Below are positions 1-64,000 of a stretch of 64,000 bases of DNA, one piece after another; the stretch's first letter is position 1, and each line of letters starts with the position of its first letter. Both the position numbers and the translations under genes were made by a program. Below the pieces are notes generated by a model. That model made no database searches and was not told the origin of the DNA. It saw only the letters and a list, made by a program, of their open reading frames with translations. The stretch is from Clytia hemisphaerica (lineage: Eukaryota > Cnidaria > Hydrozoa > Leptothecata > Clytiidae). The DNA lies in assembly GCA_902728285.1 (NCBI GenBank), contig CACVBU010000046.1, positions 62,001-126,000 of the forward strand, in the 5' to 3' direction.

Positions 1-275
1 GTAGATTATCTTAAATGAATTAATATTCTGATAAAATTCGTAACTACCTAAAATCTGTTTTTTTTTCTCGCCGTTGGGATACAAACAATAAATAATAATT
101 GTCTAAGCGAAGTCTATAAGTATAGGTCTTTCCTCATTGTGAGTGACTTTTTTTGTACGTGCCTTGGTTGTTTGACCAAATGACTTAGCCTATATGAAAG
201 CAGTACCTTTGTTTACTTTGAATATCATGGGACATATAGTTCTGTATAAAATCTAAATAATATTTTGTCTTCTAG

Positions 276-3200
276 AATTGGTTTTTGGGACATGGACTTC
301 ATGACAGTGAACCATCCATCATTCATCACTTTGCTTTTCACAATGATTTAAAATCCTTCAAATTCCCTGATTTTGATGCCGGATGGGCACTTTCAATGCC
401 TCTAGTGAACGAGTAATTGAATTTTAAACTATCTGATACTATTTATTCATCTGCCCATAATTCAGTAGATTTTCGGTTGATGATTGTCGTTTATTGGGGC
501 ATGAACATGATTGGGGCGACATGAAACTTTAAGTACCGATGGGCTGTTCCATAAAATTTCCATACAGGGAGGCTGGCTGGACGAACATTTTCAAGTGAGA
601 ACAAATTTCTTGGAAAAGTGTAGATACCCCCTAGAAATTAGCAAAATTTGCAAAAGAACCCCTTGAAAAAATGTCTTAAAGTGAAGGTGGACGAACTAAA
701 ATCAGTCGTTCACCCCCTGGAAATTCAAGAATAACTTTTTAACCCCTGGAAAAATGAAAAAACACTTCTTTAGACCCCCTGGAAATTCTTCTCGGATTAC
801 CCCCTGGAAATATTTGTCCACCCCACTGTATGTCCATAGAATGAAATAGCCCATTTACACCCTCTTATTCTTAATATTTTCAACACGTTCTTAAGTAGAT
901 TAAAGGGAAATATAGGTTTTTTAAGACTGGAATTAAGTTATAGATGAAACCTTGTGGCTGTTTTGTGTAGAAACATTTTTTTTTCATGAACAGTTTCTCA
1001 GGCTTAAAATAAATATTGTTTTGATATCTCTCTTTTCAGACTTAAAGAACGTTTGGAATCGAATCCACCTGATTATGGATTTTCCATTGATGTCAAACAT
1101 GAAGTATTCATTAATTCCCAAATAATGTGTCTTTTGAGAGCATATATTTTTATGATGTGTTATGCAGCATTTTTATTCAGTTGAAGTTAAATGTAGTCAT
1201 GAGAAACTGTGTTTGAAACTCACTACTCAGTTTCAAATCGAATCTACGCACCTTGAAAATACTCTCTATTGTTTTTTTGCACAACTGAAAGTTTTTATTG
1301 TTGTAGCTAATTAGTTTAGTACAATTTACATTTTATGTAAATTATTACCCTTTCTTTTTAGGTTGCAAAATTTATCTATAACGATGGCAAAGGAACAAGA
1401 TTGACGAATGTTCCACAATTCTGTATCAATTCAGCATTAAAGAAAGATCACTGTGTTTCAACTGTTGCCAAAGAAATTCCTGACTGTGTATGTATTTCTG
1501 CTTCCTCCTTAGTTTTCTAATTGTAAAGTCCTGTTGTCGAGGATCTCACAGTAGCGTGGTGGGTCGACCAAAATTTGGGCAAACAGGGGAGAGCAATTCT
1601 CGTAAGTTGGGATTTTGGTGTCCCCTTTTGAAAGTAAAATATGTTTGTAAAACTTACGCGAGCGAAGCGCTAATTTTCGGGGTATCTTTTTCTATTTTTG
1701 GCTAAAAAAAAGGGCGCACTGGGTGTTTTCTCACTTTTTTGGCCAAAAACTGCCATTTCTAGTAATCAGTGGCATCTTTTTGCGCCCTTTGTCATGGCAC
1801 CTCTTTGAAAACCTCCGCTCGGGGGGCATTTGCCCCCCTGCCATCACGATGGTAGACACAAGTTAAAACAAACAGAATCAATAGACTGTAAAATGAAAGG
1901 TTTTGGATAAAAATGTGGTGATATAAAGAAAAATAATAGAAGAAATAGTCAGCCCCCAGCTTTGCCATTGAAATTCCAGGCCCCCTCAAACATATCAGGT
2001 CCCCCCAAATATTTGGCTGTATTTTAGCTCTCGGTTTTCATTTGGATTTTTTCGGGTGTAACCCACTGACCTTTATATACCCTACCAAGCTTCTCAATCC
2101 CAGCCAAGCCAAATCTTTGATCGGAGTTTTTTGAAAATTGGTACCCTAATGGCGGCACTACTCGATAGCGGTGTAAATGCATCGAGAGCGCTAGGTCTAC
2201 TTTTCCTCGAATTCTTTTGATGATGTAGCGGCGTTAGACGTTAATTTTTAACATTGCAATGGCTTCTCCTCGGGTACCAATTCCAAAAAAACTCCAATCA
2301 AAGATGTATGTAATAGTTTATTTCAAGTTGACGAACAGGTAGCAACAAAGGCTAATAAAAGTCAACGCTACTTTACAATTTGTAAGGTGATTACAAAAAG
2401 CCGACACCGTCAATATAGGTCCGGCAGTTTCTACACGGGCATGATGTAGGCCTCCACTGCTTAATCTTTTCCTTAAAAATACTAAGATCAACTATATCTC
2501 TATACTCATCCGGAATTAATTCCCAAACTTTTGGCCCTAAAAATGAAAGTGACTCTGAACCGTGAAAAACAGAGTTTATTTCTCTTGATCTGAAGTAAGG
2601 CGTTTTGCGATTTACTTTGATATTTTCATCATGTTTGAAAATTTCTTCAGTTAGATCTGATATGTTATTTTTAAATTGGAAAAGTTCTATTGCTAACAAC
2701 TGAAGATTTTTATGGTGGAATTTGATGGCACCGTCTTTCTCTAAAAGCTGCTCAAAAGTAGATGTATGATCAGAATACACTATCCTCAAACATCTTTCGT
2801 GGAGGTGATTTATTTTTTGATCTAGCCTGCGAACATGAAACATCCAGACAAGCGAGCAATAATTGAATTGACTTCGAAAGAAGGCATTCATGAGCCTTTG
2901 CTTTTTCTTTTGATTTATGTACGGTGCTACCCTCGCAAGTGCACTGATTTTCTGGCTAGCTTTCTTATAAATCGTGTTAATATGTGGCTCAAAAGTCAGA
3001 CAGTTGTCAAAAGTTAATCCTAGGATCTTGCCTGAGTTGCTGTTAAAGATGTGTTCATTCTGTATAGTAAGGAAGATTTCTTTGCTGGTATTGTTAGCTA
3101 TCAACTCAGACTTGTCTGCATTTCCTTTCATTTGATTTTGGGTTATCCACTCAAAGATGATAGCAGCTCCATTCGAGAGCTCCTCTCCAACCTGTTCCCA

Positions 3201-6200
3201 AGAATCAGCTATCACAAAAGGTGTTGTATCGTCTGCATAATTCAGTACATTTCTATTTTCAAGGAAGTAGAACAAATCTCTCATGTAGATGTTAAATAGT
3301 AGCGGCCCTAGAATGGATCCTTGGGGAACACCTACTTTAACATTATGCCAGGTACTGTAATGGTCGCCAATTTTCGTTCTTTGCTTTCTATCTGATAGAT
3401 AGGCTGCTATGAGACCTAAGGCACTCCTTGAAAGTCCGTATGCTTCAAGTTTAGCAATCAATAGTTCGTGCGAGAAGATTATCCTTTATGATTTTCACTG
3501 GAATATCTGAGCTTGGCTGTGATTTTCCTTGAACTAAGTCCTTAATGATTTTCCCTACTTCCTCTTTCGTTGTTGGTATAAAAGAAAATTTATTTAGATA
3601 CTCAGTTTTCTTGATTTCAGTGACACTTGGGTGTTGTCTATATTTCTGAATACAAATTTCAGTATGATTATTTGTTTTGTGAAATGCAACATAGGGAGGC
3701 TCAGGCAAGTCTAGTTTTGATATTATTTGGCCATAATAGTCATTGAATATTTGAGCTATCTGTTTCTCGTCATTTATGATTTTTTCTTTATCCACTAAGG
3801 TATAACTCTTATTGTTTGAACCTTTATTTGAAAACAATGGTTATACAGTTTTCCAAAACTTTTTGTTATCAGTTATGTTGGAATCTTTAAGGTTGGCAAA
3901 GTAGTCTTTCTTAGTCCTCCTAAATAGCGATAAGCAAAAAATTTTTTGTCTTTTGTATTTTGTTTTATTTTCTTGTGTTTTATTCTTATAGGCAAGGTTC
4001 TTGAGTTTGGATCTTACCATGATGGCTTTTCTCATATCTCTATTTATAAAAGGCATGTTATTACCTCTAACCGTTTTATATTTAAAAGGAGCTTGTTTGT
4101 CTAGTTCTTCTATGATACATTTTATTTTTGATTCAAAATCACTGTTATCACTATTGATGATCAAATCTAGTTTCATACGAAAAGTATCATTGTTGAATGT
4201 CCTGTAAGATCGGTATCTGATTGTTTTCGGTGGCAATTTTTCAAAGTTTTCATTTAGGATTATTAGAGTCATCTTGTGAAAGTCCGATATTCCAGTGGTA
4301 ATAGTGTAAGCAGTTTTCTGAAAATGATTTGGCTTATTTGTGAGCATATGGTCAATGCAGTGGCCTATCAGGATTTTTAAACAGGTTGGTGAGTTAATCA
4401 TAGCTTTGAGATTTAACCCCTCACAAAAATCAACCAAAGGCTGATTCTCAATTTCACAATTCAAGTCTCCTACAACCAGAATGTTGTTATAATCGATATC
4501 TATCGCATCTATGCTAATTTGCAGCTTTTCTAGGTGCTCGTTGATGTTATTTAAATGTGGGTTATAGGAACAACATATCAGCCATTTTTGTTTATTAATT
4601 GTTACCTTAACAAACATGCCTTCATACGTATTTTCAGATCTTATTAACTTAGATGGTAATCCGATTCTTACATAAAGCAAAAGGCCGCCACCTCCATCGT
4701 TTTTAGGTCTATCCAAACGATGCGGTTCCTCAAAACCTTCTATTTCAAACTGATTAGTTGTGAAATTATCGTTCAATTTGGTTTCAGAAACCAAAAGTAT
4801 ATCTAGATTTCCTGATACTATAGCTGATAAATTTTCAATTTTATTCCTTATTGAGTTGAGATTTAGTTGACCAATAAGTACTTTCTTACAGTTTTGCTTA
4901 CGAAGATCTTTAAGTTTTTCAAGTTCAAGCTCTCTATTAATCATTGGAGAATCTACATCATACCTGTGCATGTTGTCTTCTTGCTGTTCTTGTCCGACTC
5001 GCTGTTCCTGTCCGTCTCGTTGTTCATGTTCGTCTTGTTGTTCATGTCCGTCTTGTTGTTCATGTCCGTCTTGTTGTTCATGTCCGTCTTGTTGTTCATG
5101 TCCGTCTTGTTGGTGAATCAATGTGATGTCAAAGTTCGTACTTGCTTTGTCATTGGTTTGTGGCATGTTATCAGTTGTTGGTGATGTTTTGTGTTCGGGT
5201 AATGTATCGTCTATTTTTGTTGTTTCTTTATTTTTATCTAATTGTTTGTTTGCAGCAACAGATATTACTGACGTTGGCTTTTTGAAAACTTCTTGATGTA
5301 GTATCCGTTTTTTGAATCACCTCGGACTCTATGTACTACTGCAGATGAATCGGAGTTGAGATTTTTTGCTTTTTCCCCTCCATTCTTTAAGGACAGACCT
5401 TTCTGTTGGTGTTAGGTCTTCCGTTACGCTGATTCCTTTATATTCCTCGTTATCTTTCAGTGTGGATAGGTTGCGCAGAACTGTCATCTTTTCTTTTTGT
5501 GTACCAAGCATAACTTTAATTGGTCGTTTTTTATCGGTGGCTTGAGTACCGATTCTTGAGATGGCTCTCATGTTTGGTTTTGGTATTTTGATCGTTTCAA
5601 TTAGGGTATCAACATAGGCTCTGTCAGCGATTTCTGTTTGTTCAGGCGTGTTTTCAGTTACTCCATGAATGATGATGTTTTTCGATCGGTTATCATGATC
5701 ACGCTTCTCTTTCATTTCCTCATACCTAGCTTCTTTAACGATTGTTTTTAAGCCATTCGGAGTGGAGGCTTTGGTAGCACTAGCATAGGTTTTGACTTCT
5801 GTCACCTGATCCTCTACTTTCGTTAGTGATGACTCAAGATGGCAGATATTGCTTGGTCCAGGGTTATATAAAGGTCAGTGGTGTAACCGGAGGGGGTTAC
5901 ACCAAAAAAAAACGCAAATAAAAACCGGGAGTTAAAAAAAGACCCAATAAAGTCAGGGGTGTTGACGCTATGAGGTTTGGAATGCCCTGAAAAATAGCAT
6001 TTTCAGACTCAATTTGCAAATAATACCGAAAAGTTTTGCTTTTTGATTTTTAATTTTATTATTTTTCTGTTTTTAGGGCTTGGTGGATGAAAATGAAATT
6101 TTCATAGCTGTCAAAACATGCAAAAAGTTTCACGATGAGCGTGGTGAGTAACAAACAAAATATTCTTTTTGACACTTTTTGATGCGATATAAAACTTTTT

Positions 6201-9200
6201 TTAAATTGTAAAAGGTCCCTAAGAAGTTTATAGTCCTCTTTGCCAACAAAAAAAATTATTTTTGTCAATGTATTTTTAACAACTATCACGAGAAGGTTAC
6301 AGATAGGGCTCCTTTGAAGAAAATCTTTTTTTTACATCAAAAAATTTTTTTTTGCTGTAAAAGATTCAAAATTTTACGGACCATCGAATGATGCATCTCC
6401 CGTATCAAAATTGCAAAAAATGCTAAAAACATTATTGATGTATAATCCCTATTGATTGAGCCTTCAAATTGTAAAAGAAAACTGTAAAGGGAAGTTTAAA
6501 TGGAATTCATTTTAAGAGATGAACACTCTCCATCGTATTGTATGGTTTAAAACAAACAAGAAGTGAAAATTTAGTTTTTAAGAAATTTTCGAGGTTGGAT
6601 ATTTCCTATTAGATCAGGTCTTGAGGTCGAAGAAGAGTGCTTCAACAAAAACTTAATCTATTTAGGATGTTTAAAAAATTTTTTTGCTTGTTATACTTTG
6701 AAAATCTCTGAATTTATCATTTATCATTTTTGTTCTTGTAAAAAGAGTATGCTTCTCTGTAATACTGATCCCTCCTTCTCTGTGTTTCTAAGTTTTTAAA
6801 GCGACGCTTCTTTCGATATCCCTATTATAAAGTCCTACAATGGAATAATGGTCTTTTTACTTTTCAATAAAAGAGGGGAATTTTTCGGTAAAGATAAAAA
6901 TGATTTTAAATTTTGAAATATCTCAGAATCACAATTTCTTCAAAAATCCAGTGTACATACCAACTTTGAAAGGTTACTATACAAGATCTGGTTGGTCGAT
7001 ATTTCTGAAACCTACGTCATTCTATTCAGAAAAGGTTGAATAGCAAAACCGTGCCTCCGATTGTTGATTCGAGGTTTTGTTAGGGGGAAAACTCGCTTTA
7101 AACGTGAAAAACCTGTTTTCTAACATCGCATAACATGAAAAGTTAAATATCTTTTGAATGGGGCGTGTAAATGATAAAGCGGAGCACTGTTTGGTAGGGG
7201 AGAACAAGGGCTTTCGAATACAAAAGGTTTCATTGAAAAATATTCAGTAGATTTTGAAGAGTAACTCGTCAAAGTTCAAAGTTCGTCTTTTGAAATCGCG
7301 TCATAATTCCAAATTAGAAAAATATGTCGAAAAAGTATTATTACATATTTAGAAAGCCATTGAATTGAAGTTTAACCACTCCAGTCCAATTTCATCAAAG
7401 AAAGGATGCTAAACAATTAATGATACTTTTTAAAAATAATCAAATTGACCTATCTGTAACCTTCACGCACATCGCCAATTGATGGTTGATTTGATTTTGT
7501 AAAATTTTACAGATTTGTTATACCAAACTGCATGATAAATACTCTGAAATTTAATATAGAGCTGAATATTCGTAAAATTCTCATTTTTCTGATGTTGGAT
7601 GGTAATATTGATGTAGCAAATAACGCAAAAACTTTATTGTTTTTCGGGCGGATTGTCACAGAATCTAATTTTATGAATTTTGCTGACAACTAATAAAGTC
7701 TGTCTCAATATAATCTGCAGTGGAGACAAAAAATGCTGTAACGTTTGATAGAATTCGAATGAAATGGTGGTTTGCGCAGGTTGAAAGATAATAAGGAGTG
7801 GGATATTATAGAATGACAAATATAATACTTAAAAATCAAAAAATAAAGATGAAAAATAAAGAAAAAAGTTGAGTTTGCGATCCTTGTTGTGACGATCGAA
7901 AACTGTATTAATAGTTCTTTCTAACTTTCAGTCCCTGTAGTAAAGAAGACAGTAGGCAAACATGCCAAACACATTCGGTATTACAGTGATGTTGCCGATG
8001 AAAGTATTCCTACTGAATATATCGATGTGGGAAACACTGAAAGAGGTACCTTTCTTTACTGATCAATTTTCATCTTAGTTTTGACAAGAACTCATTTTGA
8101 CGAGTTATCTTTTTTAAATTTTGTTTTCTTTTATCATAAGATAAAAGGAAGGTGGTCTTTTTGGAACAATATAAAATGATTTGATTTTGATGAGTGAGCC
8201 TAGTATAAAGTCCATCTGACAGCGTTACAAAAACCTCTGATTGGAATCAGTTAAAAATTACTTTTCGAATTAGCCACTGAACAGCTCTGACAGGATCCAA
8301 AAGCTAAGTCAATTAGTCTGAAAACACTTATGACCTGCACTTCCTATATGTGAAGATCATCCTTGGTCAATTAAGCTAACTCAGATGTTTAATTTCTAAC
8401 ATATAGGTCATTGTCAGAAGTTACACAACATTATAAAACGTTCAACAGATGAAGAATGGAGAGATAAAGAATGGCTTGTTGTCATTGACGACGACACCAT
8501 TATGAGGTAAACCCAGAGTGAACAAACGCTACTTTCGTCAGATATATTTTCGCGAGATTTAATTTCATCGAAAGTGGCCCTGTAAACGCAAAAGATAGCA
8601 TATTTACAGTGGTAGTTTATGCTGAAAATCTGATTTTGAAAATTTGGCGTAGATTTAATTTCGTGCGTCAGCGATCTCACGCGATTTCGCGAAATTTATT
8701 TTCGCGAAAATGACAAAAATTCGCAAAAACAAGAAATTTAAATCTGTTGCGCAAGTTTATCCGATTCATCCAAGAATCTAGCATTTGGACCTACCACTAG
8801 GACTTATTTTGTTTAAGATTTCAAAGACAGGGAATGGGTCATGAAATCCCAAGAAAATTGACAATCTGAAAATTGATTACTCGATAACAGAAACATTATC
8901 TTTTTTATGAGCTTTTCTTATTTGAAAAAATCTACATGAGCTGTTTCGGTGAAATGCAAACGATCGTTCTCACTTCGAGAATCTCTTCATTCACTTCTCA
9001 TCTGATGACAGGTTAAATACATTGGCAAGTTTGTTGACAATATCAATTGATTCACAACTCAGACTGTTTCGCTTATTGAAAACCTTAAGAAAGGCTTTTT
9101 GTTTGATGTTATTAAAATGTGTATGTAAATTCATAACGTGTTGTTTAGCTTGCGAATCCCGTACTTGGATGACCTTGAAATATCGATTGAAAGATGAAAA

Positions 9201-12200
9201 AGCTTTTTCGTATTCGGTTAGTTCTTGTTGTAAGTTCGTTATACTCGATTCGAGTTTTTTGATCTTCTTTTGGTTGTCCTTAATCTTTTGATCAGCCTTC
9301 AAACTGAGTTTTGAGAGAAACTTAATTCTCAACATCTGCGTTTTAACTGTACTGTTTTGTTTACAAATAATATCATCCTTGTATCTAGCCTCCTGATTTG
9401 CTAATTCTAACAAAGGGTTGTTATCATGGTTTTTCTCCGACAGGAAACTTTGTAATTGTTCGTTTTGTGATTCATAAAGTTTGCATAGCTTTTCACTGTC
9501 ATTCAATTTAGCGTTTTTCATTTCAAGCTTCATTGCCATTAGATGACGGGACACTTTCACCTCAGATAGTTCTTTAGTTAATCTCTGTATCTCTTTGTCC
9601 TTGGTTATGGTATTTGACTGGTGAAGTTCGTCTGATTTTTTCCTTTGAATCAAAAGTTCATCAGTTTGTTTCTTTAAAGATTGAATTTCGGCATCTTTTG
9701 AATCGCTTTCTTTCCTCAACTGATTGTTGACCTAAGATAAAGATATTTATAATTAGAACTAATTTGATGAAAACAATTAGCCCTAGTTTAGACGGCCCAC
9801 TTTTCGCCCTGCCTATTCTAATTGTGAATTGAAATTGGCATAAAGTGGGATGTCTAAAATCAATGCATTGCCCTCTTTTGACTTCAGTGCAATGATTTCT
9901 CTCAATCTTTTTCAAGCAACTTTTAGCCCACTTTCTGCCTACTCTAACAATTAGAATAAGCAGGGCAGAAAGTCGGCCGCCTAAACTAGAGCTTAGATAC
10001 TGTCTGAAAATCTAAATGGTAATGTTTTTGAATTGTAATTTTAAGTATCCTTACGTACCTGCTCCGAATTCGTGTACATTAAACGAAATTCACTTTCAAC
10101 TTCACCCATGACTCAAGCATAAAATCCACTCAACATAAGTTTTTATTTTATGATTTGATCAATTTTCTATAAGAACTTTTCTTTTCGCTGCATTTTTCTT
10201 CCAAACTTTCAAAATTGAAATTTGACGTCAATTCTGACACGTCACTCGAACAAAATATCTGACATGGACGATTCGTTGAAAACACTTTTCCTTTTCAAAA
10301 AAAATTTTTCTCCTTATCATAATTCATTGACACGCCTCCTTTCTATGTTTCATTTCTTCTTAAAAGGATAAACATTACATGGAGTTTAGTGTCCTTATTT
10401 TTTAGGGACATTCTATTCTATCTTCTCTGCATGTTTGCTATTAAGACTCAACTTCTTGAATCATTATTATGGTTTCATATTGCGAATTTTCGTAAAATCA
10501 GGGATTCTTCCCTGTCTTTGCGAGGCTCTTTATTAACAGATATTCGTATAGACCTGTGTAAACACAGTCAAATCAGCGAAGAACGTCTTAAAAAGATTAA
10601 ATATTTGGATGGGGTATAGGCAAGAAACAACAAAAATTTGTTTATTGATAAATTTTCCTAACTCTCAAAAAATCTGTTGTTTCTTGCCTGTGACCCATCC
10701 AAATATTTAAGCTTTAATAGTGGGAAGGCAGAGTTTCATAATCTTAAAAAAATTCCTCCTTCATGATTCTAAACATGAGAGATACTGAGATAATTTGAAT
10801 TGCATTTATGCATTATACTCCGCAAGGTTCAAGTTTTATAAAGAAAATTTCCTCATATATTTTCTTCAGTAAGGCTCGAACGAATCAACGAATCTTCCTT
10901 TCTTTCAGTTACGATCGGTTACGACGACATTTGGCGTGTTACGAATCCAAGAAGCCAGTTTTGCTAGGTGAAAGATATGCTTACGCGTTGAATTTTCGAA
11001 AAGCTGGGTACGAGTACCCGACAGGTGGCGGAGGGTATGTGGAAATCTCTTTTTATGACTTGCTCTGATATGGCTGTTTCTTTCTACCATCAAAGAAGAA
11101 TTTTCGGTGCTTTTTAGTGGAAGCTTTTAACGCCCAAGTTGTACTCTTAGGTGCCAAATAAACGGGGGGGAAGGTGGGGGTTCGATTAAACGGATGGTTG
11201 GAAAATTTTCGGAATTTTAATAAACGGGGCGGACCTAATTGCCGGGGGGTTGGAGATTGTACTTCTGAAAACCCAAAAATAAGGTAAATATAGGCTAAAA
11301 TCAGGCTTTTTTTAGCAAAATAAGGCGACTTCTTCTTGCTAACTGAAAATATTCTTTAAAAATTGATAAACGGGGGGGGGGGTCCTAATAAGGTCTGGGG
11401 GGGTTGGAAAATTCTCGGGGGGGGGCGTTTATTTGGCACCTAAGAGTATTTGCCTTGTAGTACAATACCTTAAGATGTGATTGACAGATTCACCCATACT
11501 TGATATAACCCTTAGTAAAGACCTCAGATCTGGGTGAAATTTTGTATATCTTACGTAAATCTTGTCTTAGAACATTTTGGGTCTCTAAATGACGATTATG
11601 CCTCAACATGGAACAGTGCAAACATTAACAAATAATACGAGGAGTTATGCAAATAATTCTCAAATGACAAAGAACTAAACCTTTATTTTTACCAATGGTT
11701 CTTATACAGTGAGTGCTAACTGTTTAATCTACCCAAAATTTATTATCTCCTTTATAATGTTTGTTTCCCTTATAATGACTATATCTCCTCAATAGTATGA
11801 TAATGAATCGTGCCGCTATCAATGAACTTATAAAGAGTGGATGCAAATGTTACAAAGCCGATGAACCTGATGATATGTGGCTTGGCAATTGTTTCAACAG
11901 AATGCAAATACCTATGGTACATTCAAATTCTCTTCACCAGGTTGGATTCTTGAGCATTCTTACTTTTCAGCATTTTTGGTTCATCTGCAAAAGTCAGATC
12001 TGCCTCAAGGAGAGTTTCATTAAAAACACTAGGAAAGCATGTTAAGAGTTTTAAGCAAATTACTTTAAGCATACACTGAATTTCAATCTACACGATATTG
12101 TTGAAGTTTTTATTTGCATAGCATCAGTGACAATGATCCGGCAATATTAGAATTCTTTAATGTGTTTTTTTGTTGAAATTACAGTACCATTACGGCCTCA

Positions 12201-12707
12201 CATATTTCGGTAGTAGGGTAGGGTAGTATTCAGCATATCTGAGGCTAGAAAAAAGTTAAGCATAACGTAGACCAGAGTTTTCTTCTGACTTAAACTTTGC
12301 TTTCTGATGATTCCAGTGCTAAGCTTAACGAGGTTTGTAAAAAAATCAATTTCTTTAGAAACTTGTAAACAAATACAATCAACTCTCTCTAATTCGAACC
12401 TCTATTATTCGAATCTTTCTATAATTCGAACTAAAATATTGGACTCCTCAGTTGGAAATTAGTATAAAATACTTTCTGTAATTCGAAGAAAATTCTTGGT
12501 CCCTTGAAGATCGATTTAGAGAGAGCTAACTGTATCCATTTTTCTCTCTAGGCTCGTCCATCTCAATACACTAAAGAATTTCTCTCACATCGCTTCCTGG
12601 TCTCTTTCCATAAACATCATATGGTTGATCCAATGCAAGTCTACCAAGATTATCTACAAGCCGGGGGTGAAGATCCAAATGTCCAGTCCGAGAAAGAAGA
12701 ATTGTAG
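276..12707 (+). CDS. B3GLCT: Beta-1,3-glucosyltransferase B3GLCT, 3' nine exons (5' end outside window)
   Basis: Exons read as 276-412, 1040-1103, 1362-1487, 6077-6143, 7932-8045, 8407-8506, 10909-11034, 11796-11940 and 12552-12707; every junction is GT-AG and the phases join into one frame of 344 residues ending at TAG 12705. The translation follows the B3GLCT order: [58 protein letters not shown], then the GT31 metal-binding DxD in [23 protein letters not shown], and [11 protein letters not shown]. The family adds glucose to O-fucose on thrombospondin type 1 repeats in the ER. The C-terminus is KEEL, a KDEL-like retention signal comparable to REEL in the human protein. The N-terminal part, with any signal peptide, must lie upstream of position 1. 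No frameshift or stop was seen. Introns 3, 4, 6, 7 and 8 are long and full of repeats; intron 6 hosts an antisense gene. Identity is secure; the first exon boundary is inferred from its AG acceptor. Confidence 0.93.
540..853. mobile_element. MITE with 30-bp inverted ends, B3GLCT intron 1
   Basis: The left end reads TGGGCTGTTCCATAAAATTT and the right end is its diverged inverse (TGGGCTATTTCATTCTATGG when reverse-complemented). The body has repeated CCCCTGGAAA-type segments. A similar CCCCTGGA-rich stretch lies at 53.2-53.4 kb. No coding potential; target duplication not evident. Confidence 0.55.
1488..1985. other. Left part of B3GLCT intron 3, no gene seen
   Basis: AT-rich intron with short G/C-rich clusters and one GAGCGAAGCG-type motif. 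The 71-codon open frame here has no recognisable domain and starts inside the donor site of exon 3, so it is not called. Confidence 0.5.
2111..2308. mobile_element. Short hairpin MITE
   Basis: ATCTTTGATCGGAGTTTTTT at the left end is mirrored at the right end by AAAAAAACTCCAATCAAAGA, and GGTACC borders the inner side of both arms. The spacer is about 120 bp and non-coding. Confidence 0.6.
2391..3837 (-). pseudogene. LINE reverse transcriptase, internally deleted and frameshifted
   Basis: The upstream piece (3451-3837) holds the linker and the start of the RT ending at [11 protein letters not shown]. The downstream piece (2391-3461) resumes at [13 protein letters not shown] and includes [13 protein letters not shown] and the catalytic YADD motif, then the thumb and C-terminus. 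Normally more than 100 residues of RT fingers, including the motif A aspartate, lie between IKDN and HELLIAKL. Here they are missing and the reading frame shifts at the junction (about 3451-3480). The motif C aspartates survive without their motif A partner, so the enzyme cannot be active. Family placement rests on the motifs only. Confidence 0.85.
3841..5166 (-). pseudogene. LINE apurinic-type endonuclease domain
   Basis: Open frame of 441 residues. Endonuclease/exonuclease/phosphatase motifs appear in order: [20 protein letters not shown] (catalytic Glu), [19 protein letters not shown] (Asp/Asn), GHCIDHMLT and ISDFHKMTL. The last differs from the usual SDH by one inserted residue. The frame ends at a TAA (3841-3843) immediately followed in the same frame by the RT linker, so a single nonsense change separates endonuclease from RT. 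The N-terminus carries an 18-bp tandem repeat encoding EQQDGH units. Confidence 0.8.
4985..5113. repeat. 18-bp minisatellite inside the LINE, about 7 units
   Basis: Units of TGTTCATGTCCGTCTTGT repeat about seven times; the last four are identical and those at the left diverge. On the minus strand they encode [12 protein letters not shown], so the expansion keeps the LINE frame open. Confidence 0.85.
5329..5862 (-). pseudogene. LINE ORF1 fragment (RRM-like)
   Basis: The 158-codon frame has [11 protein letters not shown], a typical start of the RRM-like ORF1 domain of CR1/Jockey elements, then [17 protein letters not shown] and [14 protein letters not shown]. The frame stays open upstream of the first methionine ([15 protein letters not shown]) to about 5860, where the element is truncated. 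It ends at 5329 without the usual zinc-knuckle tail. Confidence 0.7.
6144..7931. other. B3GLCT intron 4, no gene seen
   Basis: About 1.8 kb of AT-rich sequence with frequent stops on both strands. No domain, tandem array or clear inverted repeat was recognised. Confidence 0.6.
8991..10109 (-). CDS. Nested two-exon coiled-coil protein, unidentified
   Basis: Antisense gene inside B3GLCT intron 6. Exon 1 is 10059-10109 (ATG at 10109, [17 protein letters not shown]) with donor CAG/GTACGTAAG. Exon 2 is 8991-9731 with acceptor TATCTTAG, continuing in phase as [13 protein letters not shown]. The product is 263 residues, almost all charged heptad-like helix rich in K, E, Q, S and L, with no membrane segment or catalytic motif. 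It resembles structural coiled-coil proteins in composition only; I do not recognise the family. The intron contains a 213-bp MITE. Clean splice sites and a 246-codon uninterrupted second exon support a real gene. Confidence 0.75.
9780..9992. mobile_element. MITE, 3-bp TTA target duplication (PIF/Harbinger-like)
   Basis: The left end GCCCTAGTTTAGACGGCC pairs with the inverse of the right end, GCTCTAGTTTAGGCGGCC when reverse-complemented, and the similarity continues for about 45 bp. TTA flanks both sides (9777-9779 and 9993-9995). It lies in the intron of the nested coiled-coil gene. Confidence 0.75.
10598..10709. repeat. Near-perfect hairpin with 35-bp arms
   Basis: TAAATATTTGGATGGGGTAT followed by AGGCAAGAAACAACA is mirrored by TGTTGTTTCTTGCC and CCCATCCAAATATTTA; the loop is about 40 bp. 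It may be a small MITE or a structured intronic RNA. Confidence 0.7.
11144..11446. mobile_element. MITE with TA target duplication
   Basis: The ends CTCTTAGGTGCCAAATAAAC and its exact inverse are flanked by TA (11142-11143, 11447-11448). The interior is rich in G runs. Mariner-type insertion is likely. It sits in B3GLCT intron 7. Confidence 0.8.
12376..12532. mobile_element. pogo/Tigger-like MITE
   Basis: 157 bp in B3GLCT intron 8, bounded by TA (12374-12375, 12533-12534). The left end CAATCAACTCTCTCTAATTC resembles the inverse of the right end (CAGTTAGCTCTCTCTAAATC). The CTCTCTAATTCGAA style is typical of pogo-family MITEs. Confidence 0.75.
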
Positions 12708-12858
12708 TTAGAAGAAACTAATTTTTTTTATATAGAATTTAATTAAGTCTGATTGATGGTGACTTAAATTTCAATATTTTCTAGTTTCGAAGCTGTAATA
12801 TTCTCGATATGCTTATTGAGGCTTGGGTAAGTCTGACGTTTAGCTTAGGTTCCAACGG

Positions 12859-12864
12859 AATAAA
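12859..12864 (+). promoter_or_regulatory. Putative polyadenylation signal of B3GLCT
   Basis: AATAAA lies about 150 bases after the B3GLCT stop codon, with T-rich sequence following. Position and strand fit a cleavage/polyadenylation signal; transcript ends are not visible from sequence. Confidence 0.45.
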
Positions 12865-14248
12865 TGCTTTCGTTCTCATTATTCTTCTATAAAAAGCACA
12901 CACATACATTTTATAAATGGAATATCAAGTTTGTCGCCAATACGTCTTGGGGTCAACCTGAATGAAATAAAGGGAATTGGGCTGTAAAGTCTACCAAGGT
13001 TAAATGATGTAATGTCTGACGGTATTTCTGTCATATTTTCAAAGATTCAGGGCATTAACGTTTTTTTTTACTTTTTAAAACACGAACCCAACTTCTTTCG
13101 GCATTTGATAAGAAGGTTTGTGGAAACTGAAACTGCTTGTAAGACTTGCTCATTGCTGCTTGTTCATCGAGATCCAGACATAAGAATAGGAATTGTTCCC
13201 TTGATCTTTCGAAATACCGAGTTTATGTATGTGTGTTTTTCTGCGACGGAGACGATAAGGTTCTAATTTGACTAGATCCTGAACAACTGAGGACAACGGT
13301 AAATCAGCAATTTTACCGTCCTCGATATTGCGGGTCAAAACTGTGGGTTATTGCAAAACGCTTCAGTCATTCTACCGTCATCAATAGTGCAAATACATAA
13401 ACCCGCTAGCTTATGAAGCTCATCCACTACCACCTGGAGACTTTAGATTTGGTTTACCACAGTGTGATGGTTCTTTGTAGGGTTGTGGTGGGGATTAGCC
13501 GTACTCAGGGCTTGAATTTTAACTAAAGGGATTTGGCTTAGATTTTACCTAGGTTTTCCTTAATGAGTTTTAGGTTTCAGGTGTTTGCAGTATATCGAAA
13601 TTGAAGTATATTGGTATCCAGATAGGCTTAACAAAAAAGATTGATAATATTGATTAATATAGGTAATTAATATAGGTATAGACATAATATAAATCCTCTA
13701 GCATTTTTAGATTCACATAATATTATAATGCACATACACATATTATATATAAGAAACTTTATATCTAAACACGTTTAATTTTATTAGTCTTTTAATAATT
13801 GCTGATATCTCAACTGGTTATAAATAAAACGTCAACAGAGGTTTTTAAGTTTTTGTTTTTAAATAAGAGTGGTATCGTTTGCTTACTCATCAATTTTAAT
13901 TCATAAGCTTTTTCACATTGAATTGACACGGGTGGGGAGCAAGATTGGTCAGAAAGGGGAAAAGAAAGGATCTTTTTTTGCTTATATCAGCTTAGTACAG
14001 ACACTGTCCTGATATGAAATATGTGTCTGATATGAAACACGGGAACACTAAAATAAAAAATAAAACCTTCAACGACGTTCCAGTTAGGTCTCGGACATCA
14101 TTTTATATCCCACAAAGTAATTTATTTATAGAAACATTTTAGAAGACAAACAATTATTTATTTATGACTTTGAGAACTGTTCTGGAAATGAAAATGTTGT
14201 TTTTCTTTTTCTTCTTCTTCCATACCTCATAAGTTTTGAGAGCCCTTT
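12865..14248. other. Intergenic, no gene seen
   Basis: AT-rich spacer downstream of B3GLCT. Short open frames near 13.0-13.3 kb overlap on opposite strands and show no domain. A small AATATAGGTA-type repeat lies near 13.66 kb, and ATATGAAA motifs near 14.0 kb. Confidence 0.55.
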
Positions 14249-14897
14249 GGTGGTATAACAATTTTACCTCAAACCATAGCCCGGGGGGGGGTTACTTAGG
14301 CAAAATGGGGGCCGAGTATGTGCGAGCCATAAGGGTACCTTTTCTCATTCCTCAAAATTCTCTCAAAGGGGTACAAATTCAAAAGTTAGTCTCTGAAAGG
14401 GTCCCAAAATCACGAAAATCTAAAATTTCTCTCTCAAAGGGTCACGATTTCCAAAAATTTTGACCAAAATTTGGTGAAAATCAAACCAAAATTTGGAAAA
14501 AATGGACCAAAATTTAGGAAAAAGTCTCTCAAAGGGTCCCAAAATCACCAAAATTTTGTCTCTCAAAGGGTCGATTTTCGATTTTCGGCTCGGACATACC
14601 CGTCACCTCGCAAACCTAGTACCCCCCCCCCCCGGAACCATAGTCATCATAAAAACACTGGTCTGGAAGGCATTTGTCTCATATTGTTAAAAGATAGAGC
14701 TTACGTACCAAAATCGATTTATTTTGCAAACTTTTTGATCATGTGATTAGAAAATAGACCAATCCCAAGATTTTGGTAACGTGATCAAAAAGTGTGCAAA
14801 TCGCAACTTGTCTTTTGTTTGTAACAAAAGAAAATTGAACGAAAAGCTAAAACAATGCATTGCCAGACCGGGGTGGTATAACAATTTTACCTCAAAC
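14249..14897. repeat. Exact 26-bp direct repeat bracketing about 600 bp
   Basis: The same 26-bp word, starting GGTGGTATAACAATTTTACC, occurs at 14249-14274 and 14872-14897. It could be a long target-site duplication from an insertion (the interval also contains the AACCATAG MITE) or a small tandem duplication. Confidence 0.75.
14280..14635. mobile_element. MITE with 8-bp AACCATAG duplication (hAT-like)
   Basis: AACCATAG occurs exactly at 14272-14279 and 14636-14643. The inner ends are CCCGGGGGGGGGTTACTTAGG-like and its inverse. The body has five CTCTCAAAGGGTC-type motifs. An 8-bp duplication with short inverted ends fits a hAT derivative. Confidence 0.8.
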
Positions 14898-15390
14898 TTA
14901 TACTTTTCAGTATGGATGATCGAGGATAGCCAAAATATCCAAACTTAAAACACTTCGTCTCCCAATTATTTCTGGCTTCTCAAAATTATGTACATTTTTG
15001 TACAACGTCTTTGCGTTAATATTTTGACTCCAGATTTTACGAGGCTAAAATTTTCTCCATACGTATATCCCTACAGGTTGTAATGAAAATATATATGAAT
15101 TTTTATGATACAATTACATCAATTTGGTGAATTTTTACCGAGTGAACCAAAGAGTCTTTTTGAACTAATCAAAACTCAGTTATATAACGAATTTCGTAAA
15201 AATCTGTCCGCCTTTTTACGGGCACTCCATTTCCACTCTCCCGCATTGCTTTATAACATTTGAATTCACTTGTGTATACTGCACTGGGATAAAATTGAAT
15301 AAAATGTTTTTCCCATTTCCAGAATAACTACTCGTGTTAACGAGAAAAAAACTAACAATAAAATTAAGAAAATTTGGCTCTGGTGACAAG

Positions 15391-18300
15391 ATGGCGGCAA
15401 CTTCACTTGAAAAGTTACAAACAACACGACAGAAGTTAAAAGAAATCGAATCACAACAAAACATTCTGCAAACAGACATCTTAAAAGGTAACATTGGCTT
15501 ACTTTTACCATTCATTCAGTTGATGGTTGTATGGATTTTTTTATATTCTTCACTTCACTAAAATCTGATGGACTATCTGTCTTTCGGTGTATGTCTTTAA
15601 ACTTTTTGGAAAACCTGGAGATATCAAAATCGGTCGAGCTTGGCTGAAATTTGGCAAACTTGTAACTTGGCGTAAAAAACTTGCGATGTTTTTCAAAAAT
15701 CTTTTGGACCTGTGGCAAAATTTTCACTATTGCTACAATTGGCTCCTGACCAGTGGGAATAAGCACCGAAGTGGAGTGGTTCTTTAAAACCTGTATTTTC
15801 TCTCATATAGTTTCATCCAAAACTGAGTTAGAAGCTTGGAGAAAGAAGTTCACTGTACAGCAATCAACATTAGCAGAAGTCAATAAAGATTTATCAAATG
15901 TGAAGAAAAATATCAGTTCACTGAGAGACTCTCAACTGTCTTCACAATCGCAAAGTCAAAGCCAGTCTGGTATCTCAAGTGAGAATAAAAAGTTGATGAG
16001 ACAAGCCAAAGAGTTGTTATCTCAACAAAAAGTTTTGGTTAAACTACTTAAATGCCAGAAAGAATTGAGTGGAAAGTTTCAAAGTTTAAGGTAGGGCAAC
16101 TGTTATGAACTTTTGATACATTATATTTTTGCTGAAGATTGATCGTTTTTCGTTATTTTTCAGAAATTTATTAACTAGAGAATTGCTCTTACATGTTCGT
16201 TCTTAGCTTATCAAAATCTTTGTTATTTGTAAATGTGTGAAGACCCTTAGATTTGGTAGAATGAGACCCTCAGATCAGGTAAAATGAGTAAGTGAAAACT
16301 AAATTTGGAGATTATTTGTAGAAACTATACTGAGAATTCGCTATTTTACTAAAACCCTGACGAAACACGCGTTTAATCATGGATTTTGCCACCGAAGATC
16401 GTCTACCTCTTTTTTCCAAGTCGTGAATTTTGGCTGAAGCTTTGGTGTTGTTGTTGTGTCACAATTTCCTTGTTCAATTCTTTAGCGCCTGCGTTTTTTG
16501 ATTTGTCCGTGCCTAAAATACCGCAACTTTTTAAACTGGTTTTCTTTCTAAATACCGCACGAGTCGTGCAAAAAAAACTGAAGAAGAATTATCTTGCATA
16601 ATTTCAAGATCGCTTTCTTGTTGTCATAATAATCCAAATCGTATAATTCTTAATTCATCATTTTCTGAATTCTCCAGTTTAAAGATTACCTCCATTGATG
16701 ACGAATCCAAAGAAGTAGCAAGGAAAGCAACACAGACTGATGTCATTCAAAAGAAAGATGTTTTGATGAACCCTTTCCATGTAAGAGGATTCATGTCTAA
16801 TTCATTATATACAATAAACCGTCCCCTTCCCCTCCCCCCCCCAAATATTATCGGAAGGAGGTCCAGCTGTTCACCGCTGCCGCAACCCATGTTATTCTTG
16901 TGATTTATGTCTGTGTATTTCGCTGCCATCGAGGCAAAAGATCCAATCTCGATTGGACCTTATACTTCAATAGCAGCGATTTGCATCTACCCTAATGGCA
17001 CTTGGCCGCACGAAAATTAAACGGTGCGTGAATTTTCAACAGTTTACTACTGGAAAAATGATATTTTCATGTAAGTTGAAGCATTAATATAGCCATTCTA
17101 ACAAATTTTGGCGTTATTTACGGCTCTTATTGGCGTAAGCCCAAAATCAGGCTGTGGCGTAATAAGGGCCGGCGTAAAAGGGGCCGGCGTTAAATTAGCG
17201 CCGGCGTAAAAAGGGCCGATAAGGTATACAGAATTTGTCTTTCATTTTACCAAGAAGTACGTGTTATTTACTTCGACTCGTGGACCCCCACTCATGATTA
17301 AAGTATTTATTTCTACACACTTTGGAGAGGAAAATTGAAAGATTCTATTATAGATAATGTCTTATAGTACACGAGCATAAAGAAGAAAGTGCGTCAAAGG
17401 ATTAATTTTAGTAATATATTAAATTATTAAAATAAGTAAGGAACGTCTGCTATGAAACTCTTTTAGAGTATTATTCTTAGATTTCCTCTGGGAGTTGGAC
17501 TTGGAGTTAGGACCACCAGGGTCAATTCAATTTTACAAATATTTTTGTTTTTTTAGACAAAGCAAGCAGTCAATGATAAATGCAAAAGCAAATCAGAACT
17601 GGATATAGCTAAAAGAACCCCAACAGAAAGAGTTTCTGAAACCCCATATCGGTAAGCTTTGGAATTAGCAAAAGGAAGTCAGTCCTGTCTCGGTTATCCG
17701 AGTCAGTGGTGGATAGAAATGAAAGGAGTCACACGTTTTTTTGTAAGAACAAACTATATAAGAACATAAAGCTTCGATGACCAAAATATTAACAACAAGT
17801 TAAGAACATTTTAAGGCTTTGGGGACTTTAAAGCAGTGGCGTTGTGGCAGGGGGCCGGGGGCGAACGCCCCAATATTAGAAATCATACTTCATGCACCTT
17901 AAATTGCGCCCTTAGACCAATTTTAATGAGATAATTGTAAATTACTTGCAATCTTTTTCGTCCGCTTCGCTCGCAATAAAGTTAATTGGTAACTCCTTTG
18001 CAATCTAGCAAATTTATAATTTTGTTTGTGTACAATATAGCATTATTAAATGAAAATCTAACCTCAGGCAAATTGGGAGGTCGTCAGTAGTCCGACACTT
18101 TCTAGTCCGACAGTAAAATGTCCGACGTTGGATTTGACGAATGCGTCAGTATTCCGACAACAATTTTGTCCGACAACAAGTCCAAAATAACATATAAAAC
18201 GAAATATGAATCGCCGAAGAGGAGGCACATCTTTTATAAGCAACCACGTGCTTATAAAAATCCAAAGTTCCGACTTTGAGGTTGGGCCCCTTAGGCTTTC

Positions 18301-21273
18301 AAGAGTCAAGGAATTGGATTTAGCTGTTTTTACGACCCTTCTTTTGGCGGGGGGGGGGGAGCGAAATTAAAGTTTGTGTTTTACAATCCTTATAGCATAA
18401 TTCTGAACAAGCAAAAAGGGACTCTTAAAGGCGGTGCATTCTTTTTGTTATAAATTATCTTTACGCAAATTTGATTGTTCCTTTGTTTCTAATTATGTCA
18501 AAATGCCGCCAAAAAGAACATATTAATATTATCTCAGTGAAAAACCCTTATTCAACATCGACACTCTAAAATCTTTCGTTTTCGGACAAAAGTGACGTCA
18601 GAAAAAAGACTTTTAAATTGTAAAAATATCTTATAGATTCGGACTATTTTACTGTCGGACTAGAAAGTGTCGGACTAGTGACATGCACCCGGCAAATTAA
18701 GGCCTGTCCAGATTTTTCAAATTTACCTCAATTTTTTATCACCGTTTCCACTTGTCATAGCATATCACTTCATACGTCGAAACATAGAGGTATAAAGAAA
18801 GACAGGAGATGAATTTGTCGGTAATTGGTCGTTAAAGTCTTTTGATTTCTTTTATGTAATAAATCAAAAGAAATTCTAGGCTTGCCCGATGAAATACGAC
18901 TTTTTAGTAGAACTCAAGTTTGCTTTGAACATTCTTACTATCAGCATCGAAGATTTCCAGCCTTCTAATATACAAGAATAAAATAAAATTTAGCTCCACG
19001 AAATAAGTTTGCGTTCAATTTTGTCATCCATTAAATTTTGTTTTGAAAAGATATTTTCTCAAGCCAGAAAATGAAAAGTTCTTTATAAGCACACACAATT
19101 TCAGACCCAATTTGTAGACAAAAAGTCGCTGGAGAATTTTGGAGGTAAGTATTAAGCAATAGAGTTCACCTTGAAGAAAATGTTGATCGAAAAATCTTGT
19201 CATTTGATGAAGGATTGCAAAGTTTACAGGCCCTTTTTTAATCCAAATATTTTCTTACACCAATGTCAGAAACAATGAATCTCGTCCCATCTTATTTCCA
19301 ACATTTAAGTTAGCCAATAAGATTTTACCTATCAACAAAAGAGCTCATCAAAAATGCACGATATATGAGATTATGAGCATGCATACCTCGTAATATTTTT
19401 AATCGTAGGGCGAGCATGGTTACAATAGCATACTTCTCCTGTTTCTTTATACCTCCATGATCGAAAGAAGCGTATTGGAGTGTAGATCACTGGAATAGCT
19501 GTGCCATAATTAATTTTTTCACCCAAAAATTAATATCAGGCAAAAACCAAAAAATGCCGACGTCAGCAAAACTTGTTTTTGAATAACTCCAGCTTGGCTT
19601 ATGGTATAAACATGAAATTTGGACAAAAGTTGCATATCATTAATAGGAACAGTTTTGCATAATTTCTTTTTCAAAATTTTGCTGACTTCACCAGAAATTT
19701 TGTTTTTCAAAATGGACATGCCTTAATTTGCCTGAGATTGCGCCCCAAGACCAATTTGCTGACAACAATATTGACATCATAAAACATCAATTTCTTCGCT
19801 CGCCTCGCTCGCATTTTACATTGTTTCTTTAAGTTTCTTTTCACTCTAGCAAGTGTCAAATTTGTCTATTTTTGTTTAGTGATTTAGGGTATCTTGGTAG
19901 TCGATTTTCAAAAATTTTCTAGTCGGCCCCAACCTTTTCCATTCATCAAAGATGTATCTACTCTTATCCACTAAATATTTCCTTTATCATTATGCATAGG
20001 CAAATGAATTAGTAAAAGTTTAGAAACTGGTGGGTGGGGCGCCATTTAAAAAAAATGACTTTGGCCCCTCCAGAAAAATTTTCCCGCAACACCACTGCTC
20101 TAAACAACGACTTAATAAAATAGATAGACCAAGAACTTCATACAATGGCTCTTAAAAATCTTTTGTTTTCTATTCATTTTGTATTCTTTCATCTTGCCGT
20201 CTTTCCACCGTCCGCGTAAGTCATATTACAAAGAAATTAGACTTTTTACAAGCATCTCTAAATGGTGTAAAATCAATTGTATCGAATTTCTACTGACCAT
20301 AAGTATAATTTTCGATTTTTTTTGCTTACGTCTGATCGCATTTTTAATCATCTTTCTCACAAGATATTTTTCAATATTTTTCGACAACACTGTTGCGCTT
20401 TTCAGCGCATTTTCTTTAAGAGCATAAACATTTTTGAAAGACTCTAACTAAGAAAATAAACGTGCGTTCATGGTGCGTTCTTAAGATAAAAAACACAAAC
20501 ACTATCCAAATACAAATGTTATAATTTTAACAATGTTTACTGATTTTTAAGCCTAAAAGTTTGACTTGAAATTAAGAACATATTCACAAAATTTAGGTCA
20601 TGTGATCAATATCAACCAATAGCTAATCTTAAAAAAATACTTTAGCACGCGGAATGACATTTTAATGATGCAAAAAATCATTAATTATTTTATCATTCTT
20701 ACGCGGATCATTTCAATAGGATACTGGTCTATCTATTTTATTAGGTCGTTGCTCTAAAGCACCCAATTTCTTAGGAAAATGGACAAAAATGCTCACAAAA
20801 TGGTGATATGTTAAGAACAGTTTGGCTTAAAACTAAAAAAGTTATGAACATCCTAAGGCTTCAAAAGTTGTGGATGTTCTTATAAAAATAAACTTGTAGG
20901 GAATATTTAATGTCGGCATGACTGGCATGAAAATCGTTTATTGTATTCAGGACCTTAGAGTATAAACCTTACTCCGTATCTCAAAATTTCCAAAATTGGA
21001 GCAAATTTGTGTTCCCTTTGCGTTTTCGAGTATAGAGACTCCACTGTATATAATTTAATCAGTAAAATGGAGAGTAAAATTCCTTGACATTCTGTGTCTG
21101 TTCTATTTTTTAGACTAAATGATGTGGCTGAAATCAAAACAATTCGATTATGGGAAGGAGATGAATTTTGTCAAAGTAGAGATTTATTGCCTGACAATTT
21201 CTGGGAAGTGGGACTTGAAACTGTTGACCTTTATGAGAGATTAGTCAGTGGGGAAGATAACATGACTTGGTAG
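15391..21273 (+). CDS. Five-exon coiled-coil protein, unidentified
   Basis: Exons 15391-15487, 15811-16090, 16678-16780, 17557-17651 and 21114-21273 join in phase with GT-AG junctions to give 244 residues ending at TAG 21271. The start ATG sits in ACAAGATGG, a good context. The N-terminal 130 residues are helical coiled coil (LEKLQTTRQKLKEIESQQNI; LEAWRKKFTVQQSTLAEVNK) interrupted by a QSQSQSQSG linker. The C-terminal exon is globular, with IRLWEGDEFCQSRDLLP, NFWEVGLE and LYERLVSG. I do not recognise the family; a cytoskeletal or centrosomal role is possible but not shown. Intron 4 (17652-21113) is a stack of transposons. The phases and conserved-looking aromatic tail argue for a functional gene. 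Confidence 0.8.
17105..17228. mobile_element. Fragment of the GCCGGCGTAA MITE family
   Basis: The right end (GCCGGCGTAAAAAGGGCCGA then TAAGGTA) matches the complete copy at 40048-40151. The left end is diverged. G+C-rich against an AT-rich intron. Confidence 0.65.
18083..18682. mobile_element. 600-bp MITE with 43-bp TAGTCCGACA inverted repeats
   Basis: TAGTCCGACACTTTCTAGTC followed by CGACAGTAAAAT at the left is mirrored by the right end (ATTTTACTGTCGGACTAGAA and on). Additional GTCCGAC words lie inside the left arm. Nested in the hAT-like element. Confidence 0.75.
18687..19733. mobile_element. Inverted-repeat element of about 1.05 kb
   Basis: GGCAAATTAAGGCCTGTCC at 18687 is mirrored by GGACATGCCTTAATTTGCC at 19715, one mismatch. 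No coding potential seen inside. Confidence 0.5.
20105..20751. mobile_element. 647-bp MITE, copy 1, 7-bp target duplication
   Basis: The ends CAACGACTTAATAAAATAGA and their inverse form about 27-bp terminal repeats with one indel-like change. CTCTAAA flanks both sides (20098-20104, 20752-20758). A second copy, 646 bp and nearly identical, is at 50414-51059 with different flanks. Confidence 0.9.
20955..21052. mobile_element. Tigger-like MITE fragment
   Basis: GAGACTCCACTGTATA at the right end and GCAAATTTGTGTTCCCTT inside match, in inverse, the elements at 54.99 kb (ACAGTGGAGTCCCACTAAC) and about 40.78 kb. Confidence 0.55.
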
Positions 21274-21860
21274 TTGTTCAAGGTAGCTTACTGTTTTTTG
21301 CATTTTTTTAATACATCCACTCTACCATTACCTTGCTTTGCTCTATAGGAGTGTGGCTGATGTGTTGATCTAACCTGCTTGTTCAGTCAAAACATATAAA
21401 GTGTTCCTTTTGTGCTCAAAAGCTCATGAAAAGTCTGGATGAAAAAACTGCGAATCGCTTTTCACTGACCTGGGTAGATTCCCTTACGAAGCTCGCGTAT
21501 TAACAAGATTCTGCTCGGAATAGCCAATGATAGCTATGAAACTGCGCACAACGAAACACTTAGCTTTCTGACAAGACAATTTCTAATTCCCACCTAGCTA
21601 GGGGTCCACTTAAAGCTTTTTTATAGACTGGATGGCGTGATTATGTGGCCCGGTAGTATATGGTAACATGCTTTCACTTAGGTGGGCTATAAAACAGTCC
21701 GCCAGATTTTCGATGTTTTTTGCCAGGTTAAAAAAAGAATGAAGCAAAGATTTTATTTAAAACCAAGGGACTAATATCCGAACAGCCCATGATAGCCCAC
21801 TATGAAAACTGCACACTAAGAAACACTTCTGTTTCTGATAAGACAATTTCCAATTCCCGC
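21274..21860. other. Intergenic, no gene seen
   Basis: Spacer between the coiled-coil gene and the GPCR duplication. It contains two related segments (TTTCTGACAAGACAATTTC near 21.56 kb and TTTCTGATAAGACAATTTCC near 21.83 kb), so part of it is an old local duplication. Confidence 0.5.
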
Positions 21861-21945
21861 CCTATATAGAGACCTCTAATAAAGATTTTAAATTTAAAGA
21901 AATGAATTCTGTAAATACAATTCAATATCTTGTGCAAATATATCG

Positions 21946-22911
21946 TTATGAATCAGGTTCCGGATTTACATTATTATGACATGCTCTTGTTATTTTTTGC
22001 CACGTCTTCTGAACATCTCTGACAAAGAATCGTTTCAGTTTTCGCATTGATTTCAAATACACGATTGGGTTAATTGCACAGTATAAAGTCCCAATAACCC
22101 AGTTAACCAAAATCCAAGTGTCATCAGAATTACTTGGTAATATTACAAGTTTGAAAAAGATCAACCCGACTACCGACACTACGACAATTGAAAAAACCGA
22201 CACAACAGTAACGTCGAAGTTGACTTTTTTACGGCGTCGTAAATCCTCAAGCTGTTCAGCTTTTTCACCGTGTAAGTAAGTAGTTAATGTTGTTAATTTT
22301 TTGATCTCTCGAAATGTTTCAAGTTTAATGTAGAATAAGGTGAAACAAATAAAGAAACTAGTAAGAAAGATAGTTATAGACAATATTAAATACGAGGAAT
22401 ATCGTTTCGGGACACCCAGGGTTTCTTTATCGGTGCGGTATTCGACCCCCATGATAATTCCATTACAAATACCAGCCGCTAACCAAGAAAACAAAATCAT
22501 TATAATGGAGATGCGACGTCGTGCGAAAAATTGATAAGTCAGCAAAAATCTGACGCTTAAAACACGATCGAAGGCTAAACAAGATGACGTGAATAGGGAA
22601 CATATAAACGCAATGCGGCCTGTCAATTGCGCTGTATTTAACATAACTTGATCTCCACCTGAAAAGACACCGATCAGCATGATTATCAAGGAGAACCATA
22701 CGTCACAAACACCGATATTAATCAGGAGATGGTACGGCGCGTAATTGAGTGCCGGATGCCGGTAAACAGTCCGTGCGATTAGCCCATGTCCGATTAAAGA
22801 CATAAGTCCAATGAAAACACAGACTGTCAGCCAACTTACTAAACTCCCGTTTGCGCTATTAATGCCATCGTCGGAAATATTTGTGCTATTTGACGTTGAA
22901 ATTGAAGACAT
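21946..22911 (-). CDS. Class A (rhodopsin-like) GPCR, copy 1
   Basis: Single-exon gene, 321 residues, with seven hydrophobic segments at about 24-47, 59-82, 92-115, 135-155, 172-195, 235-256 and 268-290. N-glycosylation sites (NST, NIS, NGS) mark the extracellular tail. Motifs are DRV in place of DRY after TM3 (CLAFDRVLSVRF), W in TM4 (FSWLAAGICNG) and NPIVY in TM7. The usual cysteine at the top of TM3 is not evident, so the TM3-ECL2 disulphide may be absent. No ligand class can be assigned; it belongs among orphan rhodopsin-like receptors expanded in invertebrates. The start is the only in-frame ATG before TM1 and follows a (CAA)6 leader. The paralogue at 37044 differs at 11 residues, all in the C-terminal half. 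Confidence 0.9.
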   Translation of the reverse strand: MSSISTSNSTNISDDGINSANGSLVSWLTVCVFIGLMSLIGHGLIARTVYRHPALNYAPYHLLINIGVCDVWFSLIIMLIGVFSGGDQVMLNTAQLTGRIAFICSLFTSSCLAFDRVLSVRFLLTYQFFARRRISIIMILFSWLAAGICNGIIMGVEYRTDKETLGVPKRYSSYLILSITIFLTSFFICFTLFYIKLETFREIKKLTTLTTYLHGEKAEQLEDLRRRKKVNFDVTVVSVFSIVVVSVVGLIFFKLVILPSNSDDTWILVNWVIGTLYCAINPIVYLKSMRKLKRFFVRDVQKTWQKITRACHNNVNPEPDS

Positions 22912-22935
22912 TTTTGTTGTTGTTGTTGTTGTTGA
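22912..22935 (-). promoter_or_regulatory. (CAA)n leader before GPCR copy 1
   Basis: On the minus strand a (CAA)6 run ends five bases before the ATG. CAA repeats are unstructured and may help ribosome scanning. Copy 2 has seven repeats, so it is also length-variable. Confidence 0.45.
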
Positions 22936-23490
22936 ATTTCAATTCTAAGATTTCTTCTACTAAGAAATAAGATTGTCATATTAGTATGGCACCTGAAATT
23001 TCAGGGTCAAAGAAGGAACTCTTCTTTTAATGGCTGAAAGATTTTCTAGAATGAATAAACGAGAGTGAAAAAAAACATTCAGGGGTCCCATTTTTTAGGC
23101 ATCTGAGACTCCGTCTGTGAAAACATAAAATGGCTGCAAATTTTCGATCCAGAAAAGATATCAGTGAAGTTTCGAAAGTCTGTTTCGCTGACCAGAAGAG
23201 TACTGAAAGCCACTGAACAGAATACGTCTCGCCTTAAATGTAAGTGTGCACACAAAAAAAAACAAAGCGTACCAGAATTTTCTATAGGAATTTAAAACTT
23301 GAATAATTGATTTTTTTCATATCCAAATTATTATTAATTAATATATTATTATTTATTTTATTTCATTACTCTATATTTTTATTGATAATACCAGTTTTCG
23401 ACTTTATTTTTTTCCTGGAACTATATTTACGTAAGATTGAATTTCAATCATAAAACTTAACTTTTGAATTATAGCTCCTTCCTATCATTC

Positions 23491-26417
23491 ATATATTGTT
23501 TTTTAAATCTCTCTTGGAGGTCTACCCGCGGGGCTCCATATTAATAAAAGCAAGAAAATCTTTCGAAATTTCTTCGCTCTTATTTCAATTTCAGTGAATT
23601 TACTTCCTTTACATACACCAGAGATTTGGGAAAAGAGGATAAGAATTGCGCTATTCAGCTATAGAAATATAGGCTAGGGAACCTTTTGTTCTATTGAAAT
23701 ATCTGCGCCCGATCGATTGTTTTAGTTCTGAACCAATCGGAGCGCTTGATTATACTATGCGCACAAGACTAGAAGTACAAACAAAAAATGGCAGCCGTGG
23801 TTGATATCGAAAGTGAAATAAAAATATTTTTAATATCGGGTATTTTGGTATTTTTTTATAAGCATTTTTCATTTTGGACAGGGCGGATACAGTGTTAGTC
23901 GAGCCAAAAACTTTCAGTTTTAGCCAAAATACTTTCCTCAAGGAATGCTCGAACCAATGTCACAGATTATATTGTAGAAATAGAAATAATTACTAGTGAA
24001 AAAGAATTTAAAATTCATTGCATTCAAACACAAAACGAAGCTGGTAAAACTAATATAGTTTTTCATTACTTCTCGGGCTAAAGTGTTTTGACAATCATAT
24101 AAAAAGAGCTAGCTAGGTTGAATATTAAAACAATGAAGGAGAAGGGAAAGAAAAAAACAGGACTAAAACAATAGCAATTCATGATATCAATGACAAGAAA
24201 TCAAAAATATCATGAATTTTTTTGTAAGAACTTTTTGAAGTTTACACAACAAAGCGAAAAATAATAGCAATATAAACCAGCCGAGGCTGGAAGGTCAGCC
24301 AATATAGTTAGATTATTAGTCGGATAGTTTGTAAAGAAGTTAAATAGCTGCGATGGAAGGAAGGACTAAATGCATAAAGAATCAAGCAAAATTGGAAAAC
24401 TTAATAGAGCTAGAAAATCTCATTTTGCCTAAATGTTTCTCCAGGTTACTCAAAACTCCTAGTAGTAAGATTGAATAGAAAATTAACATTCCGTATCTAA
24501 AGCATTTAAATTCAACTTTTAACATTTTGAAGATAAAGTTTCAATCAAAAATTTATGGACAAATCACAAAATTTTAGATATGTCCTGTTATAAACTTATA
24601 CAAAGGTTCTATCAAAAATTCAATTGACAGGTCACATAGACTGACCATTTACTTTTACAAATAGAAATAGTTTTTTTTTCAAATAATAGTTCATTATATT
24701 TATCCCAGCAGCATCATAAATCATCATAATCAAGCAAAACAAAACAATGCAATACGAAATGGTAAATGGACAAGTATAGATAACACTTATGATATCATTT
24801 TGATCACTTTCATTCACTGAGCGAAGAAACGTTATGAATTTCAAAATCAGCAACAAATAACTCTATTATGAACACAATTTAAATGGTCGTCAGTCGTTGG
24901 TTTTTCTTTGACGACAATTTGACAATGAACAGCATACCGATTGATTGAAACGAATACAATATGAAACTACTGTTGATCGTATATAATCTAGTAGAGAAAA
25001 CAAAAAATAAAAATAAAAGCTGATGATATAAACTTTCTAAGTTATTTGGTGAATGGAGACATTCAGCAAATGTAGGCAAATGTGACAGTTTCTTATGTAA
25101 GAAAATAGAAAAGCCTTCAGGTCTTAAATGTTTTGTAAGGTTTAATTAAATTACCTGAATGTACTTTGTAGCATCGACTTTGAGTTCGGAGTAACACAGT
25201 GACAATTGTTTACGAGTCATGACAGCCAAATGACAATTGATCGTTGATTGATAGCTAAAATAACAGAGTAAAATTAAAAGGCACTAAACTCCCCGATGTA
25301 TTTATTTGTATTTTCTTTTCGGAGAAAAAGTGTGATAAATTACTTCTTTTCGGAAATTGATAACCACTTCAATAGATTTTATACCAATTGTCTGTAAAAA
25401 TACCAACCATTGTTAAGAATATACCTATTTGTCAATTTTTTTAAGCAGAGAATCATAAATTGTGACTTTGAAGTATAGTACTCGAGTAGTATTCTCTCAA
25501 AAGTCTTACTAACCTTTTGTTTTTGTGACTTTTGTAGCATCTAGAGTTGCTGAATTTGGTGGTGTGGAATCAATGTTTATTCCAAGTTGCCAATGAATCA
25601 AAAACTTGTTTCTTTACTTTTAGGTTGCCTCATTCTACCAACGCTATTACGTAACAGGAATTAATACTACAACAAAACCATTAACAAATTACCAGCATCA
25701 TATCATACAAATGCCCATATATTTTCTCCAGCCAAGCATGTAATTTTAGTTACAGCAGAACGATTAACACGCAAATAATATTCCAGTCCAGTCCAACATA
25801 GTTTTAGTCCAGGGTTTTTATTTGTATTGTTCATTTTGTTAATTTTGTAACTCTAAATTTTGTATAAATTGATGAGTTGATTAAAAAATACTATAAAAAG
25901 TGTAAAAAGAATTTTCAAAAAAAAAATTAAAAAGTTAATGCGTATCATAATTCAATTTTTAACTAAAAAATGCACTATAAATATATAAAGAATGTACAAA
26001 ATTAATATTCCAATTTGATAGAAAAAAAATTCTTAAAATCCACATTTTTAAAATACTGTACATAAAATTATAAAAAATTATGTGACTGAGGAAAATGTCT
26101 TTTGCAACTAGTATCGTGTCCACTCAAAAGTGACAAGTGACGTTTTAAAGAAATTCATAACCATCCAAAAGATTAAAATTCACAAGAAAGTTTCTTTCCT
26201 TTAAAAGGCACTAAAAACCTTTTTAAGACAAATTCCTTATTGTCAGTTTTGATTTTTCTTTTCTAAGATAGATACGTAAGGGATGCAAAACTCATCAGAA
26301 TATGCTGTGATTTATTTATTTATAAATGTACTGAATCGACTTTATAATGAATATTAGAAACTTTACTCCTTGAAGAATTTTGTATCCCTTATGTATCCCA
26401 CCCTCCAAACTGTAACC
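23491..26417. other. AT-rich interval between GPCR copy 1 and the Helentron
   Basis: No convincing gene. A 37-codon frame at 23789 (MAAVVDIESEIK start, one hydrophobic segment) has no support. About 23610-23690 matches 36600-36713 in inverted orientation. Part of this stretch may be Helentron 3' non-coding sequence, but no end can be fixed. Confidence 0.5.
24272..24304 (+). repeat. 33-bp hairpin motif, copy 1
   Basis: ATAAACCAGCCGAGGCTGG then AAGGTCAGCCAATA is identical to 48704-48736. CCAGCC and GGCTGG form a short stem. The identical core stands out in otherwise unrelated sequence. Confidence 0.75.
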
Positions 26418-26433
26418 CCCCCCCCCATATCAA

Positions 26434-26505
26434 GCAGTTCAAGCAGTCCAAGCAGTCTAAGCAGTTCAAGCAGTTCAAGCAGTCCAAGCAGTTCAAACAA
26501 TTTAA
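26434..26505. repeat. 9-bp tandem repeat at the Helentron 3' end, 8 units
   Basis: TCAAGCAGT repeats with single changes (CCAAGCAGT, CTAAGCAGT) and the last unit overlaps the Helentron stop codon. A C-run precedes it at 26418. Confidence 0.85.
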
Positions 26506-29500
26506 GAATCACTCACAATAGTGAAACAAACTCCATCATGGTCGGAGAAATAAATATCCTTTATAAAGCAATTCACTTCTTTCTGGCTAATAAAACTTGT
26601 TTTTATATAAACATGGTCCAGAAGGCCACCAGCAAGATGAGTTGGTTCATTCACTATCATTTTGAATGAAGCAAGTATTTCGTTTAGGTCTTGATTTGTT
26701 GGATCTAGTGCATCAATATTGAAATCTCCCACAATAATGTCTACATCATCATAACTTGTCAGTTGCAATAGTTCTTCACGAAAAGTGTTTCTTGAAGAAT
26801 TAGGTGGTCTGTACAAGATTAAAAGGCTAATAGGTTGACTACTAAACGTCTCTTTTTTGAATTTTATCAATGTGTAACCTGCTGCTTTATTACACTCTAA
26901 AATTTGAATAGAAGAATTTGTGCAACATGCAGTGTTTTGAAAACGATTAATTGAATTGTTGTTATACTCAATATTAAAACTATTTAATGTTTGATCAATT
27001 CCACTAGTATCACTTGTAGGTGATAGCTGAGTTTCAGTAAGGCATAACAAGTCACTGTTCATTAAATTTTCAGATTTTTTTAGGTCAACAGCATGTTTAT
27101 ACATCGAGCGAATATTAAGAAGGGAGATATTTAAATACTTGGGAGAGGTAGAAACAGATGAAAAAGTTTGAACCTTTTGCAAACAACAACTTCTTCTCAA
27201 ACGTTCATATTCAAGCCCTGCTTCAGTGTTGACTCTGATAGCATTTCTACTATATTCACCAATTAAGAATAGTCCGTTTATGTCAGTTACCCTTGACAAA
27301 TTAACATACATTTGACCTTCATTGAAATATCTTTGACCAAATAACTCAAAGCTTACGACTGCTGATTGAAGTGTTAGCCCTTGGACTTTGTGACTAGTAC
27401 ATGCATACGATAGTATCAGTGGAAATTGAGTTCTTCTAACCATAGGTGACTTTTGCTTATTTTTTCTAGTCGCAAAGGTAGATTCTGCTCTTTCGATCAA
27501 AGTCCAATTGTTTTCTCTACATACACTATCCAAATTGGATCCTTTTTTACCTGCAGTGACATCATCAAGTTTTACATATAAACCAGATATTTTATTATTG
27601 CAATCAAATTTGAACCTCATAACTGTTCCAACTTGTCCATTGACTAATCTATCAGCAATGTCAATATTTTTTGATATCAAAACACGAGCACCTACTTTCA
27701 TTTCAATAATACGAGCTAAACCACCTGTATCTCTTGCTTTAGCATTTTCAATAAAATTCAAATCACTTCTTGTCAGATTTTTTGGTACCTCATCTTGTGC
27801 AGAAATTAGATGCTTTTCAGTCGGTAATTTTTCAAGCATTTGCAAATTGTATAAATCTACTGGCTTATTTTCTGCATAAATATGAGTTATATTAGCAGGG
27901 TAGTCTGGACTGTCTTTTGTAATGAATCTAGATTTTAAAAGTTCTTCTTTTTCTTCATCAAGTTCACCTAAACGTACTTGATTTAATAGATCTACAAAAT
28001 CTATATCATCTCTCTGTCTCATGACCTCAGTCAATTCTGCCATTTGGAAACTTCTCCATAATTCAAATCCGACAATACTTTGCATAGATGAACAATCAGC
28101 TTTGTAAATTGGATCTCTATAAATTGGTGGGAGTTGATACAAATCACCACAAAGTAAGACCGATTTTCCACCAAAAGGTTTATCAGAACTGAATATTTCA
28201 CGTAACCTTGAATCAATATTTCGAAATAAGCGACTAGGTACCATGGAAATTTCATCTATCATTATAATCTCAACGCAAGCAAGTTTTTTTTGCAAATTTT
28301 GTTTTGACATAGCATTCAAGGGAAATAGCTTTTTTGTAGGAATAATCAAACCAGTGTGAATTGTGGTTCCATTGACATTGATCGCTGCTACACCTGTTGG
28401 GGCAAGCACAAGAATCCTTTGTTTAGTAGGTTCTCCTCCTCTGTACATTAAAAGTTTAGACAATGAGTGATAAATTGTTGTAAGTAAATGGCTTTTTCCC
28501 ACGCCTCCGCCACCGGTTAAGAAAATATGGAATGGCTCTACAATTTTAGGATCTTTAGAAGACAGGTTTTTTACAAAATTTCTTCCCCATTTGTGTATTA
28601 CATCAAAAACTTCTCTCTGTTGAGGATTAAGAGATCTTATACGAGTATTTATTTCATTATCAGGAAGCAAAATAGATTCCATTGGTATTGCTGCCCTAAA
28701 TGGTACTGTGTCTTCATTAGCTTCATCATCTGATTCATCATTATTATTTGCAGTATTACTTTCAAGCTCAGCATTTGTTTCATCATTTTCCTGCTGTTCA
28801 AAGTCATTCATATTGAGCGTGATGTCAGTTCTAAACCTTACTAATGCATCATCTACTAAACCAGAATATGGTTGGATCAAAGCTCTGTTCCTTTCAATCA
28901 TTTCTACAACACCTGGTTCAAATAGTTTCTGTGTGTAAGAATTGTGTTCCTGAGAAAGTAACTCATTTTCATTACGAAAAGGATAATATAACATTAACAG
29001 ATGATGAGCATAATCTTCGGGGTGCTTGTTTCTATTTGGCTCATGAAGACGGAGTACTAATGGAACTTTACGACATTTTAGTTTATCTCGACTGGACAAG
29101 AGTGGAACAATATTTGGGTACCCATTTGTTGGATGATTTGATTCAACTAGATCATCTACAAGTTCATTGGGCTGGCAATCATTTTCTTTATTCTCTACAT
29201 ACATGATACTATAAAACCTCAAAAATTCAGCATAACACATGTTTGAAACAGACACATAAATTCCATTAGCATAGTTGTTGGTTGGTCTATCACAATATCG
29301 GTCTAGCATATTCTTTTTGAATATCGAGGTACTATCTTCAGGAAGCTCACTTATTTCATTTTCACTAAGGCACATTCTAAATCTTTTCTCTGGTACATTG
29401 GTGTTTGCAAAGGTTACACCTGGAAATACTTTTCTTAGCCATAATTCAGGCATGCTAAGATATACAGCTTCTTGCACCGATACTTCCCGTTTTGAAACAT

Positions 29501-32500
29501 AAGCATGCGCAATAGATTTCATTTGCTGATATTTGTCTAAATCGTTTTCGAATGCTTCTTGAACAGCTTGGTTCATAGCATGAGACACTTCATCTTCAGT
29601 TTTGGACAGATATGCACACATGTAAGTAACAGCCTTGTAATAATTAAATACCGGCTGAATATCCAGATTTGCTTGCCAAGCTTTCAGACCCTCAGTAAAA
29701 TAATTGTTTACAAAACACGCATTTGAATCACGCTTCAAATATAGGTGAAAATCATCATCTTCAGATACTGACAGAGCATATTCATAATCATTCTTGGGAA
29801 TATCTAATTCATTAAGTATTTCATCTATGGTTGGAACAGGACTGAAATTTTCAGCATCTGGGTTAAAAAAATTTCTTTTACTTGGATTAAGATTTTCATT
29901 TATATATGTCCTTACTTTACTTAATACTTCTTTTCTCAGTGACAGTATTGTTCGTTTTTGCTCTTGTGGCAATTCTTGTGGCAAAGGCTCTGAAACAATA
30001 GTTCTCTCAGAAAAAAATTTGCCGAAATGAAATCTACAAGGCGTATTTTTATATTTACGACAAGTTTTCGAATGACGATGTAATTGATAGGTTTTTACAA
30101 GGTTAAACAATTCTGGATCTTCTTGTTGTGATGGTAAACAAACTTTAATTATTTTATCAACAAATTCTACGTATTCAGATTTTGTTTCCGGAGTTAATGT
30201 TGGCGCATTCAAAATCCAAAGAAAAGAATGAATATGAGGGCTTCCACGTACTTGAAATTCAACCCGAATAGCATAATAAGTTGTTTTGCCAAGTGGACCA
30301 TCTAAAACAATTTCTTTAAAAAATACTTCAACTCTATATTGAAAATGCCTTGCTACTAGAACAGGATTGCTATTTAACAAATCACACCTTTCATGATAAG
30401 AAAGATTCTCAATAAATTCGTTAGTAACATTTTGACCCTTGAGTTTGTAAATTATGGAGATCAATTCATTCCATCTTAGATCAGCACAGCTTAAAGTCAA
30501 AAAGAAAGTTGGTGGCCCTAATTGTTTAACCATTGCCAAAACTTCTTGCTGAAATTTTTTCCAATATGCTGGAGTTCCTTTAACTGTACTCATAAAAGCA
30601 AAGGCTTTGTCATTTGCAATAAATTGTTTCACTGTTTCTTTGAAATTTTGACTTAACATTCCCGCATTTAAATTAGAGGCTGCAACTTTTCTCATGGCAA
30701 CATTTATTTGACTGGTCAAAGAGACTTGTTGAATCACAGAGTTAGCAAAAAATATGTAGTCTGGATCAGAGGCAAATTTTTGAGTATAGTTCAATAATCG
30801 TTGGTTAAAGTACTTTGAGGGACTCAATTTAACATTGCGTTGAACGTTGAATCCAAATTTACCTTTGGGAAACAAATGAGGATGGGCAAGCATTTCACAA
30901 TTTTCATCATTCAAAATAGAAATTGGTTTTTTCCCTTGACCAGGTGCTAATGTTAAAATTTCATTATCTATTTCTGTTTCAGTGGGAGTATGGGACATAA
31001 GAGTTGTTTCATTTGCACTTGAGCGAAACACGTCAAGTGGGTTTGCTGTTGTCTCAAGTTCTAAAACTGAAGTGTCATTTTGTGTTCTGCTACCCTCATC
31101 AGAAATTTCTTCGTTATCATTGCTGGCTGTATTAATGTTAGTAACATCTGTATTATTTCCCACCATAGTTTCATCATCAGAAATGTTACTGACATCAATC
31201 ACTATGTCTTGATAAAGAGGATTGTTATCTTTTAAATAATTTAACATTTGCTGAACAAAATCAGGCCTAATTGCCTCAAAAATTACATGTCCCTTATATT
31301 CTAATTTTCTTTTAAGTTTAACTATGACAAGACCATTATCACTAGTTTTTCTTGGCAGGGTATTAGCAATATCTTCTATGTCAATTGGAACATTACAAAT
31401 TGACCCTTTTAACTTGGGAAACTGACCTTTTGGCATTATTGCAATTTTCTTAAATAAAATTCTACGAGAAATTAAAACCTTTTCAAGTCTGCGAAGAGTA
31501 CTGAATTCAGTTGGTAGTTCATCAAGGCTTAGTTTGTTTTTAACTGACTGACATGGTAAATTATCTTTTTTGAGCTTATTGTGGCACGTTTTGCAAATAT
31601 ACAGTTTCCCATCGAAAGAAATTACTTCTAAACAATAATCATCTTCTGGCATGTTGTATTTTTCAGGAGAAAATTTAGCAACTGAACGTCGATATAGACA
31701 TCTGTGGCAAGAAACGCATATGTAAAAAGGACCTTCATATATAATTTTTTTAAATCTTTTCACTGGGTCATCAGACTGCTTAGCAGATTTTTTTTTTTGA
31801 GCATTAATTTTTTGCTTCTCTTTTAGAGTGTCCTTATTTCTTTTGTAGTAAACTCTTTTATTTTCCCTTATCTTCTCTTTGTTTTGTTCATTATAAGCTT
31901 TTTTGTTTGCACTTATCTTTTCTTTGTTTTGTTCATGATAGGCTTTATTGTTTTCATTTATCTTTTCTTTGTTTTGTTCATTATGAGCTTTTTTGTTTTC
32001 ACTTATCTTTTCTTTGTTTTGTTCATGATAGGCTTTTTTGTTTTCACTTATCTTTTCTTTGTTTTGTTCATGATAGGCTCTATTGTTTTCATTTATCTTT
32101 TCTTTGTTTTGTTCATGATAGGCTTTCTGGTTTTCATTTATTTTTTCTTTGTTTTGTTCATGATAGGCTTTATTGTTTTCATTTATTTTTTCTTTGTTTT
32201 GTTCATAATAGGCTTGATTGCTTTGCTGACGTGTTTTTTGTCGCTTTCTGGTATTTCCATCAGCACAATTATTTTTACGTTTTTTAGGTGCCGCACTGGA
32301 ATTTTTCTTTACAAATCGAGAATAACTTAGTTGAAGAATCCTTTTGAGCTCTTCACTTGGTTCATTAATTTGAATAAATTGGATTTGAAAATGTTGAAAT
32401 TCTTTTTCCCGAAACTCTAAATAAAAAAACTTAACATATTTTTCAAGTTCAAAAATATTATCAAACTTTAAAAGGCACGAAGCTCCATCTCCATTTTCAA

Positions 32501-33371
32501 CTAGTAATCCACGGCTGTCCCGGCTGTGTGAATCAAAGACAAAGAAACATTGGGACCTTTTCATAATAGCTATAGTAAAACCACCAATAATCATTAAGGT
32601 ATTAAATTCAGGACTTTGAGTAGTACTCAGTGGAATTTGAAGCGTGGGGTAGTCATCAATTAGTTTAGCTTCGCCAGTCTCTAAATTTAAAAAGTCAAGT
32701 TCGGTGATAATACCGTTAGTTTCGATAAATCGTGGCATTTCATCGACAGATAAATAATCATTTGTATTCAACAACTTATACAACCTATCACCTTCAATTA
32801 AAATTCTATCTAGGTCTGTAGTTTTCCAAATAGAAACACGTCGAAAATGAGACCAGAATATCGCATACAAAGAATTTGCACTACATTGTGTTCCTGCGGT
32901 TTGCCCAAATAAATCTATGTTAGCCTGGTTAAAGGAACCTAAAACAGCTTTAGATACTTGATAATTGGTCATTTCTGACCCTTGATCACTTTTGTTTTCT
33001 TTAGTTGTTCTTGGACCTGGGTTTAGTTCAATATCACCTGATAATAGAAGGGTATAATTAACTTTGAGAAAAATAAGGTTTGGATCTCCTGAATTAAATG
33101 CTGCATTTGGATATTGAAAAAAAATACCATTTTTTGAAAGATGGACAAAATCTAGGTGTGTCTGAAAAAAGGTTGTCTCATACGACTTTGGAATTGCAAA
33201 GAAAAGAAGTGCAAAAAGGGCTAAAAATCTGATTGGTTTCAATAGTTTAGTAAAAGCATTGTCTGAAAGGTTAGAACCAATTTTAATAGATTTAGAAATA
33301 CCTTTCACATTTTTCTGAGCTGTTAGAGCAAAACTTCCTATACACACACGATATGCCTCTATAGATATCAT
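26502..33371 (-). CDS. Helentron Rep/helicase/endonuclease polyprotein with 2A-like leader and C76-like peptidase
   Basis: 2289 residues, no interruption. Residues 1-120 form a leader with a hydrophobic run (FLALFALLFFAI, about 49-60) ending in a 2A-like motif, GDIELNPGP (112-120). Residues 138-335 resemble the herpesvirus-tegument-type/C76 cysteine peptidase fold found in some mobile-element proteins: GTQCSANSL (Cys163), DLDRILIEGDRLY and VFDSHSRD (His282). Residues 387-521 are eight 15-residue AYHEQNKEKINENNK-like repeats plus a degenerate ninth. Residues 546-596 carry CxxC pairs (CVSCHRC, CKTCHNK), DUF6570-like. Helitron N-terminal and HUH Rep domains span about 810-1260, with GSPHIHSFLW (His1046, His1048) and two tyrosines in TYMCAYLSK (1250, 1254). 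The PIF1-type helicase has Walker A GGGGVGKS (1620-1627), DEIS (1706), GDLYQLPP and SHKVQGLTL. Residues 2080-2289 are an endonuclease: LNIRSM, LTETQL, GDFNID and SDHDGV. Rolling-circle transposition is the expected role. The start is the first ATG of the open frame. Confidence 0.92.
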   Translation of the reverse strand: MISIEAYRVCIGSFALTAQKNVKGISKSIKIGSNLSDNAFTKLLKPIRFLALFALLFFAIPKSYETTFFQTHLDFVHLSKNGIFFQYPNAAFNSGDPNLIFLKVNYTLLLSGDIELNPGPRTTKENKSDQGSEMTNYQVSKAVLGSFNQANIDLFGQTAGTQCSANSLYAIFWSHFRRVSIWKTTDLDRILIEGDRLYKLLNTNDYLSVDEMPRFIETNGIITELDFLNLETGEAKLIDDYPTLQIPLSTTQSPEFNTLMIIGGFTIAIMKRSQCFFVFDSHSRDSRGLLVENGDGASCLLKFDNIFELEKYVKFFYLEFREKEFQHFQIQFIQINEPSEELKRILQLSYSRFVKKNSSAAPKKRKNNCADGNTRKRQKTRQQSNQAYYEQNKEKINENNKAYHEQNKEKINENQKAYHEQNKEKINENNRAYHEQNKEKISENKKAYHEQNKEKISENKKAHNEQNKEKINENNKAYHEQNKEKISANKKAYNEQNKEKIRENKRVYYKRNKDTLKEKQKINAQKKKSAKQSDDPVKRFKKIIYEGPFYICVSCHRCLYRRSVAKFSPEKYNMPEDDYCLEVISFDGKLYICKTCHNKLKKDNLPCQSVKNKLSLDELPTEFSTLRRLEKVLISRRILFKKIAIMPKGQFPKLKGSICNVPIDIEDIANTLPRKTSDNGLVIVKLKRKLEYKGHVIFEAIRPDFVQQMLNYLKDNNPLYQDIVIDVSNISDDETMVGNNTDVTNINTASNDNEEISDEGSRTQNDTSVLELETTANPLDVFRSSANETTLMSHTPTETEIDNEILTLAPGQGKKPISILNDENCEMLAHPHLFPKGKFGFNVQRNVKLSPSKYFNQRLLNYTQKFASDPDYIFFANSVIQQVSLTSQINVAMRKVAASNLNAGMLSQNFKETVKQFIANDKAFAFMSTVKGTPAYWKKFQQEVLAMVKQLGPPTFFLTLSCADLRWNELISIIYKLKGQNVTNEFIENLSYHERCDLLNSNPVLVARHFQYRVEVFFKEIVLDGPLGKTTYYAIRVEFQVRGSPHIHSFLWILNAPTLTPETKSEYVEFVDKIIKVCLPSQQEDPELFNLVKTYQLHRHSKTCRKYKNTPCRFHFGKFFSERTIVSEPLPQELPQEQKRTILSLRKEVLSKVRTYINENLNPSKRNFFNPDAENFSPVPTIDEILNELDIPKNDYEYALSVSEDDDFHLYLKRDSNACFVNNYFTEGLKAWQANLDIQPVFNYYKAVTYMCAYLSKTEDEVSHAMNQAVQEAFENDLDKYQQMKSIAHAYVSKREVSVQEAVYLSMPELWLRKVFPGVTFANTNVPEKRFRMCLSENEISELPEDSTSIFKKNMLDRYCDRPTNNYANGIYVSVSNMCYAEFLRFYSIMYVENKENDCQPNELVDDLVESNHPTNGYPNIVPLLSSRDKLKCRKVPLVLRLHEPNRNKHPEDYAHHLLMLYYPFRNENELLSQEHNSYTQKLFEPGVVEMIERNRALIQPYSGLVDDALVRFRTDITLNMNDFEQQENDETNAELESNTANNNDESDDEANEDTVPFRAAIPMESILLPDNEINTRIRSLNPQQREVFDVIHKWGRNFVKNLSSKDPKIVEPFHIFLTGGGGVGKSHLLTTIYHSLSKLLMYRGGEPTKQRILVLAPTGVAAINVNGTTIHTGLIIPTKKLFPLNAMSKQNLQKKLACVEIIMIDEISMVPSRLFRNIDSRLREIFSSDKPFGGKSVLLCGDLYQLPPIYRDPIYKADCSSMQSIVGFELWRSFQMAELTEVMRQRDDIDFVDLLNQVRLGELDEEKEELLKSRFITKDSPDYPANITHIYAENKPVDLYNLQMLEKLPTEKHLISAQDEVPKNLTRSDLNFIENAKARDTGGLARIIEMKVGARVLISKNIDIADRLVNGQVGTVMRFKFDCNNKISGLYVKLDDVTAGKKGSNLDSVCRENNWTLIERAESTFATRKNKQKSPMVRRTQFPLILSYACTSHKVQGLTLQSAVVSFELFGQRYFNEGQMYVNLSRVTDINGLFLIGEYSRNAIRVNTEAGLEYERLRRSCCLQKVQTFSSVSTSPKYLNISLLNIRSMYKHAVDLKKSENLMNSDLLCLTETQLSPTSDTSGIDQTLNSFNIEYNNNSINRFQNTACCTNSSIQILECNKAAGYTLIKFKKETFSSQPISLLILYRPPNSSRNTFREELLQLTSYDDVDIIVGDFNIDALDPTNQDLNEILASFKMIVNEPTHLAGGLLDHVYIKTSFISQKEVNCFIKDIYFSDHDGVCFTIVSDS
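31854..32213. repeat. 45-bp in-frame coding repeat, 8 units
   Basis: Each unit encodes 15 residues of the AYHEQNKEKINENNK type, linking the peptidase-like and zinc-ribbon-like parts of the Helentron protein. A ninth degenerate unit follows. The unit length is a multiple of three, so copy number can vary without breaking the gene. Confidence 0.9.
33012..33050 (-). other. 2A-like ribosome-skipping motif
   Basis: Codons 108-120 read LLLSGDIELNPGP. The core D-x-E-x-NPGP is the known 2A signature, in which the peptide bond between the final Gly and Pro is skipped. The split would release a 119-residue hydrophobic leader and a 2170-residue protein starting with Pro120. Activity is inferred from the motif alone. 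Confidence 0.85.
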
Positions 33372-33447
33372 ATTGCAGTTCTGTAAGCTTTAGCAAAAGT
33401 AGCGTGGAGCGTTTTCAAAAAGTATATGAATATTTGTATAGGTACGG

Positions 33448-33612
33448 ATTTTCCTTCGCACAAGTTTCTAGGTGCGGATTTCCCTTCGCACAAGTTTCTA
33501 GGTGCGGATTTCCCTTCGCACAAGTTTCTAGGTGCGGATTTCCCTTCGCACAAGTTTCTAGGTGCGGATTTCCCTTCGCACAAGTTTCTAGTTGCGGATT
33601 TCCCTTCGCACA
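33448..33612. repeat. 30-bp minisatellite upstream of the Helentron gene
   Basis: Five to six units of TTCGCACAAGTTTCTAGGTG then CGGATTTCCC, the central ones identical. All six frames stay open across it, giving spurious ORFs. It lies 80 bp upstream of the Helentron ATG, so it could be part of its leader or promoter. Confidence 0.9.
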
Positions 33613-33689
33613 ATTCAATATTATAATAGTCAATTTAATTTGATTCAATAATAGTTTGTATATATACAGTAAGTTCAGTAGATATAATA

Positions 33690-33734
33690 GGTTCAAGGTT
33701 AAGCAGGTTAAGCAAGTTTAGTAGGTTAAGTAAG
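33690..33734. repeat. 9-bp tandem repeat at the Helentron 5' side, about 5 units
   Basis: GTTAAGCAG units (variants GTTAAGCAA, GTTTAGTAG, GTTAAGTAA) in the same orientation as, and clearly related to, the TCAAGCAGT array at the other end of the element. Confidence 0.75.
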
Positions 33735-33775
33735 CTTTGTAAGAGGATGCAAGGAGCTCGCATGCAACCTCTGGG

Positions 33776-35300
33776 TTTTGTAGCTGCTTGTCTGATATTG
33801 AACACAGACAAGCTTATGCTATCTTTTCTTTGTAGCTTATGCAACTGAGGTAAAATTACAATTGCTGCTATCTTTTTTTAAACACTAATAAAAAGCCAGT
33901 ACACTGTTAAAAAAGGCAGGAAAGAAATCTCACCTTGATGATTGAAAAAGTGTACAAATTGTCATTCCAGCAAAAGCAGCCTAATCTTGCTTTTAATTTT
34001 CACAACTGTAGTGGCAACTTATTGGGAAGCTAATACATTTAGCAGAAAAATAATGCTATCATGAATACAGAGATAGCGCATTATTCGGGAGATAAAAAAA
34101 GCTGATGCAATAATCCCAATGGCTGATGCAATCGCGCGCGTTTTTTATCCCGGTGTTTACTCGAAAAGAAATCCGTGCAAATATCGGGAAATCGGATTTT
34201 TTTTTTGCCGTCTTATGATGATGGAGGAACTGGAAGAAAATTTTGCCTATTTGAATGCTCAGCTTAGGCTGACCAATAATACAAAACAGTAGCATACATT
34301 AAAAACAAAAATTATATAAAAATCTTTATTTGGTCGCGTTTGTTGTAATAACAAAAAATAATAATAAACTGGTTAAATTTCTGGATTAATTTTTTGATTC
34401 TTGTTATGTCAATTTTATTTGTCTTATTGCTTCCAAAAAGTTACTTAAATAATTGCAAGAAAATTAATTACAATAAAAAAACTTTGACTTGATCCTTCCT
34501 CACTAAAAGCACCTTGGAAAATAAACATATATTGTGAAACAGTATATGAAAAATCGGTCACTCTTGGATTTAGGGGGGGGCTCACTAATTCCAATAGAGG
34601 TGTGATTCTAAGATAAAAAGCAATTTACCCTTTCAAATAAAATTTTAGAGAAAAAAAGTATGAATATAACCAGACTGTTCATCAATGCTCAAGAAAAGAG
34701 TATTTCATAAGATGAATAATTATATAATGTGATGTATGAAAATAGTCCAGTGTCCACTTCCAATTCCAAACTGGAATTTCTATTTAAAGCATTTTTTATA
34801 TCTATATGGTTGGTTCATATCAATTATCTTGTAATTGTAGTCTAGCCCCATTCTGGTGTCTTGTTTGGGACTATTTGCGTAATCAAGCAGGAAATCCTGG
34901 TGAAACAGGGATAAAAAGACCTTAATCCAACTGCAAACAAACCATGACATCAGATTCCATTGTTGTTTCCTTTGAGTTTAAACATGCTTTTCACCTGTCC
35001 ATCTTATTAGCAGAATTTGTTGGTGTTTGCAAAGATATTGAACCTTGTACGTGAGAAATTCAGACAAATTTTAAGCCAATTCTCATTGTATACCAACCAC
35101 GTGAAGGTACAAAATAATTCATGGATCTAGGTTACTGGGGCAGTATGATGGTAACTAACCTGAAAGTATATAATAATGAAAATGGGAATTAGGATTTTTG
35201 CAGCAAGCTCTCATGAACAAATACAGAACACAAACAACAAATCTTAATTCCACCGACCACAGACAAAAATCGGTGAAATAAATCTTATATAACTGGAAAA
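33776..35300. other. Intergenic, AT-rich, mostly unexplained
   Basis: No coding frame recognised. The only repeat identified is at 34188-34285. Confidence 0.5.
34188..34285. repeat. Dispersed repeat shared with 51726-51821
   Basis: Both copies contain AATCGGATTTTTTTTTTGCC then GTCTTATGATGA, and end with GAATGCTCAGCTTAGGCTGA then CCAAT. The last part can form a small stem. Confidence 0.75.
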
Positions 35301-35772
35301 TCTATTAACCGGTCAGAGCCAATCTATTAACCTGTCAGAGCCAATCTATTAACCGGTCAGAGCCAATCTATTAACCGGTCAGAGCCAATCTATTAACCTG
35401 TCAGAGCCAATGTATTAACCGGTCAGAGCCAATCTATTAACCGGTCAGAGCTAATCTATTAACCGGTCAGAGCCAATCTATTAACCTGTCAGAGCCAATG
35501 TATTAACCGGTCAGAGCCAATCTATTAACCGGTCAGAGCTAATCTATTAACCGGTCAGAGCCAATCTAAACCGGTCAGAGCCAATCTAAACTGGTCAGAG
35601 CCAATCTATTAACCGGTCAGAGCTAATCTATTAACCGGTCAGAGCCAATCTAAACCGGTCAGAGCCAATCTACTAACCGGTCAGAGCCAATCTATTAACC
35701 GGTCAGAGCTAATCTATTAACCGGTCAGAGCCAATCTAAACCGGTCAGAGCCAATCTACTAACCGGTCAGAG
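35301..35772. repeat. 22-bp satellite, 22 units, with higher-order structure
   Basis: The unit TCTATTAACCGGTCAGAGCC plus AA repeats 22 times. Variants are CCTGTC, TGTATT, GAGCTAA, a 20-bp form lacking two bases, and TCTACTAA. They recur as four-unit blocks: units 5-8 equal 9-12, and units 15-18 equal 19-22. Each unit centres on the palindrome ACCGGT. Confidence 0.95.
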
Positions 35773-36962
35773 TCATAGTTTCATAAAATTACATAAGTAT
35801 TAATATTAGAACTTTTGTTGCAATTTTCTGTTACATACAAAAACTTGAAATTTCAACCCCAAAAAAATGTTTTTCCTCAGTAGGAGCTAAAAAGTCATCA
35901 AGGATAATTTAGCGTACTTACCAAATCTAAAATCCATTGTCCATTGCCATCAAGCTAGTTTTGCTAGGATAACATTATTTTTTCATCTAAACTGTAGGAA
36001 AAAAAAACAACATTTTTAGTCGATTTTGCCCATCTGCCCATCTTCAATCAAAATGCTAAGAAAGTTTGAAGATTTGCCATGTAAAACTAAGCTATAGGTT
36101 GTCATTTAATCAACCTTACTGCTACCCATAAAAATTATGTTTGCAACACAAAAAAAATTAATTTTATTCAACTTAACAAACAAAAAATACACTTTTTAAT
36201 ATAATTTTTCAGCTATCTTTGAAGGATGTGCCAAAAAGATCTAGAAGGTGCCAATAAAAACCAAAGCTAGGCTAGTCACCTACAACCTTTTTCCAACCCA
36301 AACCACTTTATTTTGACTCTGAAAGACTTTCCAGTAAGGCAAACTAGCTAAAAATAAAAAGGTCCCATTTCACATCCAATTTTAGCATGCCTGCTTCCGC
36401 CATCTTTTTCTCAAAAAATAAAGTATGCAACAGCAGATTTTTTTGTCAGTGGAAACCCCAAAAGATCGTTATTAGCTTTTCAGTTGTTTATATCAGTAGG
36501 AAACCCCTCCAAAGGAGTAAATTCAGACAGTTTTTCTTGAACTGTTATAATACTGCACATAACGCCATTTTTTTCGCAGTACTACCTTCTTGGCCAAGTT
36601 GTTCCCTAGCCTAGCGACATCAGACGACGCCGAATTCAATGGTCAACAATGAGAAAACAGCGAGCGGCAGCGGCGATTCTTATCCTCTTTTCCCAAATCT
36701 CTGCATACACATATATCTTATTTTAAAAACACTAGATTTATATTCAAGTACTTAGTCCCTGTTTGAAACAAACTTAAGCCCGGTCTTTAAATGTAGACTT
36801 TATATCGGTGCCGGCTATTTGGCTATTTGTTCAATCATGACCATTTTCTCACCGGCTTGCCTGTCCTCTTAAACACATCTTTTTCTCGACACCGTTTTGT
36901 CTGTAACGTCATTTAAAGGTTTTCGTTTCACATAAGTGTTCCCATTTCATATCAGACACATG
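35773..36962. other. Intergenic before GPCR copy 2
   Basis: No gene recognised. 36600-36713 matches 23610-23690 in inverted orientation (GATTTGGGAAAAGAGGATAA and AGGCTAGGGAAC on the opposite strand). Confidence 0.5.
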
Positions 36963-38600
36963 TCCTATATTACCACTAATAAAGATTAAATTTAAAGAAA
37001 TGAATTATGTAAATACAATTCAATATTTTGTACAAATATATCGTTATGAATCAGGTTCTGGATTTACATTATTATGACATGTTCTTGTTATTTTTTGCCA
37101 CGTCTTTTGAACATCTCTGACAAAGAATCGTTTCAGTTTTCGCATTGATTTCAAATACACGATTGGGTTGATTGCACAGTATGAAGTCCCAATAACCCAG
37201 TTAACTGAAATCCAAATTTCATCAGAATTACTTGGTAATATTACAAGTTTGAAAAAAATCAACCCGACTACCGACACTACGACAATTGAAAAAACTGACA
37301 CAACAGTAACGTCGAAGTTGACTTTTTGACGGCGTCGTAAATCCTCAAGCTGTTCAGCTTTTTCACCGTGTAAGTAAGTAGTTAATGCTGTTAATTTTTT
37401 GATCTCTCGAAATGTTTCAAGTTTAATGTAGAATAAGGTGAAACAAATAAAGAAACTCGTAAGAAAGATAGTTATAAACAATATCAAATGCGAGGAATAT
37501 CGTGCCGGGACACCCAGGGTGTCTTTATCGGTGCGGTATTCGACCCCCATGATAATTCCATTACAAATACCAGCCGCTAACCAAGAAAACAAAATCATTA
37601 TAATGGAGATGCGACGTCTTGCGAAAAATTGATAAGTCAGCAAAAATCTGACACTTAAAACACGATCGAAGGCTAAACAAGATGACGTGAATAGGGAACA
37701 TATAAACGCAATGCGGCCTGTCAATTGCGCTGTATTTAACATAACTTGATCTCCACCTGAAAAGACACCAATCAGCATGATTATCAAGGAGAACCATACG
37801 TCACAAACACCGATATTAATCAGCAGATGGTACGGCGCGTAATTGAGTGCCGGATGCCGGTAAACAGTCCGTGCGATTAGCCCATGTCCGATTAAAGACA
37901 TAAGTCCAATGAAAACACAGACTGTCAGCCAACTTACTAAACTCCCGTTTGCGCTATTAATGCCATCGTCGGAAATATTTGTGCTATTTGACGTTGAAAT
38001 TGAAGACATTTTTGTTGTTGTTGTTGTTGTTGTTAAATTTCAATTTAAAGATTTCTTCTACTAAAAAATAAGATTCTCATATTAGTATGGCACCTGAAAT
38101 TTCAGGGTCAAAGAAGGAACATTACTTTGCATGGCATTAATCATTCATCAAAGAAGGAACTCTTCTTTTAATGGCTGAAAGGTTTTCTAGAATAAATAAA
38201 CATTCATATGGATCCCGTTTTCTTTTTCCCACTTGAGACTCCGCTTGTGAAAACGCAAAAAAGCTGCACATTTTCGACCCAGAAAAGATATCAATGAAGC
38301 TGACCAGAAGAGTACTAGAAAGCCACTGAATACGTCTCGCCTTAAATGTACGTGCACACAACTTTTTAGAAGAAAAAAACAAAACGTGCCAGAATTTTCT
38401 ATTGAAATTTGAAAATTGAATAATAGATTTTTTTCATATCCAAATTATTATTAATTAATATATTATTTATTTTATCTTATTACTCTATATTTTTATTGAT
38501 AATGACAGTTTTGACGTTTTTTTCTGAAACTATATTTAGTAAGATTGAATTTCAATCATAAAACTTAACTTTTGAATTATAGCTCCTTCCTACCACTCAT
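36963..38600. repeat. Segmental duplication, copy 2 (GPCR-bearing)
   Basis: Matches 21861-23490 directly over about 1.63 kb. It differs by point changes, a (CAA)7 instead of (CAA)6, and an extra roughly 40-bp segment near 38117-38156 bounded by a repeated TCAAAGAAGGAAC. Confidence 0.9.
37044..38009 (-). CDS. Class A (rhodopsin-like) GPCR, copy 2
   Basis: Single-exon, 321 residues, full length, same seven segments, DRV and NPIVY motifs as the copy at 21946. The first 160 residues are identical to copy 1. The 11 replacements (for example KRYSSYLILS to ARYSSHLILF, and DDTWILVN to DEIWISVN) fall in ECL2/TM5, ICL3 and ECL3/TM7, with one in the cytoplasmic tail. Both copies are intact, so both may be expressed. 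The (CAA)7 leader precedes the ATG at 38009. Ligand unknown. Confidence 0.9.
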   Translation of the reverse strand: MSSISTSNSTNISDDGINSANGSLVSWLTVCVFIGLMSLIGHGLIARTVYRHPALNYAPYHLLINIGVCDVWFSLIIMLIGVFSGGDQVMLNTAQLTGRIAFICSLFTSSCLAFDRVLSVRFLLTYQFFARRRISIIMILFSWLAAGICNGIIMGVEYRTDKDTLGVPARYSSHLILFITIFLTSFFICFTLFYIKLETFREIKKLTALTTYLHGEKAEQLEDLRRRQKVNFDVTVVSVFSIVVVSVVGLIFFKLVILPSNSDEIWISVNWVIGTSYCAINPIVYLKSMRKLKRFFVRDVQKTWQKITRTCHNNVNPEPDS

Positions 38601-38784
38601 CAGAAGCAGCTGGCGGAGAGATTTTTTATAAATATGTGTTCTTGTCTTCTAGGAGACCATATGTTATGACCTTTCAATTTTTTATTCAAATGACGTCTTC
38701 TGATTTCATGGGACAAAAAGTGAGGGAGATACCTGAAAGACACGCTGATGTTGTCCATGTTCAAGAAAAAAATATTAGGGTACG

Positions 38785-39050
38785 TCAAATTCGAGGGCAC
38801 GTCAAAATTTGAGGGCACGTCGAAATTTGAGGACACGTCGAAATCTGAGGGCACGTCGAAATTTGAGGGCACGTCGAATTTCGAGGGCACGTCAAAACTC
38901 GAGGGCACGTCAAAACTTTGGGCACGCAAGCACGTAGGCACGTCGGGCACATCAAATTTCGGAGGACACGTAGGCACGTAAGCACATCAAGGCACGCCAG
39001 CACGTAGGCACGTCAAAAAAATAAGGGCACGTGGGCACGTAGGGCACGTC
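38785..39050. repeat. 18-bp GGGCACGTC minisatellite, degenerate at right
   Basis: GAGGGCACGTCGAAATTT-like units repeat about seven times (38785-38910), then break into shorter GGCACGTAGGCACGTC pieces to about 39050. The short ORFs on both strands are by-products. Confidence 0.9.
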
Positions 39051-40045
39051 ATTTAGCAGACTCACATTTTTTAAAAGCAACTCAATTTTCGGTTCAGCCC
39101 TGGGATTGCTTAGCATACTAGCTTATTTTCTGAAAAATTTGCTTTAGTCAACCCTTATGCGGATATTATACGATAATTGTATCAAGTCCTTTCGTTTGAC
39201 ATAGTTAGATTATCTTAACCTTTCCAGCACGCTGTTTTTTATATTTTCACGCTGTCTGCGCGCAACTTTTTTTGAGAAAACGTGGGGTTTGGGAAATTTG
39301 CCATACCTCAAGAACTAGAAATCTTTTGGCAAAAAGTAAACCATCCCTGAAAAGCTAATTAAGTTTTGCATCTTTTAGGTTGGGTACAAGTTCAATTAAA
39401 GTATTCTAACTTAAATGGTAGCTTTACATACACCAATGCTTTTTTCCTCATTTTTCGACAATGTCACTTTTTTGGCATTTTTCACTTTCTATGCAAAAAA
39501 AAGTGGGGGAAAGTTAATTATTACATCTTTCTTTACTATTTTATCAATATATACTTACTCATGAAGCCATATACCAAAATTAGCATCCAAAAACAATTCT
39601 ACTGGTCACAAGGGCTTTTCAAACATTGTCCACTTTTCTCCAAAATCAGTGTTTTTCCGTCTGCCATCTTGAATCAGTGTTTTTATTTGAAAAGTGCTTA
39701 CTCACACCGTGATCATAACCAGTCGGGTGTAAAGCATATCAATTGTTACGAAATTTAATATCATCAGTATAATTTAGTTAAATAAATATAAATAAGATGA
39801 ATAAAAAATTGGTTTATGTGCATCATTAAAACATATATCAGATAAATGCAGAATATACAATCATAAAATCAACTTTTCAAAGTTTTCTGAATGTTGAGTA
39901 CCCCATAAACGTTCATTCCAAAGATATTCTCTCTCAGATAGGGGATATTTCCCTCTATGCTTTCCTAATATTGAACAGCAAAGTCGGATTTCTTATTTCC
40001 CACACTGTATGTTTTAGAGTGCTGAAGTCCTTTGAACAGTCTAGG
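39051..40045. other. Intergenic, no gene seen
   Basis: AT-rich. The 130-codon open frame at 39366-39758 is Phe/Tyr-rich without domain features and is not called. Confidence 0.5.
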
Positions 40046-40047
40046 TA

Positions 40048-40151
40048 CCTTATCGACCCTTTTTACGCCGGCCCTTTTAACACCGAACCTTATTACGCCA
40101 CGAGCCCAAAAATAACGCCAATAAGGGCCGGCGTAAAAAGGGCCGATAAGG
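40048..40151. mobile_element. 104-bp palindromic MITE with TA duplication
   Basis: CCTTATCGACCCTTTTTACG then CCGGCCCTT at the left is mirrored at the right by AAGGGCCGGCGTAAAAAGGG then CCGATAAGG. TA flanks both ends. A relative lies at 17105-17228. Confidence 0.85.
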
Positions 40152-40248
40152 TATATCTTTAATCGACGCGGGATTTTCGCACGATGGATATTTTCCTTTA
40201 TAAACTATGTAATTATTTTTGCAACAAATGGCGCCCCATGCAAATTGA

Positions 40249-40311
40249 CCTAAAGTTACCTAACCTAAACTTACCTAACCTAAACTTACCTAACCTAAAC
40301 TTGCCTAACCT
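40249..40311. repeat. 15-bp CCTAACCTAAACTTA tandem repeat
   Basis: About four units of ACCTAACCTAAACTT. The unit contains CCTAA, reminiscent of telomere-type words, but the 15-bp period is not a telomere repeat. Confidence 0.8.
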
Positions 40312-42005
40312 TTACGATAACTAATTATTTTCTTTTTTTAATCCTTTATTCACTTTTCTTGAATATTTCTCATAAAACTTGGCTATTTTAAGTTTCCTTA
40401 TTTATTACTTTTTATTCATGACTTTTTTAACCATACGTGATTGCGAAAACAAGTTTTCCAGTTCAACAGTCATTCTGAATTCAATTCTTTAATGTTTTTA
40501 TAAATCTAGTCCAAAAACATTCATTTTAATTGAAACTAGAGGACATTGAAATACAAATTGAAATCCCTGAATATATGTTTGTTTTGTATATCATACGAGA
40601 CCCCTGCTGAAATGTCATATTCTTCGTCAAATGCTTTTGTAAAACCAATGTCCATCAATATCAACCAAATATTTTGGAACCCCCCGCCCTAAACCCTCAA
40701 AAAAAAATTTCAAACTCCCCCCTGAAATAACCCCCCCCCTTAGTCCCTAGTAGATACTTTCTGACCACTCATATTTATCAAACACACACGGGAAACACAA
40801 ATTTGTTCGATTTAAGGAAATTTCGAGTTATAGAGAAAGGTTTATAAGGAACTTCTCCACCGCAAGCGTCTTGGGACGACGTTGAACCCAGCACCTGGTA
40901 AAGGAAAAGAAACAACAGAAAGGGAAACATCCAAACAAAAACCAGTACCTTAAGGGGACTATTTTTTTCGGGAACAAATTTTCGCAGTGCGAGGGTATTA
41001 AACTGGCGTATTTTGCGGAACTAATTTTCACAGTTGACACCCCCTTTTTGCCAAAATTCTTTCATTTTCCTAGGGGTTTTTGAGGATTTTTAGTAAAAAT
41101 TGAATTTCGCGGAACTAACACTTAAAAACGCGAAAATTAGGTCCCGCTATAATTAGTTCTCTTGAAAGGTAATATCAGGGTTAAGTGGGCAGGGTAATTT
41201 TCGTTGTTGACAGGATTAGAGGTAACGTGACAATGGATGAACGAATTTAGTCAAAAAGGAGTCGTGCAGAAAATGGGAAACCCGGGGTGAAGTCTGTGGG
41301 TGGCCTAGGTTAATCGCCACGAGATGGAGGGTATAAATATTTGCCGATGTTGGATTAATATGAGCTAATGCTTAGTAGCTCTAAGAAAATTCTTAATTTA
41401 CAATTTTTGCAATCACGCGAGAACCTAGGCGATGCTATCGTCCGTGAAATATATTATTATGATATTACGATATAACATAGTTGTATATTATAAAACGTAA
41501 TATGTTGTGCGACGGAAAATAGAGTCTATGTTTACTGTGTTAAGACATTGATCCCATCCGACTATTTTTCGCCCGCGCGGATAAAATTTCCATCCGACTG
41601 CTAATTTGCATGTTTGAGGTTAATTTTTATTATTCAAAATCGTCTTAAACTAGAGCATAGTGTAGCGAGAACTGTTCGGATCCCACGACACCTGATAAAT
41701 AATTGAAAAAAAACATTTACCTTTTCGCTAATTTCTAATCATATCCAATGAAAAAAATCCCAAGAGTAAATTATTTATTTGAAAGTACAGTGTTGTCAAT
41801 TTATTGAAAAGCCTTTGAATCAATCTAAAGGAATTGACATTGAAAAAAATATATGGTTCTCCCCCAAAAATAAATCACATTTAAACCGATACAAATTTTT
41901 GTTTCAATTGATATTCTTCGATCAGAATGTATGTGGTATATAATTTCTACAGCCAATTCTTTTTTACATTTTTTCTTTTGAGCATTCAAAGTTATTAATT
42001 TTGAA
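40312..42005. other. Spacer upstream of the PAN/ConA gene
   Basis: No gene seen. A Tigger-like fragment (AAATTTGTTCGATTTAAGGA, near 40.80 kb) and C-rich runs near 40.68-40.74 kb are present. The promoter of the next gene presumably lies here, but no element can be assigned. Confidence 0.5.
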
Positions 42006-45000
42006 ATGATTTTAAAACAGTTTAGAAAGTTAGGGCAATTAATCTTCTTTTGCCATTTGGTTTATAAAATCAAGGCAACACAACCTCAAAGCTACCAACC
42101 AAGACAAGCCAAATTTTTGGACGCAAAGAATCACAAAAAGATTTTTAAAGAAAACAATCAATATCTTCATTTGAGAGGTTTAAGTGAGGTACAATGTGTT
42201 GGTCATTGTACATTAACTGATGATTGCCACTCGGTAAATTACCATGGTGATGACCAGATCTGCCTGGTGATTGATGAACCATTTGAAGGTGTTGGTGATT
42301 CTCATTTGGTTGATGCTCATGGATGGAGATACTTCGAGAAAACTATTTTGAAACCAAAGGTATGAAGTGTCAATCAAGTGAATATATACCGGGTGTATCA
42401 AAGATGGGAATTTTTTTCTCCAAAAATTGGGAAATTAGGGAATCTTTTTTACTAGATATCGGAAAGTCGGGGAATTTTTTTCTCCATAAATCCGAAAATC
42501 GGGGAAACTTTTCCCAAAAATCGAAAATGCGTTGGAAATCAAATTTTTCCAATTGCGTGAAAGTTGGCATCTCTGAATGTACAGACTTTCCAAGAAAATT
42601 GAATATGTTATAAATCTAAACATTTTAGCAATGAAATGAAATAAAGAAAACCTTAAATTTCGAACTATCGTACTATTAAGTACGGGAAACCGCCGTTTAA
42701 GCATTTCTAGTTTTCTAGAATTTTAATTCGAATTTATATACTTTTTTTGAAACACCCGGTACTATTTTCAGTCGCCAAATTAATATCGTATCGTATTTTG
42801 TGAAATTTTTCCTGTAGAGGTTTCATTTTTCATTTCTTGTTATTTATAGGAACTGGTGATCCCACAAAAAACAAACTTTGAAATCAAAGAAGGTAAGTGC
42901 TTATTTATTGGATCTCATGAAAGAGATTTTGGGATTCCTCACATTTCAGATTAAGAAAATGCTGATTTATTTTAAACCCTTTTAAAGTTGTCAAAAATCA
43001 AAAGCAAGAAAGATTTTTATAAGCTAAAAACATTAGAGCACGTTCGAAAAAATAAGAACTAATCAAGCATCAAAATCGACTACCTTAAAGAAGAAATATT
43101 AGCGGGAATTTCATTTTACGGATGGCCAAAAAAAAAATTTTCAGATAAATTCAATTTGGCGGATGGCTTGAATCTGTGGCGTATTTTTCGAGTTTTGACT
43201 AAAATTTCTAAAATCAATTCTAGCAGAATTTATTTTCCTGATAATTTTTATTAACAACCCCCTAATTTCTGTCCAAACAGCTTTTATTTTTGGGCGAAAA
43301 AAACAAACAAACAGTGACATTCGCCAAAATCATAAACCGCGCGCTAATCGCCTAGATAACAGGTTTGGTGGAAGTGGGGAGACTAGGGAGACTTCAGCTT
43401 CCCCACTTATGAGCAAATGAGATTTTTTGACCTACCCGGGGGTCCTATAAATTAACTGATGTTCGTCCGTTCGTCCGTTCGTTAGTTACCAGCTTTTCTC
43501 GAGATTGGCTCATTAGTTTTTTCTGATTTTTGGCACAATGATGCAAAATGATAATGCCCAAAATGTGACGGAGCCTGATTTTCGAAAAAAAATCATTTCC
43601 GGCCGAAAATGCCGGAAATATGCCGGAAAAACCGGTTTTTTGGCATTTTCTCGAGATTTTATCATTAGTTTTTTCAGATTTTTTTGCACAAAGATGCGTA
43701 TTAGCAATGCCCAAAACATGGCAGAGTCCGATTTTTGAGAAAAATTCTTTTCCGGCCGAAAATGCCAGAAATATGCCGGAAATCGCCGTTTTTGCAGATT
43801 TTCATCGGACTTTTTCCTTACAATTGGTTGTTTTTTCATTCAAAAACATCATTAATAGCAATGCCTACCATCAAGCATGTTTCAATTTTCAATAAAATTG
43901 ATTTTTGAAGCCGGAACTATTTAAAAATCGCCGGAACAACCTATTTTTGCCGTAAAGACAGTATTTCTTGAATTTCTCGAGCTGTACTTTATATTTTTTT
44001 ATGAAATTTTGCACACTGATGCAATATGACAATACCTAAAATGTGACGGAGCCCGATTTTAGAAAAACATTTTTTCCGGCCGGAAATATGCCGGAAAAAC
44101 CGGTCTTTTTACATTTTCTCGAATTTTCATCAAGAGTATTTTCTGATTTTTTGCAGAAAGATGCGCATTCGCAATGCTCAGCAAAACTGGCTGAGTTCGA
44201 TTTTTGAGAAATTTATTTTTTCGGTTGAAAATGCCGGAAATCGCCGGTTTGCAGATTTTCATTAGATTTTTTCCTTGTATTTCTATGTTTTTCACACAAA
44301 AACATTATTGATAACAAAGCTCACCATCAAGCATGATTCAATTGTCAATAAAACTGATTTTTGCGACCAGAACTTTCTATTTATTTTTCCCCTACAACCC
44401 TTCCTCAACAATCAATGATGAATTTATTGCGTTATGCATTTTTGCTAATCGCTATATTTTTTGACTGATTTTTTACTCCTCGCATTGCTATTTATCTTTC
44501 ATCGTCAGGTAGGTCCATTCAGCATCTAGCTTGTTTTTTCTCAAATTCCTAGCAATTTTTATCTCATTTTGAGCCTTCAGCCTCCCCACTTGAGATAAAA
44601 GATTCTCGTCAAATTTAGTATTTTATTTTCTCAAAGCATTCAAACCAGAACGAAACAAGTTGATAAACATTATCCCAGTACAAGCAGCAGAATGGCAAAT
44701 GTCTTTAGAATTTACCATATATGGTTAATACAACGAAAGTTTCACCGATATTTTGAGATGCTCAACTACCGGCAATTTAAATGAAGAACGAAGCAGATTG
44801 TTGCCAGGAATTACTATCTGGGGAAACAAGAAAGTCAGGCTAAGTGTATTTTATGATGAAAATGAAATTTATGGAGATTATGAAATTGACTACAATCGAT
44901 GGTATAAAGTTGATGTGAGGTCACAGAGAGTAAGTTTTTTTGTATTCGTTTTTATGGGTAATTTAAGTCCGAATTTTTTGCGGCCAGAAATTTTCGTGAT

Positions 45001-48000
45001 TTTAATAAATTTCTGATTCGCGAAAATAAATTTTTTATGGGTAATTTAAGTCCGAATTTTTTGCGGCCAGAAATTTTCGTGATTTTAATAAATTTCTGAT
45101 TCGCGAAATTAGATTCCTGCAGAAAAAAGTACTTCACATTATGAAAATAACTCCATTTTTTACCTTTCTTGGAAAATCAACTTTGTGAATGTAGCAAAAA
45201 ATTGCTTTAGACAATTTTCTGGAAACATATTAAAATTATCTTATGTATTTTTTTCCTTGGAAAATACAAGAGATTGTATTGGTCGATTTTCCTTGAAAAA
45301 TACATGAATTTGCTTTAGGTTGTTTCCCTTGCCAAATACAAGACGCGTGTTTTATTTGATTTTTCTCGGAAAATACTGCAAATTATTTGAGGTAATTTTC
45401 CTTGGAAAATACTAGAAATTTTGTTTTAATTAATGTTTGATTCAATATACTATACAAGACTAGCCGGTACCCGGCGTCGCGCGCCAGTTAAGCTGTAGGT
45501 GAACGCACTAAAAGTCCTTTGGATGTTGAAGTTAGCTTAAAAGCACGATAAAAAAAAAAAGGAATCTCTTCAAGTTTGACTCTAGCCCATCCCCGGATGT
45601 ATTTTCTTTTAACCATATTTGGATCGTGTAGTGTCCCTGTGACGTAATTTTTAATCAGAAAGAGCATCGTTATTAGGTATACAATTATACCGTCTCAGTG
45701 TCATCCGAAACGACCCTGCAAAAAGATATTCTTCTCGAAAATTTGAAAAAATGTATGTCATGGTAGAGGAGTGAAATGTAGAAATGACAATTCTTCAGGA
45801 AAAATTGGGGAAGTCACAATAGTGCAATGCGATTAATTACATTCGAAAACATTTAAAACAAAAGAAAAGAGAAAAACAAAGGGACGGGCAAGCAAAGGCA
45901 CAAATTAAAATTACTAAATGTAGAAGGGCCTTAAATTTCAAGACAAAGCCTGAATAAAGTCTAAACCAGGCTCTATCCGTTCTATCAATCAAAACAAACT
46001 TATCGAGAACAAAAACATTGCTTGCGAAAACGAAAGTGGTGACACACATCATACAGAGCACGGCTATTTATATATATAAGATATTGTTGTTCGTTTTCCT
46101 TGGAACATAAAGGAAATCGTTTACACCATGAACATATAAACGACTGGACATCCTTTGTATTTTTGAAGATAACACTGCTAGCTTCGTTGCCGCCTTGTTA
46201 AAATCATCAAATGAAACAATAAATTCTGATGGTATACCTCTTGGGAATACCTTGCTAACAACGTCAAAATTTCGACAAAAGTCTTTGTTGTTCTACTTTT
46301 CTCAAGTCTTTTATCTATATCATAACAAAGATAACAGAGGCAAAATGATCGTCAACTCCGACTAATATTTCCAAATTTTGACTTAAAAGTGTCTAATAAT
46401 TTTAGAGAGTGTCACATTCTAATTTCGATATTCTTATGACACAGGCTCTCAACTTTGGCAAGCTATTTTTTTCAAGTCATAAAAAAAATTATTGGAGTGA
46501 CAAAATGGATTCAAAAGTATACACGCAGTTGAAATTCTGCAGTTCAGAGTTGAAAATGTTGATAAAATATATTGCAAACTCGTGAAAAAATTTGAAAATA
46601 ATTTTTTGTGCATTTAGGAGTAATGTTCAAGCTCTATCAATCATTTTACCTAAACAATTCAAAGAAATAAAAAAATTTAGATTTTTTAGAGCAATTTAGA
46701 AATACAGGCGACAACGAAGCTCGCTTCAAAGAGACAATAAAAGATAGATGTCCAGTCGTTTATATGTTCATGTTTACACATATTTCTGATATAAGTAAGA
46801 AAAAAAATTTAATTTCTCAATAAAACAACAGTAATGACGGCTGCAAACTCCGGTAATTTTGATGGGTCAGCCTTTCTTAAAATATTTAACATGAAATTTA
46901 AAAGAGTATATCCTAGTAAGTGTGAGCGCAAACGCAAACCAAATCGGGGAATCAAACCGGAAAGATCGGGAAATCAAACCCGACTATCGCGATTAATCGG
47001 ATTTACGCACAATCACAAATGAAAAACACTGATTTTAAGAAACTCTAACCGGAGTTTAATAATGAAAGCGAGCGAAGCGAGCTTAATGAACATGGTAAAG
47101 AGTCGTCTCGGGCGACGCTGGGACGGCCAGTATGATATAAAAGAGAACAGAAATCTAAATGACATTAACATTTTCGTGTCAGGTCATGGCTGCTCATTAT
47201 GCATTCATAATGTACGTTAACGATGTTGAAATCAAAAGAGGAATTCAAAAGAACCCGAAGACGTTCAAAAGTGTGGAATGTTATGCTGGAAGCAAGGAGA
47301 AAATGTCAATCAATGGATTAGTGCGTAATTTGAAATATAACCAAACTAACGAAGACTTTGGTAAGATTTACAAATTAATCAACCAAATACTGCAGTTTGT
47401 GTTATACATGTTTTGTTTATAAGAACATCCAAAATCTCTGAAACCTTCGAATGCTCTTAACTTTTTGAGTTTTATGCCTAAAGATGTTCATAAAATATTC
47501 TTATTTTCACCAATTTGTGAGTTTTTTTGACCATTTTCCTAAGAATTCGGCCGTTTTAGAGTCTACAAAGTATTCTTAACTATTTCTAAAAAACTAATTT
47601 GGCCATCAAACCCTTATGTTCTTATGTAGTTTGTTCTTATAAAAAGGGTGCACTGAACTTTATAGATTACATTGCATTCCATATAATACGTACTTCAAAG
47701 ATAAACTTTCATGATTAACCGAGCATCCTTTGGGTGGCGGGGTCAAATGGGCCATTTACAAGTTACTAGTCTCATTGACAAACTTGACTAATCAGCCTTC
47801 AGGAACGAATTTCAATCAAATCAAACGAGTCAATCGGCCAATCGGTCAATACATGATTTTGGTCAAATTTACATTCAGGTCTGTAAAATACCGACTAGAC
47901 AGGATTAGAATTTTATCATCCATCTTCCATCATCCCTGTATACCACTGGTCAAAATTTCATGGTCACAGCACTTGTCAATCTTGAGATTTTAAGGTGGGT

Positions 48001-51000
48001 CTCGCACCCCCTCCCCCAAAGTAAAAAAATAGAAAGATACTCAAAGGGTTAAAGATATCTCTCTATGTTCGCAATTTTCAGGTCAATTTGATTCTATCCA
48101 TGATATTCATTACGTTATGTTTTCTACAGAAACACCCTGGTTTGTGCAATTAGTGGCAAATTTAAACTAGAGTAATGAATGTCACGAAAAGAAAAAAAAG
48201 TAAAATCAAAGCAATCATCATTCTTTTCAAAATATACCTTTTCTTTTGCAGTTGTACCGAGCAACTTTACGCTTGAGCGAGGCAAAATAATCGAAACGAT
48301 TCGAACGTGGCCGAAAGCTTGGTTCGTCAAAGTCAAATTTGTTCTACATTCGAAAGGTTTGAAAACATCATTATAATTCTTGACTTTAAATTACTGCAAC
48401 TTTCTTCCCACTAAACAAAGATGAGCTTTAGGTTAATCGAGCCTATTTCTACCGAAACTATTCTAATTTCGCCTTTTCGTGAATTGTTGCCATTTTCGTG
48501 AAAAAAATCTCGGAAGACTTATCCACGCGAAATTTTCAAAATCAGATTTTTATTGTAAAGCTTCTTTCTTGGGGTTTTCAGGGCCATTTTCAACTAATCT
48601 TTAACCGCAATCCATGAAATTAAATCTCTCTGATATTATCCGATTAAAGTAGTCAAAAAGTCAACAGAGAGTTTGTATGATTTCGTGTAGTTATCATATT
48701 GAAATAAACCAGCCGAGGCTGGAAGGTCAGCCAATAGAGCTTAGCTAGATAGCTTTAATAAGTGGGTTAACAGATGTAAGAGATGTACTGAAACAGAGTA
48801 GACTAAAAATGTTGAATACACGCTTTTTCTTTTATAAGAATAACTTCTATAAGAATATCAGGGTGAGATTTCGGGTTTAAAACAATAGGCCTATTGTTTA
48901 GAACAATAGAAAAATAAGAATAATGCTTACCCTCAACCAAAGTACACTATTCTTATAAAAAAAAAGCGTGTAATGTACAAAATGTGAAACATTTGATAAC
49001 AAGCCTGAGAGCTCCTTCACACCTCCCCCCCACGAGAAACTCAAAGTATACTTCTCTTTAGCATTGTAGCACTGTTTTTATGACATCAAACAATTAAGCT
49101 ATAGTTCATTACTATAAAATAAAAGAGAAACATAGTGTAATTAAACTTTTTGTTAATTTCATTCCAGTCAGTTATGATACATTTTTTCTGTTCGATGTAG
49201 ACAATATCCATATCTGACCAAAGTGTTATACTAGAAATAAATAAGAAAATTGCCAAAACGTCAGAAACTGTACTTTTTGTTTACTTGATAAAACTCCAAT
49301 TTCACTTTAAACTAACAAGCTACAAACTTTAAGTCACAAAGCGCAAACTCCAGAAAACACAATTTGCATCAAAAACTTTACAAAACGTAGTTCATATTTA
49401 TAACATTTCAACAGGAACTGTATTTTGGTAGACTTGGTCAAATTACAGAAACCATTTATCAGTTGTCTGCAAGGGCAATGAGGTACGTAAATACTGACTG
49501 CTATTCAGTCAAAGCCAAAATTTGGCAAGGTCAGAAAAACATAATTTGCATCCAGTCTGCGTAAATAAATTTTGTAGTTTAGTCGCAAATGATAATCGAA
49601 AGCAAAACTTAAAATTCATAACTATGCGGGGAAGCTCATTTTTCCCCCGTTTTGCTTTAAACTCCCTTTTGATTGGTCTATGAATTTGGGCGATCGCCTT
49701 ACCGCCTTAGCGGAATAAACACACGACCATAATAAATAAATTCAACAAGGCAGCGAAGTAGCAATTAATTTCAACTAGGAGTCCTCTCTTCTGTGCCAAG
49801 CACTGGCAGTGTTTTTTAAACTTTAAAACAATGTTAAATGAAGACCAGATGGATCTGTTGTTGTGTAACTTGGCGATATAATTCATTAAATTCTAGAAAC
49901 CATTTTTCATAACTTTCTGCAGTCCGCTTTCTGCCAGTCTGATAAGAGATATGTATAAACTGTTATCGCCATTCATTCCATTCCATTATTCGGTCAAAAC
50001 GTGCGCCAAAGTTAGGAAAGGTTAGAAAAACACAATCTGCGTCCGGAACTGCATGAAAAATAGTTTGATCAATTTCAACAAGAACTGTATATATTAATAT
50101 TAATATAATTGATCAAATTCCAAAGACCATTTGTCACAAGTCCAATAATAGGAGATGTGATGTCATCATTTGGTTCCCGTCATCTGACCGACCCTGATTT
50201 ACGGTCAGCAGGTAGAGTTGGAGAGTCGGAAAGCTTTTCCGCTGCTTTGCTGGATTTCCACTGTCGACCTCTGCACGCTCTGTGTTTACAAGTTTTCAAA
50301 TCGAAGTAGCGAGCCACATGCTAATGGAGAGTAAACCGAAAACCAGTTTATCCACGGTTTCTCAATTTCTTAATTCGGATCAGTCCACACGACGGATTCC
50401 CTTTCAACAAGATCAACGACTTAATAAAATAGATAGACCAAGAACTTCATACAATGGCTCTTAGAAATCTTTTGTTTTCTATTCATTTTGTATTCTTTCA
50501 TCTTGCCGTCTTTCCGCAGTCCGCGTAAGTCATATTACAAAGAAATTAGACTTTTTACAAGCATCTCTAAATAGTGTAAAATCAATTTTATCGAATTTCT
50601 ACTGACCATAAACAAAATTTTCGATTTTTTTGCTTATGTCAGATCGCATTTTTAATCATCTTTCTCACAAGATATTTTTCAATATTTTTCGACAACACTG
50701 TTGCGCTTTTCAGCGCATTTTCTTTAAGAACATAAACATTTTTGAAAGACTCTAACTAAGAAAATAAACGTGCGTTCATGGTGCGTTCTTAAGATAGAAA
50801 ACACAAACACTATCCAAATACAAATGTTATAATTTTAACAATGTTTACTAATTTTTAAGCCTAAAAGTTTGACTTGAAATTAAGAACATATTCACAAAAT
50901 TTAGGTCATGTGATCAATATCAACCAATAGCTAATCTTAAAAAAATACTTTTGCACGCGGAATAACATTTTAATGATGCAAAAAATCATTAAATTTTTTA

Positions 51001-53955
51001 TCATTCTTACGCGGATCATTTCAATAGGATACTGGTCTATCTATTTTATTAGGTCGTTGACAAGATGTAGCTGCTTCTTAAAAGAAAAATATTTTCAACC
51101 GAATGACCGAACGACCCCCACTTTTTAAAGTAGAAATGACGGGAACCAAACAATTTTTTGCGATTCGCCTTTTAGTCCAAAAAAGCACAATTGCATCCAG
51201 TCTTTATCAAATTTAGACAGTAGCTGTACTTTTGTAAACTTTATCAAATTCCAATAACATTATAACACCATCAATCCCACCTAGAGGCAAACAAGAAAAA
51301 TATGTTTTTATTGCAAAAACAGCAATAAAAAGTATCAGAAAATTCAACATAAACAAAAACTTGAGCAAACGGCTTTAAAGCTTCAAAAGATATAGAAAAG
51401 AGTCCCCTTGATGAAAATCATGTGTTTGATTTGCCGAGTTAAAAAATAAATAACAGAAATTGAAGCTTGCAACAGATTTATACTGGAAATACTTTGGTAC
51501 AACACTGACTTTTATCACATCTGACTATCGCTTGAGCCGCCATCTTGAAACACCACATTATGATCTGTTAAAACAACGTACGCTAAAAGTACCCAAAAAG
51601 TTAACCCGATCGGAAGAAAGTTGAGAAATCAAAGTGAGCACATTATGATCTGTAAAAACAACGTACGCTAAAAGTACCCAAAAAGTTAACCCGATCGGAA
51701 GAAAGTTTAGAAGACAAAGTGAGATCGGAAAATCGGATTTTTTTTTTGCCGTCTTATGATGACGATGGAACTGGAAAATTTTACCTATTTGAATGCTCAG
51801 CTTAGGCTGACCAATTATCAAAAATCACCAATATCTTAAGAAGATTAATTTTGGCGGGGATTTAATTTGGCGATTTTCGCCAAAGTTCAAATTTGCTGAG
51901 ATTTAACTCCCGCCAAGATTAATCCACTTAAGGTAGTCGTCGACAAAAATCGCAAAAGAAAATTTCTGCTAAACAAAATTGTTGGCAAAAAATTTCGTCA
52001 CCAAGTGATTTTTTGTAACTATTTGTAAACGAAAAGTATATTTCTTTCACACTAGGTACAAATCGTTATTACGGAATTTTCCAATTTATGAATGGTACAG
52101 AAACCTGTTGTGGATACGGGAGTCGGATCCCTGCCATGTATGTCGACACTTTCTCCAACAATATACACTTGTCAATAGTTTTATTAGATTCAACATCAAC
52201 TAAATTTCATTTTACGTATAATGGTGAAGGTATTATATTGGACCGAGAATATAATTTTCATATTCAAAGCGAACCTATTCAATTTGAAGGACAAGATATT
52301 CAAAAAGTATGGATTGGTGTCGATGATGTCATTGTTAATGTGGTGTTTAACTATGTAAACATCGACATTGAGAATGTTGATGTATATGGGTCAGGTACAG
52401 CTAGTGAGGCAGCTGATGTAACAATCAAAGAATTGGATTATGGACCTGTTGAATTTTCTGGCAAACTTAAAGGTATAGTTAGTGTTTATTGAGAAGCATA
52501 GGCGTAGCGGGATACCCTGCAGAATTTGCGAGGGAGTGCAGACGTTTATGACATATTCATTATCTTTTGATAAAACAAAGACAATAATTACAGTGTCGTA
52601 AAAACCGCTCTCATCCATAAATTTTGCAGAGTATCTCGCTACGAATATGAGAAGTGTACCCTTCTTTCTGATCACCATGTGGAAACCAACCACTCTTAAG
52701 GGAATACTCTACTAACAATGACATGGTTTCAACAAGAAAGCTTAAAGAAGTGGTCACCCTTATGAACAATGTTTAAAGGTCAACTTTATGGCGTAATCAC
52801 TGAGTAGTCTCAAGTGTCAGTGCAACCACTCAGGGGTTCGCAGTTCGAATTCTCACTATTCCGTGTTCCCGTCAGTTCTAAGATAGCGGAGGCGGATGCG
52901 GCTGCCCGTGGGCCCGGGAAAACGAATCAAAGGCTATCTTATAAGTCCTAAATTTCTGAGCTACAAATTCTATATATTATTATCTATTGATATACTATTG
53001 ATATACACAATGCTATATTCTTCTCTACGCTAAAATTGATCGATGAAATCTCAGAGCTGTTTATGTTGGAAACGATAAAACTGAGACTTCATACCATCCG
53101 TATGATAAAATGGCTGATGATTGTCGTTCATACAGAAGACACAAATTTTTAATTGGGCTCTTCCAGAAAAAATTCGTTAATGGGGGGGGGGGTGGAGGAT
53201 ATATTATTTTTTCAATGATCTACTTCTTGACATTTCGATTTTTTACCCCCTGGACACGCGTTGTACCCCTGAGCAAGCATCAAATCGACCCCCTGGAAAC
53301 TAAAATTTACCCCTGGATATTGCAAATTCATCCATGGACATTGCAGTTTTTCAGGATTTTTTTGATACCCCTGGACAATATATCTTTCACCCCCTATGAA
53401 CGGTTACGTTTTTATAACTAACACAAGTTTTATCACATTTCAGGGCCAAGGAGCTATAAGATTCGGAGAGGTTTCTTGATCAATCAGATCCCAATATGGC
53501 CAAAAGAATGGTTCGTCAAATTTAAAGTCATTATCAATACCTTTGATGTTGGATCTTCTTCATATGCATGGTATAATATTATTCATTTCACTGAAGGAGC
53601 GAACAACAATGCATATGGGACAAGAGTACCTTCTATGTTCATCCACAAGGTAAGCCAAACAATGCAACTCCATTTCGACTATAAGGGATCCGACGGAATC
53701 TACAGACGAAAGCTTACAGGCCAATATCCAATCCAGTCAGGTCGTGAATATGGCATTCATGTACAATCGGAAGAAGTCATCTACCAAGGAGAAAATATTC
53801 ATAAAATACGGGTCTCCATTGATGGAGTGGAGGTTGCACATGTTTATAATTATTTCGCTGAAGTCTTTCATAATGTGAATATCTATGCAAGTAATCCTTG
53901 GCATGGAAGCATGGAGGGTGTAATCAAGGACCTCGAATTTGGACCTTTGAGTTGA
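42006..53955 (+). CDS. Secreted PAN/Apple plus three ConA-like domain protein, one in-frame stop
   Basis: Seven exons: 42006-42359, 42850-42892, 44637-44929, 47183-47360, 48252-48356, 52056-52472 and 53444-53955, all GT-AG and in phase, 633 codons to TGA 53953. Exon 1 encodes a signal peptide (about 1-24) and a PAN/Apple domain with CVGHC, DDCHSVNY and DQIC. The remainder is three tandem domains of about 160 residues. Each opens with a PxxxxxRxxxIxxIxxWPxxW-like strand and carries YGxRxPxM, a central basic strand and a closing VxxYA...IKxLxxGP. This is the LamG/ConA-like jelly-roll pattern of secreted animal proteins. Domains 2 and 3 show CCGYGSRIPAMYVD and NAYGTRVPSMFIHK. Exons alternate so that each domain is split once. 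TAA at 44726-44728 interrupts domain 1; the frame, phases and splice sites otherwise hold. Role unknown, extracellular carbohydrate or matrix binding plausible. Confidence 0.8.
43441..44390. repeat. Dimer of a three-module CCGGCCGAAAATGCCGG repeat
   Basis: Three modules of about 150-165 bp (A about 43515, B about 43677, C about 43840) recur in the same order (about 43995, 44140, 44290). A and B share a GCACAxxGATGC opening and a TTCCGGCCGAAAATGCCGG core; C has CATCAAGCATG. A CGTTCGTC microsatellite precedes at 43463. Confidence 0.75.
44951..45116. repeat. 83-bp tandem duplication just after exon 3
   Basis: TTTATGGGTAATTTAAGTCC at 44951 recurs at 45034 with the same following sequence, 20 bp downstream of the exon 3 donor. 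Confidence 0.85.
45150..45425. repeat. Degenerate ~60-bp repeat, TTTTCCTTGGAAAATAC core
   Basis: About five to six spaced copies of CCTTGGAAAATAC or near variants, each a small palindrome (TTTTCCxxGGAAAA). Confidence 0.7.
45455..46080. mobile_element. Possible SINE/LINE-tail repeat
   Basis: Starts with ACTAGCCGGTACCCGGCGTC, the style of widespread ACTAGCxGTxxCCCG retroelement ends, and finishes in a TATATATATAAGAT stretch. No coding region; family not assigned. Confidence 0.4.
46081..47182. other. Intron 3 remainder, no gene seen
   Basis: AT-rich intron sequence. It contains a repeated TCCAGTCGTTTATATGTTCA word at 46.75 kb whose inverse (TGAACATATAAACGACTGGA) is at 46.13 kb, suggesting an inverted-repeat element of about 640 bp. 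Confidence 0.5.
47411..47650. mobile_element. AAGAACAT-type MITE copy
   Basis: Begins TTTATAAGAACATCCAAAAT, carries CCATTTTCCTAAGAATTCGG and ends TTCTTATAAAAAGGG. Same family as 56431-56670 and the interrupted copy at 17731-20895. Confidence 0.7.
48704..48736 (+). repeat. 33-bp hairpin motif, copy 2
   Basis: Identical over 33 bp to 24272-24304 and in the same orientation. Confidence 0.75.
48818..48971. mobile_element. 154-bp MITE with ACACGC...GCGTGT ends and TA flank
   Basis: ACACGCTTTTTCTTTTATAA at the left is mirrored by TTATAAAAAAAAAGCGTGT at the right. TA occurs at both outer edges. Related in end sequence to the AAGAACAT family. Confidence 0.7.
49290..51260. repeat. Degenerate repeat modules in intron 5
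   Basis: Loosely repeated segments with GGTCAGAAAAACATAATTTG-like and AACTGTATTTTGGTAGACTT-like words at about 49.4, 50.0 and 51.2 kb, indicating an old repeat array. A TTTGGTTCCCGTCAT inverted pair (50168-50182, 51132-51148) brackets the 646-bp MITE. Confidence 0.45.
50414..51059. mobile_element. 646-bp MITE, copy 2, 7-bp target duplication
   Basis: Same ends as the copy at 20105-20751 and nearly identical throughout. ACAAGAT flanks both sides (50407-50413, 51060-51066). A one-base deletion in a T-run relative to copy 1 breaks the only open frame, so the element is non-coding. Confidence 0.9.
51556..51724. repeat. 85-bp tandem duplication
   Basis: CATTATGATCTGTTAAAACA at 51556 begins a unit repeated at 51641 with few changes. 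The repeat shared with 34188-34285 follows immediately. Confidence 0.9.
51726..51821. repeat. Dispersed repeat shared with 34188-34285
   Basis: Second copy of the element ending GCTCAGCTTAGGCTGACCAA. Confidence 0.75.
52788..52920 (+). mobile_element. Possible tRNA-derived SINE head
   Basis: TGGCGTAATCACTGAG resembles an RNA polymerase III A box, and GCAGTTCGAATTCTCAC, about 45 bp later, resembles a B box. There is no complete cloverleaf, so a tRNA gene is not called. Confidence 0.3.
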
Positions 53956-54994
53956 TATAAAGTTTTGATTATTAACTGATGGTGTTTTAAAATACACGTT
54001 TTTTGATGAGAATATCCTAAATTTTGAAGTATTCGGATGTTCTTGACTTTTTGAGTTGTAAGCCCTGAAAATATTAAAATGTTCTCATTCTCACAATTCT
54101 TTGGGTTTTCCGGCTAAGTTGTTCTTTTTTTCCTTTTTTTTATTCTTTTTTTTTCTTTTTTTTTCATTTTTTTTTTTTCATTTTGTGTACTTAGTGTTTA
54201 AACGGAGCTTAGATTTTACTCTGGGGCAACAGACGAGAGAAAGAAATGGTCACGAGAGGTATTTTAAATTTTGCACACTTGATCCTTGGGTTAATCCATC
54301 GGGGTGTTTTCCATCCTTTCGCACAGTATAAGAAAAGTCTTCATCACGACGAATTGAAAATTAACAATACTTGTTAAGGTAAGGGCAAACCAGTATGAGG
54401 CGCCCTATGGTGCAAAATCATGCTAGTCTCACAATCAGAATAAGAATAAATCGCTGTCGAAAAATGTCTTTTTCGCACCTTTAAAACTTCGAAATTCGCT
54501 ATCGAAAGATTGATATCATTTCAGTCCAACATTTCATCCAACATTATAGTTGTCTCGGATGAGATTTTGGACCGGTTTGCCCTGGCCTTCCTGAAAACTA
54601 AATTTAAATTTGTGGTTTTATGTATGTTTTGTAAATTATGTGCGACTTCACTTATTGAAAATGAAATATCGCATTTTTTGTCAATTTTCTGAGCGTTTTT
54701 GCCTATGTTTAGTAGTGCAAATACATTCTTCTTTGTTAAAACAATTTTATAAGAACAATGAGGCTCAAAATACCAAAAAGAGAGAAAAATTTAAGAACGA
54801 CTTATCATCCTGAAAATGGCTGAATTTTAGGCAAATTAAGGGTCAATATGGTAACAATAGGATATCAAGTATCTAGCAAGAAATAACTTTGCCCTATAAT
54901 TTAGAACAGGATAAGAACAATTTGAGGCTAAAAGTGTCAAAAAAATAAGAACAGTCAAGCATCAACAAAAATTTGCTGGATCCTTTAAAAAAAA
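53956..54994. other. Downstream of the PAN/ConA gene
   Basis: No gene. Contains a truncated AAGAACAT-family copy (about 53.99-54.11 kb), a long T-rich run (54.12-54.18 kb) and another relative near 54.74-54.96 kb. Confidence 0.5.
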
Positions 54995-55165
54995 ATGTAC
55001 AGTGGAGTCCCACTAACCCGAACATGCATTTGGGACGCAAATTTGTTGGAGTTGAGGAAATTTCGAGTCATAGAGTAAAGTTTATAAGGTATTGTTATTT
55101 GAAGGAGCTAGACAAATTGTACAAGTTAAGTAAATATTCTATTTATAGTGGTTCGAGATAAAGAG
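54995..55165. mobile_element. Tigger-like MITE
   Basis: ACAGTGGAGTCCCACTAACC then CGAACATGC at the left, followed by GGAAATTTCGAGTCATAGAG. Same family as 20955-21052. Confidence 0.6.
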
Positions 55166-55313
55166 TTTCTTGTCAAAACAATATGATTGCCGGTGAAAAC
55201 ATTTTGAACCGATTCAGCGTTTGGCAAGTAAAAGTTAAAAAACTTGAAAATCCAAAAAAAATCAAGAATATGGAAATAGTTGAAATATTATCAACAACAT
55301 TTAGATTCTCATT

Positions 55314-55487
55314 TTAAAAACTGCTGCAACCAGTCTCACATTCGGCTACTGCAGGTAAATGACTTGGACAATCCTTGCGAAAACATCCTGAACATAAATT
55401 GAATGGAAATCCATTAACGGTTGTGCTGCATCGTGATTGACCTGTGCGTTGACAATACATCTTATATTCGGGTTCAATCAAAGCAAG
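55314..55487 (-). CDS. Possible terminal exon of a small cysteine-rich protein
   Basis: Open frame of 57 residues with nine cysteines (YCQRTGQSRCSTTV, LCSGCFRKDCPS, ECETGC) ending at TAA. A pyrimidine-rich tract and GTGGCAG form a credible acceptor at 55487; a stop lies just upstream of the nearest ATG, so this would be a 3' exon. No partner exon was found upstream on this strand. The cysteine spacing suggests a secreted disulphide-rich domain, but I do not recognise a family. Confidence 0.4.
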   Translation of the reverse strand, partial: LALIEPEYKMYCQRTGQSRCSTTVNGFPFNLCSGCFRKDCPSHLPAVAECETGCSSF

Positions 55488-55496
55488 CTGCCACAT

Positions 55497-56430
55497 TTAG
55501 CATCCGTGAGAAAAAGAAAATATTTGGCCGCAACCCTGAAAAAGATTTTTAATAGTTTAAATAAAATTTCAAAAATAATTTAAACATTGTCATTATAATT
55601 CTGATAACTCATTAATTTCCAGGCCTCCCTCAATTTTCTAAAATGGAGCAAACCTCGGGGGGGGGGCACTCCAGTTAAGTGACCTACCGGACGTACGGCC
55701 CTTAAGGGTAGGTTTTTTGGACTTTGGAATGTACACTGTAAGGGTGTAACATTTGAGAAAATACCAAATTTTGAGGTAAAAGTTGAGAAATTTCAAAAAA
55801 ATATATTCAATTCTTATTATCTGTTCAAATTAATGCATGTCCAAATATTCCATTTTAATGCGTTGGGAAAACTAAAAAATGCTGACGTCGTCAAATGTTA
55901 TTTTGAACAACTCTAGTTTATTGTTCAGAAGATAAGTTAAAATTAAAACCTAACCCTTTCCGTATCAAGGTCATTGTCACAGGTATTTGCACAAACAAGA
56001 ATACACGATGCGATCCTCTCTATAATAAAAAATGTGACCTCTTTAAGAAGAATATTGATTTTCACTTCAACGGCCATTGTTTATGTATCGGAGGATATTG
56101 AGGGGGACGGTACTGTAAGCGAAATCGATACAAAACAAAGTCGATCGTTGATGTACGGCTATATTGCCTTTGCTCACCTAAACAGACGACGGTATTTTGG
56201 TGTTTTTACCGTCGTCGAGCAAAGTGGACGGTGATTTTGGAGACATGTCAACTTTGCTATACCGCCACCCCCTCGATTTACGTCGAATATATAAACTCGC
56301 TAATTATAAAAAATACCAAGATACAGACCCGAAGCTAAACAAAAGAAAGTTCCAAAATTATAGGATGTTAGAATAATAGCAGATCGTGGAACCTATTTTG
56401 AATTTCAATCACCCTCTTAACTTTGTGTTT
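55497..56430. other. Intergenic, no gene seen
   Basis: Contains a G-run element end near 55.66 kb and a compact hairpin at 56183-56216 (GACGACGGTA, loop, TACCGTCGTC). The 86-codon frame spanning the hairpin has no domain. Confidence 0.5.
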
Positions 56431-56670
56431 ACACGTTTCTTTATAAGTACATCCAAAATTTTTGAAGCCGTTTTTCACTTTTTTAGTTTTAAGCCTAAAA
56501 ATGTTCTTAACATGTTCTTATTTTAACCATTTTTGAGCATTTTTGTCCATTTTCTTAAGAAATTGGGTGTTTTAAAGTTCAAAGCTTTAAAATGTTCTTA
56601 ACCTGTTCTTAATATTTTGGCTATCTAAGTCTTGTGTTCTTATATAAAAAAATCTTATAAAAAAACGTGT
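56431..56670. mobile_element. AAGAACAT-type MITE, uninterrupted copy
   Basis: Ends are ACACGTTTCTTTATAAG and the inverse of ACACGTTTTTTTATAAG. It supplies the empty-site sequence (GGGTGTTTTAAAGTTC at 56565-56580) for the hAT-like insertion at 17834-20097. Confidence 0.8.
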
Positions 56671-56952
56671 ATATGTTATCGCAAACGCAAATAAGAATTG
56701 CGTTTTGACGGAATACAGCGTGTCCAGAAAAAAGAACATTTTTATCACAAAACTGCTTCAAAGATATTCCTTTAATGATATAGAAATAGAAAGGAGACGC
56801 GCCTCTATGCTTAGATAGCAGAATACACAAAAGAATTTTTCAAAATCTTGGCTCGTGCTTAGCGGGAGTTGAAAGAAAAGTCGTTCTTTCTTTTGTTAAA
56901 AAATGCTGTGTTTTAAGCAAATGGTTGGAGTTAAATGAATTCCTTTTATTAC

Positions 56953-57200
56953 CTTAAAGGAAGAAATTTTGGCGGGAATTTAATTTGGCGTTTGCTGAAA
57001 AATTTATCCTTAAAATGGCGTAAAAACAGCAAAAAAAATGCAAAAATACCTTAAAAGAGATCATATTTTCAAAAAGTTTAATTTGGCGGGAATTTAATTT
57101 ACCGGATGGCGGAAAAAAGAAATTTTGGCGAGAACTTAATTTGGCGGATTCTGGCCAAATCCGCCAAATCTGCCAAATAAATTTCTTCTTTAAGGTAATA
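56953..57200. mobile_element. MITE with TTACCTTAAAG ends
   Basis: TTACCTTAAAGGAAGAAATT at the left is mirrored by AAATTTCTTCTTTAAGGTAA at the right. The interior repeats GGCGGGAATTTAATTTGGCG. Related fragments lie at 43.08 and 51.84-51.93 kb. Confidence 0.75.
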
Positions 57201-57382
57201 TCTAGTTATAAAAATTATCAATAAACTGAATAAACCAAAGGAATTCACTCTAATTTTAATTATTCTGAACTCAATATTATGGTTTTGAAGATTTTACTTT
57301 ATATAATTTTATATCTGCTCCTTTTTTAATCGGAAATACTGTATTATGAATATCTTTCAAACGTTCATACCTAACACAGTTC

Positions 57383-58125
57383 TGGGATCGAAATCACAAA
57401 ATGATTTTCGTCGTTCTCCTCGGGTAACTTAATGCATGTCCCAGAATTGCATTTTTTTTCCGCCCCAGTTCCAGTCCCTAAACCATAACAAACTATACAT
57501 TTTTGGAAGCGTATTTGGATGTAGAATACCGTATTCGGTGTAACTTAAATTCTTTCTCAGTATAATTAGAGATATCTTAAGAAAACCTGATTATGACGTC
57601 ATGATTGATGACGTCATAATTACAAAAAGTTGAATATCACGAGAAATATAAATCAAAACTTTATGAAATTTGAACCAGTGATAAAGTGATAAAGTTTTGA
57701 AAGTATTCCCCAAAATTAATGACGTTAGCAGAAATTGCAAGAATTCGAATTTTTGCGATAAAATGCTGACATCAGCAAATTTTCAAATTTTTTGAAAAAA
57801 ATTCTCCTCCTCTTGATGAGTTCTATCATTGGTCTAAATTTCATAAAGCTTTGAGTATTAGTTCTTGAGATATTCAACTTTTTAAAATTATGACGTCATA
57901 AATAATGCCGTCATAATCACGTTTTCTTAAAAAAACTCAAATTCTGCTGTGAAAGAATTTAAGTTACACCAAATACGGTAATGTACATCCAAATACGCTT
58001 CCAAAAATGTATAGTTTGTTATGGTTTAGGGACTGGAACTGGGGCGGAAAAATTAATGCATTTTTGGGACATGCATTAAGTTACCCGAGGAGAACGACGA
58101 AAATCATTTTGTGATTTCGATCCCA
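57383..58125. mobile_element. 743-bp fold-back element (arms of about 350 bp)
   Basis: Almost the whole unit is one inverted repeat. Outer arms carry TGGGATCGAAATCACAAAAT, TTTTCGTCGTTCTCCTCGGG, GGAAGCGTATTTGGATGTA and TTAAATTCTTTC with their inverses. Inner arms carry ATTATGACGTCAT and TTTATGAAATTT with their inverses. The right arm has a few small indels. No coding frame. Confidence 0.9.
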
Positions 58126-58561
58126 AGTTTTTCAAAGTTATTAATGATTTACTTCAAAAATCATCAAAAAATAACAACAAGGGGCCCTTTTTTAAATCAA
58201 CCAGGGCAAAGTTTTAAGCTGCATTTTTTGATTGAATGAATATCTTTTTAATCTTTTTTCGCTTTTATGACGTTCTAAGATTGAACAGTTTCTGATACAA
58301 AAATGAAGATCATAGCATTATTCTACAAGAAGTTGATTTTCTTCTTCTTAATTTTCCATCTTCGTTTTTCCATTTTTTGAGTTTTTTTCTTTTTTGATAA
58401 TATTCCACTCCGGATTATCTTTTTAACGAGCACAAAACCGGTGATTTGTAACTCCTACGCGGTGATACTCACGGTAAAGATTAACCAGTTACATAATTCT
58501 GTAGTATTGAGAAAAAGTCCAAATCGTGCAAATAATCCTATAAATGATTAACTTTTTTCCA

Positions 58562-60310
58562 AATCTATTTTTTGTCAAATAATTTTCTCGACATTCATCG
58601 TCAAATGATTTTCTTTTTTCGTCAAATGTTTTTTTTGATTTTTTCGTCAAATATTTTTCCCAACATTTTTTGTCAAACGCTTTTCTTTTTTCGTCAAATG
58701 TTTTTTTCATTTTTTTGTCAAATGTTTTTCTCAATTTTTCGTCAAATGTTTTTCTCAATTTTCGTCTAATATTTTTCGCAATTTTCGTCAAATGTTTTTC
58801 TCAAATTTTCGTCAAACTTTTTTCTTTTTTCGTCAAACGTTTTTCGCAATTTCCGTCTAATATTTTTCTCAATTTTTTGTCAAATGTTTTTCTCAATTTT
58901 TCGTCAAATGTTTTTCTTTTTTCGTCAAATGTTTTTCTCAATTTTTTGTCAAATGTTTTTTCGCAATTTTCGTCAAATATTTTTCTCAATTTTTCGTCAT
59001 AAACGTTTTATTTTTCGTCAAATGTTTTTCTCAATTTTTTGTCAAATGTTTTTGGTAATTTTTGTCAAATATAAAGATAAGTTCTTTTTTCGTCAAACGT
59101 TTTTCGCAATTTCCATCTAATATTTTTCTCAATTTTTTGTCAAATGTTTTTCTCAATTTTTCGTCAAATGTTTTTCTTTTTTCGTCAAATGTTTTTCTCA
59201 ATTTTTTGTCAAATGTTTTTCGCAACCTTCTATGCCAAATGTTTTTCTCAATCTTTATGTCAAATGTTTTTCTCAACCTTTATGTCAAATGTTTTTCTCA
59301 ACCTTTATGTCAAATGTTTTTCTCAACCTTTATGTCAAATGTTTTTCTCAACCTTTATGTCAAATGTTTTTCTCAACCTTTATGTCAATGTTTTCTCAAC
59401 CTTATGTCAAATGTTTTTCGCACCCTTCTATGTCAAATATTTTCTCACTCTTTATGTTCAAATTTTTTCTCAACCTTTATGTCAAATGTTTTTCTCAACC
59501 TTTATGTCAAATGTTTTTCTCAACCTTTATGTCAAATGTTTTTCTCAACCTTTATGTCAAATGTTTTTTCACCTTTATGTCAAATGTTTTTCTAAACCTT
59601 TATGTAAATGTTTTTCTCAACCTTTATGTCAAATGTTTTTCTCAACCTTTATGTCAAATGTTTTTCTCAATCTTTATGTCAAATGTTTTTCTCAACCTTT
59701 ATGTCAAATGTTTCCAAATCTATTTTACTGTCAAACAGTATTTTACTTAACATTTTTAGTCATTTTTTGTCAAATGTTTTTCGTCAAATAATTTTCTCGA
59801 CATTCATCGTCAAATGATTTTCTTTTTTCGTCAAATGTTTTTTCATTTTTTTGTCAAATGTTTTTCTCAATTTTTCGTCAAATATTTTTCTCGACATTTT
59901 TCGTCAAACGCTTTTCTTTTTTCGTCAAATGTTTTTTTCATTTTTTTGTCAAATGTTTCTCTCAATTTTTCGTCAAATGTTTTTCTCAATTTTCGTCTAA
60001 TATTTTTCGCAATTTTCGTCAAATGTTTTTCTCAATTTTTCGTCAAACGTTTTTCTTTCTTCGTCAAATGTTTTTCGCAATTTTCGTCTAATATTTTTCT
60101 CAATTTTTTGTCAAATGTTTTTCTCAATTTTTCGTCAAACGTTTTTTTTTTTCGTCAAATGTTTTTCTCAATTTTTTGTCAAATGTTTTTCGCAATTTTC
60201 GTCAAAAATCTTTCTCAATTGTTTTGTCGAAGGTTTTTCTTAACATTCTTCGTCGAATGTTTTTCTCAACCTTTATGCCAAATGTTTTTCTCAATCTTTA
60301 TGTCATTCAT
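58562..60310. repeat. ~25-bp minisatellite array with subfamilies, about 1.75 kb
   Basis: The unit is TTTTTCGTCAAATGTTTTTC plus TCAA. The central block (about 59220-59710) is a homogeneous subfamily with CAACCTTTATGTCAAATG. The left block (58576-59000) is repeated as a whole at about 59780-60220, and 58820-58980 recurs at about 59090-59230. The scarcity of stops creates long false ORFs in several frames. Confidence 0.95.
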
Positions 60311-61140
60311 GAAAGATTTTGCCAATTATTTATTTTTTGGAGTAGATATTAGTATTTTTAAGAATTTGCGGTTTTGTATCCATATTGAATGTTTGAATTC
60401 GGGCTCCTAAAGTTTTTGTTAGCCATACAGGCTCCTGGTTGTTAGTGGTCACAGTTCCTAGGTGCCGATCAATTGTCTGGAAGAATAAGAATAAAAAAAT
60501 TTATTTGTATTCTTGATAAGTGTAATTGATTTTTTTAACGGAAAAAAGACGGGATTTGACCCCTCTCTGTTACGAAGGCCCTAAAAATAGAAGCACGGTG
60601 GTCAAAATCCGGTTTTTCTAGGTTTTTCCGTTAGAAAATAAGACGTCATTTAAAAAGAACGCGTGTGAAGAATAGGAGTCGATGTCATTTACTTTCTTAG
60701 GTTTTCGCAATATCAAGTCTTTCAAATGTCAAAGTTTTGCTCTATCAGTTTGACCAAGTTTCTTTGACTTTTAAATGGAAATCTTTCAAAAATTATGGAT
60801 TTCAAAATTATGATTGATACCCAACCAAAAATGAGAGAAAAGAGAGTTTCAATAACTTTTTAGGAACATTTGTCATAGTTTTTCATAGCGAAGCGTCTAT
60901 GGCGAAATAGGGTTTTCTTTCCAAAATGATTGCTGAATTATAAAGCGAGTTTCAAACGCCAAACGTTAAATGAAGACGAGAAAAATTGGCTTGAATTAAC
61001 TTAAATTTTGCATTAGAAAGGTGGAGTAACATACGAATATTAGATCCTGAGGGATAAGCAGTATCATCTGGAAAGTGAACTGAAAAACTTTTTTGTGGTC
61101 GCATCAGTTCAAATGGATGGAGCAGCATGAATTCAAACAA
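60311..61140. other. Intergenic, no gene seen
   Basis: Unique-looking AT-rich sequence. No domain or inverted repeat recognised. Confidence 0.5.
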
Positions 61141-61325
61141 CCTGATGTAAAGAAACGACCGTCTTTGTGTTGAATTGAATACAGTCTGCATTGAAGAGGA
61201 TCAAGGCACATATAGTGTAAAAAGTGACATCGAGGCTAACGGAGACGTCGTAAGAAAAAACTGGATGAATTTGAGCTACCTGATGTAGCAAAACATGACT
61301 TAGCGATCAAACAATACAAAGTTAA

Positions 61326-62585
61326 ATCAAACAAATTTTGAAAAAGAAGACTTCAAAGAAAACGACTGTCTTTGTTAAATTGAATAACGCCAACATCGAG
61401 GAGGAGCAGGGCACAAATTGTGCTAGAAGTGACATCGAGGCTAGTGGGAACATCGTCATATTAAAAGACAAATATCACGATATAATGGAAAACGTTAGTG
61501 CAAAGAGCGAGGTTAAGTGTGACGTCATGGGTAGTAGTGACATCGCCAAATTTAAAGAAAATCTTCATAACGTAATGGGAAACCCTGGTGCGGAGTTTGA
61601 CGTTAAACGTAGCGTCACGGAGTTTGGGGATGTTGAATTCAAAGACAATTACCGCGACGTAGCGGAAAATCTTGGTGCGGAATTTGACGCTAAGCATGAC
61701 GTCACGGAGAGCAAGAATGTCGTCAAATTGAAAGACAAATATCACGATATAATGGAAAACGCTAGTGATAAGAGCGACACTAAGCGTGACGTCACGGAGA
61801 GTGAGGACATCGCTAGATTAAGAAACAATATCCATGACGTATTGGGGAACGATGATGCAAAAAGTGACGTTAAGCGTGACGTTACAGCGAGTGGGGACGT
61901 CGGCAGATTAAAAGACAATCACTGCGACGTGATGGGAAACAATGTTTTGGAGTTTGACGCTAACTGTGCCGTCACGGAGAACGGAAACATCTTCAGATTA
62001 AATGACAAACATCACGATGTGAGTGAAAAGGTTCCTTCAGAAAGCGACATTAACATTAAAACATTAAAAGACCACGACAAGAAGCAGTTCGTGCTAATAG
62101 GGGACGACGCATCGACGACAGTTAACAAGACAGTATGTCAACAAGATCTGAAGGTAGGTGGAAGGAGTGAATTTGAAAATATCTCATGGGAATTTGATAA
62201 TTCGACGAGTAATTTTGAGGATAGCGTTGGTAGAAGTAAACAAGATTATCCGTGGGAATTTGCTAATATGGCATGTAAATGTGAGAATACCGGATTTAAA
62301 TTTCAGGATATTGTTGCAAGAAAATTTGAACAGTTGAGTTGTTTTGAAAATAATGTCAGTAATATCGAAGATAACTCGCTTCAATTTGAAAATAACGAAA
62401 ATAAATTTGAAGATGGCTCGCGCAAATTTCAAAATATTGACAATAATACTGAAGAGAGTGAAGAAGCCGCGAATATCGAACATCCAAAAGCCAAAATTCT
62501 GACTCCGCCATCTTTGTTTATGTTTCCCAAGTGTGCAAAAGTGAAAGTAGCAGCAACGACACAAAAACAGACATCTCGCACTTGA
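61326..62585 (+). CDS. Low-complexity 30-residue-repeat protein, unidentified
   Basis: A frame of about 419 codons is open from 61326 to TGA 62583 but has no ATG until about 61482, so the true start is either there or in an unseen upstream exon. About six 30-residue repeats follow the pattern RLKDxxHDVMxNxxAxxDVK plus RDVTESxDI. They are followed by a second region with FENxx/FEDxS repeats every 8-11 residues (SEFENISWEF, LQFENNENKFEDGS). It is acidic with no membrane segment and no known domain. A diverged piece of the beginning is duplicated at 61145-61253. The opposite strand is also open for long stretches, so the region could be a coding-like minisatellite; confidence is moderate. Confidence 0.45.
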   Translation: MKQILKKKTSKKTTVFVKLNNANIEEEQGTNCARSDIEASGNIVILKDKYHDIMENVSAKSEVKCDVMGSSDIAKFKENLHNVMGNPGAEFDVKRSVTEFGDVEFKDNYRDVAENLGAEFDAKHDVTESKNVVKLKDKYHDIMENASDKSDTKRDVTESEDIARLRNNIHDVLGNDDAKSDVKRDVTASGDVGRLKDNHCDVMGNNVLEFDANCAVTENGNIFRLNDKHHDVSEKVPSESDINIKTLKDHDKKQFVLIGDDASTTVNKTVCQQDLKVGGRSEFENISWEFDNSTSNFEDSVGRSKQDYPWEFANMACKCENTGFKFQDIVARKFEQLSCFENNVSNIEDNSLQFENNENKFEDGSRKFQNIDNNTEESEEAANIEHPKAKILTPPSLFMFPKCAKVKVAATTQKQTSRT

Positions 62586-62643
62586 TTGGATATTCAAACT
62601 CGATATAATTTTAGATACACTTTTACTGTTTTTAAAAATATGT

Positions 62644-63660
62644 ATGATTTTTGAAAAAAATGACAAAAACAGAACCAAAGTTTTACTAAAATTAATTTTC
62701 AATAAAATTTACGAGGTAAATGCTTCTTTTCGGTGGCTAAACAGGTGCCATTTTCAATACAGAGCAAAGTCGACATTTATCGTCGGAGGTAGCAGTTTTG
62801 GAAACACTTTTTCGAACATATACAAATTTACGCCCCGCGTACGCAGATCTTGCCAAAGGATGCTACACTCCCTATTCTCCGTCACGGAGAGTGAGGACAT
62901 CGCTAGATTAAGAAACAATATCCATGACGTATTGGGGAACGATGATGATGCAAAAAGTGACGTTAAGCGTGACGTTACAGCGAGTGGGGACGTCGGCAGA
63001 TTAAAAGACAATCACTGCGACGTGATGGGAAACAATGTTTTGGAGTTTGACGCTAACTGTGCCGTCACGGAGAACGGAAACATCTTCAGATTAAATGACA
63101 AACATCACGATGTGAGTGAAAAAGTTCCTTCAGAAAGCGACATTAACATTAAAACATTAAAAGACCACGATAAGAAGCAATTCGTGCTAATAGGGGACGA
63201 CGCATCGACGACAGTTAACAAGACAGTATGTCAACAAGATCTGAAGGTAGGTGGAAGGAGTGAATTTGAAAATATCTCATGGGAATTTGATAATTCGACG
63301 AGTAATTTTGAGGATAGCGTTGGTAGAAGTAAACAAGATTATCCGTGGGAATTTGCTAATATGGCATGTAAATGTGAGAATACCGGATTTAAATTTCAGG
63401 ATATTGTTGCAAGAAAATTTGAACAGTTGAGTTGTTTTGAAAATAATGTCAGTAATATCGAAGATAACTCGCTTCAATTTGAAAATAACGAAAATAAATT
63501 TGAAGATGGCTCGCGCAAATTTCAAAATATTGACAATAATACTGAAGAGAGTGAAGAAGCCGCGAATATCGAACATCCAAAAGCCAAAATTCTGACTCCG
63601 CAGGAAATGGAGAAAGAAATCAATCGAATGTATGGAACTTTTTCTTCACCAGGCACATGA
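62644..63660 (+). CDS. Partial tandem copy of the repeat protein with a different C-terminus
   Basis: 62881-63600 duplicates 61791-62507 almost exactly (one extra GAT codon and a few silent changes). The frame opens at ATG 62644 with 79 unrelated codons, enters the duplicated part at VTESEDIARL and leaves it at KAKILTP with QEMEKEINRMYGTFSSPGT, whereas the first copy ends PSLFMFPKCAKVKVAATTQK then QTSRT. Which ending is ancestral is unknown. The chimeric N-terminus is probably not a real coding exon. Confidence 0.4.
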   Translation: MIFEKNDKNRTKVLLKLIFNKIYEVNASFRWLNRCHFQYRAKSTFIVGGSSFGNTFSNIYKFTPRVRRSCQRMLHSLFSVTESEDIARLRNNIHDVLGNDDDAKSDVKRDVTASGDVGRLKDNHCDVMGNNVLEFDANCAVTENGNIFRLNDKHHDVSEKVPSESDINIKTLKDHDKKQFVLIGDDASTTVNKTVCQQDLKVGGRSEFENISWEFDNSTSNFEDSVGRSKQDYPWEFANMACKCENTGFKFQDIVARKFEQLSCFENNVSNIEDNSLQFENNENKFEDGSRKFQNIDNNTEESEEAANIEHPKAKILTPQEMEKEINRMYGTFSSPGT

Positions 63661-64000
63661 AACACTTATTTAGAAAAAGCACCAATTTTGAAAAACTTAA
63701 TTTCTTAGTTACAACCCCTTCTCCCACTGGACAAATTGTCCAAAACATTGTCCCCGGTTGAAAATTATCCTCCAATTTTTTGTCCCCACTGAAAATAATT
63801 AAATAAACCAATCCTCACTTCAAAATATGATGCTTTTCTTCCCCATCCCCACTGAATTTTCTGACTCAAAAGCAAAAGAATTAAAATCCCCAGCGATAAA
63901 AAATAGGGGAATGTCAATCCCCATCGAGTTTCAGTCCGTTATTTTCATCTCCAATGGCTGAAAAAAATACTAACGGGTCTGTGTGAAGGGGGTGTTTTAC
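63661..64000. other. Window end, low complexity
   Basis: Degenerate CCCCACTGAAAATT-like segments repeat every 40-60 bp. No gene. Confidence 0.5.

Follow-up and report, generated by a model that had tools for sequence, protein, structure and literature searches.

The window, a 64,000-nucleotide stretch of the Clytia hemisphaerica genome, carries on its minus strand a Helentron copy whose single open reading frame begins with a leader ending in a 2A sequence. The following features were located:

25078..34276, minus strand: Helentron copy, delimited by alignments with six other copies (starting at 34277–34282) and inspection of their common 5' sequence; 3' boundary provisional
33439..33613, minus strand: 30-bp tandem array upstream of the leader, 5.8 copies (TRF)
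26502..33371, minus strand: single ORF of 2,289 codons encoding leader-2A, VTD deubiquitinase, DUF6570, Rep, PIF1 helicase and AP-type endonuclease
33012..33371, minus strand: leader and 2A, residues 1–120
33330..33353, minus strand: YRxxIGxF box (YRVCIGSF), residues 7–14
33189..33245, minus strand: hydrophobic segment, residues ~43–61, mean Kyte-Doolittle 1.94
33012..33035, minus strand: 2A core DIELNPGP, residues 113–120, with the predicted skip between G119 and P120
32973..33011, minus strand: 13-residue linker following 2A
32970..32972, minus strand: ATG of Met134, probably a former start codon, where alignments with leaderless sister copies begin
32367..32951, minus strand: VTD deubiquitinase domain, residues 141–335
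31856..32215, minus strand: in-frame 45-bp repeat (YHEQNKEKINENxKA-like), 8 copies
31182..31565, minus strand: DUF6570 (Pfam, E 1.8e-18)
30225..30812, minus strand: Helitron_like_N, the Rep domain (Pfam, E 2.3e-35)
27945..28535, minus strand: PIF1-type helicase (Pfam, E 7.3e-33)
26529..27134, minus strand: C-terminal AP-type endonuclease, residues 2080–2281 (purpose-built profile)

The 5' end of the element lies at 34276 and reads TTGGTCAGCCTAAGCTGAGC..., and a small hairpin (TCAGC-CTAA-GCTGA, recognized by eye) is present at the common 5' end of this and the six other copies, with one substitution in L067. On the 3' side, alignments with three loci end at 25078, and those with two further loci extend to 24981 and 24951, where these loci themselves end. 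The tandem array has no match in DNA alignments with the leaderless sister copies. The ORF is uninterrupted from its ATG and has the marks of a Helentron: Rep and PIF1 helicase lie in one protein by Pfam, and the purpose-built profile identifies the endonuclease, which by Pfam alone falls below the cut-off (E 0.0079). Pfam detected no reverse transcriptase in the ORF, as a CR1-type non-LTR retrotransposon should have. A search of viral contigs gave 13 loci matching the K/E/N-rich repeat region only, and the alignment search of viral contigs, with 81 pattern matches, gave no relative.

The 3' portion of the leader encodes TLLLSG-DIELNPGP, a canonical 2A/StopGo sequence: DIELNPGP conforms to the core (D/G/C/N)(V/I)ExNPGP, and we assigned the upstream hexapeptide TLLLSG by eye to the known LLLLSG-like class (core and classes as defined in PMC12846837). 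A preliminary description of this DNA had placed a 119-residue hydrophobic leader and a 2A-like motif at 33012..33371; these coordinates are exact, since the P120 codon of N117-P118-G119-P120 ends at 33012, and the hydrophobic stretch is the segment listed above. The coding frame is stop-free on both sides of 2A in the window copy and in copies L002, L003, and L004, and broken in L067. Protein searches found the core in 7/7 subfamily copies that have leader sequence. The linker comprises 13 residues in the window copy and L022 and 20 in the other intact copies that could be read; the difference, seven whole codons, preserves the frame. Met134 keeps the reading frame and might itself serve as the start.

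The domain behind the leader had been described as cysteine-peptidase-like. It is indeed present, and by sequence and predicted fold it is a herpes-tegument-like deubiquitinase (VTD), an identity missed earlier, for which ubiquitin cleavage is predicted. Herpes_teg_N (Pfam) matches residues 146–285 (E 1.6e-8), and PDB 8add is matched both by sequence (E 6e-10) and by predicted fold (E 3.5e-16). Along with this fold the catalytic Cys/Asp/His are found, Q149, C163, D280, and H282 being invariant among 25 sequences. The D-x-H spacing is that of DrT1-VTD2, whose C, D, and H mutants are called inactive; activity has been reported for three zebrafish VTDs from Helitrons (PMC9741609).

A census based on the Rep domain only yielded 438 matches; of the 120 homologues listed (220,840 residues), 44 contain NPGP. 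D.E.NPGP occurs 43 times in the 120, compared with 0.003 occurrences expected from composition, and a degenerate DNA pattern of the core finds 361 sites in the 417-Mb Clytia genome, compared with 0 for the reversed pattern. These homologue and genome counts led us to reject a chance match, and they bear out the 2A-like motif of the preliminary description, which had suggested comparing the N-termini of related Helentrons and had not noticed that the motif recurs there. Among the 46 NPGP copies in the 44 proteins, 45 fit (D/G/C/N)(V/I)ExNPGP; the remaining copy carries T at p12, and activity of this variant is on record (PMC12846837). Placement is nearly constant: the final P lies 4–10 residues before the VTD in 42/44 NPGP proteins among the matches listed, and P0072 has 13 residues between P and an OTU domain. 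The YRxxIGxF box was found in 16 of 136 proteins examined, all carrying NPGP, at residue 7 in 15 of them and at residue 19 in P0046. P0124 is an exception to the placement of NPGP before a deubiquitinase. Judging from its TCONS name, P0063 (source eukprot) is presumably a Clytia transcript; it combines leader, 2A, and VTD.

Census proteins with an informative N-terminus numbered 64, and 2A is absent from 20 of them; the other 56 of the 120 lack a VTD by our own profile (45) or have a VTD truncated at its start (11). In 17 VTD proteins without 2A among the 120 matches listed, a Met start is predicted ≤ 30 residues from the VTD, although predicted starts may be wrong. Because this start is predicted where 2A would skip, both designs should yield the same enzyme N-terminus. 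Across an 80-row Rep tree, in which we ourselves assigned the state for nine of the Clytia rows, all leaderless, and P0008–P0010 (all with 2A) come from a separate profile search, presence or absence of 2A changes at least eight times, at least five of them forced by well-supported branches. That separate search was kept out of all counts, since its search words derived from the first 500 residues, 2A included; it served solely as evidence that some OTU-type proteins carry 2A.

Thirty of the Clytia sites were read: VTD-Helentrons follow 15 of them, a USP deubiquitinase follows 2 (L055 and L072), and types of non-LTR retrotransposon follow the other 13. Recognizable mobile elements account for 28 of the 30, and the remaining two probably lie in mobile elements too; the USP-bearing element is probably a Helentron.

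The DNA of the window leader is a mosaic. It is 74–77% identical to seven loci of another Clytia Helentron family (family c), over 33374–33010 at most, and this similarity stops at 33011 or 33010, i.e. at NPGP. The flanking DNA on both sides matches the leaderless sister copies, and alignments with leaderless L008, L014, and L015 begin exactly at 32972. Relative to family c, pS is 0.39–0.52 in the leader and 0.66–0.72 in the body, the leader being less diverged at synonymous sites in 4/4 comparisons. In this subfamily the leader-2A thus probably came by grafting from a different Clytia Helentron family, and the recipient ORF would formerly have started at Met134; the graft is likely rather than proven, since synonymous sites in the body are close to saturated and a single sequence enters all four comparisons. 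For family c, the donor-like family, leader pN/pS in three internal comparisons is 0.14–0.17 (upper 95% limits 0.28–0.34), and the leader is therefore under purifying selection in this one family where it is measurable.

Vertical inheritance of the leader together with the body, with stronger constraint making the leader look young, is unlikely. It would accommodate P0003 and P0005, which lie further out on the Rep tree and also carry 2A, and a family b leader that is closer to the window leader (34/72 residues) than the family b VTD is to the window VTD (62/195). However, within family c dS is about equal in leader and body and dN/dS is similar, yet pS against the window subfamily differs between the two, and 13 stretches from 11 leaderless Clytia places hold no leader relic. 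The sole match in the relic search was 15 residues of L017 (E 2.6), and a degenerate leader in the sister copies was rejected. Upstream of the VTD, 7/10 readable leaderless places have an earlier in-frame ATG and a Leu-rich extension without NPGP, L009 and L017 have a sole Met adjoining the VTD, and L019 has no upstream ATG in the VTD frame.

We infer that the N-terminus is a translational-recoding leader, probably grafted, that would free the transposase by 2A skipping (probability about 0.8). Against this reading stand the in-frame Met134, the chance of misplaced start predictions in the census, the lack of 2A in 20 of the 64 informative proteins, the upstream sequences of the ten readable leaderless places, and the reported inhibition of some 2A reactions at the translocon. 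The motif sits at the leader end and before the enzyme domains, the position for freeing the transposase that the preliminary description had envisaged. A ribosome starting at Met1 would synthesize the 119-residue leader with its YRxxIGxF box and hydrophobic segment; the nascent chain TLLLSGDIELNPG would prevent formation of the Gly119-Pro120 bond, and the leader would be released. The ribosome would continue through the VTD deubiquitinase, Rep, helicase, and endonuclease, with Pro120 as the first residue, giving approximately the enzyme N-terminus that a start codon gives in 2A-less relatives, plus a separate leader peptide. Where skipping is incomplete, the attached leader would probably direct a minority of the enzyme to membranes, by analogy with the dual-function signal sequence of sea-urchin SpNLR2A, and since this unskipped minority would probably be membrane-bound, the leader might in addition restrict how much transposase is active.

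Two other readings of the N-terminus differ in what becomes of the leader. It might usually be bypassed, with the transposase made from Met134 through leaky scanning or on a shorter mRNA, NPGP being a passenger of the captured leader; similarity to the leaderless sister copies does start at Met134, and the Met starts predicted near the VTD in 17/120 listed relatives point the same way. We nevertheless consider this improbable, because a passenger would decay, whereas the core is retained in the seven subfamily copies with leader sequence that protein searches found and in the 44 listed homologues, whose leaders are of at least two dissimilar types, and the linker has changed by whole codons with the frame intact. 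Still less probable is inefficient skipping in the cell, with the leader remaining on the enzyme and serving chiefly as its signal or membrane anchor. Inhibition of some 2A reactions has been reported for cases in which the translocon holds the sequence preceding 2A (PMC2978324), which could be relevant to a hydrophobic leader, and a hydrophobic segment occurs in many YR-box leaders besides that of the window. Against this, a membrane-bound helicase-transposase would make little sense, and a second group of homologues keeps the core beside a stretch that is not hydrophobic.

The preliminary description had further likened the C-terminal endonuclease to CR1-type enzymes and suggested that both ends of the protein came from a non-LTR element. 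The purpose-built profile does group the domain with clear non-LTR endonucleases, and published work places the Helentron endonuclease closest to CR1 (PMC4067079). In our endonuclease tree (a quick tree, matches < 130 residues dropped), however, the endonucleases of 78 Helentron proteins group on a single branch, separate from those of 10 non-LTR proteins (support 97), which fits a single old acquisition. A common non-LTR source for both ends is not established, the nearest DNA relative found for the leader being in another Clytia Helentron family.

Derivation of the Helentron leader-2A from CR1/L2-type non-LTR retrotransposons is a possibility to which we give rather less than even odds. Leaders of the form MGVSLSQYRACIGFFN...LSGDIEVNPGP, which resemble those of Helentrons, occur in Clytia non-LTR elements, and the YRxxIGxF box near residue 7 is common to some leaders of both classes. 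Over residues 2–72, a family b leader can be aligned with both L051 and L064 at 37% identity, shuffling gives p ≤ 0.02 in 30 of 64 hand-picked leader pairs, and the CR1 affinity of the endonuclease points the same way. The sequences are, however, too short for direction to be read, Helentrons also have leaders of another type, and p exceeds 0.05 in 28/64 pairs, including every pair with P0003, P0039, P0059, P0102, or P0105 and 12/16 with L047. Transfer in either direction and convergence all remain compatible with the likeness.

APE-type non-LTR retrotransposons reportedly have N-terminal 2A-like sequences, as Odon et al. are said to have described in 2013. The window motif shares the core D(V/I)ExNPGP and an L-rich hexapeptide with the 2A/StopGo sequences of picornaviruses and other RNA viruses (PMC12846837); it ends the N-terminal leader of a rolling-circle DNA transposon, whereas viral 2A lies inside a polyprotein. 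Sea-urchin NLR proteins also have an N-terminal 2A-like sequence (Roulston et al. 2016, PMC4981915), and 2A-like sequence and hydrophobic leader are common to the non-LTR, NLR, and Helentron cases. SpNLR2A has 26 residues (PMC4981915) compared with 119 in the leader here, and the protein that would be freed is EN-RT in non-LTR elements, an NLR in sea urchin, and deubiquitinase-Rep-helicase-endonuclease in the Helentron. Published VTD/OTU Helentrons (Thomas et al. 2014, PMC4067079; Erven et al. 2022, PMC9741609) share Rep, PIF1 helicase, C-terminal AP endonuclease, and VTD catalytic residues with the window element, which differs in its 2A leader before the deubiquitinase; a USP-type domain after 2A is a further difference seen in Clytia. 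The main texts of both papers make no mention of skipping, NPGP, 2A-like sequences, or 2A peptides. A 2A review mentions neither transposons nor Helitrons, the part covered of a recoding review has no Helitron, and searches of the open literature, other than the principal survey of 2A in eukaryotes (Rao 2025), found no paper linking Helitrons to 2A.

Ribosome skipping has been regarded as largely a virus trait that is rare in cellular genes (PMC12846837), and here a deep DNA transposon lineage has the 2A motif ahead of a deubiquitinase, in an almost constant position. More tentatively, and with slightly less than even confidence, leader-2A may be an exchangeable cassette of two unrelated mobile-element classes, swapping between Helentron families at the skip point, fronting VTD, OTU, and USP domains, and recurring on non-LTR elements; the freed leader would be selected and serve the element, and skip efficiency would set the amount of transposase. 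Within one family, 2A leader and start codon replace each other, which offers matched natural pairs for testing the purpose of the leader. Given the Clytia sites and the recurrence of the motif in the lineage, transposon proteins form a large natural set for the study of 2A. As a rough aid, 11 of 100 genomic sites among the matches listed have the same core string as the window, and 47 of the 70 unread sites among them have core strings unseen in the 30 that were read.

The Helentron of the window, part of a 417-Mb eukaryotic assembly, is encoded by a single open reading frame (ORF):

33371-26502, minus strand, Helentron ORF of 2,289 codons, stop-free

Pfam detected Herpes_teg_N, DUF6570, Helitron_like_N and PIF1 in this ORF, with the endonuclease below threshold; a 45-bp in-frame repeat (YHEQNKEKINENxKA-like) occupies 31856-32215. 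Residues 1-120 end in TLLLSGDIELNPGP, a 2A-like sequence placed exactly by the preliminary description at the end of the first 120 codons, with the skip point predicted after G119.

The following domain, previously described as cysteine-peptidase-like, is more exactly a viral-tegument-like deubiquitinase (VTD), judging by sequence and predicted fold. It matches structure 8add in sequence (E 6e-10), a record titled ‘Viral tegument-like DUBs’ with molecule name ATP-dependent DNA helicase; this structure is presumably that of the zebrafish Helitron VTD described in PMC9741609. An AlphaFold model (25 sequences) matched the folds of 8add (E 3.5e-16) and cytomegalovirus M48 (E 3.2e-12), with high confidence at residues 141-340 (ten-residue means 85-98), a score <50 for residues 115-130 surrounding the skip point, and a leader that was not confidently modelled. 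Q149, C163, D280 and H282 are invariant in the 25-sequence alignment. A legend in PMC9741609 terms the zebrafish enzyme inactive when its C, D or H is mutated, and D-x-H spacing is identical in the zebrafish and window VTDs; the same source describes ubiquitin cleavage by three zebrafish Helentron/Helitron VTDs, so VTDs in Helentrons were already known.

Homologues were collected using only the Rep region (residues 820-1320) as query against 5.8 billion proteins, so the N-terminus had no influence on which were retrieved. N-termini were compared in the best 120 of the 438 hits, and the 2A recurs: 44 of these 120 contain NPGP, and in 42 of the 44 its Pro lies 4-10 residues before the VTD. P0072 has 13 residues between NPGP and an OTU domain, and P0124 has 396 between NPGP and the detected VTD. 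Among the 76 of the best 120 without NPGP, 17 have the VTD ≤30 residues from the predicted Met start (some N-terminal starts being gene-caller choices), and 3 have a longer N-terminus without a 2A; in 11 the VTD is truncated at its start, and in 45 our in-house profile detects no VTD. NPGP occurs 46 times in the 44 carriers, twice in each of two proteins; 45 occurrences have the strict core and one has T at p12, a variant reported to be 88.5% active (PMC12846837). Hydractinia symbiolongicarpus LOC130648243 (P0040) carries a 2A; another Hydractinia protein (P0069) and sea-urchin protein P0135 have none. Carrier leaders fall into at least two types, one with YRxxIGxF near residue 7 (14/44) and, judged by eye, mostly a hydrophobic segment, the other with a YKNxNH-like stretch, also judged by eye, preceding the 2A. 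P0095 and P0107 have a tandem pair of 2A cores ∼70 residues apart, ahead of the VTD. P0019 is an EN-RT protein of CR1-like type that has a 2A at its N-terminus; it is catalogued under an Acidobacteriaceae MAG and is probably eukaryotic contamination.

Searched as a DNA pattern, D(V/I)ExNPGP matched 361 times in the Clytia genome, and the reversed pattern 0 times. Reading the first 30 sites in contig order assigned 15 to VTD-Helentrons of three families, four of which (L060, L065, L067 and L071) are broken soon past the 2A and were assigned by leader. At two sites (L055 and L072) the core precedes a USP deubiquitinase (Pfam UCH, E 1e-28 and 5e-27) and a Helentron-like K/E/N-rich stretch; these are probably Helentrons with a third kind of deubiquitinase, with no Rep in the 1.5 kb examined. 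The other 13 are non-LTR types, and in six of them the 2A is followed by a zinc-finger-like stretch. Presence of the endonuclease was verified for L047, L056, L062, L064, L066 and L073, and the rest were assigned by eye from resemblance. No evident host gene occurred among the 30 sites.

On a Rep-region tree of 80 rows, to which a 2A-biased search contributed three, at least 8 switches between 2A and no-2A are required; well-supported branches force 5 of these, and one clade of 29 is all 2A. The N-terminus of the enzyme should be nearly equal in both states, beginning either with a Pro placed a few residues ahead of the VTD or with a Met at that place. Ten leaderless Clytia places are readable upstream: in seven, an in-frame ATG further 5' would add a Leu-rich extension that lacks NPGP, while L009 and L017 have as sole Met one adjoining the VTD, and L019 has no upstream Met in the VTD frame.

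Leaders of the window subfamily and of family c, another Clytia Helentron family, share 70-73% protein identity (87/119, 84/117, 85/120 and 84/120), compared with just 37-39% in the VTD region. DNA similarity to seven family c loci stops at 33011 or 33010, ≤2 bases past the NPGP codons; four of these loci are similar from 33374 onward, and in the other three similarity sets in ∼20 bases further on. Leaderless sister copies match the window DNA upstream of 33696 and downstream of 32972 (87% and 84% in L008, where 85 bp replace the window copy's 723). Synonymous divergence from family c is lower in the leader than in the body in 4/4 comparisons, which are non-independent and have a body near saturation (95% intervals exclude zero, one barely). 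A leader relic was sought in the leaderless copies and none was found. These sequences are most simply read as an insertion of the leader with its 2A in front of a previous start codon, Met134. Against this, relatives further out on the Rep tree are mixed, with a 2A in P0003 and P0005 and none in P0002, P0029 and P0030, so that gain is not securely distinguished from loss.

Selection was measured in family c, the window subfamily copies being too similar for it. Leader/body synonymous divergence there is about equal (L054, L058 and L070: 0.26/0.22, 0.44/0.40 and 0.38/0.43), leader dN/dS is 0.12-0.15 vs 0.14-0.18 in the VTD region, and bootstrap upper limits for leader pN/pS are 0.28-0.34. These low ratios indicate that the family c leader is a constrained peptide and no spacer.

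The preliminary description had suggested that both protein ends may have come from a non-LTR element. PMC4067079 calls Helentron endonucleases closest to CR1, and some leader boxes are shared: YRxxIGxF also occurs in four Clytia non-LTR leaders, and a leader of family b, a further Clytia Helentron family, gives alignments to L051 and L064 that span residues 2-72 and take in the 2A, at 37% (E 1.7e-4 and 5.4e-4, small database). Among 64 hand-picked leader pairs with the 2A core removed, shuffle p was ≤0.02 in 30 and >0.05 in 28, the latter including all pairs with P0003, P0039, P0059, P0102 and P0105 and 12 of the 16 with L047. In the endonuclease tree, 78 Helentron rows form one branch apart from 10 non-LTR rows (support 97), which, together with the lability of the leaders, argues that the two ends differ in history, the endonuclease being old and stable.

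At 2A sequences in general, the ribosome is stalled by the chain it is making, no bond forms between Gly and Pro, and translation restarts at the Pro (PMC12846837). By analogy, the products here would be the leader, possibly bound for membranes, and a free VTD-Rep-Hel-EN enzyme, part of which might be diverted by incomplete skipping, as described for SpNLR2A (PMC4981915). Some signal-bearing proteins are reported to inhibit the 2A reaction in cells (PMC2978324). 2A sequences, 2A leaders at the N-terminus and VTD-Helentrons have each been described before; no paper in the open library searched was found to report them in regular combination. Prior notice is possible, since the survey of viral and cellular 2As by Rao et al. 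2025, cited in PMC12846837, lay outside the search.

The window also contains:

21946-22911, minus strand, rhodopsin-type receptor ORF (Pfam 7tm_1)
37044-38009, minus strand, rhodopsin-type receptor ORF (Pfam 7tm_1)
35299-35772, tandem array, 22-bp unit, ∼22 copies
58567-60305, tandem array, 24-25-bp unit, ∼70 copies
61485-62585, plus strand, ORF, no Pfam match
62644-63660, plus strand, adjacent ORF, no Pfam match

The receptor ORFs, one either side of the Helentron, are identical at 310/321 residues, which suggests that a gene was duplicated locally and that the Helentron lies between the copies. The two adjacent plus-strand ORFs share the same 42-bp repeat consensus and are apparently a tandem duplication.
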